Position numbers and translations under genes: made by a program. A stretch of DNA of 64,000 nt. It comes from Amanita rubescens. Lineage: Eukaryota > Basidiomycota > Agaricomycetes > Agaricales > Amanitaceae. The stretch's first letter is position 1. Each line of letters opens with the position of its first letter. The notes under the pieces were generated by a model, which was not told the DNA's origin, made no database searches, and worked only from the letters and a program-made list of their open reading frames with translations. The stretch is from NCBI GenBank assembly GCA_015039365.1, contig WION01000090.1, forward strand, positions 110,127-174,126, in the 5' to 3' direction. Shown here one piece after another: positions 1-64,000 of this stretch.

Positions 1-559
1 ACCCACTTGCATCAACCACCACTGCAGTAGATGCCGTTCATTCCCTCATATGTTCCAGCAGCCGCACATCCAAACACTTCCTGGACCTCGGATTTGTGGC
101 GATCTTGCGGGTGGTCTAGTTTATGTATCTTTTCCGTATGACTGTTGACGGAATGCGACGCTACTTGTCGTAATGTTCTCGCTGTCAACCTGTCATATTA
201 ATAACATATAGCAGAAGAACAAATCTGTCGATACAAAGAATCGAGGTCAGTGAGTGCTGATTACCATTGAGTTATGCAGGTGACATTACGCCTTTTTAAC
301 TATTATTTATCCGCCTCGCTTTGCGTCTTCGGCAGTCATGTCAAGCAACCACCTTATCGACTGTGGAGCAGCATGCGTGAGATCACGAAGCTGACGAAAA
401 TATCATCTCTGCGCACTTTTCTTCAAAAAAAAAAAATCCTCTATCAAGTATTTCCTACCGAGAGCCTTTGAGCCTTGTCAGTGTTCGTTTGGAATGCGAT
501 CCAGTATGTTGTCCTAAACGTTAAAATCAATCCCCACCAACCTCATTTTTATTGGTGCT

Positions 560-1340
560 CACCAAATACGAATGATGGTGCATGATGTTGACGAAAGGAG
601 TCTACTACCTCCTGAGGGAGCGACGAAATATCTAGCTCATGTTTCATCACGAGCAGTGACGAAGTTCAAAGGCTTCCCAACTTGGATGTCAGCGTCGTTG
701 GATGTTGTTGATGATCCACCGCGCCTGCCGACTAGTAGGCTAAAGATGGGCTGTTGAGCGCAAAGCGAGAGCGCGTAACGTGGCGTAAACGAACCTGATC
801 TGAGCTCTCTCAACCCACACCGACGTGACTGTCGCGCTCCTCCAAAACCGATGAGGAGGTATCGAATGTAGATGCGTTTGTCGGTAACGACTTTTAGATC
901 CACGTGTCGAGGAAGAAAGGATCCGTGTCGCTGAATGCTGTTGATGATATGTCGCGCCTAAAGAGGGGTTGTTCGGTGCGCAAAGCGAGTGGCGCTCAAA
1001 GAATATGTTCAGTGGAGAGTGGTTGTTGTCGAATTGGATGTCGTGTCGGGGAGGCTGAACAGGAGCTTTTCTAGATTGGAGACTTCGTTTTTAAAGTGTT
1101 GTGAACATATGGCGGAGGCAGGGATTTCACTGCAATTCGAGGAGTTGTGCGTCAAGTAAGAGAGGCTTTCGAGTAAGAATAGTGACGGATAAGGTATTTT
1201 TAGTCCATCAATCTCGCTCACACACTGCAAGCTCGCCTGACGCGATCACCCGTGGAGCTGCAGTGCCGAAGACCCGCGAATGCCTCAATCGGTCAAGATC
1301 CTCTTTACTTCCTTTCCACTCGAGATCGATCTAGAGGCCA
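560..1340. repeat. Relic segment, first of three related copies
   Basis: Related sequence recurs at about 6,080-6,540 and 26,590-27,060: a stretch with the words CTAGCTCATGTTTCATC, then GGCTAAAGATGGGCTGTTG, then a minus-strand coding-like piece containing SNLEKLLFSLPD. The three copies differ by indels and none keeps a long frame. I do not recognise the original gene. The bases 1-560 hold no gene that I can support. Confidence 0.55.
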
Positions 1341-1456
1341 GTCCTCCAGCCCTTGACTTGCTAGAGCTTACTTGTGCAAAATAGATTCTCGGTTGGACGC
1401 GTACTCAAGATCTCCTATCTCTGACTGAAACAAACAAGTCCACCTCTCAATTACTC

Positions 1457-3383
1457 TTGTCGCCCATATCCGAGAGAGCTTGGGAACTCTCTTTCTTGAG
1501 GAAAAGTATTCCGCCCCTCCCGCCAATTTACTCATATGTTAAATGGGCAAGATTGATATATGGGAACCACATTTGCTACGTAAGCTACGAGATGCAGTTT
1601 CGTTCAGCTTTTGACGGAAACAGGCTTGTAGACATAACCTGGCGGAGTTTAATTACCACCTCCTGCGCCGGTTGTGTTCCGAGTGCACCGCGTGGTTTCA
1701 AACCGCTATTGCTGAGCCAGAAAGAGTGGCCGCGATTGAAAATCCTGTCAGCTCGACCGAAAGAGACGTTTTGGAACTCATTCCACACACCTCTGAAAGT
1801 ATGTCATGTTTCTAAATGAATTAACAAGGGCACGGACCCACCTGGACTTTTGCTAGCTGATATATGGTGCCGATACTTCGAGCAAGATTACGAAGAAGTG
1901 TATCAGAAGCTGCGAGCATACGAAACGAACCAATTCGACACAGATGGCCATACTCTCTCCGATTTTCGACTTCAACGGCTCGAATTTATGGAGAAGGTAC
2001 ACGAAGTGCGTTCGAAGATGCCTTTTCACGCTGCTCCATTGACCGTGTCCGTTTCCAGCTGTCGATATGGTCACGTTCAAATCGACAGCGAGGGGTGAAG
2101 CACCGTGTCGAAGCAATGTATGTAACCGCCGTGCTTTCGGACTGATGTACGAGACTCACTAGGCCAGCATACGAAAACGATTCTATGAATTAGGGTTCGA
2201 GGAATGCGATTTCGACCGTGGCTTTAAAGCTCCCGTTTGGATTATCGACTTGGACCACGAAGATATAACTGAGCGTGGTAACCACTACCACTTTTCGTTA
2301 TTTCAACGCTGATGACACTCCAGAGTGGAACCTTATTTACGAGTCAACGAGGGGGCGTATATGCGATTTCAGGAACATACGGGAAATGGGGGAAAGGCGG
2401 AAGATCATCACTCGGATGCTCTTCGATTCTTACCTCAAGTACATCTCCCCGTACCAATGGGCTTATCAGCCCAAGTCTCATGACATATATGATGACAGGG
2501 AACTAGCCTTTCTGGCCATAAGCTTCCAGAAAGACCGAGACCTATCCAAGGCAGACCTTGATGCAGCAAAAGCTAAAATTCCGGAGATCGCGAAGAATTG
2601 GATGCAGAACAAAAGAAACGCATTATCAAGCCTCATGTCTTCCTATTTGAGGGATAAAGGGTACTTGAAAGAAGTGATAATCACGCCCGAATTTGACATT
2701 CTGCAACTTGCTATAGCTGTTTTCGCATGTTCTCCCATCCCTTCTGCTACATCTCTCTGGGACAATCCATCTCCAATACCACTTATAGGCCCTGATGCAG
2801 CTCTTCTCCATAAATGCGATAGCCGAATGTGTCGCATCGTCTTTTCGGAATTTGGATTTGAGGCTGCAATGTATTTTGTCAAGCTTGTTGGTTTAGACCC
2901 CTTCTCGACTACCTACGCGGACATGGACAAAAAAGATGCTCGATTTGTTCGTTCGGACGTGCGCGAAGTTGCACTCTCGTGGACGGATGCAGTAAGTACT
3001 AAGCGTGAAACGATTTTCTCTCGATTGACTCGTCGAATCACCACCCCCAACAGGTCACTCACTTTTTCTTAGAAAAAGGCACAGTTCATGAGTCTACTAC
3101 CGTATGGGAACTACTTTCACCGGAGGAAACATCTGAAGCGAAGAAGAATGAGGAGGACCCAAAGCTTAACGAATCGTGGTGCTGTAACCTCTGTCCTGTC
3201 TTTGGATATTGGTCTCGAAAGAACTTTTACGTGGTCAAGGAACATATCTATACGAGGTGCTTAGTAGTCGGGTCTTTCAAAATCACCTTGCTGATGCATT
3301 TCCATAGCCATGGTGTACGTGAACCGGAGGTCCCTCGCCATATCTTTGTTTATAATTTGTCACCCCTGAATCCATTGTGCTAA
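1457..3383 (+). CDS. F-box-like protein (Agaricomycete expanded family), 5' part uncertain
   Basis: The C-terminal exons are well resolved: 2163-2277, 2324-2991, 3054-3256 and 3308-3383, joined by GT-AG introns of 46, 62 and 51 nt that keep one frame to the TAA. An upstream exon ending at 2005 joins in phase at 2163. The product has a helical middle part (YELGFEECDFD, then IREMGERRKIITRMLFDSY), a region ending RSDVREVALSWTDAV, and a Cys/His-rich end (WCCNLCP followed by KEHIY and SHGV). This is the layout of the large mushroom F-box-like family with a terminal zinc-finger-like segment; substrate selection for ubiquitination is inferred from the family only. The segment 1457-1860 looks related (WARLIYGNHICY), but its join to the next exon is out of phase, so the 5' end may be decayed or mis-modelled. 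The true start codon is not identified. Confidence 0.6.
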
Positions 3384-3458
3384 CAAGTACTACCACACGT
3401 TAACTGCTATCATGTGTTCCTCTCATTCTGAATACGTATTTCCATCGTGCGACTCCAG

Positions 3459-3550
3459 GTATTTAATAACTGTTCGACATCGTCGTATCATACACGATGG
3501 TCGCTGGTCCTCTGTACCACATATGTCAATTAAACACACATTAAGCCCAG
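3459..3550 (-). pseudogene. Relic of the 3' end of an Hsp70-like gene
   Basis: On the minus strand this carries the terminal exon found at the ends of the two Hsp70-like genes at 20,984 and 43,501, encoding RGPATIVYDTTMSNSD or a variant. Nothing else of the gene is present. Similar relics are at about 11,833-11,995 and 27,297-27,460. It lies tail to tail with the F-box-like gene, as at 20.7-21.0 kb, which suggests an ancestral convergent pair. The rest of 3384-3719 is the leader of the next gene. Confidence 0.6.
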
Positions 3551-3705
3551 TCAAAATCGATTCTGTGAGAAAACAGGTCGAAACCGCGTGATTCCGTATT
3601 TAGCGGGATGGGACGGGTTTCAAACGCTTCTACACCGTCGTAATGTCAGGAACACGGCACGTTACGTCACCGGTCACGCGTTCAAGTTATCCGAGACTCG
3701 ATAGC

Positions 3706-3723
3706 ATGCCTCGAACATCATGA
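3706..3723 (+). promoter_or_regulatory. Short upstream ORF overlapping the start codon of the nuclease/kinase gene
   Basis: ATG at 3706 opens a five-codon frame (MPRTS) whose TGA at 3721-3723 overlaps the ATG of the main gene at 3720 as ATGA. The arrangement is unchanged in the duplicate at 24,215-24,232. It could lower initiation or act by termination-reinitiation; there is no expression evidence. Confidence 0.4.
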
Positions 3724-5141
3724 GAACCACGCTCCCAACTTTGTCTTACAACCCGACAGGTTTTTTGTGGGACGAAGATTCTCACAGTTCCGCATACACA
3801 AAGGGACAAGCTCCACGAACAGATCTTCAACACCTCGTTCCATGGAATACATTTGAAACAGAGATCAACGAGGCTATTACTACTCGCATGTTCGCTATGG
3901 GCATTCCCTTAGACGCCGAATATGATATCGGGTCCCTACCAAAGAAACGACCATGCGTGGCGAACGAAGAAGGTGTTCGACAGGAGGCGAGAAGGCAGCT
4001 GCACGATTTGGTGGTAGAGGTGCTGGATATACTTGGGATTGAAGGATGGTTCGAGTCCTCGCCAGACTCTGGGAATAATCAGATCGTTGGAGAGCCCGAC
4101 TTTTCTTGGTTGCGGGCTCCCACCAGGCATCCCAAGGTTGTGGTACGTGTATCAATGATTTCTATTTTTTGACACGCCTCATCTAAGTTGTGGGGACAGG
4201 TAGAGTACAAGACAAAATGGTCGGCCCCTCTTGAGAACTTGCCCGAGTATTTTCAACGTAGAGCTCAGGAAATCCCTCGGCTGGCGCGACAGTCGATCGA
4301 CGCTGTCTTCCAACTCTACGGCTACATGACGTTTAACGAGAACAAATATGGCATACTCAATAATATGGAGTGTGCTTGGTTTTTCCAACGCGTCGAGACT
4401 CCCGAAGGCCAAGGCAAAACCTTGCAGTACTACGGGCCGATCAGTTTTGATTCGGTTCGTTCGCCAAGTATGCTCAAAGCCTTTGTGGGCACTGTTCTGC
4501 TTGCCGAAACTGCCTGGTTTCATAGTTCCCCAACCTCTGCCAATGTACCCTCTACCACAGCTACTCGTAGCCGTGACGCAGCCATTGCGCAGGCACAGTC
4601 ATACGATTCGGTCGTCGAGGCTGGATCATATCCGGTTTTGCCACTTGACCCTCGTCTTTGCTATTTTGACCGTACTTCCGTGCGTCATGCTCCACAACGA
4701 GGCTGTACATTAAAGGCAACACTGGTGAAACGAATTTGGAACCTGGACGTCTACTGCAAAGTTGTAGACCTTTTTCAGAGGGGAGATGCCATGGATGCGC
4801 TCGATACGGAGGTGCGCAATTATGCCACCTTGCAGCATCTGCAAGGCATAGTTATTCCGTGCGTCCGTGGATATTACGACGTTTGGGGACTATTGAGGCT
4901 CCTTGCGCTCGAAGATGTCGGTACCGCAATCCCTGGAGATGGGCCAATCAATACACGGACGAAGAGACGGATGAGATCCGCTCTTGGTCGCATCCACTCG
5001 GCAGGATATGTTCACGGTGATATTGCACGACGCAACTTCTGCCAGAAGGGTCGTGCGATATTCTTGGTCGACTTGGAGACGTTGGCGGCGGGAAGTCCTG
5101 AACAAATGGCAGCTGAATTAGCCCAAATTGATGCATTGTAG
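3720..5141 (+). CDS. PD-(D/E)XK nuclease-like / protein-kinase-like fusion, copy 1
   Basis: Two exons, 3720-4142 and 4200-5141 (intron GTACGT...CAG, 57 nt), give 454 residues. The N-terminal half has the restriction-endonuclease-fold signature: PD at residues 126-127, then E143-Y144-K145 (the ExK), then a Gln-bearing helix near 172-180. The single intron falls just before the codons for VEYK. The C-terminal half looks like a kinase domain: a Lys/Glu pair around 317-346, catalytic loop HGDIARRN at 413-420 and VDLE at 431-434 in place of DFG. The chain ends soon after, so the kinase C-lobe is very short. A nuclease-like plus kinase-like pair is known as a C-terminal toxin module of Crinkler (CRN/CR) effectors in fungi and oomycetes; here there is no CRN header or NTPase domain. 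Both active sites look plausible, but activity is unproven. A duplicate is at 24,229. Confidence 0.85.
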
Positions 5142-5754
5142 ATTGTTTCTTACACCTGAATTGCATGCAGTAATTTCACACTTGGTCTGCATCTCCTGCA
5201 GAGGCTCGCTGCCGAATCTCGGTCGTCGGCGCATCAAGCAACGGGAACGTGACTCTCCAAATGCATTAGTCCCGCGTCTCAGTACTTGGCGTAAACCCGT
5301 AAAGCTACATCGTCCGGAGGAGCGTCTGGGTAGCTCAGGTCGCACGTTGGTACACAATCCCAGTTCCTCTCAAAGCAGAAACTCGCTGTACTGCGGTTCC
5401 TGCTCTGGATTATTTCGCTTCGCCTGAATAGCGTCCGACACGCTCCAAAGTAAACTTGCAGCAGCAGTTAGAGCGATATTCGTATCAGACTATCGACCAA
5501 ACTGTCCAAGGGTGCTGATGCAGAGGGGCATAAATATTGAGAACTGCGGTATGGATTCGATTAAAAAAATGTTGGTGACTAGTAACTATGAGCAAACTAC
5601 AAGCTTCCGTTTATATATACACGCAAGACTTCGTTGAATCTAAAAAATACGAATGAGAAAAAGGAGCGTATGAGTCTATGACATATCTACAAAAGTTCCA
5701 TAAGTAATTTGTACGGATAGCCTAACAATTGCACTTACAATCGACCCGCCAAAA
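5142..5754. other. 3' flank of the nuclease/kinase gene, no gene seen
   Basis: This stretch is duplicated at 25,656-26,228 with scattered substitutions and indels. I see no open frame that both copies preserve. Confidence 0.5.
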
Positions 5755-6095
5755 CTAGTTGACTAGCTTAGACAGATCGCCGTTGGTAGTCGTTACGGCC
5801 AAGGGATCCCAGGCCAAAGTTGGTAATAGCGCCGCGGAGGGTCCCGTAGTGGGTAATATATGTGTGATCGACGGTGATGCCGTAGCATAGCAATGGAGTT
5901 GTTGTTGGGGACAGGGTCGTCATCATTTTGCCAGGTGGCCTCGTCCCAGCTCGCTACTAGGGTACCTTGAACGGTCAACGCGGGAAGGTACATGTCGAGG
6001 AAGGCGTTGAACCAGATACCAGCCGCAGTAGCCTAGTGAGCATGGCCTCATCGGCCGTGGGGTCGTGCCACCCATTGTGAAGCATGTCTGGGACG
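5755..6095 (-). pseudogene. Relic of a phosphoesterase / acid phosphatase (PF04185-like) C-terminus, copy 1
   Basis: Minus-strand pieces read HNGWHDPTADEA, then WFNAFLDMYLPAL, GTLVASWDEATWQNDDD and a decayed tail. These match the layout of fungal secreted acid phosphatases of the phosphoesterase family (HDG/HD region, LP.L..GTLV...DE, then a THY...WGL.SLGR tail). The pieces are in different frames and the tail is disrupted, so it is not functional. The better-preserved copy is at 26,229-26,600. Confidence 0.6.
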
Positions 6096-6540
6096 TAGAA
6101 AGAGTACTACCTCCTGGAGCGACAAAATATCTAGCTCATGTTTCATCGTTATATGTTGTTGATGACCCCTGCCGACTAGCAGGCTAAAGATGGGCTGTTG
6201 AGCGCGCAAAGCGAGAACGCGTAACGTGGCGTAAACGAACCTGATCTGAGCTCTCTCAACCCACACCATGACTGTCGCGCTCCTCCAAAACCGACAACCA
6301 GGAGGTATCGAATCGCCAACAATTGTAGACGCGTTTCAGTCGGTAACGAATTTTAGGTCCACGTGTCGAGGAAGAAAGGATCCGGGAGCGGTTGTTGTCG
6401 AATTGGATGTCGCTGTCGGGGAGGCTGAACAGGAGCTTTTCCAGATTGGAGATTTCGATTCCGAAGGTTATGGCGGAGGCGAGGGTTGTGGATGAGGGAA
6501 GTAGTGGAGTAAATGGTGTGAAGAGTGCAGCCGGGAAAGG
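6080..6540. repeat. Relic segment, second copy
   Basis: Second copy of the unidentified relic at 560-1340. Its minus strand encodes a fragment with EISNLEKLLFSLPDSDIQFD that is truncated by the following relic. Confidence 0.5.
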
Positions 6541-6594
6541 AGTTGGTCTGTCCCGGGTATAAATATGGGTCGCGAACATAGAGGGCCAATGCTT

Positions 6595-6749
6595 CAAGGT
6601 AACCTCTGTCCTGTCTTTGGATATTGGTCTCGAAAGAACTTTTACGTGGTCAAGGAACATATCTACACGAGGTGCTTAGTAGTCAGGTCTTTCAAAATAA
6701 CCTCGCTGATGCATTTCCATAGCCATGGTGTACGTGAACCGGAGGTCCC
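6595..6749 (+). pseudogene. F-box-like gene 3' relic, left half, split by the KDZ element
   Basis: This is nearly identical to 3,190-3,340: it reads NLCPVFGYWSRKNFYVVKEH followed by the intron and SHGVREPEVP. The sequence breaks off at 6749 and resumes at 11,711 (tcgccatatcttt...). In unit 2 the same relic is uninterrupted at about 27,103-27,240, so that is the empty site. Confidence 0.75.
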
Positions 6750-7139
6750 GGATAACCCGTGACCTCCCAGCCGTTACAAGCGGTAACATACTTCATGCCA
6801 ATTTCTGGAACGCCCGTCTGTTCCCTCAGGCTCATGTTTCCTCTCGATTCCTCACCGACTTGTGGTTTTCCCCCACCACGACAAACACACAAATTCTGAC
6901 ACCGTGATACCGTTTTTTATCGCGGTTCATCAGTACCGTTATCGATCAGGTACCAATGTAGTCGTCAATTGATCGGTGGGTTCTGTGGTACATTAAAACC
7001 ATACTTAGCTGAGCGCACGCAGCATTTGGCGGCCATCGTGGTCCATCGGCACTGTCTAGTCACTGTGTCGCCCATCCTCGGCTGAACGCGCCCACGTGGC
7101 ACTATTGCTCGCGGTCCCACTGGTAGTTTCCCTTACCTT

Positions 7140-8560
7140 GCACGGTAGGTTCCCCAGGACCATTGGTTGCACGGACGCTGATATATCCTTCGTATCAGGT
7201 CGCTGTCTCGCCCATGTTCGCATTCCCCAGGATTCTTTAGAACCGTTCGCCACGCCGCCGCCCGCGGTATTCTTACACCAGCGCCTCCGTCGTTTTTTAG
7301 AATTGTTCGCCACCCCCTCGCCTGCGGTATTCTTACACTGGTACCTCCATGGTCTTTGAGAACCGTTCCCCACACCCTTGCCCGCGGTTTTCTTACACCA
7401 TCACCATGGTCTTTGACAACTGTTCCTCACGCCGTCGCCTGCGGTATTCTTACACCAGCAGCGCCTCCGTCGTTTTTTAGAATTGTTCGCCACCCCCTCG
7501 CCTGCGGTATTCTTACACTGGTACCTCCATGGTCTTTGAGAACTGTTCCCCACACCCTTGTCCGCGGTTTTCTTACACCAGCACCATGGTCTTTGACAAC
7601 CGTTCCCCACGCCGTCGCCTGCGGTATTCTTACACCAGCAGATCCATAACTGTTCCCCACACCCCCGCCTGCGGTTTTCTTACACCCCACTTGTAGTTTT
7701 CGAGAACCGTTTCCATGCCCCCGCCCACGGTTTTCTTACACCAACAGCTACACAGTTTTTGAGGACCCGCGGTTTCCTTACATCAGCAAACCTATAGTTT
7801 TTTTAGGACCATTTGCCACCCCTGTTCCCGTGGTTTTGTTACACCAGCAACTCAATGGTCTTTGAGAACTATGCCCCACGCACTTTCCTGTGGTTTTCCT
7901 ACACCAATAGACATCTAGTTTTTGAGAACTGTTACCCACCCCTTTGCCCGCGGTTTTGTTACACCAGGAAATCAATGGTCTTCGAGAACTGTGCCCCACG
8001 CACCTGCCCGTGGTTTTCTTACACCAACGGATCCATAGTCTTGACTCTTTGAGAACCGTTACCCACCCCTTCGCCCTCGGTTTTGTTACACCAGGAAATT
8101 GGAATCAATGGTCTTTGAGAACTGTGCCCCACGCACTTGCCCATGGTTTTCTTACACCAATGGATCAATAGTCTTTGAGAACCGTTCCCCACCCCTTTGC
8201 CCGTGGTTTTCTTACACCAACGGACCCATAGTTTCTGAGAACCGATTCCCACCCCTTTGCCCGCAGTTTTCTTACACTGGCAGTCCATGGTCTTTGAGAA
8301 CTGTGCCGAATGCCCTTTCACCTGGTATTCCTACACCAGCGCAACCATGGCAGTTTTTGAGAACCGTTCGCAACCCCCACGCCCACGGTTTTCTTACACC
8401 AGCACCCCGATGCCAGTTCTTGGGAACCGTTCGCAACCCCCTCGCCCACGGTTTTCTTACACCAGCACCCCGATGCCAGTTCTTGAGAACCGTTCGTCAC
8501 CCCTCACTCGTGGTTCTCGTACACCAGTACCTCCACAGTCTTTGAGAACCGTTCCTCATA
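7140..8560. repeat. Left subterminal minisatellite of the KDZ element (about 60-bp unit)
   Basis: About two dozen degenerate copies of a unit near 60 bp. Each contains a core like GGTTTTCTTACACCA and a second word like TTTGAGAACCGTTCCCCA. Open frames across it on both strands are translations of the repeat, not genes. Confidence 0.85.
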
Positions 8561-8580
8561 AGTTTATGGGTTGACCGCAG

Positions 8581-10295
8581 TCCATACCTGTGAAATTGAA
8601 CTTCAACCTTGCAATACCTGCCCCCGCGCGTATCGTCGATATGTTGGTCCAGATAGCCGAGAAAATGGAATCTTCAACTGGAACAATAAACTTCTTTTCA
8701 CCCACGATCTCTTAGACGACTACACCGCTTCGTTCACATCATCTGAAACTCCATTTACCGCATGGATGAGCGTGGTACAGAGAAGATACATACGATATGC
8801 TTCACCTGAGCCATTCGTTCGCCGCGATGATGTTTTTTTGGCGGCTTGGTTTGCCTACAGCAATATTCAGGCGATGGATGGCGATATGAGTTGCCCGGGG
8901 TGCGGGCCTACTCCTGACAACGTGATTTGGGATGGAGTAAGCCTCTCTTTTCATCGCAAACACCTCCTCCCTACCTTACGGCCTCCAACGGTGGTGAACG
9001 AAAATTCTTTGGAGAGAGAGAGCAAACGCATCTCGCAATCACTGATCAAGTCCGCAGAAGTTCGCCGCAATATGCAGAAAGTCATTGATGCAGCTGGCAC
9101 CACCAAAGGCGAAGCAATACTTTCACTCGGGCAACTGACAGACCACTTTGGACTAATACAGGCGACTAGCAGCGCTTTGAGGGAAATAAATCAAGAGCTC
9201 GGAGATTACTTCAATAGCCACTATGGCATTGAGATGTTAGCGAGCGAGAGAAGGCCTAGTTCAGAGATTTCCCAGCTTTTTCGACAGGTACGTGGATCAT
9301 GTGGCTTTACATCAATCTGGTTCTTATCCTGGGTGTACTACAGATCGCAGCCGACGACTCAGTTCTACAGATGATAACGATCTCATCAAGGAAGCTTCTA
9401 GAAGAGTTTGTCGAAAATCCGTCGCCGGTGACAGTATCGCCTCTCATCACTATACCCGCCATCTACCGCGCACTCCGATTTGAAGAGCAGCATCATAAAC
9501 AATCATACTCTGCACCACTTATTGCAATCTGCAGGTGGATAGCGAACAAAGCCAAAAGCATTCTCGAATCGATGTTATCAGACACAGCACCCGGCATAGA
9601 TCTCACGGCTATGGCGCTAAGTTCCAATGATTGGAGAAAGGTACGTCATTGTCGAGTCGTTCGTGCGCAAGCAAAGTTTCTGATTGAACGAGTTGCAGAC
9701 GGGTACTTGCTACAGCATGCCACAAATCCGCCACAGGCCAAGGTACCCGAGGCTCAAGGATGATAACGCTGGCGAGAGCGACGAGCGTGGTGGCCAATGC
9801 TCAAAATACTATTGGCAGTATAGCCAAAGACGATTGACAGGCGGCATTATGTGTGCATGGTGCACACATAGCATTTGTTACGGGTTTCACTGCATTCCCA
9901 GAGGCGAAGGGCGTAACGACGTTTTTTCAGCAATGATTACACGATGGCCCAAGGCTCCGAAACGCGTCATATATGATTTTGCATGCGCGCTGGGTCCCTA
10001 CTGCATGACGCGTGAACCGGACTTTTTCACTGACACCATTTTTGTAGTAGATGACTTCCACGCAAAGGGTCATACAAAGTGCTCAGCAGCGTCATTCCTC
10101 AAAACATATGCCGAACTGGACCCGCGCTTACTTAAGATCAATTCCAGTGCAGCTGAGTGCGGAAATGGAGGAATTGGGCGCATCCGTAAATCAGTCAGTT
10201 ACATGACCCAGGGCCGGGCAATCCTATACACAAAAACTTTCATTTCAGTTTGGAATCGTATAATGATTCGCAAGCAACTGGGGATGGACAAGTAA
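8581..10295 (+). CDS. KDZ transposase, 5' incomplete
   Basis: Exons 8581-9287, 9344-9640 and 9699-10295 are joined by 56- and 58-nt GT-AG introns in one frame. The first part has Cys pairs (CNTCPRAYRRYV; MSCPGCGPTPDNVIWDGVSL) typical of KDZ proteins. The last exon holds the RNase-H-fold catalytic core: YDFAC (first Asp), VDDFHAKGH (second Asp) and SSAAECGNGG...IRKSVSYM (Glu), preceded by the MCAWCTHSICYGFH zinc motif. No ATG fits at the 5' end: the frame is closed by TAA at 8559, and the exon probably begins after the acceptor ...CCGCAG at 8580. Full-length KDZ transposases are considerably longer (about 1,000 residues), so an N-terminal part is missing or hidden. The intact catalytic residues suggest fairly recent activity. 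Confidence 0.8.
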
Positions 10296-10339
10296 ATAGT
10301 GTATTATGCAATTTCATACAAGAATAAACTGTAGCTGGA

Positions 10340-11240
10340 CAGGTGCACAAAAACTATAACTGAGTGGTGGTGCAAAGAAACCATACCCGAGTGAGGCTGA
10401 GATGGTGCAAGAAAACTAGAGGCAGTTGGTGGTGCGAGGAAACCATACCCGAGCGAGGCTGAGATGGTGCGAGAAAACTGGAGGCAGTCGGTGGTGCGAG
10501 AAAACCATACCTGAGTGAGGCTGGGATGGTGTGGGAAAACTGGAGGCAGTTAGTGGTGCGAGGAAACCATAAGCAAGCAAGGTTGAGATGGTGCGAGAAA
10601 ACTGGAGGCTGTCAGTGGTGTGAGGAAACCGTACCCGAGCGAGGCTGAGATGGTGCGAGGAAACTAGAGGCAGTCGGTGGTGCGAGAAAACCATAAGCAA
10701 GCGAGGTTGAGATGGTGAGAGAAGACTATCGCTGGCCAGTGGTGCGAGAAAACCATACCCGAGCAAGGCTTAGATAGTACGAGAGAACTAAAGGCAGTCG
10801 ATGGTGCGAGGAAACCATAGGCAAGCGAGTTTGAGATGGTGAGAGAGAACTGGAGGCTGTCAGTGGTGCGAGGAAACTATACCCGAGCGAGGCTGAGATT
10901 GTGCGAGGAAACTAGAGGCAGTCGGTGGTGCGAGGAAACCATGGGTAAGCGAGGTTGAGATGGTGAGAGAAAACTATCGTTGGCCAGTAGTGCGAGAAAA
11001 CCATACCCGAGCAAGGCTGAGATGGTGCGAGAGAACTAGAGGCAGTCGGTGGTGCGAGGAAACCATAGGCAAGCAAGGTTGAGATGGTGAGAGAAAACCA
11101 TACCCGAGCGAGGGTGAGATGGTGCGAGAGAACTAGAGGCAGTCGGTGGTGCGAGGAAACCATAGGCAAGCGAGGTTGAGATGGTGAGAGAGAACTATCG
11201 CTGGCCAGCGGTGGGAGGAGACCATAGCTGGGTGAGGTGC
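10340..11240. repeat. Right subterminal minisatellite of the KDZ element (about 62-bp unit)
   Basis: Degenerate tandem copies of a unit near 62 bp built of words like GTGGTGCGAGGAAACCATA and GAGATGGTGCGAGAAAACT. Read on the minus strand, it contains TGGTTTTCTCGCACCA, almost the same core as in the left array, so the two arrays are inverted relative to each other. Confidence 0.8.
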
Positions 11241-11710
11241 GAAAAAACTCTTAGTGTTGGAGCACCATCCAAGAAACCATAGACAGGCGGGCGGGCGGTG
11301 GTGAATGGAAACCACCGGCTCGGGAGTGAGAGATAGTGCTGGAATACCGTCGAGGCAACTTGTAAATGGCAGACCCGGAAGGCAGGGCGCAACCGACTAC
11401 GGCTTAACGACTAGTGCGGCCAGGTTCAACCAAGGCGGGACTTAATCAGCGTAGGGGCTGGCACCTGATCCGGGGTAGCACTCACTTGCGGCGAGCAACG
11501 GGAGGTGGCAGAAGGGGAAACCGGGGAGGCAAGATAATACGGGGGAAGCAGTAGTGTACAAGTACCAAGCGCCCAGGCGACGAAGTTGATAAAAACTACG
11601 TCGTTTCAAAAGAGTGAGAGAAGTCACGTGCTCTAGGGAACGACAGTCCGTTCCTGTTTTTGGGTGGCAGTACGTGTCCGTTACGAACGTCCTGTCACTC
11701 GCGTCCTGCC

Positions 11711-11995
11711 CCGGAGGTCCCTCGCCATATCTTTGTCACGGTTTATAATTTGTAGCCCAATGTGTTAACATGTACTACCACCCGTTTACTGCTATCATAT
11801 GTTTTGGTTGCTCTGGATCCGTATTTTCATCGTGCGACGCTGGCTATTTATCACTGTTCGACATCGTCGTATCATGCACGATGCTCGCTGGTCCTCTGTA
11901 CCACATATGTCAAATAAGCGCACATTGAACATCAAGAAGCACCGTTTCTCGACACCCTGTACGAATTTCTCAGATATATTTCTTTGACAAAAAAT
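11711..11995. pseudogene. F-box-like 3' relic (right half) followed by an Hsp70-like 3' relic
   Basis: From 11,711 the F-box 3' relic resumes after the transposon. From about 11,833 the minus strand carries the decayed final exons of an Hsp70-like gene, the same sequence as at 20,984-21,150 and 43,501-43,670. The remainder to 12,243 is the 3' flank of the GTPase gene. Confidence 0.6.
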
Positions 11996-12243
11996 AGAAA
12001 GCGTAGAATCTGAATCTGAATCTATGCATAGGAGGTGAGTCGGCGTATGGAAATATAGAGTACACAAGTCGGAGCGCCGATGAGTCGAGAATGTCTGAAA
12101 ACATGATAAAAAGATGAAAAGAATTCCCGGCACTCGAGTCATGCACATAAAGAACCGTTAATGCCAATTCGTATCCCCCCGTGAGTTACACCCTCTCAGG
12201 AGCAACTGATACGACCCTTCCGAAGGTCAGTAGCATTGATCCA

Positions 12244-14248
12244 CTACGCCTGTGGCGCCTGAACGCGATGTTTTTCGATTAAGCGGATGGTTTCTTCCAA
12301 AGTATAGTCTTTGTCACCGAGACGTGAGGTGGGGATGCATTCGCAAAATGTGCGAATATCATTGTGGACTTGTGCAATCTCTGGTGACTGGGCATAATCC
12401 TCAAGGGCAGATACGACGCTTTCTTCGGATATATCGATCGCTGACAGTCGATGCATCACAATTGTGAGGTCCACGATATATGCCATGACGCATGCTATGT
12501 TGCGAAAGCTACCAATATGTTTTAGCATTCTAGCACCGACTCTAAAACAAGGGACGTACGTGTTTTGGTAAACATCAAAAATCCACTTGGCAAACAGGAC
12601 TGCTGTCCCGATGGACAAAATAACAATGCCTGCAGGGGTTGATGCGGCACCAGCAATGGCGGCCACCGTTACCATCGTCAGGCCATCGCTAGGGCTGAAC
12701 AACGAAGTGAGAACAGGGAACAAAATCCTTGAATCTATACATACGTCTTGGTATTCGGATTTGCAACCAAATCATCGACAAGTACCAACATCTTCGCCTT
12801 GAAATCGTTGCCCACCAGGTACTGCAAGAGGTAAGGATTAGTATTAAAAAAGCGCGTCTGATGAAAGGAATGTACAGCATTTGAGTCGTGGATATTCCAA
12901 ACGGAAACGATATCGCGATGGATCACGTCGAGGCATTGCTGAAGTTTCTTTTGTCTGAAGTCCGTGCTTGAGAGTAGCCCGTTCCAGTATCCTGCGCAGA
13001 TAAGAAATTGAACAGAACAACAGGACGTGTATGTACGCACTTTTCCGACCAATGCTATCAGAGAAGGCTTAAGTACACGCGCACAGGCATTCAGTGCAAA
13101 TGCTCACTCAATAGACGCCTCAATTTTCAGGTCGTTATCTGCTCTTTGAGCGAGGGAGAAGTTGAGAGAAGAGGGCTCTGTGTGCCAAGGAACGCCCGTT
13201 TGCTTTTGTATTTCCTTATCGGTAGCTTGTATCAATTCTCTGATAGTATCTTTGTATCTCTGGCCACCTGAAAAGGGGTAAAGGGAAGCGTTAACTTTGC
13301 AATCGACTCCGAAGAGCGGTGCTACCCACTAGACACCCGCATTATAGGAACTTCCCCGATTGCTTTTGTCAAGGGGTCAACGCACAACTCTTTGAAAGTC
13401 CTCTTGGCTTTCTCCTCGCCGTCAAGCCAAAGCTGCTCTGTGCTTCCGCCTCTGAAAGCAGATTTCCGAATTTCCGACGTAACAAGTATATCGTACTTTG
13501 TGAATACAACAATATGAGGCACTGTGTTTGTCGCTTGTTAGGGGAGCTTGGATGGCAGAGAATGGTGAGACTTACCGCCGCGTCCACGCACCAGATTGAC
13601 TATGTCCTCCACTCCTCTTTCTGCGACGCGATCGCCAGCGACAGGCACTGAGATACAAATCCTGAAAGTATGCTGTCTCGAATTGGAACATAATGGTCGG
13701 TGCCCAGTGACTCACCAGATGGCATGAAGTTTGTCTTTGAGTTCCGTCATTTGCTCACGTCCTTCGATGAAACGCTTCACCGTGTCGAACTTGGCAACCT
13801 CGCCAGGCTCGAAGCCTTCGGAGTCGTGTAAAATAATCTTGTCGTTATTAGGATGACGAAATTCAGCGTCGATGTTTGCTTTTCCTGGGCCATCGTGAGA
13901 GACTTGCTGAAGGGCGATCAGCATCGGGGTCCTTCAATGATAATGCAAGCGCTTACAGCAAAACCTTCCCCGACACCAAAGACTTTGTTGATCATCGATG
14001 ACTTTCCACATCCCGTCTATAGAAAGTCGGAGATCGATTAATTATATCTTACATCTCGCTAAGAAACGACAATATTCGATACCTTTCCCACCACTAATAT
14101 GCGGAATCTATGAGCCAGATAGCTGCCGTCAGCGCTGGAGAAACAGTTGAGGTATAAGCGGTGCGCACTGAGAACACTCAGCCGTGATGTCTGCTACAGT
14201 GGAGCGTAGAGGAGTATCATCGACAGTTGTTCCGTTGTTAGGGTCCAT
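12244..14248 (-). CDS. P-loop GTPase with hydrophobic C-terminal region (G1), copy 1
   Basis: Twelve exons keep one frame from ATG at 14248 to TAG at 12244 and give 472 residues. Exon bounds, high to low: 14248-14178, 14134-14083, 14016-13957, 13906-13716, 13661-13576, 13521-13330, 13267-13108, 13054-13041, 12991-12876, 12821-12745, 12694-12560, 12508-12244. Motifs: P-loop GKTGCGKS at residues 40-47 (an intron splits it after K41), switch DSEGFEPGE, and TKYD as the G4 motif. The segment IGRKRYW is completed by a 14-nt exon (13041-13054). The C-terminal part has hydrophobic stretches (VAAIAGAASTPAGIVILSIG; ACVMAYIVDLTIV) that may sit in a membrane. This is the mushroom G-domain family related to dynamin/AIG1-type GTPases; cellular role unknown. 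It is divergent from G2, whose start is 828 bp away. Confidence 0.85.
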
Positions 14249-15075
14249 AGTGAAAGAGCCGTCTAGTTTGGAAGTGCTGGTGCTTGAATTTGAATGAGTA
14301 GCTGGTAATGGATCTGTGAAACGAGCTCCGTAGGAACAGAAGTACCTTAGTAAGTTGATTGATTCTCCCTTGCCATGAACCGAATAGAAGTTCGCGGATT
14401 TGGGTCGTGGGTATCACTGACATCATGGAGGGCGTTCTTTTCCACGTCAACTTGTGGAACGTGACTATGGCAAGTCCCAATTAGTAGTCCTCAGGCACCT
14501 ACTTCCATTTTTCTAAAAATCTTTATGTTTCCCTGTCACAAAGGCGTCTATCGATTGACCCAGGGAAATACTTCACAGCCTTGATCTTCTACGATTGGAA
14601 AAGAGCTTATCACCACGATGCAGGGATTATATAAGCTGACTACTACACCTAATGGCTCAGTCAATGTAGCAGCGGACCGACTTTGTAGACAATTTGAAAT
14701 AAGCTGAAAAGATCTTCAAAATAACCGAGGCGAGGATGGAAAAGAATGAACGGGTCGAAAAGGCGGCGGGCAACGTGAGAGAGAGAGTGGATGTGCGACC
14801 TTGGCTGCACGATCAATGACGGCATTGACGTGGGTCCAGTGTCCTCGCCGTTGGACAAGGTCGAGCAGCCAGCGGCGAAGATAGGCAGTAGATAGGCCCA
14901 GAGATGTGGGTTGGCTAATATTTTTAGATGAAGTTATGATCGATCACGATCGATGATCGGAGAAGATTGTGCCTTGGGGATGCGCTGTGGGAATACGATG
15001 ACGTAAGTGCATTCTTTACCGTTCACTGAATCCTTATCGGAAGAGGTCGTTTGCGACTCCCCACACGAGCACATC
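14249..15075. promoter_or_regulatory. Divergent intergenic region between GTPase genes G1 and G2
   Basis: The 827-bp region must hold both promoters. It has a TATATAA at about 14,628 and a perfect inverted repeat ATCGATC-AC-GATCGAT at 14,939-14,954. Both are conserved in the duplicate (palindrome at 30,412-30,427). A minus-strand frame at 14,661-14,858 shows no motif I can name. Confidence 0.4.
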
Positions 15076-18000
15076 ATGCCGCCGCAGAAACTTGCAACCG
15101 CTAATCTTGTAGGGACTATGCGTGATTCTCACAGATTTCTTCTCTAATACTCGAGCAGGCTATTGAGCGCTTTCGAATCTTAGTCATCGGCAACGCCAAC
15201 GCCGGGAAGACAACCATTCTGAAGAAGGTGTGCCATGCCCAGGGTCGTGAACCGGTTTGTTTCAATAGAGATGGTGAACCGGTGTGTCACCTGCTTTTCT
15301 GAATGTCGCCCTTAGTATTCATTCGCCCTCGTTTAGATTGCTGCAGAATTGAAGCCAGATGCCTCGGTATGTTTCGGGTGCAACTGTATCCTTCTTTAAT
15401 GGCAAATTAATGCAATTTCGCAGCGCGGAGAACATGATATAGAAGACAGTTTTCAATATCCGACAGCTCACGGCTTCATTTTTCACGATTCCCGTGGGTT
15501 CGAGGCAGGTGCTACTGGCGAACTGGATAATGTTACAGATTTCATAAAGAAACGAGCTGAGAGAGAGGAATTAAAGGATCGGCTTCATGCAATTTGGTGC
15601 GCTAAGACCTGCAACATATTGTAATTTTCTGATTTTTTGTCTGCCGCTCAGGTATTGCATTCCGACCAGCAACGACAGACCGATGACAGAAGCGGGGAAG
15701 AAATTATTTGAGATTGACACCGGAAATGGTCGGCAAACGTCTACATCACCTACTGAATGCATTGCTTATTCTAAATACAAGTTCCTGTCATTGCGATCTT
15801 CACGAAAATGGATGGTCTTGAAGAAAGGGCTTATAACCGGCTAGCAATGGACGGCATTTTCGACGAAGAGAAGGCCACGGCTGAGGCAAAAGCTACATTC
15901 GAACGCAACTATCTGGAGCCACTTGAAGCGGTAAAGCACAAGCCGCACCATACCATAAAACTCCGCGGTATGCTGCTCACATCGACGGTAACAGTGACCA
16001 GCTCAACCATTCTCCACCCAGACATGCACAAGGAAGACACTACCTGCGACGAGCTGATCATGAGAACATCACAGGCCCTCAACGGCAAAACTCTAAAGTT
16101 GTTCTGTCTCTCAATCCTTCGGAATGATATGGAATCTCGTATCAAAGATGTTATCAACAAGTGAGATTGCTTCTTCCTCCCAGATAACCAGTAGCTCGAT
16201 GCGATACTACAGGATAATTATACCAAAGGCGGAAGGTGAGGATAACGTCAACTATGTCACCTTCTATCGGTAATCATCGCCCTCCCTTAGAGGCTCGCAA
16301 ATCAGGCTCGTTTTCGCATGAACAAGCAAAATCGTTGTTCTGCGACGTGATGTATTGCTTTCCGCACATGCTGGTACGCATGCACTCTCGTTATACTTAA
16401 TTATTCACCCGCGCTTACAATGCCGCAGCCCGTACGTAATAGTTGTACTATAGTGCCTTGCTAATCCTCCTTGGTAGAGTGTGAGCGTCCTTACATAAGT
16501 TGACGAGCTATTAATCACGCAATTACCTTACGTCACTCTTAGTTTGTAAGCACCTCATTGCTATGATTGTCATTGTTTGCCCTACTCATCATAATACTAA
16601 ACCTCAAACATAACATAAACTTCAGGACGTAGGTCTCTACATTCCTGAGGGTATCGTCACTGATATCCTCGCTCGCTCCTCCCCTCCACAGAATGTATGT
16701 AACTGGTTATTTGGGAGGAAACTAGCTTGCTCTTATCAACTTTTCCTCATCTTCACAGCTAGTGCGTTCTTTAAGGTTTACTTTGATGGCACTTATGGAA
16801 ATATTCCTTATTGGTTGCCCACAGATTGTGAGTGCCAATGTTCCAGTTTTACTGTACTTTGCTGATAGTAGTGTGGACTGATGGCAGCAGGTGGGGTCTT
16901 GATTGTTTTAAGTTGAGTGGTGAATGTCTTACTGGATATATTGCAAACTACTAGGATGTGAGTCTCTCTGAGAATTGTGGTTTGTGGCTGTAGTGATGAA
17001 CTACTTGATGTCTACAGATGGTGAGTTATTTGTGATGCTGTCACACTCATGCCTGATCATATCACTTGACAATCAGGATGTGGGTGTCTACTACATCACC
17101 AAAATCAACCATGCAGGCTAATGTTACAACTGGCAAACCTTATTTGAACTATACAGAATGTGAGTGTGCTTGTTTGATACACCAGGGACAGATGATCTTA
17201 TGCAAGTGCTATACTATCACCACCAGAATGTGAACTTTATTTGGACCTTTAACTGCATAGTACTAACATCATCTACTCACAATCATTTCTGGATTGGTGT
17301 ATATCAGGCTGTGAGTTGGGATGTTCCTCAACCCAATCACAGTGGTATACTGATGGCCTCATAATGACATTGAACAGGTTGATGTAAGTTTCCACTGCTC
17401 TCACACCTGCCAACTGAGTGACAAATGCTGTATTTGAATTTTGAAGGCTGTATGTATCCTACAACAACAATTTTAAACTTAACTAATAGTAGATACTCTG
17501 TCTGATTCACAGATGGTATGTGCCATCTGCTCTTCATGACCACTTATTGATCATTGCATTGGTCAATACTTGGCATTGCAGAGAGTAAGTTCATTCCATC
17601 ACCACAGCATTGTGACCAATCTAACTGATTGATATGATGTGGTGTAGGAGGTATGTGATTAGTTTGTCCCAAATTTCTGAATGACATTGACACAAAGCCA
17701 ATGTGGTGGATATCAGAGCATAAATATGACTGTGAGTTTATTTGATTACTAGACATTAGTGGATTGTGTTTGTAACTCACATGTCTACTTTGCACTACTG
17801 GTGTGCCACTCTTTACAGAAAGTGAGTTTCTGACTTTTCCATATTAGCCCATCACAGCTCACATCTGCTCTTCACAGGATGTGAGTTTCTGGCTTTTCTG
17901 TTGTGATCAGCCCCTCACAGCTCACCTCTGCTCTTCACAGGATGTGAGTTTCTGACTTTTCTGTTGTGATCAGCCCCTCACAGCTCACCTCTGCTCTTCA

Positions 18001-20576
18001 CAGGAAGTGAGTTTCTGACTTTTCTGTTGTGATCAGCCCCTCACAGCTCACCTCTGCTCTTCACAGTTTGTGAGTTTGTGACTTTTCTGTTGTGATCAGC
18101 CCCTCACAGCTCACCTCTGCTCTTCACAGCAAGTGAGTTTCTGACTTTTCTGTTGTGATCAGCCCCTCACAGCTCACCTCTGCTCTTCACAGCAAGTGAG
18201 TTTCTGACTTTTCTGTTGTGATCAGCCCCTCACAGCTCACCTCTGCTCTTCACAGCTTGTGAGTTTCTGACTTTTCTGTTGTGATCAGCCCCTCACAGCT
18301 CACCTCTGCTCTTCACAGTTTGTGAGTTTCTGACTTTTCTGTTGTGATCAGCCCCTCACAGCTCACCTCTGCTCTTCACAGCAAGTGAGTTTCTGACTTT
18401 TCTGTTGTGATCAGCCCCTCACAGCTCACCTCTGCTCTTCACAGGGAGTGAGTTTCTGACTTTTCTGTTGTGATCAGCCCCTCACAGCTCACCTCTGCTC
18501 TTCACAGCTTGTGAGTTTCTGACTTTTCTGTTGTGATCAGCCCCTCACAGCTCACCTCTGCTCTTCACAGCTTGTGAGTTTCTGACTTTTCTGTTGTGAT
18601 CAGCCCCTCACAGCTCACCTCTGCTCTTCACAGGGAGTGAGTTTCTGACTTTTCTGTTGTGATCAGCCCCTCACAGCTCACCTCTGCTCTTCACAGGGAG
18701 TGAGTTTCTGACTTTTCTGTTGTGATCAGCCCCTCACAGCTCACCTCTGCTCTTCACAGGGAGTGAGTTTCTGACTTTTCTGTTGTGATCAGCCCCTCAC
18801 AGCTCACCTCTGCTCTTCACAGTTTGTGAGTTTCTGACTTTTCTGTTGTGATCAGCCCCTCACAGCTCACCTCTGCTCTTCACAGCTTGTGAGTTTCTGA
18901 CTTTTCTGTTGTGATCAGCCCCTCACAGCTCACCTCTACTCTTCACAGCAAGTGAGTTTCTGACTTTTCTGTTGTGATCAGCCCCTCACAGCTCACCTCT
19001 GCTCTTCACAGGGAGTGAGTTTCTGACTTTTCTGTTGTGATCAGCCCCTCACAGCTCACCTCTGCTCTTCACAGCAAGTGAGTTTCTGACTTTTCTGTTG
19101 TGATCAGCCCCTCACAGCTCACCTCTGCTCTTCACAGGTTGTGAGTTTCTGACTTTTCTGTTGTGATCAGCCCCTCACAGCTCACCTCTGCTCTTCACAG
19201 GTTGTGAGTTTCTGACTTTTCTGTTGTGATCAGCCCCTCACAGCTCACCTCTGCTCTTCACAGCAAGTGAGTTTCTGACTTTTCTGTTGTGATCAGCCCC
19301 TCACAGCTCACCTCTGCTCTTCACAGGTTGTGAGTTTCTGACTTTTCTGTTGTGATCAGCCCCTCACAGCTCACCTCTGCTCTTCACAGGTTGTGAGTTT
19401 CTGACTTTTCTGTTGTGATCAGCCCCTCACAGCTCACCTCTGCTCTTCACAGCGAGTGAGTTTCTGACTTTTCTGTTGTGATCAGCCCCTCACAGCTCAC
19501 CTCTGCTCTTCACAGCGAGTGAGTTTCTGACTTTTCTGTTGTGATCAGCCCCTCACAGCTCACCTCTGCTCTTCACAGTTTGTGAGTTTCTGACTTTTCT
19601 GTTGTGATCAGCCCCTCACAGCTCACCTCCGCTCTTCACAGTTTGTGAGTTTCTGACTTTTCTGTTGTGATCAGCCCCTCACAGCTCACCTCCGCTCTTC
19701 ACAGTTTGTGAGTTTCTGACTTTTCTGTTGTGATCAGCCCCTCACAGCTCACCTCTGCTCTTCACAGGAAGTGAGTTTCTGACTTTTCTGTTGTGATCAG
19801 CCCCTCACAGCTCACCTCTGCTCTTCACAGCACGTGAGTTTCTGACTTTTCTGTTGTGATCAGCCCCTCACAGCTCACCTCTGCTCTTCACAGCTTGTGA
19901 GTTTCTGACTTTTCTGTTGTGATCAGCCCCTCACAGCTCACCTCTGCTCTTCACAGGATGTGAGTTTCCAAACTTGGGACCCCACAAAATCAATATTTGA
20001 TTGCTTTTCAAACCTTGCATCCTTTTTTTGAAATGCATTTGTAGAATGTACGTACATGCTATTATGTTTTGTGGTTTCTGCTCTTTCACACCTTCCTGTC
20101 TCCCACTGCTCCCCAATATTTGTCACTAATTGATTTCATGTGGTTTTATAGGACCTTCACTTGCAGCAGTGCTTCAAACTTGTCTTGCAATTTATGCCAG
20201 AGTCACAGGTGTGGTACAGGCTTTGTTAAAATCTGTTGTTGCCTTATCATCAATATTATCATCATTCTATCACTTCTCAGGCTTCTCATCAAGCTATCTG
20301 GATTGGCATTTGTGTGTTTTTACATTCTCTGCCACTGCCATTAATGCCTCAGCCTGTTTCATAGTGGCTGAGGCCATTGCAGATATCTGCTTGTTCACCT
20401 CTCTCTCAATATCCCATGAGGACTTCAGGAAGGCTGTGGACTTCTGTCTAAATCCAGTGTCATATCCGAAACTGAAGTCTGCTGTGGAGCAACAGTCTTC
20501 TATCACTGACACCAATGTAGTCTTGGACATCCTGAAGGAGAATAGGGACAATTACAAGTTGTTGGTACTGCAGTGA
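15076..20576 (+). CDS. P-loop GTPase whose C-terminal part is assembled from one-codon exons (G2), copy 1
   Basis: Exons 15076-15108, 15159-15281, 15337-15366, 15424-15596, 15652-15728, 15782-16160, 16213-16235 and 16291-16373 encode a GTPase: P-loop GNANAGKT (residues 22-29), DSRG (84-87), TKMD (153-156). The apparent TGA at 16,162 lies inside a good donor (AA|GTGAGA). Splicing there continues as IIIPKAEEARKSG... to CFPHML in phase 0. Then follow 56 tiny exons (16,429 to 20,047): 54 of 3 nt, one of 6 nt and one of 15 nt, all phase 0 and stop-free. The last exons are 20152-20208, 20281-20311 and 20353-20576 (hydrophobic, ending ENRDNYKLLVLQ). The model has 67 exons and 471 residues. Lesion-free, unlike its duplicate. 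The last two junctions are less certain: one intron would be only 41 nt, and the 20,152 exon is also open in another frame. Splicing is inferred from sequence. Confidence 0.7.
16429..17880 (+). other. Older tract of 22 tiny exons in G2 with diverged introns
   Basis: Acceptor-exon-donor sites: CCC 16429, AGT 16478, TTT 16543, GAC 16626, AAT 16692, CTA 16759, ATT 16825, CAG 16888, GAT 16955, ATG 17018, GAT 17077, AAT 17157, AAT 17227 (weak donor GTGAAC), GCT 17308, GTTGAT 17378-17383, GCT 17447, ATG 17513, AGA 17582, GAG 17648, a 15-nt exon 17717-17731 (SINMT), AAA 17819, GAT 17878. Introns are 46-87 nt, start GTNNGN or similar, end in AG and are unlike one another; several contain CTAAT, CTGAT or CTTAC branch-like words. 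In unit 2 the same sites are present with only GAC to GAT (silent), AAT to AAA and ATG to ACG changes, although the introns carry indels. Confidence 0.7.
17822..19959 (+). repeat. 63-bp tandem array: near-invariant 60-nt intron plus a variable 3-nt exon, copy 1
   Basis: From 17,881 the unit is 60 nt running from GTGAGTTTCTGAC to CTCTTCACAG, followed by a free triplet; each 60-mer is a complete short intron (donor GTGAGT, CTCAC branch-like words, pyrimidine-rich acceptor CACAG). Triplets occur every 63 bp from 17,941 to 19,957 (33 of them): TTT 6, CAA 6, CTT 5, GGA 5, GTT 4, GAT 2, GAA 2, CGA 2, CAC 1. Changes inside the 60-mers are few (for example TCTGAC/TGTGAC, CTCTGC/CTCCGC). An imperfect first unit lies at 17,822-17,880. 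Confidence 0.9.
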
Positions 20577-20659
20577 AGCAGGGTTGACTCCATGTATAAT
20601 GTATAAATGCATATTATCATAGGTCACAATGATCCCGGGCCCCCTTAGTAGCATGAAAT

Positions 20660-20960
20660 CATTTTCGAATCTCTCAAATCTCGATTGACTCATCGAATCA
20701 CAGCCCCCAACAGGTCGCTCATTGCTCTATCTTCAAACAATGCCATACAGCCTATACAGGTTACTATGAGTCTACATGCCGCAGCTTTTGCCCCGGGACG
20801 AAACTCATCTGAAGCGAAGGAAGCGAAATCTACTAGTAAAGCTTAGCAACTTGTGTTGTTATGTGAACCGGTGTCCCTGGCAACTTCTTTGTTTATCAAG
20901 TATCACGCCAATTCCACTTTGTTATGCCTGAGTTAAGCACTTCTCATTCTAGATGCATAT
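20660..20960 (+). pseudogene. F-box-like gene 3' relic
   Basis: Resembles 3,020-3,380 in order: TCGATTGACTC, ATCGAATCAC, CCCCAACAGGTC, then a decayed coding part with ATGAGTCTAC and ACTCATCTGAAGCGAAG. It is frameshifted throughout and tail to tail with the Hsp70-like pseudogene. Its duplicate is at about 43,190-43,460. Confidence 0.55.
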
Positions 20961-20983
20961 TTCCATCGTGCAACTCTAGGTAT

Positions 20984-23417
20984 TTAATCACTGTTCGACA
21001 TCGTCGTATCATACACGATGGTCGCTGGTCCTCTGTGCCACATGTGACATATGTCAATTAAACACACATTTAACATCAAGAAGCATAAAACGCACCGTTT
21101 CTCGACACCCTGTATGATTTTATCAGATATATTTCTTTTAAAAAACAGAGAGCATAGAAACGTACATCTTCCTTCCAGGCAATATGAGCCTTGAGCTCCG
21201 TCAATCCGAAAAGTAGCACAACGTCAAGCTCGAATCGGAAATACTCCTTTCCTCCGTTCAATAGTGGCTTCAAGTGACTTTTTAGGGTCGTTAGATCGGC
21301 TATAACGTCGCAGTTATCTTCGAAAAACTCTGTCGAGGTATTTGATAATCAGCCTTCCTCTCGACTGGGATATAAGCTATGTACCTGGCTCGAGATCCAA
21401 CCATAGCGGTGCCTTCGCAGCGCGTCCACGATAACATTTCAAGACAAGCTCAACAGTATCAAACTCCTCAAACTGGCGTCGCGGTAATTCGTGGAAATAG
21501 GTCTTTCTAAACTCCTTTTCCTCGGAAACGGCAGTTGCCTGCGTTCTAAAATTAAGTAAAATTGTCTCGCAAAAATGAACGCTACTAGCCTTTGCTAGAA
21601 TTTCAGAAAAGATGCCTTCAATCCGACGTGGTCCAGACGGCGAGGGGTAGACTAGACTAGGGCGACAAATATGTTCGGGGTTCGTTGGCTCGAACAAGCG
21701 CGTGGCCTCAATACCGAATGTAAACTTCGAGACGCGGACGGAGACACGATGATCGATATGGTAAGAGACGGCTCCTTCTGCAACCGCCTTGTTGCTGCGA
21801 GAAAATTTAAATCAAGTCAACAACTCTCTGTACTTGGAAGTCACGTACAGATATCGATCGGGCCGGAGAATTTGGATGTCTCGCTCTTTAAAGTGTCCAT
21901 CCAGTCTTGAGAAGAGGTAGTCTGAGGTAGCAAAGCCACCAACGAGACATATCGCCTACAAAGTGAAATGGGAAACCTGGACACATCGGGGTAAAGGACG
22001 ATTACCTTGATGGTAGTTCTGGATTTTGAACATTGGTCTTCAATCGTCTCAATGATGGCCTTTACAGAGGGGTCGAAGAAGCTCGCTACTTTCTCCCTAA
22101 ATCGCGTAGCGTAGCATCAAGCACGAGGCAAAAGTTATGAATAAAGTACTTGCCCACTGAGTTTTAAACCACCCGCTTTAATATTGAGATCGGGATCGTT
22201 ATCGCTTCCTTTTCCGAACTTGATAAATGACGGCTTGGAAGAGTTCCTAAAACTTGTCTTGGTTGTCTTATCGAAAAACTTTTTCATCGTCGCTATCTCT
22301 TCAGGGCCTCCAAACTTTGATCCATGTAAATAGCCTAGAGTCAAGTAGATAAGGGTGAATATAGCAAAACGAAGATCAGCGGTCACTTTTCAAGTATTCT
22401 TCAGCACGTCCTGTGACAAAAGTCGACCCTTGGAGAAGACCTGCAAGAGACGGTTAGCTACAGGTGAACTCTTCCACGTCAAGAACGTACATTCAGCCGC
22501 CGAGATCTCTTTCAAAGATCTGTCTGATGCACGGGTATAGGTGCTAATATCAATGGTTCCACCGCCACGGTCAACGACCATCACTCCATAGTCCAACTAT
22601 CACATTTGTCAATCGAGAGTAGGAGTAAAATGAGTAATTGCTTTACGCACCAAGCGTTCCAATACTGTTGGGATGTTGTTCAAGCAATAATGCAGACTAG
22701 CCTCGCCTTCAGTGACGAAGCTGACTTGATCCAACGCCTCCGCTTCGTTCTTCACCAGACCCGCAGAGATAGCCGCATTCCGCATCTCTGATTGCTGTCT
22801 CCCTTCCCACCCATTCGGATGGCTGAGAATAAAGTTTATATCGTCTTTTACCGAGTTCCACATATCGTCCCCTTGGCGTTCTTGGATATACCGTTTCGTT
22901 GCGTCGAATAGATGGCGATGGCGGTTTTGTTCCTCGGAAGTGGGGGCAGGTCTCCCGCGTTGAATCCTTGCTCAGCGGCCAAGCGAGGGGGACGAAGATG
23001 CAATTTAAACCTTTGAAATCCGGTGAGTGCTGCGGAAACTGGAAAAGATGCTTTACTGTACCATTCTGATCTGACTATGCCCGGAGTTTCGAATAGTTCT
23101 GGATTCGTATCTGGATCTGTTTCCGATCCAACTGCGACGACTGTTCCATCTTCATCATAGCAAACTACGCTGGGAATTTTCGAGTCACCCGCAACCTTTT
23201 GTTGTCTGGGAAACCTGCCAAGTAACGAGTAAGACGGAAAACACTACCACAGCATGTTAATAAGATTCGTACTGAGTTACTCCGCGAATTTCGGGAGATT
23301 GGCCAGGGTCCAAAATCGAGTACGAGGCACCGCTGAACGTCGTGCCAAGTCAAAGGCCACGACAAGTTTCCTCCTAGTTCCCGTGTATGGCTTCCGATGA
23401 ACGGTGGATGTGGACAT
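20984..23417 (-). pseudogene. Hsp70-like (Hsp12A-type) gene, copy 1, frameshifted
   Basis: The reading starts MSTSTVHRKPYTG and follows the mushroom Hsp70-like family: segments SHPNGWEGRQQSEMRNAAI and VSFVTEGEASLHYC, then the phosphate-2 loop DRGGGTIDIS, and an end with LDVVLLFGLTELKAHIAWKED and RGPATIVYD. It is broken. One base is missing in the phosphate-1 loop (FDVGTT), between 23,348 and 23,349. A 22-bp deletion between short direct repeats removes part of YSDVLRYLF near 22,910, and the phosphate-2 aspartate context reads DRGGG rather than DCGGG. The lesions differ from those of the copy at 43,501. Confidence 0.75.
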
Positions 23418-23872
23418 GTTGATTGGCTGGAAGTGGGGTCGAAGTTTCAGAGAGAAAGCGCGGTTGCCTGGTGAGGCCGCATCATATATATGAAAGGACA
23501 GATTACTCACGCAATAGTACAAGCGTGCTTTCAACGTGCCTTCAAGATGGATCTAACGCAGTTGATAAGGACGCTCGTAAAGGGGGCAGTGTGTTTAACA
23601 CGAGAATGTCCGAATTCATCGCTATCACAGAACCACCGAATTTGTTCACCCTCGTGCAAGACACATGATTCATGCTGCGCATATAGAAACCCGGAATGCC
23701 GTATAGAAGCCAGATTAGGGAGCGCTGATAGTAGAAGGATCGTGTGTTTGAACGCGTTGTAATAGGAATGCGTGGTAGTACATGATGCTGCATCGTGTCG
23801 ATGATCGTGATGAGCTGTGACGAGGGGTCAGATTCCCATTCTCAACTTTGCGTACTGCGCAAGGCGACGATG

Positions 23873-24090
23873 AGTCCTATATTCAAAAAAAAAAAGAAGA
23901 GAGCGTCACTCACCGGTCGCCTGGATACTAGTGAATAACGTGGACAGGAAATCGCTGTAGTTCCACATGCCGGGGCACCAAGACTGGGTGATCTTGGCGC
24001 AGCAGAAGTTCATGCACATTTGCAGCGCTACTTGAACGATGAGAGGGTCAAGGTCGGCAGCCGTGGAGGTTTTGACCTTCAACACCTCCG
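23873..24090 (-). pseudogene. Truncated coiled-coil gene at the duplication junction
   Basis: Minus-strand match to 47,138-47,357 of the coiled-coil gene (LIVQVALQMCMNFCCAKI region). Similarity stops at about 24,090, just before sequence that opens unit 2. This is therefore the right-hand end of unit 1. The sequence from 23,418 to 23,872 is the former upstream region of the Hsp70-like gene, with no gene seen. Confidence 0.75.
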
Positions 24091-24228
24091 ATCATCCATG
24101 CGAGGGAGGTAGTGGTGTACAAGTACCATGCAGGCATTGACCCGCTTAGTAGGCATCGTGAGCGGTACCAGAGGAACACGTTACGTCACCGGTCACGCGT
24201 TATCCGACGATAGCATGCCTCGAACATC

Positions 24229-25655
24229 ATGAGAACCACGCTCCCAACTTTGTCTTACAACCCGACAGGTTTTTCGCGGGACGAAGATTTTCACAGTTCC
24301 GCGTACACAAAGGGACAAGCTCCACGAACAGATCTTCAACACCTCGTTCCATGGAATACATTTGAAACAGAGATCAACGAGGCTATTACTACTCGCATGT
24401 TCGCTATGGGCATTCCCTTAGACGCCGAATATGACATCGGGTCCCTACCAAAGAAACGACCACTCGTGGTGAACGAAGAAAGTGTTCGACAGGAGGCGAG
24501 AAGGCAGCTGCACGATTTGGTGGTAGAGGTGCTGGATATACTTGGGATTGAAGGGTGGTTCTCCCCGTCAGACTCTGGGAATAATCAAATCGTTGGAGAG
24601 CCCGACTTTTCTTGGTTGCAGGCTCCCACCAGGCATCCCAAGGTTGTGGTACGTGTATCAATGATTTCTATTTTTGACACGCCTCATCTTTGCGGGGACA
24701 GGTAGAGTACAAGACAAAATGGGCGGCCCCTCTTGAGAATTTGCCCGAGTATTTTCAACGTAGAGCTCAGGAAATCCCTCGGCTGGCGCGACAGTCGATC
24801 GACGCTGTCTTCCAACTCTACGGCTACATGACGTTTAACGAGAACAAATATGGCATACTCAATAATATGGATTGTGCTTGGTTTTTCCAACGCGTCGAGA
24901 CTCCCGAAGGCCAAGGCAAAACCTTGCAGTACTACGGGCCGATCAGTTTTGGTTCGGTTGGTTCACCAAGTATGCTCAAAGCCTTTGTGGGCACTGTTCT
25001 GCTTGCCGAAACTGCACTTAGTACCTGGTTTCATACTAGTTCCCCAACCTCTGCCAATGTACCCTCTGCCACAGCTACTCGTAGCCGTGACGCAGCCCTT
25101 GCGCAGGCACAGTCATACCATCCGGTCGTCGAGGCTGGATCATATCCGGTTTTGCCACTTGACCCTCGTCTTTGCTATTTTGACCGTACTTCCGTGCGTC
25201 ATGCGCCACAACGAGGCTGTACATTAAAGGCAACACTGGTGAAACGAATTTGGAATTTGGATGTCTACTGCAAAATTATAGACCTTTTTCAGAGGGGAGA
25301 TGCCATGGATGCGCTGGATACGGAGGTGCGCAATTATGCCACCTTGCAGCATCTGCAAGGCATAGTTATTCCGTGCGTCCGTGGATATTACGATGTTTGG
25401 GGACTCTTGAGGCTCCTTGCGCTCGAAGATGTTGGTACCGCAATCCCTGAAGATGGGCCAATCAATACCCGGACGAGGAGACGGATGAGATCCGCTCTTG
25501 GTCGCATTCACTCGGCAGGATATGTTCACGGTGATATTGCACGACGCAACTTCTGCCAGAAGGGTCGTGCGATATCCTTGGTCGACTTGGAGACGTTGGC
25601 GGCGGGAAGTCCTGAACAAATGGCAGCTGAATTAGCCGAAATTGATGCATTGTAG
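24229..25655 (+). CDS. PD-(D/E)XK nuclease-like / protein-kinase-like fusion, copy 2
   Basis: Exons 24229-24648 and 24702-25655 (53-nt intron) give 457 residues. The protein is nearly identical to copy 1: the nuclease PD...EYK, the Gln helix, and the kinase HGDIARRN and VDLE are all unchanged. Differences are codon substitutions and in-frame indels, for example four extra codons around ALSTWFHTSSP and a shorter EGWFSPSD segment. Both copies are open, whereas several neighbours are broken in one unit, so this gene may be under constraint. The overlapping upstream ORF is also conserved (24,215-24,232). Confidence 0.85.
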
Positions 25656-26228
25656 ATTATTTCTTACACCTGAATTGCATGCAGTAATTTCACACTTGGT
25701 CTGCATCTCCTGCAGAGGCTCGCTGCCGAATCTCGGTCATCGGCGCATCAAGCAACGGGAACTGTGACTCTCCAAATGCATTCGTCCCGCGTCTCAGTAC
25801 TTAGCGTAAACCCGTAAAGCTGCATCGTCCGGAGGAGCGTCTGGGTAGCGTCGCACGTCGGTACACAATCCCAGTTCCTCTCAAAGCATGCTCTGGATTA
25901 TTTCGCTTCGCCTGAATAGCGTCCAACACGCTCCAAAGTAAACTTGCAGCAGCAGTTAGAGCGATATTCGTATCAGACGATCGACCAAACTGTCCAAGGG
26001 TGCTGATGCAGAGGGGCATAAATATTGAGAACTGCGGTATGGATTCGATTAAAAAACGTCGGTGACTAGTAACTATGAGCAAACTACAAGCTTCCGTTCG
26101 GAGTATATAGACTTCTTCGTTGAATCTGAAAAATACAAATGAGAAAAAGGAGCGTATGAGTCCATGACATAGCTACAAAAGTTCCATAAGTAATTTGTAC
26201 GGATAGCCCTTACAATCGACCCCCAAAA

Positions 26229-26600
26229 CTAGTGGACTAGCTTAGACAGATCGCCGTTGGTGGTGTTGGTGTCGTTACGGCCAAGGGATCCCAGGCCAAA
26301 GTTGGTAATAGCGCCGCGGAGGGTCCAGTAGTGGGTAATATGTGTGATGGACGGTGTTGGTGGTGATACCGTGACCGAACAGTAGCGTAGCAATGGAGTT
26401 GTTGTGTTGCGGACAGAGTCGTCATCATTTTGCCAGGTGGCCTCGTCCCAGCTCGCTACTACAAGGGTACCAATGCGGGAAGGTACATGTCGAGAAAAGC
26501 GTTGAACCAGATACCAGCCGAAGTAGCCTTGTGAGCATAGTCCTCGTCGGCCGTGGGGTCGTGTCCATTGTGAACCATGTTTGGGACGTAGAAAGAGTAA
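26229..26600 (-). pseudogene. Phosphoesterase / acid phosphatase (PF04185-like) C-terminal relic, copy 2
   Basis: Read on the minus strand: NMVHNGHDPTADEDYAHKAT, then SAGIWFNAFLDMYLPAL, a frameshift, GTLVVASWDEATWQNDD, and finally THYWTLRGAITNFGLGSLGR with a stop at 26,229. The order corresponds to the C-terminal half of fungal acid phosphatases. The N-terminal half is absent and a frameshift near 26,475 breaks the frame. Confidence 0.65.
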
Positions 26601-27060
26601 TACCTCCTGAGGGAGCGACGAAATATCTAGCTCATGTTTCATCACGAGCAGTGACGAAGTTCAAAGGCTTCCCAACTTGGACGTCAGCGTCGTTATATGT
26701 TGTTGATGACTAGCAGGCTAAAGATGGGCTGTTGAGCGCGCAAAGCGAGAACGCGTAACGTGGCGTAAACGAACCTGATCTGAGCTCTCTCAACCCACAC
26801 CGTGACTGTCGCGCTCCTCCAAAACCGACAACCAGGAGGTATCGAATCGCCAACAATTGTAGACGCGTTTCAGTCGGTAACGAATTTTAGGTCCACATGT
26901 CGAGGAAGAAAGGATCCGGGAGCGGTTGTTGTCGAATTGGATGTCGCTGTCGGGGAGGCTGAACAGGAGCTTTTCCAGATTGGAGATTTCGATTCCGAAG
27001 GTTATGGCGGAGGCGAGGGTTGTGGATGAGGGAAGTAGTGGAGTAAATGGGCAATTCGGG
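26590..27060. repeat. Relic segment, third copy
   Basis: Third copy of the relic described at 560-1340, very close to 6,080-6,540. It has no intact frame. Confidence 0.5.
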
Positions 27061-27102
27061 AGTGGCGGTACTAGTGGAGTGTGAAGAGTGCAGCCGGAAG
27101 GA

Positions 27103-27460
27103 ACATATCTACACGAGGTGCTTAGTAGTTAGGTCTTTCAAAATAACCTCGCTGATGCATTTCCATAGCCATGGTGTACGTGAACCGGAGGTCCCTCGCC
27201 ATATCTTTGTTTATAATTTGTAGCCCAATGTGTTAACATGTACTACCACCCGTTTACTGCTCTGCTTGCTCTGGATGCGCATTTTCATCGGGCGACACCG
27301 GCTATTTATCACTGTTCGACATCGTCGTATCATGCACGATGCCCGCTGGTCCTCTGTACCACATATGTCAAATAAGCACACATTAAACATCAAGAAGCAT
27401 AAAACGCACCGTTTCTCGACCTGTACGAATTTATCAGATATATTTCTTTGACAAAAAATA
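27103..27460. pseudogene. F-box-like 3' relic and Hsp70-like 3' relic, uninterrupted
   Basis: Counterpart of 6,650-6,749 plus 11,711-11,995 without the KDZ transposon, so it documents the pre-insertion sequence GAACCGGAGGTCCCTCGCC. The Hsp70-like part is on the minus strand. No gene is seen from 27,461 to 27,707. Confidence 0.65.
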
Positions 27461-27707
27461 GAGAGCATAGAATCTGAATCTGAATATATGCATAGGAGGT
27501 GAGTCGGTGTATGGAAATATAGAGTACACAAGTCGGAGCGCCGATGAGTCGAGAATATCTGAAAACATGATAGAAAGATGAAAAGAATTCCCGGCACTCG
27601 AGTCGTACACATAAAGAACCGTTAATGCCAATTCGTATCCCCCCGTGAGTTACACCCTCTCAGGAGCAACTGATACGACCCTTCCGAAGGTGAGTAGCAT
27701 TGAACCA

Positions 27708-29711
27708 CTACGGCTGTGGCGCCTGAACGCGATGTTTTTCGATTAAGCGGATGGTTTCTTCCAAAGTATAGTCTTTGTCACCGAGACGTGAGGTGGGGAT
27801 GCATTCGCAAAATGTGCGAATATCATTGTGGACTTGTGCAATCTCTGGTGACTTGGCATAATCCTCAAGGGCAGATACGACGCTTTCTTCGGATATATCG
27901 ATCGCTGACAGTCGATGCATCACAATTGTGAGGTCCACGATATATGCCATGACGCATGCTATGTTGCGAAAGCTACCAATATGTTTTAGCATTCTAGCAC
28001 CGACTCTAAAACAAGGGACGTACGTGTTTTGGTAAACATCAAAAATCCACTTGGCAAACAGGACTGCTGTCCCGATGGACAAAATAACAATGCCTGCAGG
28101 GGTTGATGCGGCACCAGCAATGGCGGCCACCGTTACCATCGTCAGGCCATCGCTAGGGCTGAACAACGAAGTGAGAACAGGGAACAAAATCCTTGAATCT
28201 ATACATACGTCTTGGTATTCGGATTTGCAACCAAATCATCGACAAGTACCAACATCTTCGCCTTGAAATCGTTGCCCACCAGGTACTGCAAGAGGTAAGG
28301 ATTAGTATTAAAAAAGCGCGTCTGATGAAAGGAATGTACAGCATTTGAGTCGTGGATATTCCAAACGGAAACGATATCGCGATGGATCACGTCGAGGCAT
28401 TGCTGAAGTTTCTTTTGTCTGAAGTCCGTGCTTGAGAGTAGCCCGTTCCAGTATCCTGCGCAGATAAGAAATTGAACAGAACAACAGGACGTGTATGTAC
28501 GCACTTTTCCGACCAATGCTATCAGAGAAGGCTTAAGTACACGCGCACAGGCATTCAGTGCAAATGCTCACTCAATAGACGCCTCAATTTTCAGGTCGTT
28601 ATCTGCTCTTTGAGCGAGGGAGAAGTTGAGAGAAGAGGGCTCTGTGTGCCAAGGAACGCCCGTTTGCTTTTGTATTTCCTTATCGGTAGCTTGTATCAAT
28701 TCTCTGATAGTATCTTTGTATCTCTGGCCACCTGAAAAGGGGTAAAGGGAAGCGTTAACTTTGCAATCGACTCCGAAGAGCGGTGCTACCCACTAGACAC
28801 CCGCATTATAGGAACTTCCCCGATTGCTTTTGTCAAGGGGTCAACGCACAACTCTTTGAAAGTCCTCTTGGCTTTCTCCTCGCCGTCAAGCCAAAGCTGC
28901 TCTGTGCTTCCGCCTCTGAAAGCAGATTTCCGAATTTCCGACGTAACAAGTATATCGTACTTTGTGAATACAACAATATGAGGCACTGTGTTTGTCGCTT
29001 GTTAGGGGAGCTTGGATGACAGAGAATAGTGAGACTCACCACCGCGTCCACGCACCAGATTGACTATGTCCTCCACTCCTCTTTCTGCGACGCGATCGCC
29101 AGCGACAGGGTACTGAGATACAAATCCTGAAAGTACTGCTGTCTCGAATTGGAACATAATGATCGGTGCCCAGTGACTCACCAGATGGCATGAAGTTTGT
29201 CTTTGAGTTCCGTCATTTGCTCACGTCCTTCGATGAAACGCTTCACCGTGTCGAACTTGGCAACCTCGCCAGGCTCGAAGCCTTCGGAGTCGTGTAAAAT
29301 AATCTTGTCGTTATTAGGATGACGAAATTCAGCGTCGATGTTTGCTTTTCCTGGACCATCGTGAGAGACTTGCTGAAGGGCGATCAGCATCGGGGTCCTT
29401 CAATGATAATGCAAGCGCTTACAGCAAAACCTTCCCCGACACCAAAGACTTTGTTGATCATCGATGACTTTCCACATCCCGTCTATAGAAAGTCGGAGAT
29501 CGATTATATCTACATCTCGCTAAGGAAACGACAATATTCGATACCTTTCCCACCACTAATATGCGGAATCTATGAGCCAGATAGCTGCCGTCAGCGCTGG
29601 AGAAACAGTTGAGGTATAAGCGGTGCGCACTGAGAACACTCAGCCGTGATGTCTGCTACAGTGGAGCGTAGAGGAGTATCATCGACAGTTGTTACCGTTG
29701 TTAGGGTCCAT
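27708..29711 (-). pseudogene. P-loop GTPase G1, copy 2, with an N-terminal frameshift
   Basis: Almost identical to copy 1, with all eleven introns, the split P-loop and the 14-nt exon retained, and the same C-terminal hydrophobic segments. One extra base near 29,694 in exon 1 changes the frame after about six codons and meets a stop, before the P-loop. Unless another start or splice rescues it, the GTPase is not made. The lesion looks young because the remaining exons are clean. Confidence 0.7.
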
Positions 29712-32700
29712 AGTGAAAGAGCCGTCTAGTTTGGAAGTGCTGGTGCTTGAATTTGAATGAGTAGCTGGTAATGGATCTGTGAAACGAGCTCCGTAGGAAC
29801 AGAAGTACCTTAGTAAGTTGATTGATTCTCCCTTGCCATGAACCGAATAGAAGTTCGCGGATTTGGGTCGTGGGTATCACTGACATCATGGAGGGCGTTC
29901 TTTTCCACGTCAACTTGTGGAACGTGACTATGGCAAGTCCCAATTAGTAGTCCTCAGGCACCTACTTCCATTTTTCTAAAAATCTTTATGTTTCCCTGTC
30001 ACAAAGGCGTCTATCGATTGACCCAGGGAAATACTTCACAGCCTTGATCTTCTACGATTGGAAAAGAGCTTATCACCACGATGCAGGGATTATATAAGCT
30101 GACTACTACACCTAATGGCTCAGTCAATGTAGCAGCGGACCGACTTTGTAGACAATTTGAAATAAGCTGAAAAGATCTTCAAAATAACCGAGGCGAGGAT
30201 GGAAAAGAATGAACGGGTCGAAAAGGCGGCGGGCAACGTGAGAGAGAGAGTGGATGTGCGACCTTGGCTGCACGATCAATGACGGCATTGACGTGGGTCC
30301 AGTGTCCTCGCCGTTGGACAAGGTCGAGCAGCCAGCGGCGAAGATAGGCAGTAGATAGGCCCAGAGATGTGGGTTGGCTAATATTTTTAGATGAAGTTAT
30401 GATCGATCACGATCGATGATCGGAGAAGATTGTGCCTTGGGGATGCGCTGTGGGAATACGATGACGTAAGTGCATTCTTTACTCCTTATCGTTCACTGAA
30501 TCCTTATCGGAAGAGGTCGTTTGCGACTCCCCACACGAGCACATCATGCCGCAGCAGCAACTTGCAAACGCTAATCTTGTAGGGACTATGCGTGACTCTC
30601 ACAGATTCCTTCTCTAATACTCGAGCAGGCTATTGAGCGCTTTCGAATCTTGGTCATCGGCAACGCCAACGCCGGGAAGACAACCATTCTGAAGAAGGTG
30701 TGCCATGCCCAGGGTCGTGAACCGGTTTGTTTCAATAGGGATGGTGAACCGGTGTGTCACCTCCCTCTTCTGAATGTCGCCTTTAGTATTCATTCGCCCT
30801 TGTTTAGATTGCTGCAGAGTTGAAACCGGATGCCTCGGTGTGTTTCAGATGTATTTGTATCCTTCTTTTATGACAAATCGATGCAATTTCGCAGCGCGGA
30901 GAACATGATATAGAAGACAGTTTTCAATATCCGACAGCTCACGGCTTCATTTTTCACGATTCCCGTGGGTTCGAGGCAGGTGCTACTGGCGAACTGGATA
31001 ATGTTACAGATTTCATAAAGAAACGAGCTGAGAGAGAGGAATTGAAGGATCGGCTTCATGCAATTTGGTGCGCTAAGACCTGCAACATATTGTAATTGTC
31101 TGATTTTTTGTCTGCCGCTCAGGTATTGCATTCCGACCAGCAACGACAGACCGATGACAGAAGCGGGGAAGAAATTAGTTTGAGATTGACACCGGAAATG
31201 GTCGGCAAACGTCTACATCACCTACTGAATGCATTGCTTATTCTAGATACAAGTTCCTGTCATAGCCATCTTCACGAAAATGGATGGTCTCGAAGAAAGG
31301 GCATTATAACCGGCTAGCAATGGATGGCATTTTCGACGAAGAGAAGGTCACGGCCTGAGGCAAAAGCTACATTCGAACACAACTATCTGGAGCCACTTGA
31401 AGCGGTAAAGCACAAGCCGCGCCATACCGTAAAACTACGCGGTATGCTGCTCGCATCGACGGTAACAGTGACCAGCTCAACCATTCTCCACCCAGACATG
31501 CACAAGGAAGGCACTACCTGCGACGAGCTGATCATGAGAACATCACAGGCCCTCAACGGCAAAACTCTAAAGTTGTTCTGTCTCTCAATCCTTCGGAATG
31601 ATATGGAATCTCGTATCAAAGATGTTATCAACAAGTGAGATTGCTTCTTCCTCCCAGATAACCAGTAGCTGATGCAATGCTACAGGATAATTATACCAAA
31701 GGCGGAAGGTGAGGATAACGTCGACTATGTCACCTTCTATCGGTAATCATCGCCCTCCCTTAGAGGCTCGCAAATCAGGCTCGTTTTCGCATGAACAAGC
31801 AAAATCGTTGTTCTGCGACGTGATGTATTGCTTTCCGCACATGCTGGTACGCATGCACTCTCGTTATACTTAATTATTCACCCGCGCTTACAATGCCGCA
31901 GCCCGTACGTAATAGTTGTACTATAGTGCCTTGCTAATCCTCCTTGGTAGAGTGTGAGCGTCCTTACATAAGTTGACGAGCTATTAATCACACAATTACC
32001 TTACGTCACTCTTAGTTTGTAAGCACCTCATTGCTATGATTGTCATTGTTTGCCCTACTCATCATAATACTAAACCTCAAACATAACATAAACTTCAGGA
32101 TGTAGGTCTCTACATTCCTGAGGGTATCGTCACTGATATCCTCGCTCGCTCCTGCCCTCCACAGAATGTATGTAACTGGTTATTTGGGAGGAAACTAGCT
32201 TGCTCTTATCAACTTTTCCTCATCTTCACAGCTAGTGCGTTCTTTAAGGTTGATACTTTGATGGCACTTATGGAAATATTCCTTATTGGTTGCCCACAGA
32301 TTGTGAGTGCCAATGTTCCAGTTTTGCTGTACTTTGCTGATAGTAGTGTGGACTGATGGCAGCAGGTGAGGTCTTGATTGTTTCAAGTTGAGTGGTGAAT
32401 GTCTTACTGGATATATTGCAAACTACTAGGATGTGAGTCTCTCTGAGAATTGTGGTTTGTGGCTGTAGTGATGAACTACTTGATGTCTACAGATGGTGAG
32501 TTATTTGTGATGCTGTCACACTCATGCCTGATCATATCATTTGATGATCAGGATGTGGGTGTCTACTACATTACCAAAATCAACCATGCAGGCTAATGTT
32601 ACAACTGGCAAACCTTATTCAAACTATACAGAAAGTGAGTGTGCTTGTTTGATACACCAGGGACAGATGATCTGATGCAAGTGCTATACTATCATCACCA

Positions 32701-33306
32701 GAATGTGAACTTTATTTGGACCTTTGATTGCATAATACTAACATCATCTACTCACAATCATTTCTGGATTGGTGTATATCAGGCTGTGAGTTGGGATGTT
32801 CCTCAACCCAATCACAGTGGTATACTGATGGCCTCATAATGGCATTGAACAGGTTGATGTAAGTTTCCACTGCTCTCACACCTGCCAACTGAGTGACAAA
32901 TGCTGTATTTGAATTTTGAAGGCTGTATGTATCCTACAACAACAATTTCAAACTTAACTAATAGTAGATACTCTGTCTGATTCACAGACGGTATGTGCCA
33001 TCTGCTCTTCACAACCATTTATTGATCATTGCATTGGTCAATACTTGGCATTGCAGAGAGTAAGTTCATTCCATCACCACAGCATCGTGACCAATCTAAC
33101 TGATCAATATGATGTGGTGTAGGAGGTATGTGACTAGTTTGTCCCAAATTTCTGAATGACATTGACACAAAGCCAATGTGGTGGATATCAGAGCATAAAT
33201 ATGACTGTGAGTGTAGTTGATTACCAGCCATTAGTGGATTGTGTTTGCATTTGGTTGTAACTCACATATCTACCTTGCACCACTGGTGTGCCACTCCTTA
33301 CAGAAA

Positions 33307-34859
33307 GTGAGTTTCTGACTTTTCTGTTGTGATCAGCCCCTCACAGCTCACCTCTGCTCTTCACAGCGAGTGAGTTTGTGACTTTTCTGTTGTGATCAGC
33401 CCCTCACAGCTCACCTCTGCTCTTCACAGGGAGTGAGTTTGTGACTTTTCTGTTGTGATCAGCCCCTCACAGCTCACCTCTGCTCTTTGCAGAAAGTGAG
33501 TTTCTGACTTTTCTGTTGTGATCAGCCCCTCACAGCTCACCTCTGCTCTTCGCAGAAAGTGAGTTTCTGACTTTTCTGTTGTGATCAGCCCCTCACAGCT
33601 CACCTCTGCTCTTTGCAGAAAGTGAGTTTCTGACTTTTCTGTTGTGATCAGCCCCTCACAGCTCACCTCTGCTCTTCACAGGGAGTGAGTTTGTGACTTT
33701 TCTGTTGTGATCAGCCCCTCACAGCTCACCTCTGCTCTTCACAGTTTGTGAGTTTCTGACTTTTCTGTTGTGATCAGCCCCTCACAGCTCACCTCTGCTC
33801 TTCACAGGAAGTGAGTTTCTGACTTTTCTGTTGTGATCAGCCCCTCACAGCTCACCTCTGCTCTTCACAGCTTGTGAGTTTCTGACTTTTCTGTTGTGAT
33901 CAGCCCCTCACAGCTCACCTCTGCTCTTCACAGCTTGTGAGTTTCTGACTTTTCTGTTGTGATCAGCCCCTCACAGCTCACCTCTGCTCTTCACAGGAAG
34001 TGAGTTTCTGACTTTTCTGTTGTGATCAGCCACTCAGAGCTCACCTCTGCTCTTCACAGCAAGTGAGTTTCTGACTTTTCTGTTGTGATCAGCCCCTCAC
34101 AGCTCACCTCTGCTCTTCACAGGAAGTGAGTTTCTGACTTTTCTGTTGTGATCAGCCCCTCACAGCTCACCTCTGCTCTTCACAGTTTGTGAGTTTCTGA
34201 CTTTTCTGTTGTGATCAGCCCCTCACAGCTCACCTCTGCTCTTCACAGTTTCTGAGTTTGTGACTTTTCTGTTGTGATCAGCCCCTCACAGCTCACCTCT
34301 GCTCTTCACAGTTTGTGAGTTTCTGACTTTTCTGTTGTGATCAGCCCCTCACAGCACACCTCTGCTCTTCACAGCGAGTGAGTTTGTGACTTTTCTGTTG
34401 TGATCAGCCCCTCACAGCTCACCTCTGCTCTTCACAGTTTGTGAGTTTCTGACTTTTCTGTTGTGATCAGCCCCTCACAGCTCACCTCTGCTCTTCACAG
34501 GAAGTGAGTTTCTGACTTTTCTGTTGTGATCAGCCCCTCACAGCTCACCTCTGCTCTTCACAGCGAGTGAGTTTGTGACTTTTCTGTTGTGATCAGCCCC
34601 TCACAGCTCACCTCTGCTCTTCACAGGAAGCGAGTTTCTGACTTTTCTGTTGTGATCAGCCCCTCACAGCTCACCTCTGCTCTTCACAGGAAGCGAGTTT
34701 CTAACTTTTCTGTTGTGATCAGCCCCTCACAGCTCACCTCTGCTTTTCACAGTTTGTGAGTTTGTGACTTTTCTGTTGTGATCAGCCCCTCACAGCTCAC
34801 CTCTGCTCTTCACAGTTTGTGAGTTTCTGACTTTTCTGTTGTGATCAGCCCCTCACAGC
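33307..34859 (+). repeat. 63-bp intron/one-codon-exon array, copy 2, left part
   Basis: Same 60-nt intron unit as 17,881-19,956. Triplets at 33,304 + 63n up to 34,816: TTT 7, GAA 6, AAA 4, CGA 3, GGA 2, CTT 2, CAA 1. Acceptors vary slightly (TTTGCAG and TTCGCAG at three sites). The array is cut by the 5' LTR at 34,860. Confidence 0.9.
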
Positions 34860-35187
34860 TGTCAAGCCCCTGTTTTACTCCTTGATACACCGCATGCTTC
34901 GTGCATGTACTGACTCATGTACCCTACGCCCTATGACATAGTATGACTCATACCCTGTACCCTATGACTCATACCCTACGCCCATGATAGTATATAAGTA
35001 GTGTACATTGTGGTAGATACGCTAAGCAACAAGCTAGTCTTTCCTTGGACAGCTCGGAGCTCCTCCCTCTTAAACTTTGCCTTGAACCTTGACGGTTCTC
35101 GTATTCGCCCTCGCTGCTTGACACAGTCAGCAGTAGCCACCTAGTGATTGAGTCTTGTGTTGTGTAGCCTGTCTAAGGCTCGTGACA
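34860..35187 (+). repeat. 5' LTR
   Basis: 328 bp, TG...CA ends. Contains a TATATAAG box at about 34,991, which probably drives the element's transcript, and internal short repeats of the type ACTCATACCCT. Confidence 0.95.
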
Positions 35188-35345
35188 TAAGCTTGTTGCT
35201 TTTCTTCACACCACTCACCACGGAATTCCTACGAATTTTCCTTGCTATCGCCCTGATAGCACACCTCACATACCTCTACCTTGTAGCAGTTTATATTGCA
35301 CAAGTACATCAACAACTCTACACAACCCCAAACACCCGTTAAACC

Positions 35346-36683
35346 ATGGCCCTCCCAGCTGCGCTCACTGCGATCGCACTGGCAGGATTTACCTACCTCA
35401 TGAGACGAAACAGAATGCAGATTGTTCAACCGGCCTTCGACGAGGCAGGAAATATCATTGGAGCAACCTCGACAACGGCCGTACCCACCATGGAAACTAT
35501 TGCAACGGAAACAGAAGATGCGACAGTTGCTGCCGCAGCTATGGGCGCAAGTATCGCAACCGTCATAGAACAGTTACGGGTACAAAACGAAAACTTTGAA
35601 CGACAACTAGCGGAACAACAACAAGAGTTTGAAAGACAACTCGGACGAGAACGACGTGCTGCAGAACGAGCTGACAGAGACGCCGACAGACTTAGGACAC
35701 GACCGCCAGAACTAAAGATAGAACCACCGGAACACTATGAAGGAGAACCGGCGGAAATCGACTCATGGCTCAGAAGGATGAACTACTACTTCGTCCAAGT
35801 AAGGTTAACGGAAGACATCGCGCGAGTTACGTATGCGATCCAACGAATCCGAAAAGGGAAAGGGAACCGAGCATCGAATTGGGCAAATGGAAAAATAGGA
35901 GAAATTGCACAAAACGATGAAGAAAGGATTAGATTCGCCACGACCTATCCCGGACGAACATGCACGCATTACCAAGCATGTACGGAAGTCCCGGCGGAAG
36001 CTGCAACGGTCGATCATCCGGAATGGGAAAGATACGAATTTATCCACAAACCGCCCTTCGTAAACTGGAACGCATTCGCAGAGGAAGCAAGACAATACTT
36101 CCTAACAACGGAAACGCGCGACGAAGCCATAAAGAAACTCCGGGAGTTGAAACAAGGAGAAAAAACCATCGAAGAATATATCATTGAATTCAAAGGATGG
36201 GCTCAACTCTCCGGATTCGACGAGATCGCACTAATCGATCAATTTAAAAAGGGCATTAAAATCGGAGTAGGCCGAAGGGTAATTGAACTAGGAAACCCCG
36301 GAGACGGTAGCGCGCCAGGACAACTCCAAGCATGGTACGCCAGAGCCACGGAAATAGAAAAACAATTCCGAGAAGCCGAAAGATACTATGGTAAAAGAGA
36401 ATTCAAGGTCACAAGGACAAATGCGCAAGCCGGGCCAAGCCAAACAAAAAGGGAAACAATTACGGTTAAAGTCAAAGACGAAAACGCGATGGATGTTGAC
36501 CAGACTCCGACAACCCGTCCTCCACCTAAATGTTATAACTGTGGAAAAATCGGTCACATCGCAAAATACTGCAAAGGGAAAACCGTGATTAGAAGGCAAG
36601 CTGTAGGAGACTACTTCGGATCAATGACCGAAGAAGAAAAGACGGAAATGAAAGAGAAGTTGGGTTTTGTGAGAGATCAGTGA
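35346..36683 (+). CDS. gag: Gag of the Ty3/gypsy element
   Basis: 445 codons from ATG at 35,346. A hydrophobic N-terminal segment is followed by a charged coiled-coil-like stretch (residues about 80-120), a retrotransposon-gag capsid-type domain (EIDSWLRRMNYYF onward) and a CCHC zinc knuckle CYNCGKIGHIAKYC near residue 397. Pol overlaps the gag stop by four bases in the -1 frame, consistent with expression by ribosomal frameshifting. Confidence 0.9.
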   Translation: MALPAALTAIALAGFTYLMRRNRMQIVQPAFDEAGNIIGATSTTAVPTMETIATETEDATVAAAAMGASIATVIEQLRVQNENFERQLAEQQQEFERQLGRERRAAERADRDADRLRTRPPELKIEPPEHYEGEPAEIDSWLRRMNYYFVQVRLTEDIARVTYAIQRIRKGKGNRASNWANGKIGEIAQNDEERIRFATTYPGRTCTHYQACTEVPAEAATVDHPEWERYEFIHKPPFVNWNAFAEEARQYFLTTETRDEAIKKLRELKQGEKTIEEYIIEFKGWAQLSGFDEIALIDQFKKGIKIGVGRRVIELGNPGDGSAPGQLQAWYARATEIEKQFREAERYYGKREFKVTRTNAQAGPSQTKRETITVKVKDENAMDVDQTPTTRPPPKCYNCGKIGHIAKYCKGKTVIRRQAVGDYFGSMTEEEKTEMKEKLGFVRDQ

Positions 36684-39600
36684 AGGATAGTCCCTCTTCA
36701 TTGATCTCCGATCGATGTATTTACGAATCTCTAGTACCTTCCGAATATGTATCCCTTGAATCAATAATATACGAGGTGAAACAAAAGGAAGGAAAGATTC
36801 GAAACACGTCGATAAGGGACAAAACAAGCAAACTCAGGAATTCATCGTCCGCATGGATGATAAGGCAATTATGGAAATACCCGGAACAAGGAGTTACGCA
36901 ACTAAGAACGTTCGCCCACCAAACCTTTAGAGAACAAATTGATGAAGAACTAATCAATAAAATCAATGATCTCGGAGAAGAAGAGGCGATCTGGTACCTG
37001 CGAAAACTCAGAGAACCACAATGGATCGGAGCGTCAGGACACAGGGAAATGGACATACGAATCATCCTCACCACCCTGGATACAGAAGAAAGCTTCGATA
37101 CCATAGCATTAATCGACAGCGGATGCATGATGTCTGCGATATCCAAACAATTTGTCGAGGAACACAAAATTAACACAACCAAACTACCACGAGCAATAAC
37201 CGCTACCAACGCCGACGGAACGTTAAACGTCGGAGGAAAGATAACGGACATGGTCACGATCAAAATGAGAATTTACGACCATGAAGAAACGCTAGAACTG
37301 GCAGTGGTAAATATTGGAAAAAAAGACGTATTCCTCGGACATGATTGGCTAGAACATCACAACCCAGAAATCGAATGGAGAAAGGCCCAAATAAAATTCT
37401 CAAAATGTCCAGGAGAATGTTACGACGAATCATGGGTCGGAGAACCAGAAGATGAAATCGATCAATATAATCCGGAAGAAGATAAGATACTGGCCATTGA
37501 TATTGATCGACCCGAATTCATACGACACGTCGATCTCCCTTGGATAAAAGTACGAGCAAAATCAAACTTTGCCACTGATATTGCAGGAGCCAACCAAATC
37601 GAGAGAACCTGGAAAGAAATAGTGCCGGAAGTCTATCGCGACTACAAGGAAGTATTCGAAAAACAGACATTCGACCAATTACCGCCGAGAAGGGCATGGG
37701 ACCACGCAATTGAATTAACGCCAGGAGCGAAAATGGTGGATTGCAAAATATACCCGTTAAACCCAGAAGAGCAAAAACAGTTAGACGAATTCCTAAAAGA
37801 ACAATTAGAAACAGGAAGGATCAAACCAAGTAAATCACCCATGGCATCGCCATTCTTCTTCGTAAAAAAGAAAGACGGAAAACTACGACCAGTCCAAGAT
37901 TATCGGAAATTAAATGAAATGACTATCAAAAACAGATATCCATTACCGTTAATCTCGGAATTAATCGACAAGTTATCCGAAGCAAAATACTTCTCGAAGA
38001 TGGACGTAAGATGGGGATACAACAACATCAGAATCAAAGAAGGAGACGAATGGAAAGCCGCGTTCCGAACGAATCGTGGATTATTCGAACCACTGGTAAT
38101 GTTCTTTGGATTAACCAATTCACCGGCAACATTCCAAACAATGATGAACGATATCTTTAGGGAAGAAATCGCAGAAGGATGGGTCGTAATCTATATGGAT
38201 GACATCCTAGTGTTCTCAAAAGACAAGAAAGAACATCAAGGACAAGTCAAGAGAATCCTCGAAAAACTACGACAACACCAACTTTCCTTAAAAGCAGAGA
38301 AATGTTACTTCGAACAAGAAGAGATTGAATTCCTAGGATTAATCATTTCAAATAAAGGAATACGAATGGACCCTAATAAAGTGAAAGCGATAGCCGAATG
38401 GCCAACGCCAACGACGAAAAGGGAACTTCAGCAATTCCTCGGATTTGTCAATTTCTATCGAAGGTTCATTAAAGGCTTTGCGAAAATAGCGAAAGCATTA
38501 ACGAAACTTACGGGAAAAATTGAATGGTTATGGACGGAATTACAACAAGAAGCGTTCGAAGGATTAAAAAAGGAAATCGCCTCCGAAAGAGTCCTCATCA
38601 TCCCTAAACCAGGAAGGCCCTTCCGGATGGAAACAGACGCATCGGACTTTGCGATCGCGGCGATACTTTCTCAACTCGACGACGACGGAATTTGGAAACC
38701 CGTAGCATTCATATCGAAAGCATTAAACGACGCAGAAAGAAATTACGAAGTATATGATAAAGAAATGCTAGCGGTAATGCAAGGATTTTACGATTGGGCT
38801 CACTACCTAAAAGGAACAGAAACGGTAACGGAAGTATTGACAGATCATCAAAATCTTACGTATTTCCGAAAACCACAAAACCTGAACAGGAGACAAGCCC
38901 GATGGATCATGGATCTACAGGAATATAACTTCGTCATAAAACATCGATCCGGGAAAACGAATACTAAAGCCGATATACTATCTAGAAGAGCCGGACATCC
39001 GAAAGGGGAAAACGATAACGAAGGAATCATTCTCCTAAAAGAAGATATATTCGGAAAAGTAGAAATCAGAATAGATGACGAAAGTTACAAATGGCTAAGT
39101 ATTCGACAAGAAATTCGTAACACACACCGTCGATATTTCGATAAACAAGTAACCAAGGGAATAAAAGAAAAGGACCCGGATTTCAAATACGATACCCTCG
39201 ATCAATGCTGGGAATGGAAAGGACGAATATATGTACCAGCAAAACCAGAAATCCGAGAAAGGGTAATCAGCTCGAACCATGATGTAAAAACGGCAGGACA
39301 TCCAGGAGTCGCAAAAACTCTGGAATTAACAACAAGAGGATTCTGGTGGCCTAACATGAAACGGGACATTGAAACGTACATCAAAGCATGTCATCAATGC
39401 CAGATCAATAAACCCGATAGACAACCACGAGCGGCGCCGCTACAACCAAATGAAATCCCGTCGGAACCGTGGGCAGTAATCAGCGTGGACCTTATCGGAC
39501 CGTTAGTACCGTCAAAAGGAAAAGATATGATCTTGGTAATTGTCGATCGATTCTCGAAAAAGGCTTACTTCATTCCATGTAACACAACGATAACATCGCA

Positions 39601-40768
39601 AGGAGTAGCAAACCTTTATCGGGAACATATATTCAAGGAACAAGGATTACCAAAGAAAGTCATATCAGATCGAGGAACGCAATTCGTATCCGGATTCATG
39701 AAGGGATTATACCAAATATTAGGAATAGAAGCAAACCCTTCAACGGCGTACCATCCACAAACGGACGGACAAACGGAACGAGTAAATCAAGAACTGGAAG
39801 AATATCTGCGAATGTATGTAAACAAAAAACAAGACGATTGGACAGATTGGCTTCCTATAGCTCAATTCTGCCATAACGATCGACGACATTCGGCGACAGG
39901 GTTCTCCCCTTTCATGATTACAACGGGAAGAAATCCATTTAAAGGAACGGAAGGTAAAACGGAAACGACGAACCACTCGGCTGCGGAATATATCGAAAGG
40001 TTCAAAGAGACATGGAAAACGGTGAAAGCGAACTTGGAACAGGCCGCGGAACGGATGAAAAGACAACACGATAAACACGTCAAACCATCCCGACGATATC
40101 AACCAGGAGACCGAGTATATCTAGATGCGTCTAAAATTAAAACAACAAGGACATCGAAAAAACTCGACGCAAAGTTCCACGGACCCTTCAAAGTAATTTC
40201 CGAGGTAGGGAAATCAGCGTATAAATTGGAATTACCACCGACATGGGGGATACACGACGTCTTCCACGAGTCGAAACTTAAACCAGTTTACAAACCACAA
40301 TTCCCGGCGCAGCAAGAAAACGAACCACGGCCGCCACCGGAAATTATTAATGGACGTGAAGAACATGAAGTAGAAGCGGTGAAAGGGGTAAGAAAAACGA
40401 GGCAAGGGAAACGTTTCCTAGTGAAATGGAAAGGATTACCCGAAGAAGAGAACACCTGGGAACCCGAGGAACACATGGAAAACGCGAAGAAGGCAATAAA
40501 GGAATACTATAAGAAAAACCCTTCAGCGTTACGACAAAACAAACCCCTTCCTCTCCTTCCCCCATCGTCCCTATCTCCAACCCCCTCTGGACCACCGACG
40601 CCGACACCTCCGCACCTCCTTCCCCTCTATGTTCCGCATCCGCGCCTTTATGGGTGGGATGACAAGGCCTTCGACGAAGAATACCGACGAAAACTCGAAG
40701 GGAACTGGCAACGCTGGAAGAGCGCACGCGAAGAAGCGAATTCGTCGCAAGGACCCACACCAGTTTAA
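36680..40768 (+). CDS. pol: Pol polyprotein: protease, reverse transcriptase, RNase H, integrase, chromodomain
   Basis: Single open frame of 1,362 codons, in the -1 frame relative to gag. Domains in order: aspartic protease (IDSG, Asp at residue 146), reverse transcriptase with YMDD at 505-508, RNase H (ETDASDFAIAAIL; TDHQNLTYF), integrase with an HHCC zinc finger (HDVKTAGHPG...CHQCQINK) and catalytic Asp937, Asp997 and Glu1033 (35 residues between the last two), and a C-terminal chromodomain starting near residue 1230 (FLVKWKGL). The order RT-RH-IN-chromodomain places it among chromoviruses. No lesion is visible, so it may be active. Confidence 0.95.
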   Translation: MKDSPSSLISDRCIYESLVPSEYVSLESIIYEVKQKEGKIRNTSIRDKTSKLRNSSSAWMIRQLWKYPEQGVTQLRTFAHQTFREQIDEELINKINDLGEEEAIWYLRKLREPQWIGASGHREMDIRIILTTLDTEESFDTIALIDSGCMMSAISKQFVEEHKINTTKLPRAITATNADGTLNVGGKITDMVTIKMRIYDHEETLELAVVNIGKKDVFLGHDWLEHHNPEIEWRKAQIKFSKCPGECYDESWVGEPEDEIDQYNPEEDKILAIDIDRPEFIRHVDLPWIKVRAKSNFATDIAGANQIERTWKEIVPEVYRDYKEVFEKQTFDQLPPRRAWDHAIELTPGAKMVDCKIYPLNPEEQKQLDEFLKEQLETGRIKPSKSPMASPFFFVKKKDGKLRPVQDYRKLNEMTIKNRYPLPLISELIDKLSEAKYFSKMDVRWGYNNIRIKEGDEWKAAFRTNRGLFEPLVMFFGLTNSPATFQTMMNDIFREEIAEGWVVIYMDDILVFSKDKKEHQGQVKRILEKLRQHQLSLKAEKCYFEQEEIEFLGLIISNKGIRMDPNKVKAIAEWPTPTTKRELQQFLGFVNFYRRFIKGFAKIAKALTKLTGKIEWLWTELQQEAFEGLKKEIASERVLIIPKPGRPFRMETDASDFAIAAILSQLDDDGIWKPVAFISKALNDAERNYEVYDKEMLAVMQGFYDWAHYLKGTETVTEVLTDHQNLTYFRKPQNLNRRQARWIMDLQEYNFVIKHRSGKTNTKADILSRRAGHPKGENDNEGIILLKEDIFGKVEIRIDDESYKWLSIRQEIRNTHRRYFDKQVTKGIKEKDPDFKYDTLDQCWEWKGRIYVPAKPEIRERVISSNHDVKTAGHPGVAKTLELTTRGFWWPNMKRDIETYIKACHQCQINKPDRQPRAAPLQPNEIPSEPWAVISVDLIGPLVPSKGKDMILVIVDRFSKKAYFIPCNTTITSQGVANLYREHIFKEQGLPKKVISDRGTQFVSGFMKGLYQILGIEANPSTAYHPQTDGQTERVNQELEEYLRMYVNKKQDDWTDWLPIAQFCHNDRRHSATGFSPFMITTGRNPFKGTEGKTETTNHSAAEYIERFKETWKTVKANLEQAAERMKRQHDKHVKPSRRYQPGDRVYLDASKIKTTRTSKKLDAKFHGPFKVISEVGKSAYKLELPPTWGIHDVFHESKLKPVYKPQFPAQQENEPRPPPEIINGREEHEVEAVKGVRKTRQGKRFLVKWKGLPEEENTWEPEEHMENAKKAIKEYYKKNPSALRQNKPLPLLPPSSLSPTPSGPPTPTPPHLLPLYVPHPRLYGWDDKAFDEEYRRKLEGNWQRWKSAREEANSSQGPTPV

Positions 40769-41122
40769 AGTGACTGATACCTGTAGCAACAAGATCCGAT
40801 ACGAACAGGGAGAGAAAAAGAAAGAAACAACGAGGAATCGGGAGAGGACGCGCCTAGGCAAGATCATGGGTGACGCCTCGAACGAGGAATCGCGAGATGT
40901 CAATAGGGTATTCGGTGAACCCTGGAGACGGACCCCTACGTGGAAAGTCGAAAGGCCTAACCTTAGCACTCGATAGTAACCTCCCGTCGGCATTGGACGC
41001 AGGTCTGGTAACGGGTAAAGACGAAGGAGCATCAGGAAGAACGTGAGTGCCAATTGTCATACCATCGAATTTTTGGATCCCTTTCCAGTTCGTCTGGAAT
41101 CCGAACCTTGAAACGGAGGCTA

Positions 41123-41450
41123 TGTCAAGCCCCTGTTTTACTCCTTGATACACCGCATGCTTCGTGCATGTACTGACTCATGTACCCTACGCCCTATGAC
41201 ATAGTATGACTCATACCCTGTACCCTATGACTCATACCCTACGCCCATGATAGTATATAAGTAGTGTACATTGTGGTAGATACGCTAAGCAACAAGCTAG
41301 TCTTTCCTTGGACAGCTCGGAGCTCCTCCCTCTTAAACTTTGCCTTGAACCTTGACGGTTCTCGTATTCGCCCTCGCTGCTTGACACAGTCAGCAGTAGC
41401 CACCTAGTGATTGAGTCTTGTGTTGTGTAGCCTGTCTAAGGCTCGTGACA
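41123..41450 (+). repeat. 3' LTR
   Basis: Same 328 bp as the 5' LTR. The 354 bp between the pol stop and this LTR contain no recognisable domain. Confidence 0.95.
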
Positions 41451-42484
41451 ACAGCACACCTCTGCTCTTCACAGAAAGTGAGTTTGTGACTTTTCTGTTG
41501 TGATCAGCCCCTCACAGCTCACCTCTGCTCTTCACAGTTTGTGAGTTTCTGACTTTTCTGTTGTGATCAGCCCCTCACAGCACACCTCTGCTCTTCACAG
41601 CAAGTGAGTTTCTGACTTTTCTGTTGTGATCAGCCCCTCACAGCTCACCTCTGCTCTTCACAGTTTGTGAGTTTCTGACTTTTCTGTTGTGATCAGCCCC
41701 TCAGAGCTCACCTCTGCTCTTCACAGGAAGTGAGTTTGTGACTTTTCTGTTGTGATCAGCCCCTCACAGCTCACCTCTGCTCTTCACAGCTTGTGAGTTT
41801 CTGACTTTTCTGTTGTGATCACTCCCTCACAGCTCACCTCTGCTCTTCACAGGAAGTGAGTTTCTGACTTTTCTGTTGTGATCAGCCCCTCACAGCTCAC
41901 CTCTGCTCTTCACAGGAAGTGAGTTTCTGACTTTTCTGTTGTGATCACTCCCTCACAGCTCACCTCTGCTCTTCACAGGAAGTGAGTTTCTGACTTTTCT
42001 GTTGTGATCAGCCCCTCACAGCTCACCTCTGCTCTTCACAGGAAGTGAGTTTCTGACTTTTCTGTTGTGATCAGCCCCTCACAGCTCACCTCTGCTCTTC
42101 ACAGGACGTGAGTTTCTGAGTTTCTGTTGTGATCAGCCCCTCACAGCTCACCTCTGCTCTTCACAGCAAGTGAGTTTCTGACTTTTCTGTTGTGATCAGC
42201 CCCTCACAGCTCACCTCTGCTCTTCACAGCGAGTGAGTTTCTGACTTTTCTGTTGTGATCAGCCCCTCACAGCTCACCTCTGCTCTTCACAGAGAGTGAG
42301 TTTCTGACTTTTCTGTTGTGATCAGCCCCTCACAGCTCACCTCTGCTCTTCACAGGAAGTGAGTTTCTGACTTTTCTGTTGTGATCAGCCCCTCACAGCT
42401 CACCTCTTCTCTTCACAGGATGTGAGTTTCTGACTTTTCTGTTGTGATCAGTCCCTCACAGCTCACCTTTGCTCTTCACAGGAT
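41451..42484 (+). repeat. 63-bp intron/one-codon-exon array, copy 2, right part
   Basis: The array resumes after the 3' LTR. Triplets from 41,475 to 42,482: GAA 6, TTT 2, CAA 2, GAT 2, and one each of AAA, CTT, GAC, CGA and AGA. One unit is 62 bp long (after 42,105). Acidic codons dominate, unlike copy 1, whose array is rich in Gln, Gly, Val, Leu and Phe codons. Confidence 0.9.
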
Positions 42485-43189
42485 GTGAGTTTCCAAACTT
42501 GGGACCCCACAAAATCAATATTTGATTGCTTTTCAAACCTTGCATTCTTTTTTTGAAATGCATTTGTAGAATGTACACTGTGCTACTATGTTTTGTGGTT
42601 TCCACTCTTTCTGAATTCCTTCCTGTCTCTTACTGCTAATATTTGTCACTAATTGCCTTCATGTGGTTTTATAGGACCTTCATTTGCAGCAATGCTTCAA
42701 ACTTGTCTTGCAATTTATGCCAGAATCACAGGTGTGGCACAGGCTTTGTTACAATCTGTTGTTGCCTTATCATCAAACTTCTTAGGCCTCTTATCAACTT
42801 CAAGCTATCTGGATTGGCCTTGGTGTGTTTTTACATTCTCTGCCACTGCCATTAATGTCTTAGTATGTTTCATAGTGGCTGAGGCTATTGCAGATATCTC
42901 CTTGTTCACCTCTCTCTCAGTATCCCATGAGGAGGACTTCAGGAAGGCTTTTGACTTCTGTGTAAATGCAGTGTCATATCTGAAACTGAAGTCTACTGTG
43001 GAACAATGGCAGTCTTCTATCACTGACACCAATGTAGTCTTGGACATCCTGAAGGAGAATAGGGACAATTACAAGTTGTTGGTACTGCAGTGAAGCAGGG
43101 TTGACATGTATAATGTATAAATGCATATTATCATAGGTCACAATGATCCCGGGCCCCAGGCTTGGTAGCGTGAAATCATTTTCGAGTCT

Positions 43190-43460
43190 CTCAAATCTCG
43201 ATTGACTCATCGAATCACAGCCCCCAACAGGTCGCTCATTGCTCTATCTTCAAACAATGCCATACAGCCTATACAGGTTACTATGAGTCTACATGCCGCA
43301 ACTTTTGCCCCGGGACGAAACTCATCTGAAGCGAAGGAAGCGAAATCTACTAGTAAAGCTTAGCAACTTGTGTTGTTATGTGAACCGGTGTCCCTGGCAA
43401 CTTCTTTGTTTATCAAGTATCACGCCAATTCCACTTTGTTATGCCTGAGTTAAGCACTTC
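43190..43460 (+). pseudogene. F-box-like gene 3' relic, unit 2
   Basis: Duplicate of 20,660-20,960 with a few substitutions. It is frameshifted and lies tail to tail with the Hsp70-like pseudogene. Confidence 0.55.
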
Positions 43461-43500
43461 TCATTCTAGATGCATATTTCCATCGTGCGACTCTAGGTAT

Positions 43501-45955
43501 TTAATCACTGTTCGACATCGTCGTATCATACACGATGGTCGCTGGTCCTCTGTGCCACATGTGACATATGTCAATTAAACACACATTTAACATCAAGAAG
43601 CATAAAACGCACCGTTTCTCGACACCCTGTATGATTTTATCAGATATATTTCTTTTAAAAAACAGAGAGCATAGAAACGTACATCTTCCTTCCAGGCAAT
43701 ATGAGCCTTGAGCTCCGTCAATCCGAAAAGTAGCACAACGTCAAGCTCGAATCGGAAATACTCCTTTCCTCCGTTCAATAGTGGCTTCAAGTGACTCTTG
43801 AGGGTTGTTAGATCAGCTATAACATCGCAGTTATCTTCGAAGAACTCTGTCGAGGCATTTGATAATCAGCCTTCCTCTCGACTGGGATATAAGCTATGTA
43901 CCTGGCTCGAGATCCAACCATAGCGGTGCCTTCGCAGCGCGTCCACGATAACATTTCAGGACAAGCTCAACCGTATCAAACTCCTCAAACTGGCGTCGCG
44001 GTAATTCGTGGAAATAGGTCTTTCTAAACTCCTTTTCCTCGGAAACGGCAGTTGCCTGCGTTCTAAAATTAAGTAAAATTGTCTCGCAAAAATGAACGCT
44101 ACTAGCCTTTGCTAGAATTTCAGAAAAGATGCCTTCAATCCGACGTGGTCCAGACGGCGAGGGGTAGACTAGACTAGGGCGACAAATATGTTCGGGGTTC
44201 GTTGGCTCGAACAAGCGCGTGGCCTCGATACCAAATGTAAACTTCGAGACACGGACGGAGACACGATGATCGATATGGTAAGAGACGGCTCCTTCTGCAA
44301 CCGCCTTGTTGCTGCGAGAAATTTTAAGTTAAGTCAACAACTCTCTGAACTTGAAGTCACGTACAGATATCGATCGGGCCTGAGGATTTGGATGTCTCGC
44401 TCTTTGAAGTGTCCATCCAGTCTTGAGAAGAGGTAGTCTGATGTGGCAAAGCCACCAACGAGACATATCGCCTAGTACAAAGTGAAATTGGAAACTTGGA
44501 CACATCGGGGTAAAGGACGATTACCTTGATGGTAGTTCTGGATTTTGAACATTGGTCTTCAATCGTCTCAATGATGGCCTTTACAGAGGGGTCGAAGAAG
44601 CTCGCTACTTTCTCCCTAAATCACGTAGCGTAGCATCAAGCGCTGAGGCAAAAGTTATCAAAGTACTTGCCCGCTGAGTTTTAAACCACCCGCTTTAATA
44701 TTGAGATCAGGATCGTTATCGCTTCCTTTTCCGAACTTGATAAATGAAGGCTTGGAAGAGTTCCTAAAACTTGTCTTGGTTGTCTTATCGAAAAACCTTT
44801 TCATCGTCGCTATCTCTTCAGGGCCTCCAAACTTTGATCCATGTAAATAGCCTAGAGTCAAGTAGATAAGAGCGAATATAGCAAATAAAGAGCAGCAATC
44901 ACTTTTCAGGTATTGTTCAGCACGTCCTGTGACAAACGTCGACCCCTGGAGAAGACCTGCAGTAGACGGTTAGCTACAGATGTACTCTTCCACATCGAGA
45001 ACGTACATTCAGCTGCCGAGATCTCTTTCAAAGATCTGTCTGATGCACGGGTATAGGTGCTAATATCAATGGTTCCACCGCCACAATCAACGACCATCAC
45101 TCCATCGTCCAACTATCACATTTGTCAATCAGTAGGAGTAAAATGAATAATTGCTTTACGCACCAAGCGTTCCAATACTGTTGGGATGTTGTTCAAGCAA
45201 TAATGCAGACTAGCCTCGCCTTCAGTGACGAAGCTGACTTGATCCAACGCCTCCGCTTCGTTCTTCACCAGACCCGCAGAGATAGCCGCATTCCGCATCT
45301 CCGATTGCTGTCTCCCTTCCCACCCATTCGGATGGCTGAGAATAAAGTTTATATCATCTTTTACCGAGTTCCACATATCGTCTCCTTGGCGTTCTTGGAT
45401 ATACCGTTTCGTTGCGTCGAATAGATAGCGAAGAACATCAGAATAGATGGCAATGGCGGTTTTGCCCCTCGGAAGTGGGGGCAGGTCTCCCGCGTTGAAT
45501 CCTTGCTCGGCGGCCAGGCGAGGGGGACGAAGATGCAATTTAAACCTTTGGAATTCGTTGAGTGCTGCGGAAACCGGAAAAGATGTTTTACTGTATACCA
45601 TTCTGATCTAACCATACCCGGCGTTTCGAATAGTTCTGGATTTGTATCTGGATCTGTTTCCGATCCAACTGCGACGACTGTTCCGTCTTCATCATAGCAA
45701 ACGACGCTGGGAATTTTCGAGTCGCCCGCAACCTTTTGTTGTCCGAGAAACCTGCCAAGTAACGAGTAAGACGGAAAACACTACCACAGCATGTTAATAA
45801 GATTCGTACTGAGTTACTCCGCGAATTTCGGGAGATTGGCCAGGGTCCAAAATCGAGTACGAAGCGCCGCTGAACGTCGTGCCAACGTCAAAGGCCACGA
45901 CAAGCTTCCTCCTAGTTCCGGTGTATGGCTTCCGATGAACGGTGGATGTGGACAT
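43501..45955 (-). pseudogene. Hsp70-like (Hsp12A-type) gene, copy 2, one frameshift
   Basis: Better preserved than copy 1. ATG at 45,955 gives MSTSTVHRKPYTG and a good phosphate-1 loop FDVGTTFSGASYSILDPG. Further on come SHPNGWEGRQQSEMRNAAI, VSFVTEGEASLHYC, phosphate-2 DCGGGTIDIS, the KFGGPEE region and a C-terminal end joined by introns to GVEKR and RGPATIVYD, with the stop at 43,501. Compared with copy 1 there are two extra bases near 45,595 (TGGTATACAG for TGGTACAG), which break the frame at RSEWYSK. It could be a recent pseudogene; if the lesion is an assembly error, the gene is otherwise complete. Hsp70-like ATPases of this family lack a clear substrate-binding domain. Confidence 0.7.
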
Positions 45956-46644
45956 GTTGATTGGCTGGAAGTGGGGTCGAAGTTTCAGAGCTGAGAACGC
46001 GCAGTTGCCTGGTCAGCCCGCATCATATATATGAAAAGACAGATTACTCACCAAAGTCGCAGCAATAGTACAAGCGTGCTTTCAACGTGCCTTCAAGATG
46101 GATCTAACGCAGTTGATAAGGACGCTCGTAAAGGGGGGCAGTGTGTTTAACACGAGAATGTCCGAATTCATCGCTATCACAGAACCACCGAATTTGTTCA
46201 CCCTCGTGCAAGACACATGATTCATGCTGCGCATATAGAAACCCGGAATGCCGTATAGAAGCCAGATTAGGGAGCGCTGATAGTATATGCAAGGTGATTG
46301 CGTCTATGTTTGAACGCGTTGTAATAGGAATGCGTGGTAGTACATGATGCTGCGTCGTGTCGATCGTGATGAACTGTGACGAGGGCCCAGGGGACAGATT
46401 CCCATTCTCAACTTTGCATTCAAGAAAGTGTACTGCGCAAAGCGGCGATGTTTGCAATGAGAGGTTTAGATGTCATCCGATCACAGCTTGGAGTCAACTC
46501 CCACAGCATTCTGGCGGAGATTGTCGGCTGCAGCGCGTTGACTACTACAAGTACACAGCTATCTACGATGAAGAGGGCTACCGATACTGATATAACATAC
46601 TTGGGCATATGGTACACTAATGAATGAATGAGGGAGGTCCTAAA

Positions 46645-48590
46645 TCAGAGCGCTTGTTCCAAGATACGCCTCGTCTCGGGGTCAAACGCGCTGGCGAGGA
46701 TAACCTTGGGTTTGATGATAGAGGTGTCGCCTTTGCGGACAGTCGAAAGCCTCTTCAGACCCAAGTCCGTTGTCGCGGCAACGGATCCGGCGTATAAATC
46801 ATCGTCGCTATCGCTGTACGAGTTCTCCATGGTCCTAATATCAAATATCTCTCCTGCTTGTACGAGGACGACCTCCAAAGATTCACCAGTGGCGTCCTCG
46901 AAGATTGAGTTGTTTATATGCAATGCTGGGCCTACAATCATGGGACACCTCTCCTCGAGAAGCTCGGTGACCCACTCCGTTGAGTTGGGCGGCAAACCGA
47001 TGAATGAGAGCAAGGACATGATGTGTTCTGACATATATTGCGCCATCGATGTTTTCGTGTTTTCATTCTGCCTGAATTGAGCATGCGTAACGGATCGCCA
47101 CTTGTTGGCGCTAGTCAAATCCTCTGCAGATAAATCAGTCCTATATTCAAAAGAAGAGAGCGCCACTCACCGGTCGCCTGGATACTAGTGAATAACGTGG
47201 ATAGGAAATCGCTGTAGTTCCACATGCCGGGGCACCAAGACTGGGTGATCTTGGCGCAGCAGAAGTTCATGCACATTTGCAGCGCTACTTGAACGATGAG
47301 AGGGTCAAGGTCGGCAGCCGTGGAGGTTTTGACCTTCAACACCTCCGTCATCTCTTTGCCCAACATTTTCACTACACGAGCTTCTTCTGCCGCCGCTCGA
47401 GTCGTAGCGATGGCCCTGGATCGACTTTGACCTCGCGATTCCAATAGATCAGCTAAGCATGCCGCTGCTTGATAGACCTCCGAGTTGAGAATGTCGAGAA
47501 GCGTTACGAGTTCTTGTTCAACGGATTTGCCCGTCTTGGCGACGCCGTGGCTTAGGAAACGCTTAACATGGTTCGGAGAGTCGTAAACCTGGGACTTGAG
47601 GTCTTTGACCTCGTCTGACTGTCGTTGCAATTGGGTTTTGAGCAGGCTGTTCTGGTCCTCGAGATATTCTGAATGATTCATCAGTTCGCGAACCTGCATC
47701 GCGCCCGCCTGCTGCTCGTTCTCGAGGACGGTAAGCCGCTCTTGAAGCGTCTTCTCCTTTTCGTCTTGGTGACGAATATGCTGCTCCAGTTTCTCTCGTT
47801 CGTGCGTCCTGATGTTTTCCTGTCGAGCCCGCTCGGCCTCCCGAGCTCTTTCCTCTCTGATCCTAGCAGCAGACTCGTAGTTCTCCCGCATGCGACGTTC
47901 ATTCTCCTCGCGTTTTCTCTTCTCCTCCTTTCTCCTTCGCTCATCTTCTTCTATCCTCTTGCGTTCTTCTTCCTCCCTCGCTTTACGTTCCTCCTCTTCT
48001 CTCCTCTTACGCTCCTCTTCTTCCCTCTTTCTGCGGTTCTCCTCCTCTTCTCTCTTTCTGCGGTCCTCCTCCCGCCTTCGTTCTTCCTCGGCTCTCTTGC
48101 GATCCTCGTTCCTCCTTTCTTCCGCCCTACGTCGTTCTTCCTCGGCTCTCTTGCGATCCTCGTTCCTCCTTTCTTCCGCCCTACGTCGTTCTTCCTCTTC
48201 CCTCTTCTGGCGCTCTACCTCCTCCCTTTTTCGTTCCTCCTCCCCCTCCCGCGCCTCACGAGCCATCCTTTCCTCCTCAGCCTTTGATGGACGAGTCTTC
48301 ACCCTCCCATCAACGCCGACATCCGTCCATTCCTGGTCAATATCGGTACGGTTTTCCGTCTTTGGGACGATGGTATAAGACGGTTCTTCAACCAGGACCG
48401 TATTATCGCCTATGATTCGGGAAGAAGAGGAAGATTCGTTTGAGTCTGAGCCAAACGAATCATTGCTTTTCCTCGGAGCTCGGAGCGCATCTTGGGTTAT
48501 CCTGCTCGTTGCATGAACTGGATGAGCAGCCGTAGTGGCGCGACGGCTTTTCCCCAGGATACCAAGCATGGTAAACGGAGAGGCCATCAT
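46645..48590 (-). CDS. Long charged coiled-coil protein, partner-type gene next to Hsp70-like genes
   Basis: Two exons, 48590-47171 and 47123-46645, with a 47-nt intron; 632 residues. The first 110 residues are low-complexity. Residues about 115-290 are almost pure Glu/Arg/Lys (repeats such as EERRRAEERRNEDRKRA, twice), a predicted long coiled coil. A globular part follows (ILNSEVYQAAACLADLLESR; LIVQVALQMCMNFCC), and the end is IIKPKVILASAF. The globular part and the terminal motif are shared with the gene at 51,606, which defines a family. It sits head to head with an Hsp70-like gene, with a 451-bp shared promoter region. Biochemical role unknown. Confidence 0.8.
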
Positions 48591-49041
48591 GAATGCTGCG
48601 CTCTAGAATGATGGGGCAGTAGACGTGTGAGTTTAATGTATGAGCGCTTTATTGGTGGCACAGGAATAACCCACGCCCTTTCCTCGTTCCCCGACGGCTG
48701 TGTTAGAGCGCGTCACGAGTTTGACTGCGGATTTGGGGTGAAAAAACGGGGTTTAGTGCATCGAACTTTAGATCTTCCTGTCTATATCGGGTAATGTGTT
48801 TTGACAAAGACATTCTCACGCCTTTTCGCCACCTCGGGAATGAAAGGTTACCGTCGTCAAGACCGAGTCTGGGCGCAAGCTCACATGCAGATCACACGCG
48901 ATCAACTGCATTTCGTTCCAGTCTGGCCCTGGCATTGAATCGGACATATTTCTATTCTTGGCTATAATTGGATTACACGCATGCGAACGTCTCGTGTTAC
49001 TCTGATCTTTACCTAGAACAGCAGAAATAACCGTTATATGC
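48591..49041. promoter_or_regulatory. Divergent promoter region of a coiled-coil gene and an Hsp70-like gene
   Basis: 451 bp between two start codons in opposite orientations. An ATG at 49,038, four bases before the Hsp70-like start, opens a short out-of-frame ORF. No heat-shock element arrangement was evident by eye. Confidence 0.35.
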
Positions 49042-51527
49042 ATGTCGCGCAGAGGTTCAAAGGGTTCAAAGGGTTCAACTCGACTAAACGCCAGAATTGT
49101 GCTAGGTTTTGACATTGGAACCGCGTATAGTGGTATTTCGTACAGGTAAGTAAGCGCCCATTGCCCAGAAAGAGGAAGTTCTGAGACTGAATCCGTCGTT
49201 CCAGTCTCTTGGATCCACGTGTTCCCGGAAGTGAAACGGTGAAAAGGGTGAACGAGTAAGTCCAACGTGACAGAATTCCAGAAGTTGTTGACGCTGGTGC
49301 GATCAGTTTCGATGCTCAAGAAGATAGCAGCAGTACTAGGACCCCGAGTGTAATCTATTACAATTCACTTGGTGCATGGCGGTCCGCAGGCGATGCTGCG
49401 CTGACAAGGGGAGTCGAACTTCAGGCATCTGACCGGGGATGGATCAAGGTCGAACGGTGAGTAAAAGGAATATTCGTTCAGTCGATCCTCCAAGCTAAAC
49501 GTAGGATATCAAGTATGAAGCTATACTTACACCATGGCGATTCGGAGACGGTACACCTCCCTGATCTCCCCGCCGGTTTAAGTGTCGTGGACATATTGTC
49601 GGATTACTTGGAATATTTGCATGACACGGCCAAGGTGTTCATCAAGGCACAGCACGATATTGATCTTGACGACCTTAAGGGCCGAATTCATTACGTTCTG
49701 CCTCTTCCGAATGGATGGGATAACTTGCAACACCAGCAGGTTCGAAGGGCTGCGGCGCTTGCCGGTCTTATCGAGACCGAACACTCTCCTGAACTTATTT
49801 TGGTCACGGATGGAGAGGCAGTGCTTCATTATTGTGCTCACAGAAATGACTTCAAATTTCCTGTAAGTAACGTGAATGAATGTTGGTGATCCGTTAATAC
49901 GTGCCCCTTATTAGGATGAAGATGGTGTCCTCTTTGTTTCTACAGGTTTGTTATTAGCTTGCATTCCCAGTTTTCCAATTCAGAGCATATGTCAGGAGCA
50001 GCAATTACGAATTTCAGCGCATATTCCAAGACATCTGAGAGACGGCTTTTCAAAGAAATTATCGCTGCTCAGAGTTTGGTGATTGCCAGCCGCAATTAAA
50101 ACTGTACTTACGTCGTGATCAGGCGTTACCTCCGGGTCATTACTTGTAACGGATGAAGCCCGGGCCTTCATAAAATGTGGGTCTCCTCCGACCCTGTCTC
50201 ATAGATGACCTCTTATCGCTAGTTTTAGATTGGTTTCGTGATTGTCGCTTCAGTGATGATTCGGACTTCATTGCTGACAGATTTGATAAAACCGCCAAGT
50301 TACGCTTTGATAACGATGCAATACATTACAACATCCAATTTGGCTCGCCCAGGGACAATGACCCAGATCTAAGAGTGCATGGAGGGGCGCTTGAACTTGA
50401 TGGGTACGTTGCATTTAATATCGAATGGCCCTGAGCTTATGAGGTTAAGACGTCAGATTGCAGGGTTCTTCGGGCCGCATGTAGACAAAATCATCCTGAT
50501 AATAAATGAAATCAGAAACTTGCTGAATGGTTTGAAGAACATTCAGGTAGAGGCTGTCCGTCGTTCTCATGTTCGTTTTCTGATGTAGCCTACAGTCAAT
50601 CGTTCTCGTTGGTGGCTTCGGAGAAAGTCACTGGTTATTTAACATCCTAAGGACAACTTTCGAAGATTGTCTCATCTATCGCCCTGAAAACGACGGGTTC
50701 GTTTCCTGTTTACTAAAACGTATTCGATTTTGTTCATGAAAGATCTAAGGTTGAACGCTGTCGCCGATGGCGCCATTCATTTCTATCTGTACCACTATGT
50801 AACATCGCGTATTACTCGATATACTTATGGGATCAAGTCCAGCATCCGATTTGATGAATCCAATACGGAGCATCAGCGCCGAGCGTCATCAAAGCAGGAA
50901 CAATATGACGGCACCATGGTATTGCCGAACGCATTTGACATCATTCTGCCCAGGGTACGCGTGGCCCTAAATTATAATCCGCGGTAACTTTAAACCAATC
51001 TCTAGAACACACCAGTACGAGAGACGAAGGAATACAAAAGGAGATATCATATTAAAAGCTTAAGCCGTCAAGGGTTGTACAAGCGTGATGTTCAGCTTCT
51101 ATGTTACAAAGGAAGCTTACCGAACCCAAAATGGGTGGATCTTGAACCTGGTACTTCACATCTTTCGTTGCTGTTGTGAATAGCTCACAGCCTATTGCTA
51201 GAACTGTTTGACCCGGTGGAAGTGGTAGAAGCAGATATGACGGCCATAGCCAGATCTCTAACACCCATGAAAGGCCCGGGAAACAGGCCGTACTTCGCCC
51301 TCAAGCATGATGTGATACTAAGTTTTGGTGCCTCCGGAATCAGCGCTCGGACAGAAGTGCATGCGCAGATCGGTTGGTCCATGACTGTGAGTTTACCTCG
51401 CACCGATCTCCTTCCGACTGCCAACTTACGTGCTGTCAAACAGAAAAACTACAGAACACGGCCAACGACGTTAAATGTACCATTACACGAAAACTATGGC
51501 TCGCAATCTGTAAGATTCGCTGAATGA
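49042..51527 (+). CDS. Hsp70-like ATPase with an altered phosphate-2 loop
   Basis: ATG at 49,042; the phosphate-1 loop is GFDIGTAYSGISY. Later exons read VVDAGAISFDAQED, PSVIYYNSLGAW, an exon from about 49,505 (MKLYLHHGDSETVHLPDL... LPNGWDNLQHQQVRR... LVTDGEAVLHYC), then DEDGVLFVST joined to GAAITNFSAYSKT, and a C-terminal part (FALKHDVILSFGASGISARTE) ending RFAE at 51,527. In relatives the phosphate-2 loop is DAGGGT or DCGGGT; here it reads STGAAIT, so nucleotide hydrolysis may be lost. One predicted intron, 49,256-49,281, would be only 26 nt, which is suspicious and may be a deletion scar. It is convergent with the next coiled-coil gene (78 bp between the stops). Confidence 0.65.
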
Positions 51528-51605
51528 ATGCATGTAAATTGTAATCGTATTATCGCCCCTCGTCTCATAAAATACCAAGTATTGGCCCGTACCGAATGTT
51601 TGGAC

Positions 51606-53687
51606 CTAAACGTTCGTAGTTTTGCGGAGCCCTTCTAGGGCCGAAACTAGCACCACCTTTGGCTTCAGAATCGTCGCGTTCTCCCTTTGTTCCGTGCCCG
51701 CGTTGCCTGGGGCAACAATCTTCTCGGACTGAAGGCCCAGCTCTAGGGTACATAGCACAGGGCCTTCCTTCCCTTCTTCGTAAGCATCAATCGCGGAGTC
51801 GGGGTGGAACCACTCTTCGGACGGGATACCATGTGCACACAAATCTGCAGATGTTATCCCTTTCCCGATGACTTGCTGAACTTCAATGGCTTTTTTCGCG
51901 ATGATATCGATTCTCTCCTCGAATTGAGGTGGTGTAGGAACGTGTGGCCCGCGCGCAGCCCAGCCGATGGCGATAAGCAAATCGCGCAAAACCAGTTTCA
52001 GGAACTCGGTGCTTTTGACTCGAATGTTGTTCTCACCCCCTGCTTCTATATAAGTACGCGCCAACGCCCTCCATCGACCCGCAATGGCTTGTCCCGCTAA
52101 GAGAGGGATAGTAAGGAAGACGTTTAAACGTTTTGGAAGATGCTCACATGATGATCGTATTGAATTGTATATGTTTTCAACGTTGGAACGAGACTCCCAG
52201 GCGGGTGGGTTCCATTCCTTGATCACACGAGCGCACGCGTTGATTAAGCCTGCCTGCAGAACAATCTGGGATAGCGTCTGGTCGAAACGTATCTGTTTAT
52301 CGGTTATGTCAAGCAACAGAACGGATTGTAACCGCGGGCCAATGTACGGTTTGACCTCGTTCAATGCTCTTTTCAGCTCGGCTTGGTCGGCTTGGTCATC
52401 CTTGGATCCTTTTCGCTGCGTCAAAGAATCGGCGATGTGGGCAGATACCTGTTGAACTTCTGCATTCAGCAACTCTATCATTTTGGAAACCTCCGTCACA
52501 GAAATGCTGTCCGCCTTTCCGAGGAAGGCTTGCGCGCTAGAAAGTTCTGCCGTCCTCTCCTTTAACAGTTGATCCAACTGATCGCGTTCCCCCTGGGCAC
52601 GGGCCAACTGGGCCTTTAACTCATCTATCGCTGCCGCCTGCTCCGATTTCTCGTCCAAGAGGGCACGAATTTGTTGGTCGGTTTCTTGCCGATATCTTCC
52701 GTGAGGATAACGACGCTGCGAGTCAGATGGACGATGGCCTTCAGGATGATGTTGGGAATCGGAGTAACGATGCCGATAATGTGGATTTCGCCCTCGATAT
52801 TGCCCATGCCGCCCATAAGAATGATGTTGTGAGCTAGAGGGACGTCGATCTTCAATTTCTCTGCGTTCCCCCTCCTCATCCCTGCCTCCGTCTTCCCCAA
52901 TATCCTCCTGTGGAGCTCCGCCTCCGTGGTCGAGGCGATGGGAGTCTGGGCGACTACCACCGGTTCGTTGAGGATCAGGAGCGTCATTCGGTTGCATTCT
53001 GCCATCGTCCCTATCCTCTTCCTGTGGATCTCCACGCCTCTGGTCAAGGTGATGGGGGTCTGGGTGACTGCGGCTGGTTCGTTGAGGATTGGACCTGTCA
53101 TTCTGTCGCATTCTGTCATCGTTCCTAGCCTCCTCTTGTGGATCCCCGGGCCTCTGATCAGGATGGTTGGAGCTGCTGTTGGTCCGTTGAGGATTGGACC
53201 TATTATTCTGTCGTAATCTATCATCGTTCCTATCCTCCTCCTGTGGATCTCCGCGCCTCTGATCGTGACGATGAGGGAAGCCCAGGTGATTGCCGATGGT
53301 CCGTTGAAAATTGGTCCTATTACTATCCCGCGGTCTACTATCTCGCGTTTCGCGAATCTCTTTTTCTGTCTCTCGTTTATTTTCCCCGTCCCTTTCTTTG
53401 TCAGGACGACGGGTATCGGCAGTACGATTTCGGTCATCCGCCAGATCGCTCTGCCCGTGGTTTGTCTTCTCGGGCGATGCTCTCGAACTATGCTCTGTGT
53501 CATGCTTCACAGTCGGGTCTGCAGGAGGCGATGCTCTCGCCCGACTTTTTGGGCCGGATGAGCGTTGTGGCAGGGAAATTCTCACCGCGCCGCCTGCAAC
53601 ATTCTCCCTTCCAGGACTCGCCCTCTCGGTTGTATCGGTTGGCCTCGACTTGGTCGAATCCATTGGGGCATTTTGGTCCGCGCTCAT
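51606..53687 (-). CDS. Repeat-rich charged protein with coiled coil, paralogue of the 46,645 gene
   Basis: Uninterrupted frame; I choose ATG at 53,687 (MSADQNAPMDSTKS, 693 residues), because the upstream alternative at 53,897 would leave only 8 bp to the divergent Hsp70-like start. The N-terminal half is disordered and contains four to five imperfect repeats of about 33 residues around RRGDPQEEDRNDDRLRQN, rich in Arg, Asp and Gln. A short coiled coil follows (IDELKAQLARAQGERDQL), then a globular part (IELLNAEVQQVSAHIADSL; SQIVLQAGLINACARVIKEW) and the end ILKPKVVLVSAL. The last two are shared with the 46,645 gene. It is head to head with the Hsp70-like gene at 53,906. Confidence 0.8.
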   Translation of the reverse strand: MSADQNAPMDSTKSRPTDTTERASPGRENVAGGAVRISLPQRSSGPKSRARASPPADPTVKHDTEHSSRASPEKTNHGQSDLADDRNRTADTRRPDKERDGENKRETEKEIRETRDSRPRDSNRTNFQRTIGNHLGFPHRHDQRRGDPQEEDRNDDRLRQNNRSNPQRTNSSSNHPDQRPGDPQEEARNDDRMRQNDRSNPQRTSRSHPDPHHLDQRRGDPQEEDRDDGRMQPNDAPDPQRTGGSRPDSHRLDHGGGAPQEDIGEDGGRDEEGERREIEDRRPSSSQHHSYGRHGQYRGRNPHYRHRYSDSQHHPEGHRPSDSQRRYPHGRYRQETDQQIRALLDEKSEQAAAIDELKAQLARAQGERDQLDQLLKERTAELSSAQAFLGKADSISVTEVSKMIELLNAEVQQVSAHIADSLTQRKGSKDDQADQAELKRALNEVKPYIGPRLQSVLLLDITDKQIRFDQTLSQIVLQAGLINACARVIKEWNPPAWESRSNVENIYNSIRSSCEHLPKRLNVFLTIPLLAGQAIAGRWRALARTYIEAGGENNIRVKSTEFLKLVLRDLLIAIGWAARGPHVPTPPQFEERIDIIAKKAIEVQQVIGKGITSADLCAHGIPSEEWFHPDSAIDAYEEGKEGPVLCTLELGLQSEKIVAPGNAGTEQRENATILKPKVVLVSALEGLRKTTNV

Positions 53688-53905
53688 GAGTGATAATGAG
53701 GAGGCGCTGAGCCCGCAGTAAGGAAAGTCAGGTTCGCCGCCTGCTGCGCACAGAACCGATGGTATGGAACGTTCATATCTAATTATGTTGGGGAAGCTTC
53801 TACCGGAACGTGTATAACGCATGTTTTCCTTTTTGACCTTACCCTGTGAGAATACTTTTGTGCCCATTAAGGCACTGCCACACAATCTTCCACTCATACG
53901 TATCC

Positions 53906-56367
53906 ATGGCTAACAGAACTCCGTACAAAGGACGCCAACGGAAATTGTTAATTGCACTCGATGTGGGGACGACATTTAGTGGTGTTAGTTACAGGTGCGC
54001 AGTTTTAGTTCTTAGTAGAATAACCAGCTCAATTATTATCTGGTATTAGCATCCTGGAACCCGGTAAACCTCCCGAGACTTTCTCAGTTAATCGGTGGCG
54101 TACGATCTCTATGGCACATAACGAAGACTGACGTTATGTAGGTTTCCTGCGCAGATTCATGGGCATTCAAAAATACCATCCGTGCTTTATTACGATGCGG
54201 ATGGCGTGGCTCATGCTATTGGCGCTGAAGCTGTTCAAGATGGTATCGAAGAAATTGCGAAAGATAGCGGGTGGACGAAGGCGGCTTGGTATGCGCGTTT
54301 ACGGCATCAAAACTTCATGCTCATGAACTCTGGTGTTAGGTTCAAATTGCATTTGCATCCAAAAGTTATCGAAACGGCATACATAACGGTTCTGAACAAG
54401 AATCCTCTTCCAGAGGGGATCCCTGTGGTTAATATATTCGCCGATCTATTACGATATCTCTACCGCTGTACGAAGGAGTACTTCGAACAATCCCATACAT
54501 CGGGCGACACGCTTTGGGTATCTCTTCAGAAAGATGTGCATTTCGTATTAACCCATCCAAATGGCTGGGGTGGGTTCCAGCAGAGTCAAATGAAAGAAGC
54601 AGCTCTCAAAGCCGGCTTGGTTCCTGATATGGATACAGCCAATACGAACATATCGTTTGTGACGGAAGGAGAGGCGAGCCTGAATTATTGCATCTGCAAC
54701 GGGCTTTCGAAAGATGCGTTCAAGGTCTGAACACCATTTTGCGTCGCATATTTCACTGCTATATCTATTATAGAACGGTAAAGGTGTCGTAATCGTAGAC
54801 GCAGGTTAGACCGTATCGTTCATTTAAAGTGTTTGATCACTTACGCCCATGGTCTCAGGTGGTGGAACCATAGATATTAGTGCCTATGCTCAAACTTCTC
54901 CATTGGGTAATTCGTACGAAGAAATCGCAGCAAGTAGATGTGGGTCATATACCTTCGATATCATGGATGCAGCGAGTCTTACGACGAGTAGGTTATGTGA
55001 AAGGGTCCGTCTTTGTCACGGACAACGCAGAAAGCTTCCTTAGGGGTGAGCTTGCAATTCTTTTTGTTTGACCTTCTAGTATAGCTGCCCTGCACACTAT
55101 CAAGATCACCTTCATGGTTCCGACTTCTCTGCAGAGGAGGAAATCAAACGTATGGTTAAAGAGTTCGACGAGCGCACCAAATTGTCCTTCCGACGCAGCG
55201 AAGATGCCCTGTATATCAAGTTTGGAGGCCTGCGCGATACTGATCCTTCAAGGGGAATAACGTCCGGCCAGTTGAAGCTAGCAGGGCATGTGTCTTTTTT
55301 CATCATTACTCAGGCCGATCAACTCACTTATTTTTAGGTCGGATGTAGCCCGCTTTTTCGCTCCGTCTTTACATTGTATCCTGGAAGCAATATTGGAAAT
55401 GAGGCAGAATGCGACAACGCCTATTTCGGTAATTTACTGTATTTTCGGATAGTATTAGCATCGCTGACAGCTTCATAGTCCGTATTTCTCGTCGGGGGCT
55501 TCGCCGGCAGTGATTATTTGTATAAGGAGATCAATGTTGCGCTTCAACATCTTGGGATTGACGTCTCTCGGCCAGAAGGACATTTGTACGAGTAATTGCC
55601 TTTCGTCTATGGCAAGAACTAAACAACATATAGAAATAAAGCTGTCGCCAGTGGCGCTATATCATTCTATGTCGATCATTACGTCGAGAAACGGATCGTG
55701 AAAGTTACCTATGGTAACCCCTGCTCGTATATCTACAATCCGCATGACCCCGAACACCTGAAACGGGTTACGCAAGTGTATGAATCGCAGTCGAAAAAGC
55801 GATACATACGAGGTGCATTTGACGTAATAGTGCGCAAGGTAAGTTGATGATTCTCTCTTTTCGTCGTGTCTTGATCGTCATGGAAGGGCACCCAAGTTTC
55901 CGAAACGGAAGAGTTCCGTCGCTCCTACTGGTATACTTCCACTACACGCGATAACATGCATCATATCAAGAATGAGATTTTTGTTTATCGTGGCTCAATT
56001 TCAAACCCTTCTTGGATGGATATTGATAAAGGTTTGTCATATGATGTATATTGTCAGGGGACTGAAGATGACATCTCAAGATTCCTACTTCAAACTTTGC
56101 GTTGTTGAAGCGAACACGACGAGACTCAGCCAACTTCTCGAACCTCAGCAGATCACAACAGGGAAAAGGAAGAATAAAAGAACAACTTTCTTTTATGAGC
56201 TGAAGTACGATATCATACTGTCACTTGGTTTGACGGTAAACAAGGCCGAAATAGCTTGGAAAGAGAATGTAGGTTTCGATCCGGTTTGCGTTTTAACTTC
56301 ATCACTGAGAATGAATCAGGGGCGTGAAGTGAGGTATGTGACTTTACAACTCAAAGTGGAAGCATAA
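53906..56367 (+). CDS. Hsp70-like (Hsp12A-type) ATPase, apparently intact
   Basis: ATG at 53,906 (MANRTPYKGRQRKLLIALDV). Phosphate-1 is DVGTTFSGVSY. After introns come SILEPGKPPETFSVNR, FPAQIHGHSKIPSVLYYDAD, a long exon with LTHPNGWGGFQQSQMKEAAL and SFVTEGEASLNYC, phosphate-2 VDAGGGTIDISAY across an intron, CYVKGSVFVTDNAESFL, EFDERTKLSFRR, an adenosine-motif-like VFLVGGFAGSDYL, NKAVASGAISFYVDHYVEK, and ELKYDIILSLGLTVNKAEIAW before the end at 56,367. Exon joins keep the frame wherever I followed them; one join near 56,100 is uncertain. It keeps both nucleotide loops, unlike the neighbour at 49,042. No substrate-binding domain of canonical Hsp70 is seen, as in the Hsp12A type. Confidence 0.8.
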
Positions 56368-56884
56368 GCTTCATTGCGTACTTGTTGCAGAAGTACCGCA
56401 CGACTCGTGTACGATCCGTTGGATAACTAAAGGAAGTATGGGGTAATGTTTTCGCACTTGGAAATCGAGCATTCAGGGTTATCTTCGTGACCTGCTGTCA
56501 TTTTAAATTCATACTTTCTGAATCACACCATTATCGCAATGAGAAAGACGAAAGCTTGGCTGCGATCACTTGGCGAGGCGAACAAACGAGTGAGAAGCAT
56601 CACGACGCTTGGCTTGGCTGCGCTTTGTGTGCTTCATAATTAATACCCTTAACAAAGACTTGCTTAAAACCTCTCTTTGATGCACGCCGCCGTCGCTGCG
56701 CCGACTATATAAATGAGCCACGATAGCATATTTACGCCGGTCCGGACACATGGCGAGCTTCACATTTTCGTCTACGTTTCCTCTTACATTCATTTTATAG
56801 TCTCATTTTCTAAGTCACTACCTTGGTCAAATTAGTTCATTTCTGGTACCGATAATCGAGCCTTGCTTTGATCGCTATTTTGTC
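56368..56884. other. Intergenic region, nothing recognised
   Basis: About 0.5 kb between the Hsp70-like stop and the first BTB relic. No coding frame or structured element is supported. Confidence 0.5.
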
Positions 56885-57161
56885 ATGCCCGATAGAAACG
56901 AAGAATACTCTCTGGCTGACATAGTTTTCCAAGTAAGCGGCTTTCTCCAATATTGATGGTACCCAGCCATCCACGCTGCTATACGAGGTCGAAAATCAGT
57001 TGTTCAAAGTACATCGACATCTATTTGTCAAATTACCACCAATATTCCGTGATAAGCTCAGTCCGGCGCCCGATGGTGCAGAAGTGGCCGGTCTAATGGA
57101 CAGAAAACCGCTTGTTTTGTACGGTATTGAAAAGAAGGGTTTGAACCGTTGTGCAGGTTAG
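56885..57161 (+). pseudogene. BTB/POZ relic, N-terminal part only
   Basis: ATG at 56,885 (MPDRNEEYSLADIVFQ), an intron, then VENQLFKVHRHLFVKLPPIF and DRKPLVLYGIEKKG. The match to the BTB genes ends there and the frame stops at 57,161. It is a more diverged, truncated member of the tandem family. Confidence 0.7.
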
Positions 57162-57164
57162 AGA

Positions 57165-57260
57165 GCCGAGGGAGACCTGGTGGGAGAAAGGGGAGGCTAG
57201 GGTCTTAGACATGCGTTGCTGCCCACTCAGGTAGGGGCTTGTGCAAAGTTGGAGGTTGAC
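57165..57260. repeat. Upstream module shared by BTB family members
   Basis: A block of about 100 bp containing AGGGGAGGCTAGGGTCTTAG and GTGCAAAGTTGGAGG recurs at about 60,008-60,110 and 62,410-62,520, each time 170-310 bp before a BTB start. It marks the tandem duplication unit and may include regulatory sequence. Copies at 60,220 and 62,665 are followed by AGTATAAGTAG, a TATA-like box about 60 bp before the ATG. Confidence 0.6.
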
Positions 57261-57449
57261 TCGGCGTATACCACGCGCCATCTCACCGTGATCTCGGAGT
57301 TAAACGTTAACAGGTCTATTGTCCAATGTATGTATCTTAGATTACCGTGGGGCGATTTGGGGCGATAAAAGATCAGATGGTTTTGATTGTATAACTTGTA
57401 CATAGCACTACAGCGTTAAGCGAGCTTCACGACTCAATTACCCTTAACC

Positions 57450-58326
57450 ATGCCCGACAAAAACGAAGAATATTACTTGAAGTTATTGTTTTCCAAGTAA
57501 GCGTCTGTCTTCCATATAAATGGCTAGCTACTGATTGAGTGGCATCAGGTTGAAGACCAATTGTTTAAAGTACCTCGACATTTATTCGTCAAATTATCAC
57601 AAGTATTTCGCGACATGTTTGAGCTCCCAGTACCTGAGGGTGTGGAAGCGGACGGTTCATCGGATAAACAACCGCTTGTTCTGGAAAGCATCGAAAAGAA
57701 GGACTTCGTTCCACTGCTGCGATGCCTTTATCCATTGTGGGTTCTGGTCTCGCCCAATGCTTGACCCCGTTTTCTCATTTCGAACGATAAGGCAATTTCC
57801 GGTGAATCCCAACATGACCTTTACGCTTGAAGAATGGCAATCGGTGTTGAAACTGACATCGTTGTATGAGATGATTCAAGTCAAGAAGTTTGCCATCGAA
57901 AAAATGAATCCGTTGCTCACTACGCTTCCCGCTCTACAAATTCACCTCGCAAAGACTTATGGTATTCGGGAATGGCTTGCACCAGGCTTTTTGAGACTCG
58001 CGCACCGCATCAAGCCATTGGATGAGGAAGATGTCAGACTCGTTGGACTGACTGATTCATTGAAGATTTGTGCCCTGCGAGAAAACGGGAAGCGTTGCGA
58101 CATGTGCCGTTCACTTGGCGTCAGTCTGGAAGGGATTGGCGGTACATTTGGTATCCATGATCTGGACCTCCCGGACACGGTGTCCGGATGCAGGCAAACC
58201 TGCGTATGCCGTAAATCACCAGTACCTGAAGCGGTACCTGATATTGAAAACACATTTGGCCAGACTCAGTGGCCAGGGGTAGGACGTTCCCGGAAGAAGG
58301 GTTGGGGGTCCGGGAGTAGGCAATAG
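57450..58326 (+). pseudogene. BTB/POZ gene with a one-base deletion in exon 1
   Basis: Same structure as the intact genes at 60,277 and 62,731: exon 1 (MPDKNEEYY...), a BTB-domain exon (FKVPRHLFVKLSQVFRDMFE, DGSSDKQPLVLESIEKKDF) and a large 3' exon with LEEWQSVLKLTSLYEM and a Cys-rich part (RCDMCRSL...SGCRQTCVC). TATTACTTGAAG replaces TATTACCTTGAAG, so the BTB frame is lost from codon 10. By chance or not, the shifted frame stays open through exon 2 and the unspliced intron 2 and then re-enters the correct frame of exon 3, giving a potential hybrid protein to 58,326. Confidence 0.65.
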
Positions 58327-58559
58327 CTGGTACTAGCTGGTACTAGTATTCAAGTGCGGGCCAGAAGTCAGGCTGGGAGTAAAAAGTTCAGCCTTTTCAT
58401 AAATTCCGGCTACATGCCTTACTGCATAATCGGATCATACCGCGTGCTCGGCTATCGGCTACCGAACGACCGCGTACCACTGGGACATCCATAATATCGA
58501 CCATGCCTTACTACTGCCTTACTGCTTTCCCACAAACACCAAAGATTACTCGATGCGAG

Positions 58560-59548
58560 ATGCGTGGTACGTTTTATGGCAAGATAAATGCTCCTCTCGT
58601 GACCGAACCAGATGTTTGATTTCCAACGTTCAGTTGATGGGCGATGGAACGGATACAACGTAAGTAACGCAGTCAACATCCTTTTTCTTGAATTCATGCT
58701 CTATACAGGAACACCGATTGTGATTACTCTGCTGCATACATTATGCTGTTCACAGACGCTGCGGGTTTCGTTGGGTATGGAATGACATTAACGGCTGGAC
58801 GTGGGAATGACACCGTGAGCATGTCGATACTTCTTGTCTTATACTTGCTCACGGCATGTAGGTCTGCCGTGCAACAAAAGACCTCGCCAACAGGCTTAAG
58901 TATCGGGAAATAGACTGAAAACCTTTTACGTATATGGGAAAGACATTGTGATGGTGGATATTCAGTTGAGATGGTGAGCATCTGTATTCATTTTGATTCG
59001 CAATGAGGGAGGCTAATTCTTCAGTGCAAAGGATCGGCTCGGAGAAAGGCGCGATACATCTCGCGGTGGCGTCGGTGGATAACGCGCTTTGGGATATGTA
59101 TGCACGATCGAGAAAGAAGCCTCTGCAGAAGTTAGTCGTGGATATGACCCCCGTGCGTTGGTTTCATTCTTCCAGTGTTTAAATGTATGCTGATCGGTGT
59201 TGGATGAACAGGAAGAGATGGCCGTTCGACTACTTTCAGGTATATTACAGATGCCATCACAGAGGAAGAGGCGTTGCAGTTGCTTAGAGAAAAAGACGCA
59301 GGGAAGAAGGAACGGAGAAATCGGTACGCAAGCCATTCTCCGATATTCCTCGCGATCACAGATATCATATGTTACATCCGTTGGATGAATGGGTACGATA
59401 CAGCGCATCGTACACTGTATCAACGTCCTAAATTTCGTTCCGCAGGTTACAGCGATGAAAAAAATCGTTTGTCTTACCAAGGAAGCAATCACTAGCGGAT
59501 TCAACCACTTCAAGATGAAAACCGGCCCCAACGTTGAAGAAGACCTGC
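58560..59548 (+). pseudogene. Enolase-superfamily (fuconate/galactonate dehydratase-like) relic, 5' half
   Basis: Pieces in order: NVQLMGDGTDTT, TDCDYSAAYIMLFTD, GYGMTLTAGRGNDT, RATKDLAN, RIGSEKGAIHLAVASVDNAL, then RYITDAITEEEALQLLREKD, GYSDEK and FNHFKMKTGPNVEEDL. The order matches the capping domain and start of the barrel in the L-fuconate/L-galactonate dehydratase group (ENOSF1-like). Frames change several times with in-frame stops, and the barrel with its metal and catalytic residues is missing: the sequence switches to BTB sequence at about 59,549. Confidence 0.7.
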
Positions 59549-59680
59549 ACCAGGCTTTTTTAGGCTCGCGCACCGCATCAAGCCATTGGATGAGGAAGAT
59601 GTCCAACTCGTGGGATTGACTGATTTATTGAAGATTTGTGCCCTGCGGGGAAACGGGGAGTGTGGTTCACATGGTGCACG
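59549..59680 (+). pseudogene. BTB C-terminal relic fused to the enolase relic
   Basis: Matches the 3' exon of the BTB genes from APGFLRLAHRIKPLDEED to KICALR, with a base change in frame at the start (TTTTTTAGGCTCGC). It follows the enolase relic with no gap, so recombination joined the two. Confidence 0.7.
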
Positions 59681-59889
59681 GCCGTTCGCTAGCACTTCTC
59701 TTCAGACTCAACGCGATCCGGGGAGGCACCTCTACTGGAATTCTCGTAGATGATTGAGATAGACTTGGTGAACTTGAAGAAGCTGAACTATTTACTCCCA
59801 GTTCCTTTCTTCCCAACTTTCTTCTACTTTTTACATCTCCACGAGCTCACCGGGACTTTTTTACCTCCCTCCAGTTTAGGTAAGTAAGG

Positions 59890-60005
59890 GGATATAGTAG
59901 GGCATACGCAGGTGTGCATGCATCCGGACACCGTGCCCGGGATATCCAAACCACAGATACCAAATGTATCGCCGATCTCTTTCAGACCAACGCGGTCAGA
60001 GGGAC
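59890..60005 (-). pseudogene. Inverted BTB C-terminal relic
   Basis: On the minus strand it reads VGLKEIGDTFGICGLDIPG and SGCMHTCVC, the Cys-rich tail of the BTB genes, in opposite orientation to all other members. It shows that a local inversion took part in building the array. Confidence 0.65.
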
Positions 60006-60276
60006 AAGGGAGAGAACAGACCTGGGAAGGGGAGGCTAGGGTCTTAGGCACGCGTTGCCCGCTTAGCTAGGTGCGCAGTGTGCAAAGTTGGAGGCTGACC
60101 CCTGTCATCAAGTTAACTTCTTCCGCTTCTTCAATTGTGCGCTGTGCAATTCCTACTGTTGAATCCGAAGAAACTCTGCGAGCTTTTCCGCTGTCCTATG
60201 TCTCTAGCAATGTGCTTTTGCCAATAGTATAAGTAGTGCCACTGCGCCAAGCGAGCTTCACTTCAGTCACCCAAAC

Positions 60277-61139
60277 ATGCCTGACAAAAACGAAGAATAT
60301 TACCTTGAAGTTATTGTTCTCCAAGTAAGCGGCCGTCTTCCATATAACTGGCTAGCTACTGATCGGCTGGTATCAGGTTGAAAACCAATTGTTTAAAGTA
60401 CCTCGACATTTATTCGTCAAATTATCACCAGTATTTCGCGACATGTTCGAGCGCCCAGTGCCTGAGGGCACTGAAGCAGACGGTTCATCTGATAAACAGC
60501 CGCTTGTTCTGGGAGGCATCGAAAAGAAGGATTTCGTTCCACTGCTTCGATGCCTTTATCCATTGTGGGTTCTGGTCTCACCCAGTGCTTGACGCTGTTT
60601 TCTCATTTGGAACGATAAGACCGCAATTTCCAGCAAATCCTGACACGACTCAGACCTTTACACTTGAAGAATGGCAATCAGTGTTGAAACTGACATCGCT
60701 GTACGAGATGACTCAAGTCAAGAAGTTTGCCATCAAAAAAATGGATCCGCTACTCATTACACTCCCTGCTCTACAAATTCAACTCGCAAGGACTTATGAT
60801 ATTCAGGAATGGCTCGCACCAGGCTTTCTGAGGCTCGCGCACCGCATCAAGCCACTGGATGAAGAAGATGCCAGACTCGTGGGATTATCTGATTCATTCA
60901 AGATTTGTGCCCTACGAGAAAACTGGAAGCGTTGCGACAGGTGCGGTTCATGTGGCGTTGGTCTGAAAGAGATTGGCGATACATTTGGTTTCCGTGATTC
61001 GAATCTCCCGAACACGGTGTCCGGATGCAAGCAAACTTGTGTATGCTCTAAATCACCGATCGTCACCGGTGGAAATATTACTCAAAGTGACTGGGCGGCG
61101 ACGTACTTACGTAGCCAGAAGTTAGGCACCCAGCGTTAG
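60277..61139 (+). CDS. BTB/POZ domain protein with Cys-rich tail
   Basis: Exons 60277-60324, 60377-60564 and 60620-61139 give 251 residues. The BTB fold segment is EYYLEVIVLQVENQLFKVPR...VFRDMFERPVPEG, then DGSSDKQPLVLGGIEKKDFV and LLRCLYPL. The third exon adds helices (LEEWQSVLKLTSLYEMTQVK; LAPGFLRLAHRIKPLDEED) and a tail with six cysteines (CDRCGSCGVGL...SGCKQTCVC), possibly metal-binding. BTB proteins dimerise and often recruit substrates to Cul3 ligases; here that is inference. The second intron ends in AAG-A, with an extra codon relative to its paralogues. It is uninterrupted. Confidence 0.8.
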
Positions 61140-61596
61140 CTGGCTGACTCGGAGCTCAAGTTGGGACTGGTAAATAGTTAGTTCCACTTTTCACCATTCC
61201 TCGATCCTGGTCCATCATTAGCTACATGTCTCATGAATTCCAGTAAAGATGGCAACTGCTTGTATTCTGGGCCGCGTTTCATCCACTAATACATAATTGA
61301 TCATCGATCATACGCATATAGTTTTGTCCGCAGCAAACCACCTTGCGCAGGTGCGAGTGTGGCAAGGTGTCGCACTGCGCTGATGTGAGAGGGAAGGTTT
61401 TTTGTGAGCTTCGAGTTACCAGGGCTTAATCTCCGAAACAGCTCACGCACAACATTATCCTCCATATCAGTAGGTCTTATCATGTAAGTTGTAGAAGATC
61501 GTCATGAGATAACGAGTTGCGCAAGGGCTGCACGTTGAAAACAGCCGCCATAAGACCGAATCTTTCGTTATAACATTAGTACGGCCTCGATTAACC
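61140..61596. other. Intergenic region repeated before the next BTB members
   Basis: Contains the minus-strand-like block AGCTCACGCACAACATTATC and the start-proximal GTTATAACATTAGTACGGCCT, both found again at 63,800-64,000. It is probably the promoter end of a duplication unit. Confidence 0.45.
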
Positions 61597-62170
61597 ATGC
61601 CCGACAAAAACGAAGAATATTACCTTGAAGTTATTGTTTTCCAAGTAAGCGAGTACCTGAGGGTGTGGAAGCGGACGGTTCATGGGATAAACAGCCGCTT
61701 GTTCTGGAAGGCATCGAAAAGAAGGACTTCGTTCCACTGCTTCTCGGATGTCTTTATCCATTGTGGGTCCCGGTCTCACCCAATGCTTGACCCCGTTTTC
61801 TCATTTCGGACGATAAAGCAATTTCCGGTGAATCCCAACTTCACGCTTGAAGAATGGCAATCGGTGTTGAAACTGTCATCGTTGTATGACATGATGGGTC
61901 CATCGCTCACTACGCTTCCCGCTCTACAAATTCACCTGGCAAAGACTATGGTATTCGGGAATGGCTCGCACCAGGCTTTTTGAGGCTCGCGCACCATCAA
62001 GCCATTAGATGAGGAAGATGTCAGATTCGTGGGACTGACTGATTCATTGAAGATTTGTGCCCTGCGAGAAAACGGGAAGTGTTGCGACATGTGCCGTTCA
62101 CTTGGCGTCTGGAAGGGATTGGCGGTACATTTGGAAAACCCGACGGCACAGCGACGACGCGAGGGGTCCG
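61597..62170 (+). pseudogene. BTB/POZ gene with internal deletion
   Basis: Starts MPDKNEEYYLEVIVFQ, then the first intron is cut seven bases after the donor (GTAAGCG) and fused to the middle of exon 2, removing VEDQLFK...FELP. Further lesions: extra bases near LLRC/CLYPL, a lost base at AKTYGI, and a decayed tail that merges into unrelated sequence after about 62,150. Confidence 0.75.
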
Positions 62171-62730
62171 TTTGGGCCCCAGATTGGGGCAACCGGATGG
62201 GGGGCTAGACCACTGGCCACCGGCCACCACTGGTCCTATGAGAGACGGAACACGCTTACGTTAACCCAAAGCCAGTCAGATCAGGTAACGATCTGATTGT
62301 GTATTCTATCAGCGCGGCGTTAGGGCAGCGGTTACATAAGCTCTCTGAGTTTGATGAGCCCCTTCGCAAGGGCGAAACGGTTCGCACTTCTATCAGGATG
62401 CCCATACTTATGGCCTGAGGGAGAGGAGACCTGGGAAGGGGAGGCTAGGGTCTTAGGCACACGTTGCCCACTTCGATAGGTGCGCAGTGTGCAAAGTTGG
62501 AGGCTGACCCCTGTCACTAAGCTATGTGCAATTCCCACTGTTGAATCCAAAGAAACTCGGTGAGCTTTTCCGCTGTCCCATGTCTCCAGCAAATGATGTA
62601 TGTACCTGCGTAATTATCAGATTATCTTGCGGCGATTTGAGCCGATGAAAGATCAGATGCTTTTGCCAATAGTATAAGTAGTGCCACTCCACTGCGCTCC
62701 AAGCGAGCTTCACTTCAGTTACCCCTAACC

Positions 62731-63605
62731 ATGCCCGACAAAAATGAAGAATATTACCTTGAAGTTATTGTTTTCCAAGTAAGCGACCGTCTTCCATATA
62801 AATGGCTAGCTACTGATCGGCTGGTATCAGGTTGAAGACCAATTGTTTAAAGTACCTCGACATTTATTCGTCAAATTATCACAAGTATTTCGCGACATGT
62901 TTGAGCTCCCAGTACCTGAGGGTGTGGAAGCGGACGGTTCATCGGATAAACAACCGCTTGTTCTGGAAGGCATCGAAAAGAAGGACTTCGTTCCACTGCT
63001 GCGATGCCTTTATCCATTGTGGGTTCTGGTCTCGCCCAATGCTTGACCCCGTTTTCTCATTTCGAACGATAAGGCAATTTCCGGTGAATCCTAGCATGAA
63101 TTTTACGCTTAAAGAGTGGCAATCGGTGTTGAAACTGACATCGCTGTATGAGATGACTCAGGTCAAGAAGTTCGCCATCGAAAAAATGAATACATTACTC
63201 ATTACACTTCCCGCTCTACAAATTCACCTCGCAAAGACTTATGATATTCGGGAGTGGCTCGCACCGGGCTTTTTGAGGCTCGCGCACCGCATCAAGCCAT
63301 TGGATGAGGAAGACGCCGGACTCGTGGGATTGTCTGATTCATTTAAGATTTGTGCCCTGCGAGAAAAGGGGAAGCGTTGCGACAGGTGCGGTTCATGTGG
63401 CGTTGGTCTGAAAGAGATTGGCGATACATTTGGTATCCGTGATTCGGATCTCCCGGGCGTGACAGTGTCCGGATGCACGGAAACTTGTGTATGCCTTGAA
63501 TCACCTGAACTGGAGGCTCGTAGCGACATCTGGACGTATAGAGATACTACGAAGGAGAAGAAGAAAAAATTGGCGAGAAAGATAGACTCGGACTGGGGCT
63601 TGTAG
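62731..63605 (+). CDS. BTB/POZ domain protein with Cys-rich tail
   Basis: Exons 62731-62778, 62831-63018 and 63074-63605 give 255 residues. The BTB part reads EVIVFQVEDQLFKVPRHLF and FRDMFELPVPEG; the 3' exon has LKEWQSVLKLTSLYEMTQVK, APGFLRLAHRIKPLDEED and the Cys-rich tail CDRCGSCGVGLKEIG ... SGCTETCVC, followed by a basic end with KKKKLARK. The sequence is lesion-free. A TATA-like AGTATAAGTAG lies about 65 bp upstream. Confidence 0.8.
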
Positions 63606-63699
63606 ATAGAGTTCGGCTTCTTTCCCCGTCGTCGAACCCACTCGCCTTCCCGGACCGCGTTTCATCCATTAATTGATAATCATGCGCATATACTTTTGT

Positions 63700-64000
63700 T
63701 TGCAGTAAACCACCTTGCCTTCTCCAGGTGCGAGGGTTGCACTGATCAGCTGAGCTGCTAAGAGAAGGTGGAGGGAAAATAGTTTTTTGTGAGCTTCCAG
63801 TCACCGGCGGGGCTTAATCTCCTAATCAGCTCATGCACAAGGTTATCCCCCATGTTAAATCTTATCATCATGAGATGATGAGTTGCGCAAAGGGCTGAGA
63901 TGGGGTGTATGAGATTCAGGGGTTGGCCCTTTGCGTGGAAAACAGCCACCATAAGACCGAATCTTTGCCAGTTATAACGTTAACACTAGTACGGCCTGCT
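63700..64000. promoter_or_regulatory. Probable promoter of a further BTB gene beyond the window
   Basis: Repeats the sequence found before the 61,597 start (AGTTATAACGTTAACACTAGTACGGCC, broken by small indels), so another family member likely begins just outside the window. Confidence 0.45.

Follow-up and report, generated by a model that had tools for sequence, protein, structure and literature searches.

In Amanita rubescens, a P-loop GTPase gene is predicted, with high probability, to be spliced through 56 consecutive micro-exons, 54 of which are single codons, as an earlier note on this DNA had predicted. The gene, here called copy A, lies within the window, the stretch of 64,000 nt analyzed here, which belongs to contig C777 of a 75.7-Mb assembly. 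Its model (15,076-20,576, + strand) comprises 67 exons and 467 codons with the frame open throughout, and it proceeds from eight ordinary GTPase exons through the 56 micro-exons to three C-terminal exons. In the predicted product, the GTPase domain is linked to a C-terminal helical part by some 60 residues that are likely to change fast. Support for a GTPase gene running through tens of single-codon exons comes from paralogs, from the database proteins P0002 and P0121, from three of four further loci, and from a genome-wide excess of 3-nt junctions.

Copy A and its predicted chain of micro-exons

The chain between 16,373 and 20,152 was called with a dynamic-programming exon caller that was barred from choosing stop codons. 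The caller returned exactly the composition that had been described downstream of 16,373, namely 54 single-codon exons with one exon of 6 nt and one of 15 nt. The claimed intervals of 49-107 nt were likewise recovered, and the introns of the chain measure 46-104 nt. GT-AG borders are present in 57/57 introns, and the pre-array part of the spliced gene model encodes the peptide PSFDNLIQDMDNNAVDAMRESINMT. Because the chain exons are all multiples of 3 at phase 0, every subset of them remains in frame. A strict scan for YAG-NNN-GTRNG, with stops disallowed and intron lengths of 44-110 nt, finds a 36-step chain of 3-nt exons in the window and seven steps in the pre-array part by itself. Across 2,000 shuffles of the pre-array part the maximum is two steps, and outside the two chains of the window the scan gives at most one step. 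The 60- and 62-bp repeats at 7,234-8,503 and 10,342-11,228, which lie outside those chains, were checked both for open frames and by the strict scan and then set aside.

The 154 array codons contain no stop, versus 7.5 expected after shuffling; since the caller is unable to pick stops, the evidence on stops was taken from stop-blind listings and genome-wide patterns rather than from this comparison. Stops are absent among the array junctions in the stop-blind listings as well, in agreement with the claim that no triplet of the chain is a stop. The exit exon had been said to differ from its duplicate at three silent third-codon positions only, and exactly these differences are found (CAC/CAT, CAG/CAA and GAG/GAA). 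Beyond 20,208, where the earlier note had placed its end, the gene continues. A phase-consistent model with a further intron matches both P0002 and P0121 and adds two exons, with the stop at 20,576. A reading in which the last exon forms a single open frame (FSSSYLDW...) fails on phase. The features of both gene copies in the window are collected in Table 1.

Table 1. Predicted features of copies A and B, in positions of the window.
Feature	Position	Strand	Basis
Copy A, ordinary exons 1-8, P-loop GTPase domain (GNANAGKT), phase-0 end ...CFPHML	15076..16373	+	gene model, G-domain matches, weak Pfam matches
Copy A, pre-array chain, 20 micro-exons (18 single codons, GTTGAT, 15-nt AGCATAAATATGACT), non-identical introns	16374..17818	+	exon caller, gene model
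Copy A, cassette array, 35 single-codon exons (AAA ... GAT)	17819..19959	+	exon caller, unit listing
Copy A, last single-codon exon AAT	20045..20047	+	exon caller, P0121 comparison
Copy A, exit exon DLHLQQCFKLVLQFMPESQ, identical in P0121	20152..20208	+	gene model
Copy A, exon ASHQAIWIGI + first base of next codon	20281..20311	+	gene model, P0121
Copy A, last exon AEAIADICLF...NYKLLVLQ + stop; first two bases complete preceding codon	20365..20576	+	gene model
Copy B, GTPase exons, start placed by visual inspection	30546..31846	+	sequence reading, G-domain match
Copy B, chain + first part of array	31902..34859	+	junction listing
LTR retroelement in copy B array, target duplication ACAGC (5 bp), ORFs 35346-36683 + 36680-40768	34860..41450	+	
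Copy B, remaining array (17 codons), AAT exon, C-terminal exons	41451..43093	+	

Over its 3' part (17,819-19,959) the chain is a tandem array of 63-nt cassettes, each consisting of a 60-nt intron (GTGAGTTT...CTTCACAG) and one codon. The array introns of copy A are 60 nt long (GTGAGTTT...TTCACAG), except for a first intron of 56 nt, and 33/34 units have a length of 63 nt. Among the introns of these 63-nt units, 28/33 are identical over 60 nt, with nine different codons between them. Cells that depart from the consensus were counted with units of other lengths omitted. In copy A they number 5/1,980 in introns versus 53/99 in codons. The corresponding counts are 20/1,440 versus 37/72 in the first part of copy B (24/24 units), 11/900 versus 17/45 in its second part (15/16 units), 2/2,340 versus 59/117 in a further copy, C408b (39/47 units), and 50/1,260 versus 32/63 in the paralog C353 (21/26 units). 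One 60-nt intron consensus is common to the arrays of A, B, C408b and C353, and codons vary to about the same degree in arrays with identical introns as in those with introns 4% diverged. The arrays of different copies vary in codon kind, order and number. Identical codons stand side by side more often than in shuffles in A (10 versus 3.5, p 0.001), in B (p 0.04) and in C408b (p 0.03), and show no excess over shuffles in C353 (p 0.13); the excess fits single-unit duplication in the younger arrays.

Related copies and genome-wide occurrence

The C-terminal part is present in ten copies on eight contigs of the genome. A second copy within the window, copy B (30,546-43,093), has its array split by a retroelement; the donor is broken in its unit at 34249 and reads GC in those at 34627 and 34690. 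Contigs C133 and C408 show 0-1 mismatches to the window over copy A, and because C777, C133 and C408 are nearly identical over this array they provide no independent check of its assembly. C408b occupies the place of copy B and differs from it by at most 35 mismatches per 500 bases around the array start. The longest codon run shared by the C408b and B arrays is three, the same as in shuffles. Eight junctions of C408b are 2 or 4 nt long, with the indels at the codon; inclusion of these in the transcript would disrupt the frame. The intron of one additional unit contains a 3-nt insertion. The 2- and 4-nt junctions may be consensus errors or the sign of a dead copy. Some of the 4-nt junctions resemble merged codons (GAAT, CTGA, GTTA), and because of this appearance and the possible consensus errors these junctions were kept out of the evidence.

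A more distant comparison is offered by a paralogous subfamily (C353, C397, C773 and C768) with 63% identity at the C terminus and the same chain; C582 is a further member, interrupted by a contig edge. When GC donors are allowed, all four members reproduce the length of every pre-array micro-exon of A, 20/20 (18 of 3 nt, one of 6 and one of 15). A 15-nt exon and a 123-nt intron returned for C353 by a GT-only caller proved false, and GC donors restore ATG and CGA at this point. Between A and C353 the 20 introns are identical at 1,050/1,184 aligned positions, with 190 gap columns, and only 4/20 intron pairs are of equal length. The pre-array exons are identical at 59/75 bases with zero indels. 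The exons are less alike in sequence than the introns yet constant in length, as would be expected of coding triplets under amino-acid-changing substitution.

G-domain matches in the genome number at least 222 (146/717 candidates scored). Four further paralog loci were picked by place from the list of these matches, and 3/4 contain a single-codon chain in the same orientation as the G domain, with 16, 7 and 8 steps by the strict scan; at the fourth, L043, the strict scan finds no chain. A relaxed scan gives chains of 18, 25 and 8 at the same three loci, and its controls reach at most three with shuffles and at most two with exon lengths of 1, 2 or 4-9 nt. The introns of these loci are mostly about 60 nt, are similar within a gene without being identical, and in many cases end in ...CCAACAG and start with GTGAGTGA. 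One exact junction of this kind was counted through the genome at gap lengths of 2, 3, 4 and 6 nt. AACAG-NNN-GTGAGTGA occurs 2,614 times (backward control 7), whereas gaps of 2, 4 and 6 nt occur 19, 10 and 34 times (controls 3, 0 and 5). Contig C749 carries 10/19 of the 2-nt gaps.

The triplets within the 2,614 junctions include TGA once and neither TAA nor TAG, with TGG in 23 cases and a second-base C in 224/2,614; 94 of the first 100 listed end in A or T. Among the clusters formed by these first 100 places, compared by hand, at least 4/10 have a same-strand G-domain match no more than 3 kb upstream. No stop is found genome-wide at the 16-base junction of the type that the window's array carries. 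Single-codon chains are not confined to one odd gene.

Database proteins and alternative explanations

A search with the spliced protein of copy A matched 741 proteins, with 120 of the matches listed. Among these, P0002 (449 aa, from a contig of 1,800 nt) covers 99% of the spliced copy A protein in the order HML-PSFDKLINDMDKNAVNAMRESVDIR...-LQQC...-IWIGLMTEAIADFCLF. Its PSFDKLINDMDKNAVNAMRESVDIR is identical to the pre-array peptide of copy A at 17/25 positions, gap-free; next come a dissimilar stretch with many L, D, H, R and F residues and, after it, the C-terminal part. The C-terminal region of P0002, used as a targeted query, matches only P0002, P0005 and P0010. P0005, P0006, P0007 and P0010 enter the chain and then exit within what may be a retained intron. 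The nine closest Amanita, Russula and Lactifluus models among the matches listed (P0001, P0003, P0004, P0008, P0011, P0012, P0014, P0015 and P0016) stop within about 20 residues past HML or its counterpart, or before it.

A second protein search, with four C-terminal pieces as queries, yielded nine proteins. P0121 (197 aa; two contigs, the longest of 1,337 nt) agrees with copy A outside the array at 68/71 residues before and 98/99 after, so that 4/170 differ; P0002 is the more distant of the two from copy A. The pre-array peptide of P0121 matches copy A at 23/25 positions and C408b at 25/25. Its array, EDVFRFDFDELRRRVFRFQQRRRLRFD, consists of 27 residues of the kinds D, E, F, L, Q, R and V only, all seven of which are also found in the array of A, and there is no N at the place of copy A's AAT exon. 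As an ordered subset the array residues fit none of the seven arrays read. P0121 was considered as a product of C408b, with which it shares all 25 pre-array residues, but was rejected as such because the C408b array does not contain its array residues as an ordered subset. Since its contigs are far shorter than the 4,448 nt of DNA that the equivalent stretch occupies in A, P0121 is most simply a spliced RNA, or a retrocopy of one, from a near-identical gene with another array. We infer an RNA origin for the JGI contigs of P0002 and P0121 from their size; processed retrocopies, or for P0002 an intron-poor relative, would look the same. P0122 and P0123 also have array-like residues ahead of the C-terminal part.

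These proteins bear directly on whether the region is coding. If the array were a 63-bp minisatellite inside one 3.8-kb intron, with AG-NNN-GT arising by chance or as a relic, the whole region would be spliced out; the array is indeed tandem and highly uniform, and the deposited models P0001 and P0003 both depart from the gene directly after HML. We set this reading aside as very improbable, because P0002 and P0121 contain the pre-array single-codon peptide together with array-type residues and stops are nearly absent genome-wide. The junction gap is moreover 3 nt in 2,614 cases versus 4 nt in 10, and the chain exons are kept in paralogs. Even less credible is an artifact in which the array or its codon variation stems from mis-assembly or polishing of identical units. 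The eight 2- or 4-nt junctions of C408b, some like merged codons, and the concentration of 2-nt gaps on C749 speak for such errors, but polishing cannot yield diverged chains with unequal introns in C353, C29, C124 and C31, and P0121, from another source, has the same kind of array.

Two further explanations accept the splicing and concern the origin or the role of the chain. Copies of an introner-like element could have invaded a contiguous variable coding stretch at every codon boundary, making the introns young and the codons old. Introner-like elements exist in fungi (PMC4457414), and such a burst would explain identical introns, 28/33 of them over their full 60 nt, around different codons without fast codon change. 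It would, however, require insertion at exactly every third base, and the arrays of the copies differ in codon number and order. The adjacent identical codons in A fit unit duplication instead. The 60-nt intron occurs at 335 places in the genome, and every match listed (11/11 candidate stretches scored) falls on one of the eight contigs where this gene group resides, rather than in many unrelated genes. We therefore regard an intron burst as improbable. Combinatorial alternative splicing, in which single-codon exons are included or skipped independently to give many isoforms per gene, is a rival on the role of the chain and not on its structure. Any subset of the exons would be in frame, P0121 lacks N where the AAT exon stands, and for the NACHT-ANK genes of truffles diversification through alternatively spliced 3-bp microexons, tens of them, has been reported (PMC3689799, PMC4986451, PMC10197012). 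Among the database proteins, in contrast, no pair of transcripts from the same gene with different subsets was found, and the P0121 array residues are not an ordered subset of any of the seven arrays. The arrays also differ between copies already in the DNA, which requires no variation in splicing. We think this possibility rather unlikely. Splicing through the whole chain, with array differences encoded in the DNA, is the reading carried forward below.

Proposed mechanism, precedents and implications

Short introns recognized one at a time, by intron definition, are known in fungi, and this mode of splicing would tolerate tiny exons. The introns of the chain would be removed singly in this manner. 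In a 3-nt exon the acceptor almost touches the donor, so neighboring introns could hardly be bound simultaneously. Since the frame is kept whatever the number of 63-nt units, each cassette would act as a frame-neutral module. Identical introns around differing codons point to recombination or conversion between introns combined with selection on codons, or to a mutation process focused on the codon. Unequal recombination between identical introns could then gain, lose and reorder codons, while selection or codon-focused mutation would maintain the codon differences. By analogy with the NACHT-ANK receptors of truffles and the HNWD receptors of Podospora, the variable stretch may have a recognition role.

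The domain content of the spliced protein was examined with Pfam, which gave four weak matches (G-alpha, Arf, GTP_EFTU and MMR_HSR1), all under the curated cut-off, and no match to NACHT, NB-ARC or ankyrin. In the AlphaFold model of P0002, most G-domain blocks score above 80 and the C-terminal half 43-62. The best 50 Foldseek matches include the bacterial dynamin-like protein BDLP, the immunity-related GTPases Irga6 and Irgb6, septins and G-alpha with query TM of at most 0.32, and nothing informative appears beyond the G domain.

The earlier note knew of no described gene with tens of successive 3-nt exons. Precedent does exist in the nank genes of the truffle Tuber melanosporum, NACHT-ANK genes reported to contain tens of 3-bp microexons that are alternatively spliced (PMC3689799, PMC4986451, PMC10197012). 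The likeness extends to an expanded, fast-changing family in an ectomycorrhizal fungus, and 54/56 micro-exons of copy A are 3 nt long. Whereas nank encodes an ascomycete NACHT-ANK receptor, copy A is a basidiomycete P-loop GTPase, and because it has no NACHT or ankyrin match we do not file it as a nank gene, although it may work like one. Alternative splicing is a reported trait of the truffle genes and a possible one of copy A. Near-identical intron cassettes are a feature of the A. rubescens arrays.

The HNWD/HET repeat receptors of Podospora, whose WD repeats are reported to evolve in concert (PMC4986451), resemble the arrays in having homogenized tandem units, a few hypervariable codons and a variable repeat number. 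They differ in that the conserved part of the repeat is coding there, while here it is an intron, and one codon is all that each unit encodes. Aphid bicycle and megacycle genes (PMC9168663) share the very many tiny exons, with a megacycle gene of more than 100 microexons; in the accessible portion of that source the internal exons are described as small, are not termed single codons and are almost all phase 2, whereas those of copy A are phase 0 and 3 nt. Fungal introner-like elements (PMC4457414) are likewise near-identical introns in many copies, but they are described as spreading between genes, and the array intron is found in one gene group among the matches listed. The single-nucleotide exon of Fusarium CYP621A (PMC12940212), for which splicing in Fusarium is RNA-supported, is also an ultra-short fungal exon; as described, it is one isolated conserved exon, versus tens of consecutive exons in a variable region.

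An abstract states that functional microexons had not previously been described in filamentous fungi (PMC11121469). In the accessible parts of two other papers the microexon appears merely as an aligner setting (PMC4014442, PMC3990503), and in that of PMC7674699 no mention of a GTPase was found. No single-codon exon array in a basidiomycete or in a GTPase appears in the titles and abstracts found, which cover the subscription literature in part. The truffle family is the only other such exon chain that we found in print. This case is set apart by its phylum and protein family, by its scale within one genome and possibly by its near-identical intron cassettes.

A broader proposal can be put forward tentatively, and we hold it to be possible rather than probable. 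A. rubescens may possess a genome-wide codon-cassette system, in which thousands of single-codon exons stand between gene-specific intron handles and a large GTPase family adds, loses, swaps or alternatively includes single amino acids in frame, with change focused on the codon instead of the intron. Such a system could form a receptor-like repertoire made of one-codon exons that originated independently in truffles and mushrooms.

If the splicing of copy A is as predicted, the spliceosome can build a protein segment codon by codon, tens of times consecutively, across a large gene family, with exons of 3 nt that leave no room for exon definition. A consequence would be that gene models of this GTPase family are truncated. 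The finding would constitute a second case of the codon-sized microexon device reported in truffles, in another phylum and another protein family, and one that would be testable in a mushroom with many paralogs. Identical introns around differing codons would amount to an inversion of the coding-repeat receptor, with introns serving as the recombination handles.

Codon composition and irregular junctions

The codon arrays, tandem 63-nt cassettes inside the micro-exon chains, contain mostly NAA, NGA, NTT, and NAT codons, both in the window and across the genome. None of the 154 array codons has C at the second base, and 152 of the 154 have A or T at the third. Second-base C is uncommon genome-wide (224 of 2,614 AACAG-NNN-donor junctions, only this one exact junction type being counted). 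Among the donor sites of the chains in copy B and contig C353, one is broken (CTGAGT) and four are of the GC type.

In C408 copy b, a further gene copy (loci L027 and L028), and in contig C749:2135-4149, 2-nt and 4-nt junctions occur amid otherwise 3-nt exons. These irregular junctions sit at the codon position, and they are either consensus errors in which units were mixed or genuine codon-focused indels.

Duplication, retroelement insertion, and other repeats

The entire neighborhood of the GTPase gene is a tandem segmental duplication with 92-97% identity. The retroelement in copy B contains two open reading frames of 445 and 1,362 aa, which by eye look Ty3/gypsy-like. In the strict scan for acceptor-NNN-donor chains, neither of the two minisatellites elsewhere in the window yielded a micro-exon chain.

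Features of the window and of contig C353
Feature	Position	Details
Minisatellite, unit ~60 bp	7234-8503	Longest open stretch 166 codons
Minisatellite, unit ~62 bp	10342-11228	Longest open stretch 117 codons
LTR retroelement	34860-41450	Interrupts codon array of copy B; 5-bp target duplication ACAGC
Duplicated pair	11711-19371 / 27185-34860	
Duplicated pair	18925-23851 / 41451-46417	
Duplicated pair	3658-6147 / 24177-26643	
~0.8 kb repeat, three copies	57339-58220, 60213-61057, 62619-63505	87-90% identical
Irregular donors, copy B	34249, 34627, 34690	
Irregular donors, C353		At ATG and CGA exons

Related genes in Russula and Amanita muscaria

The related protein models P0008, P0012, P0014, and P0016, from Russula decolorans and Amanita muscaria, stop at ML, where the last ordinary GTPase exon of copy A ends, followed by VR, as if a GTACGT-like intron had been read through. 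Because of this ending, the orthologues behind these models may also carry unannotated micro-exon chains.
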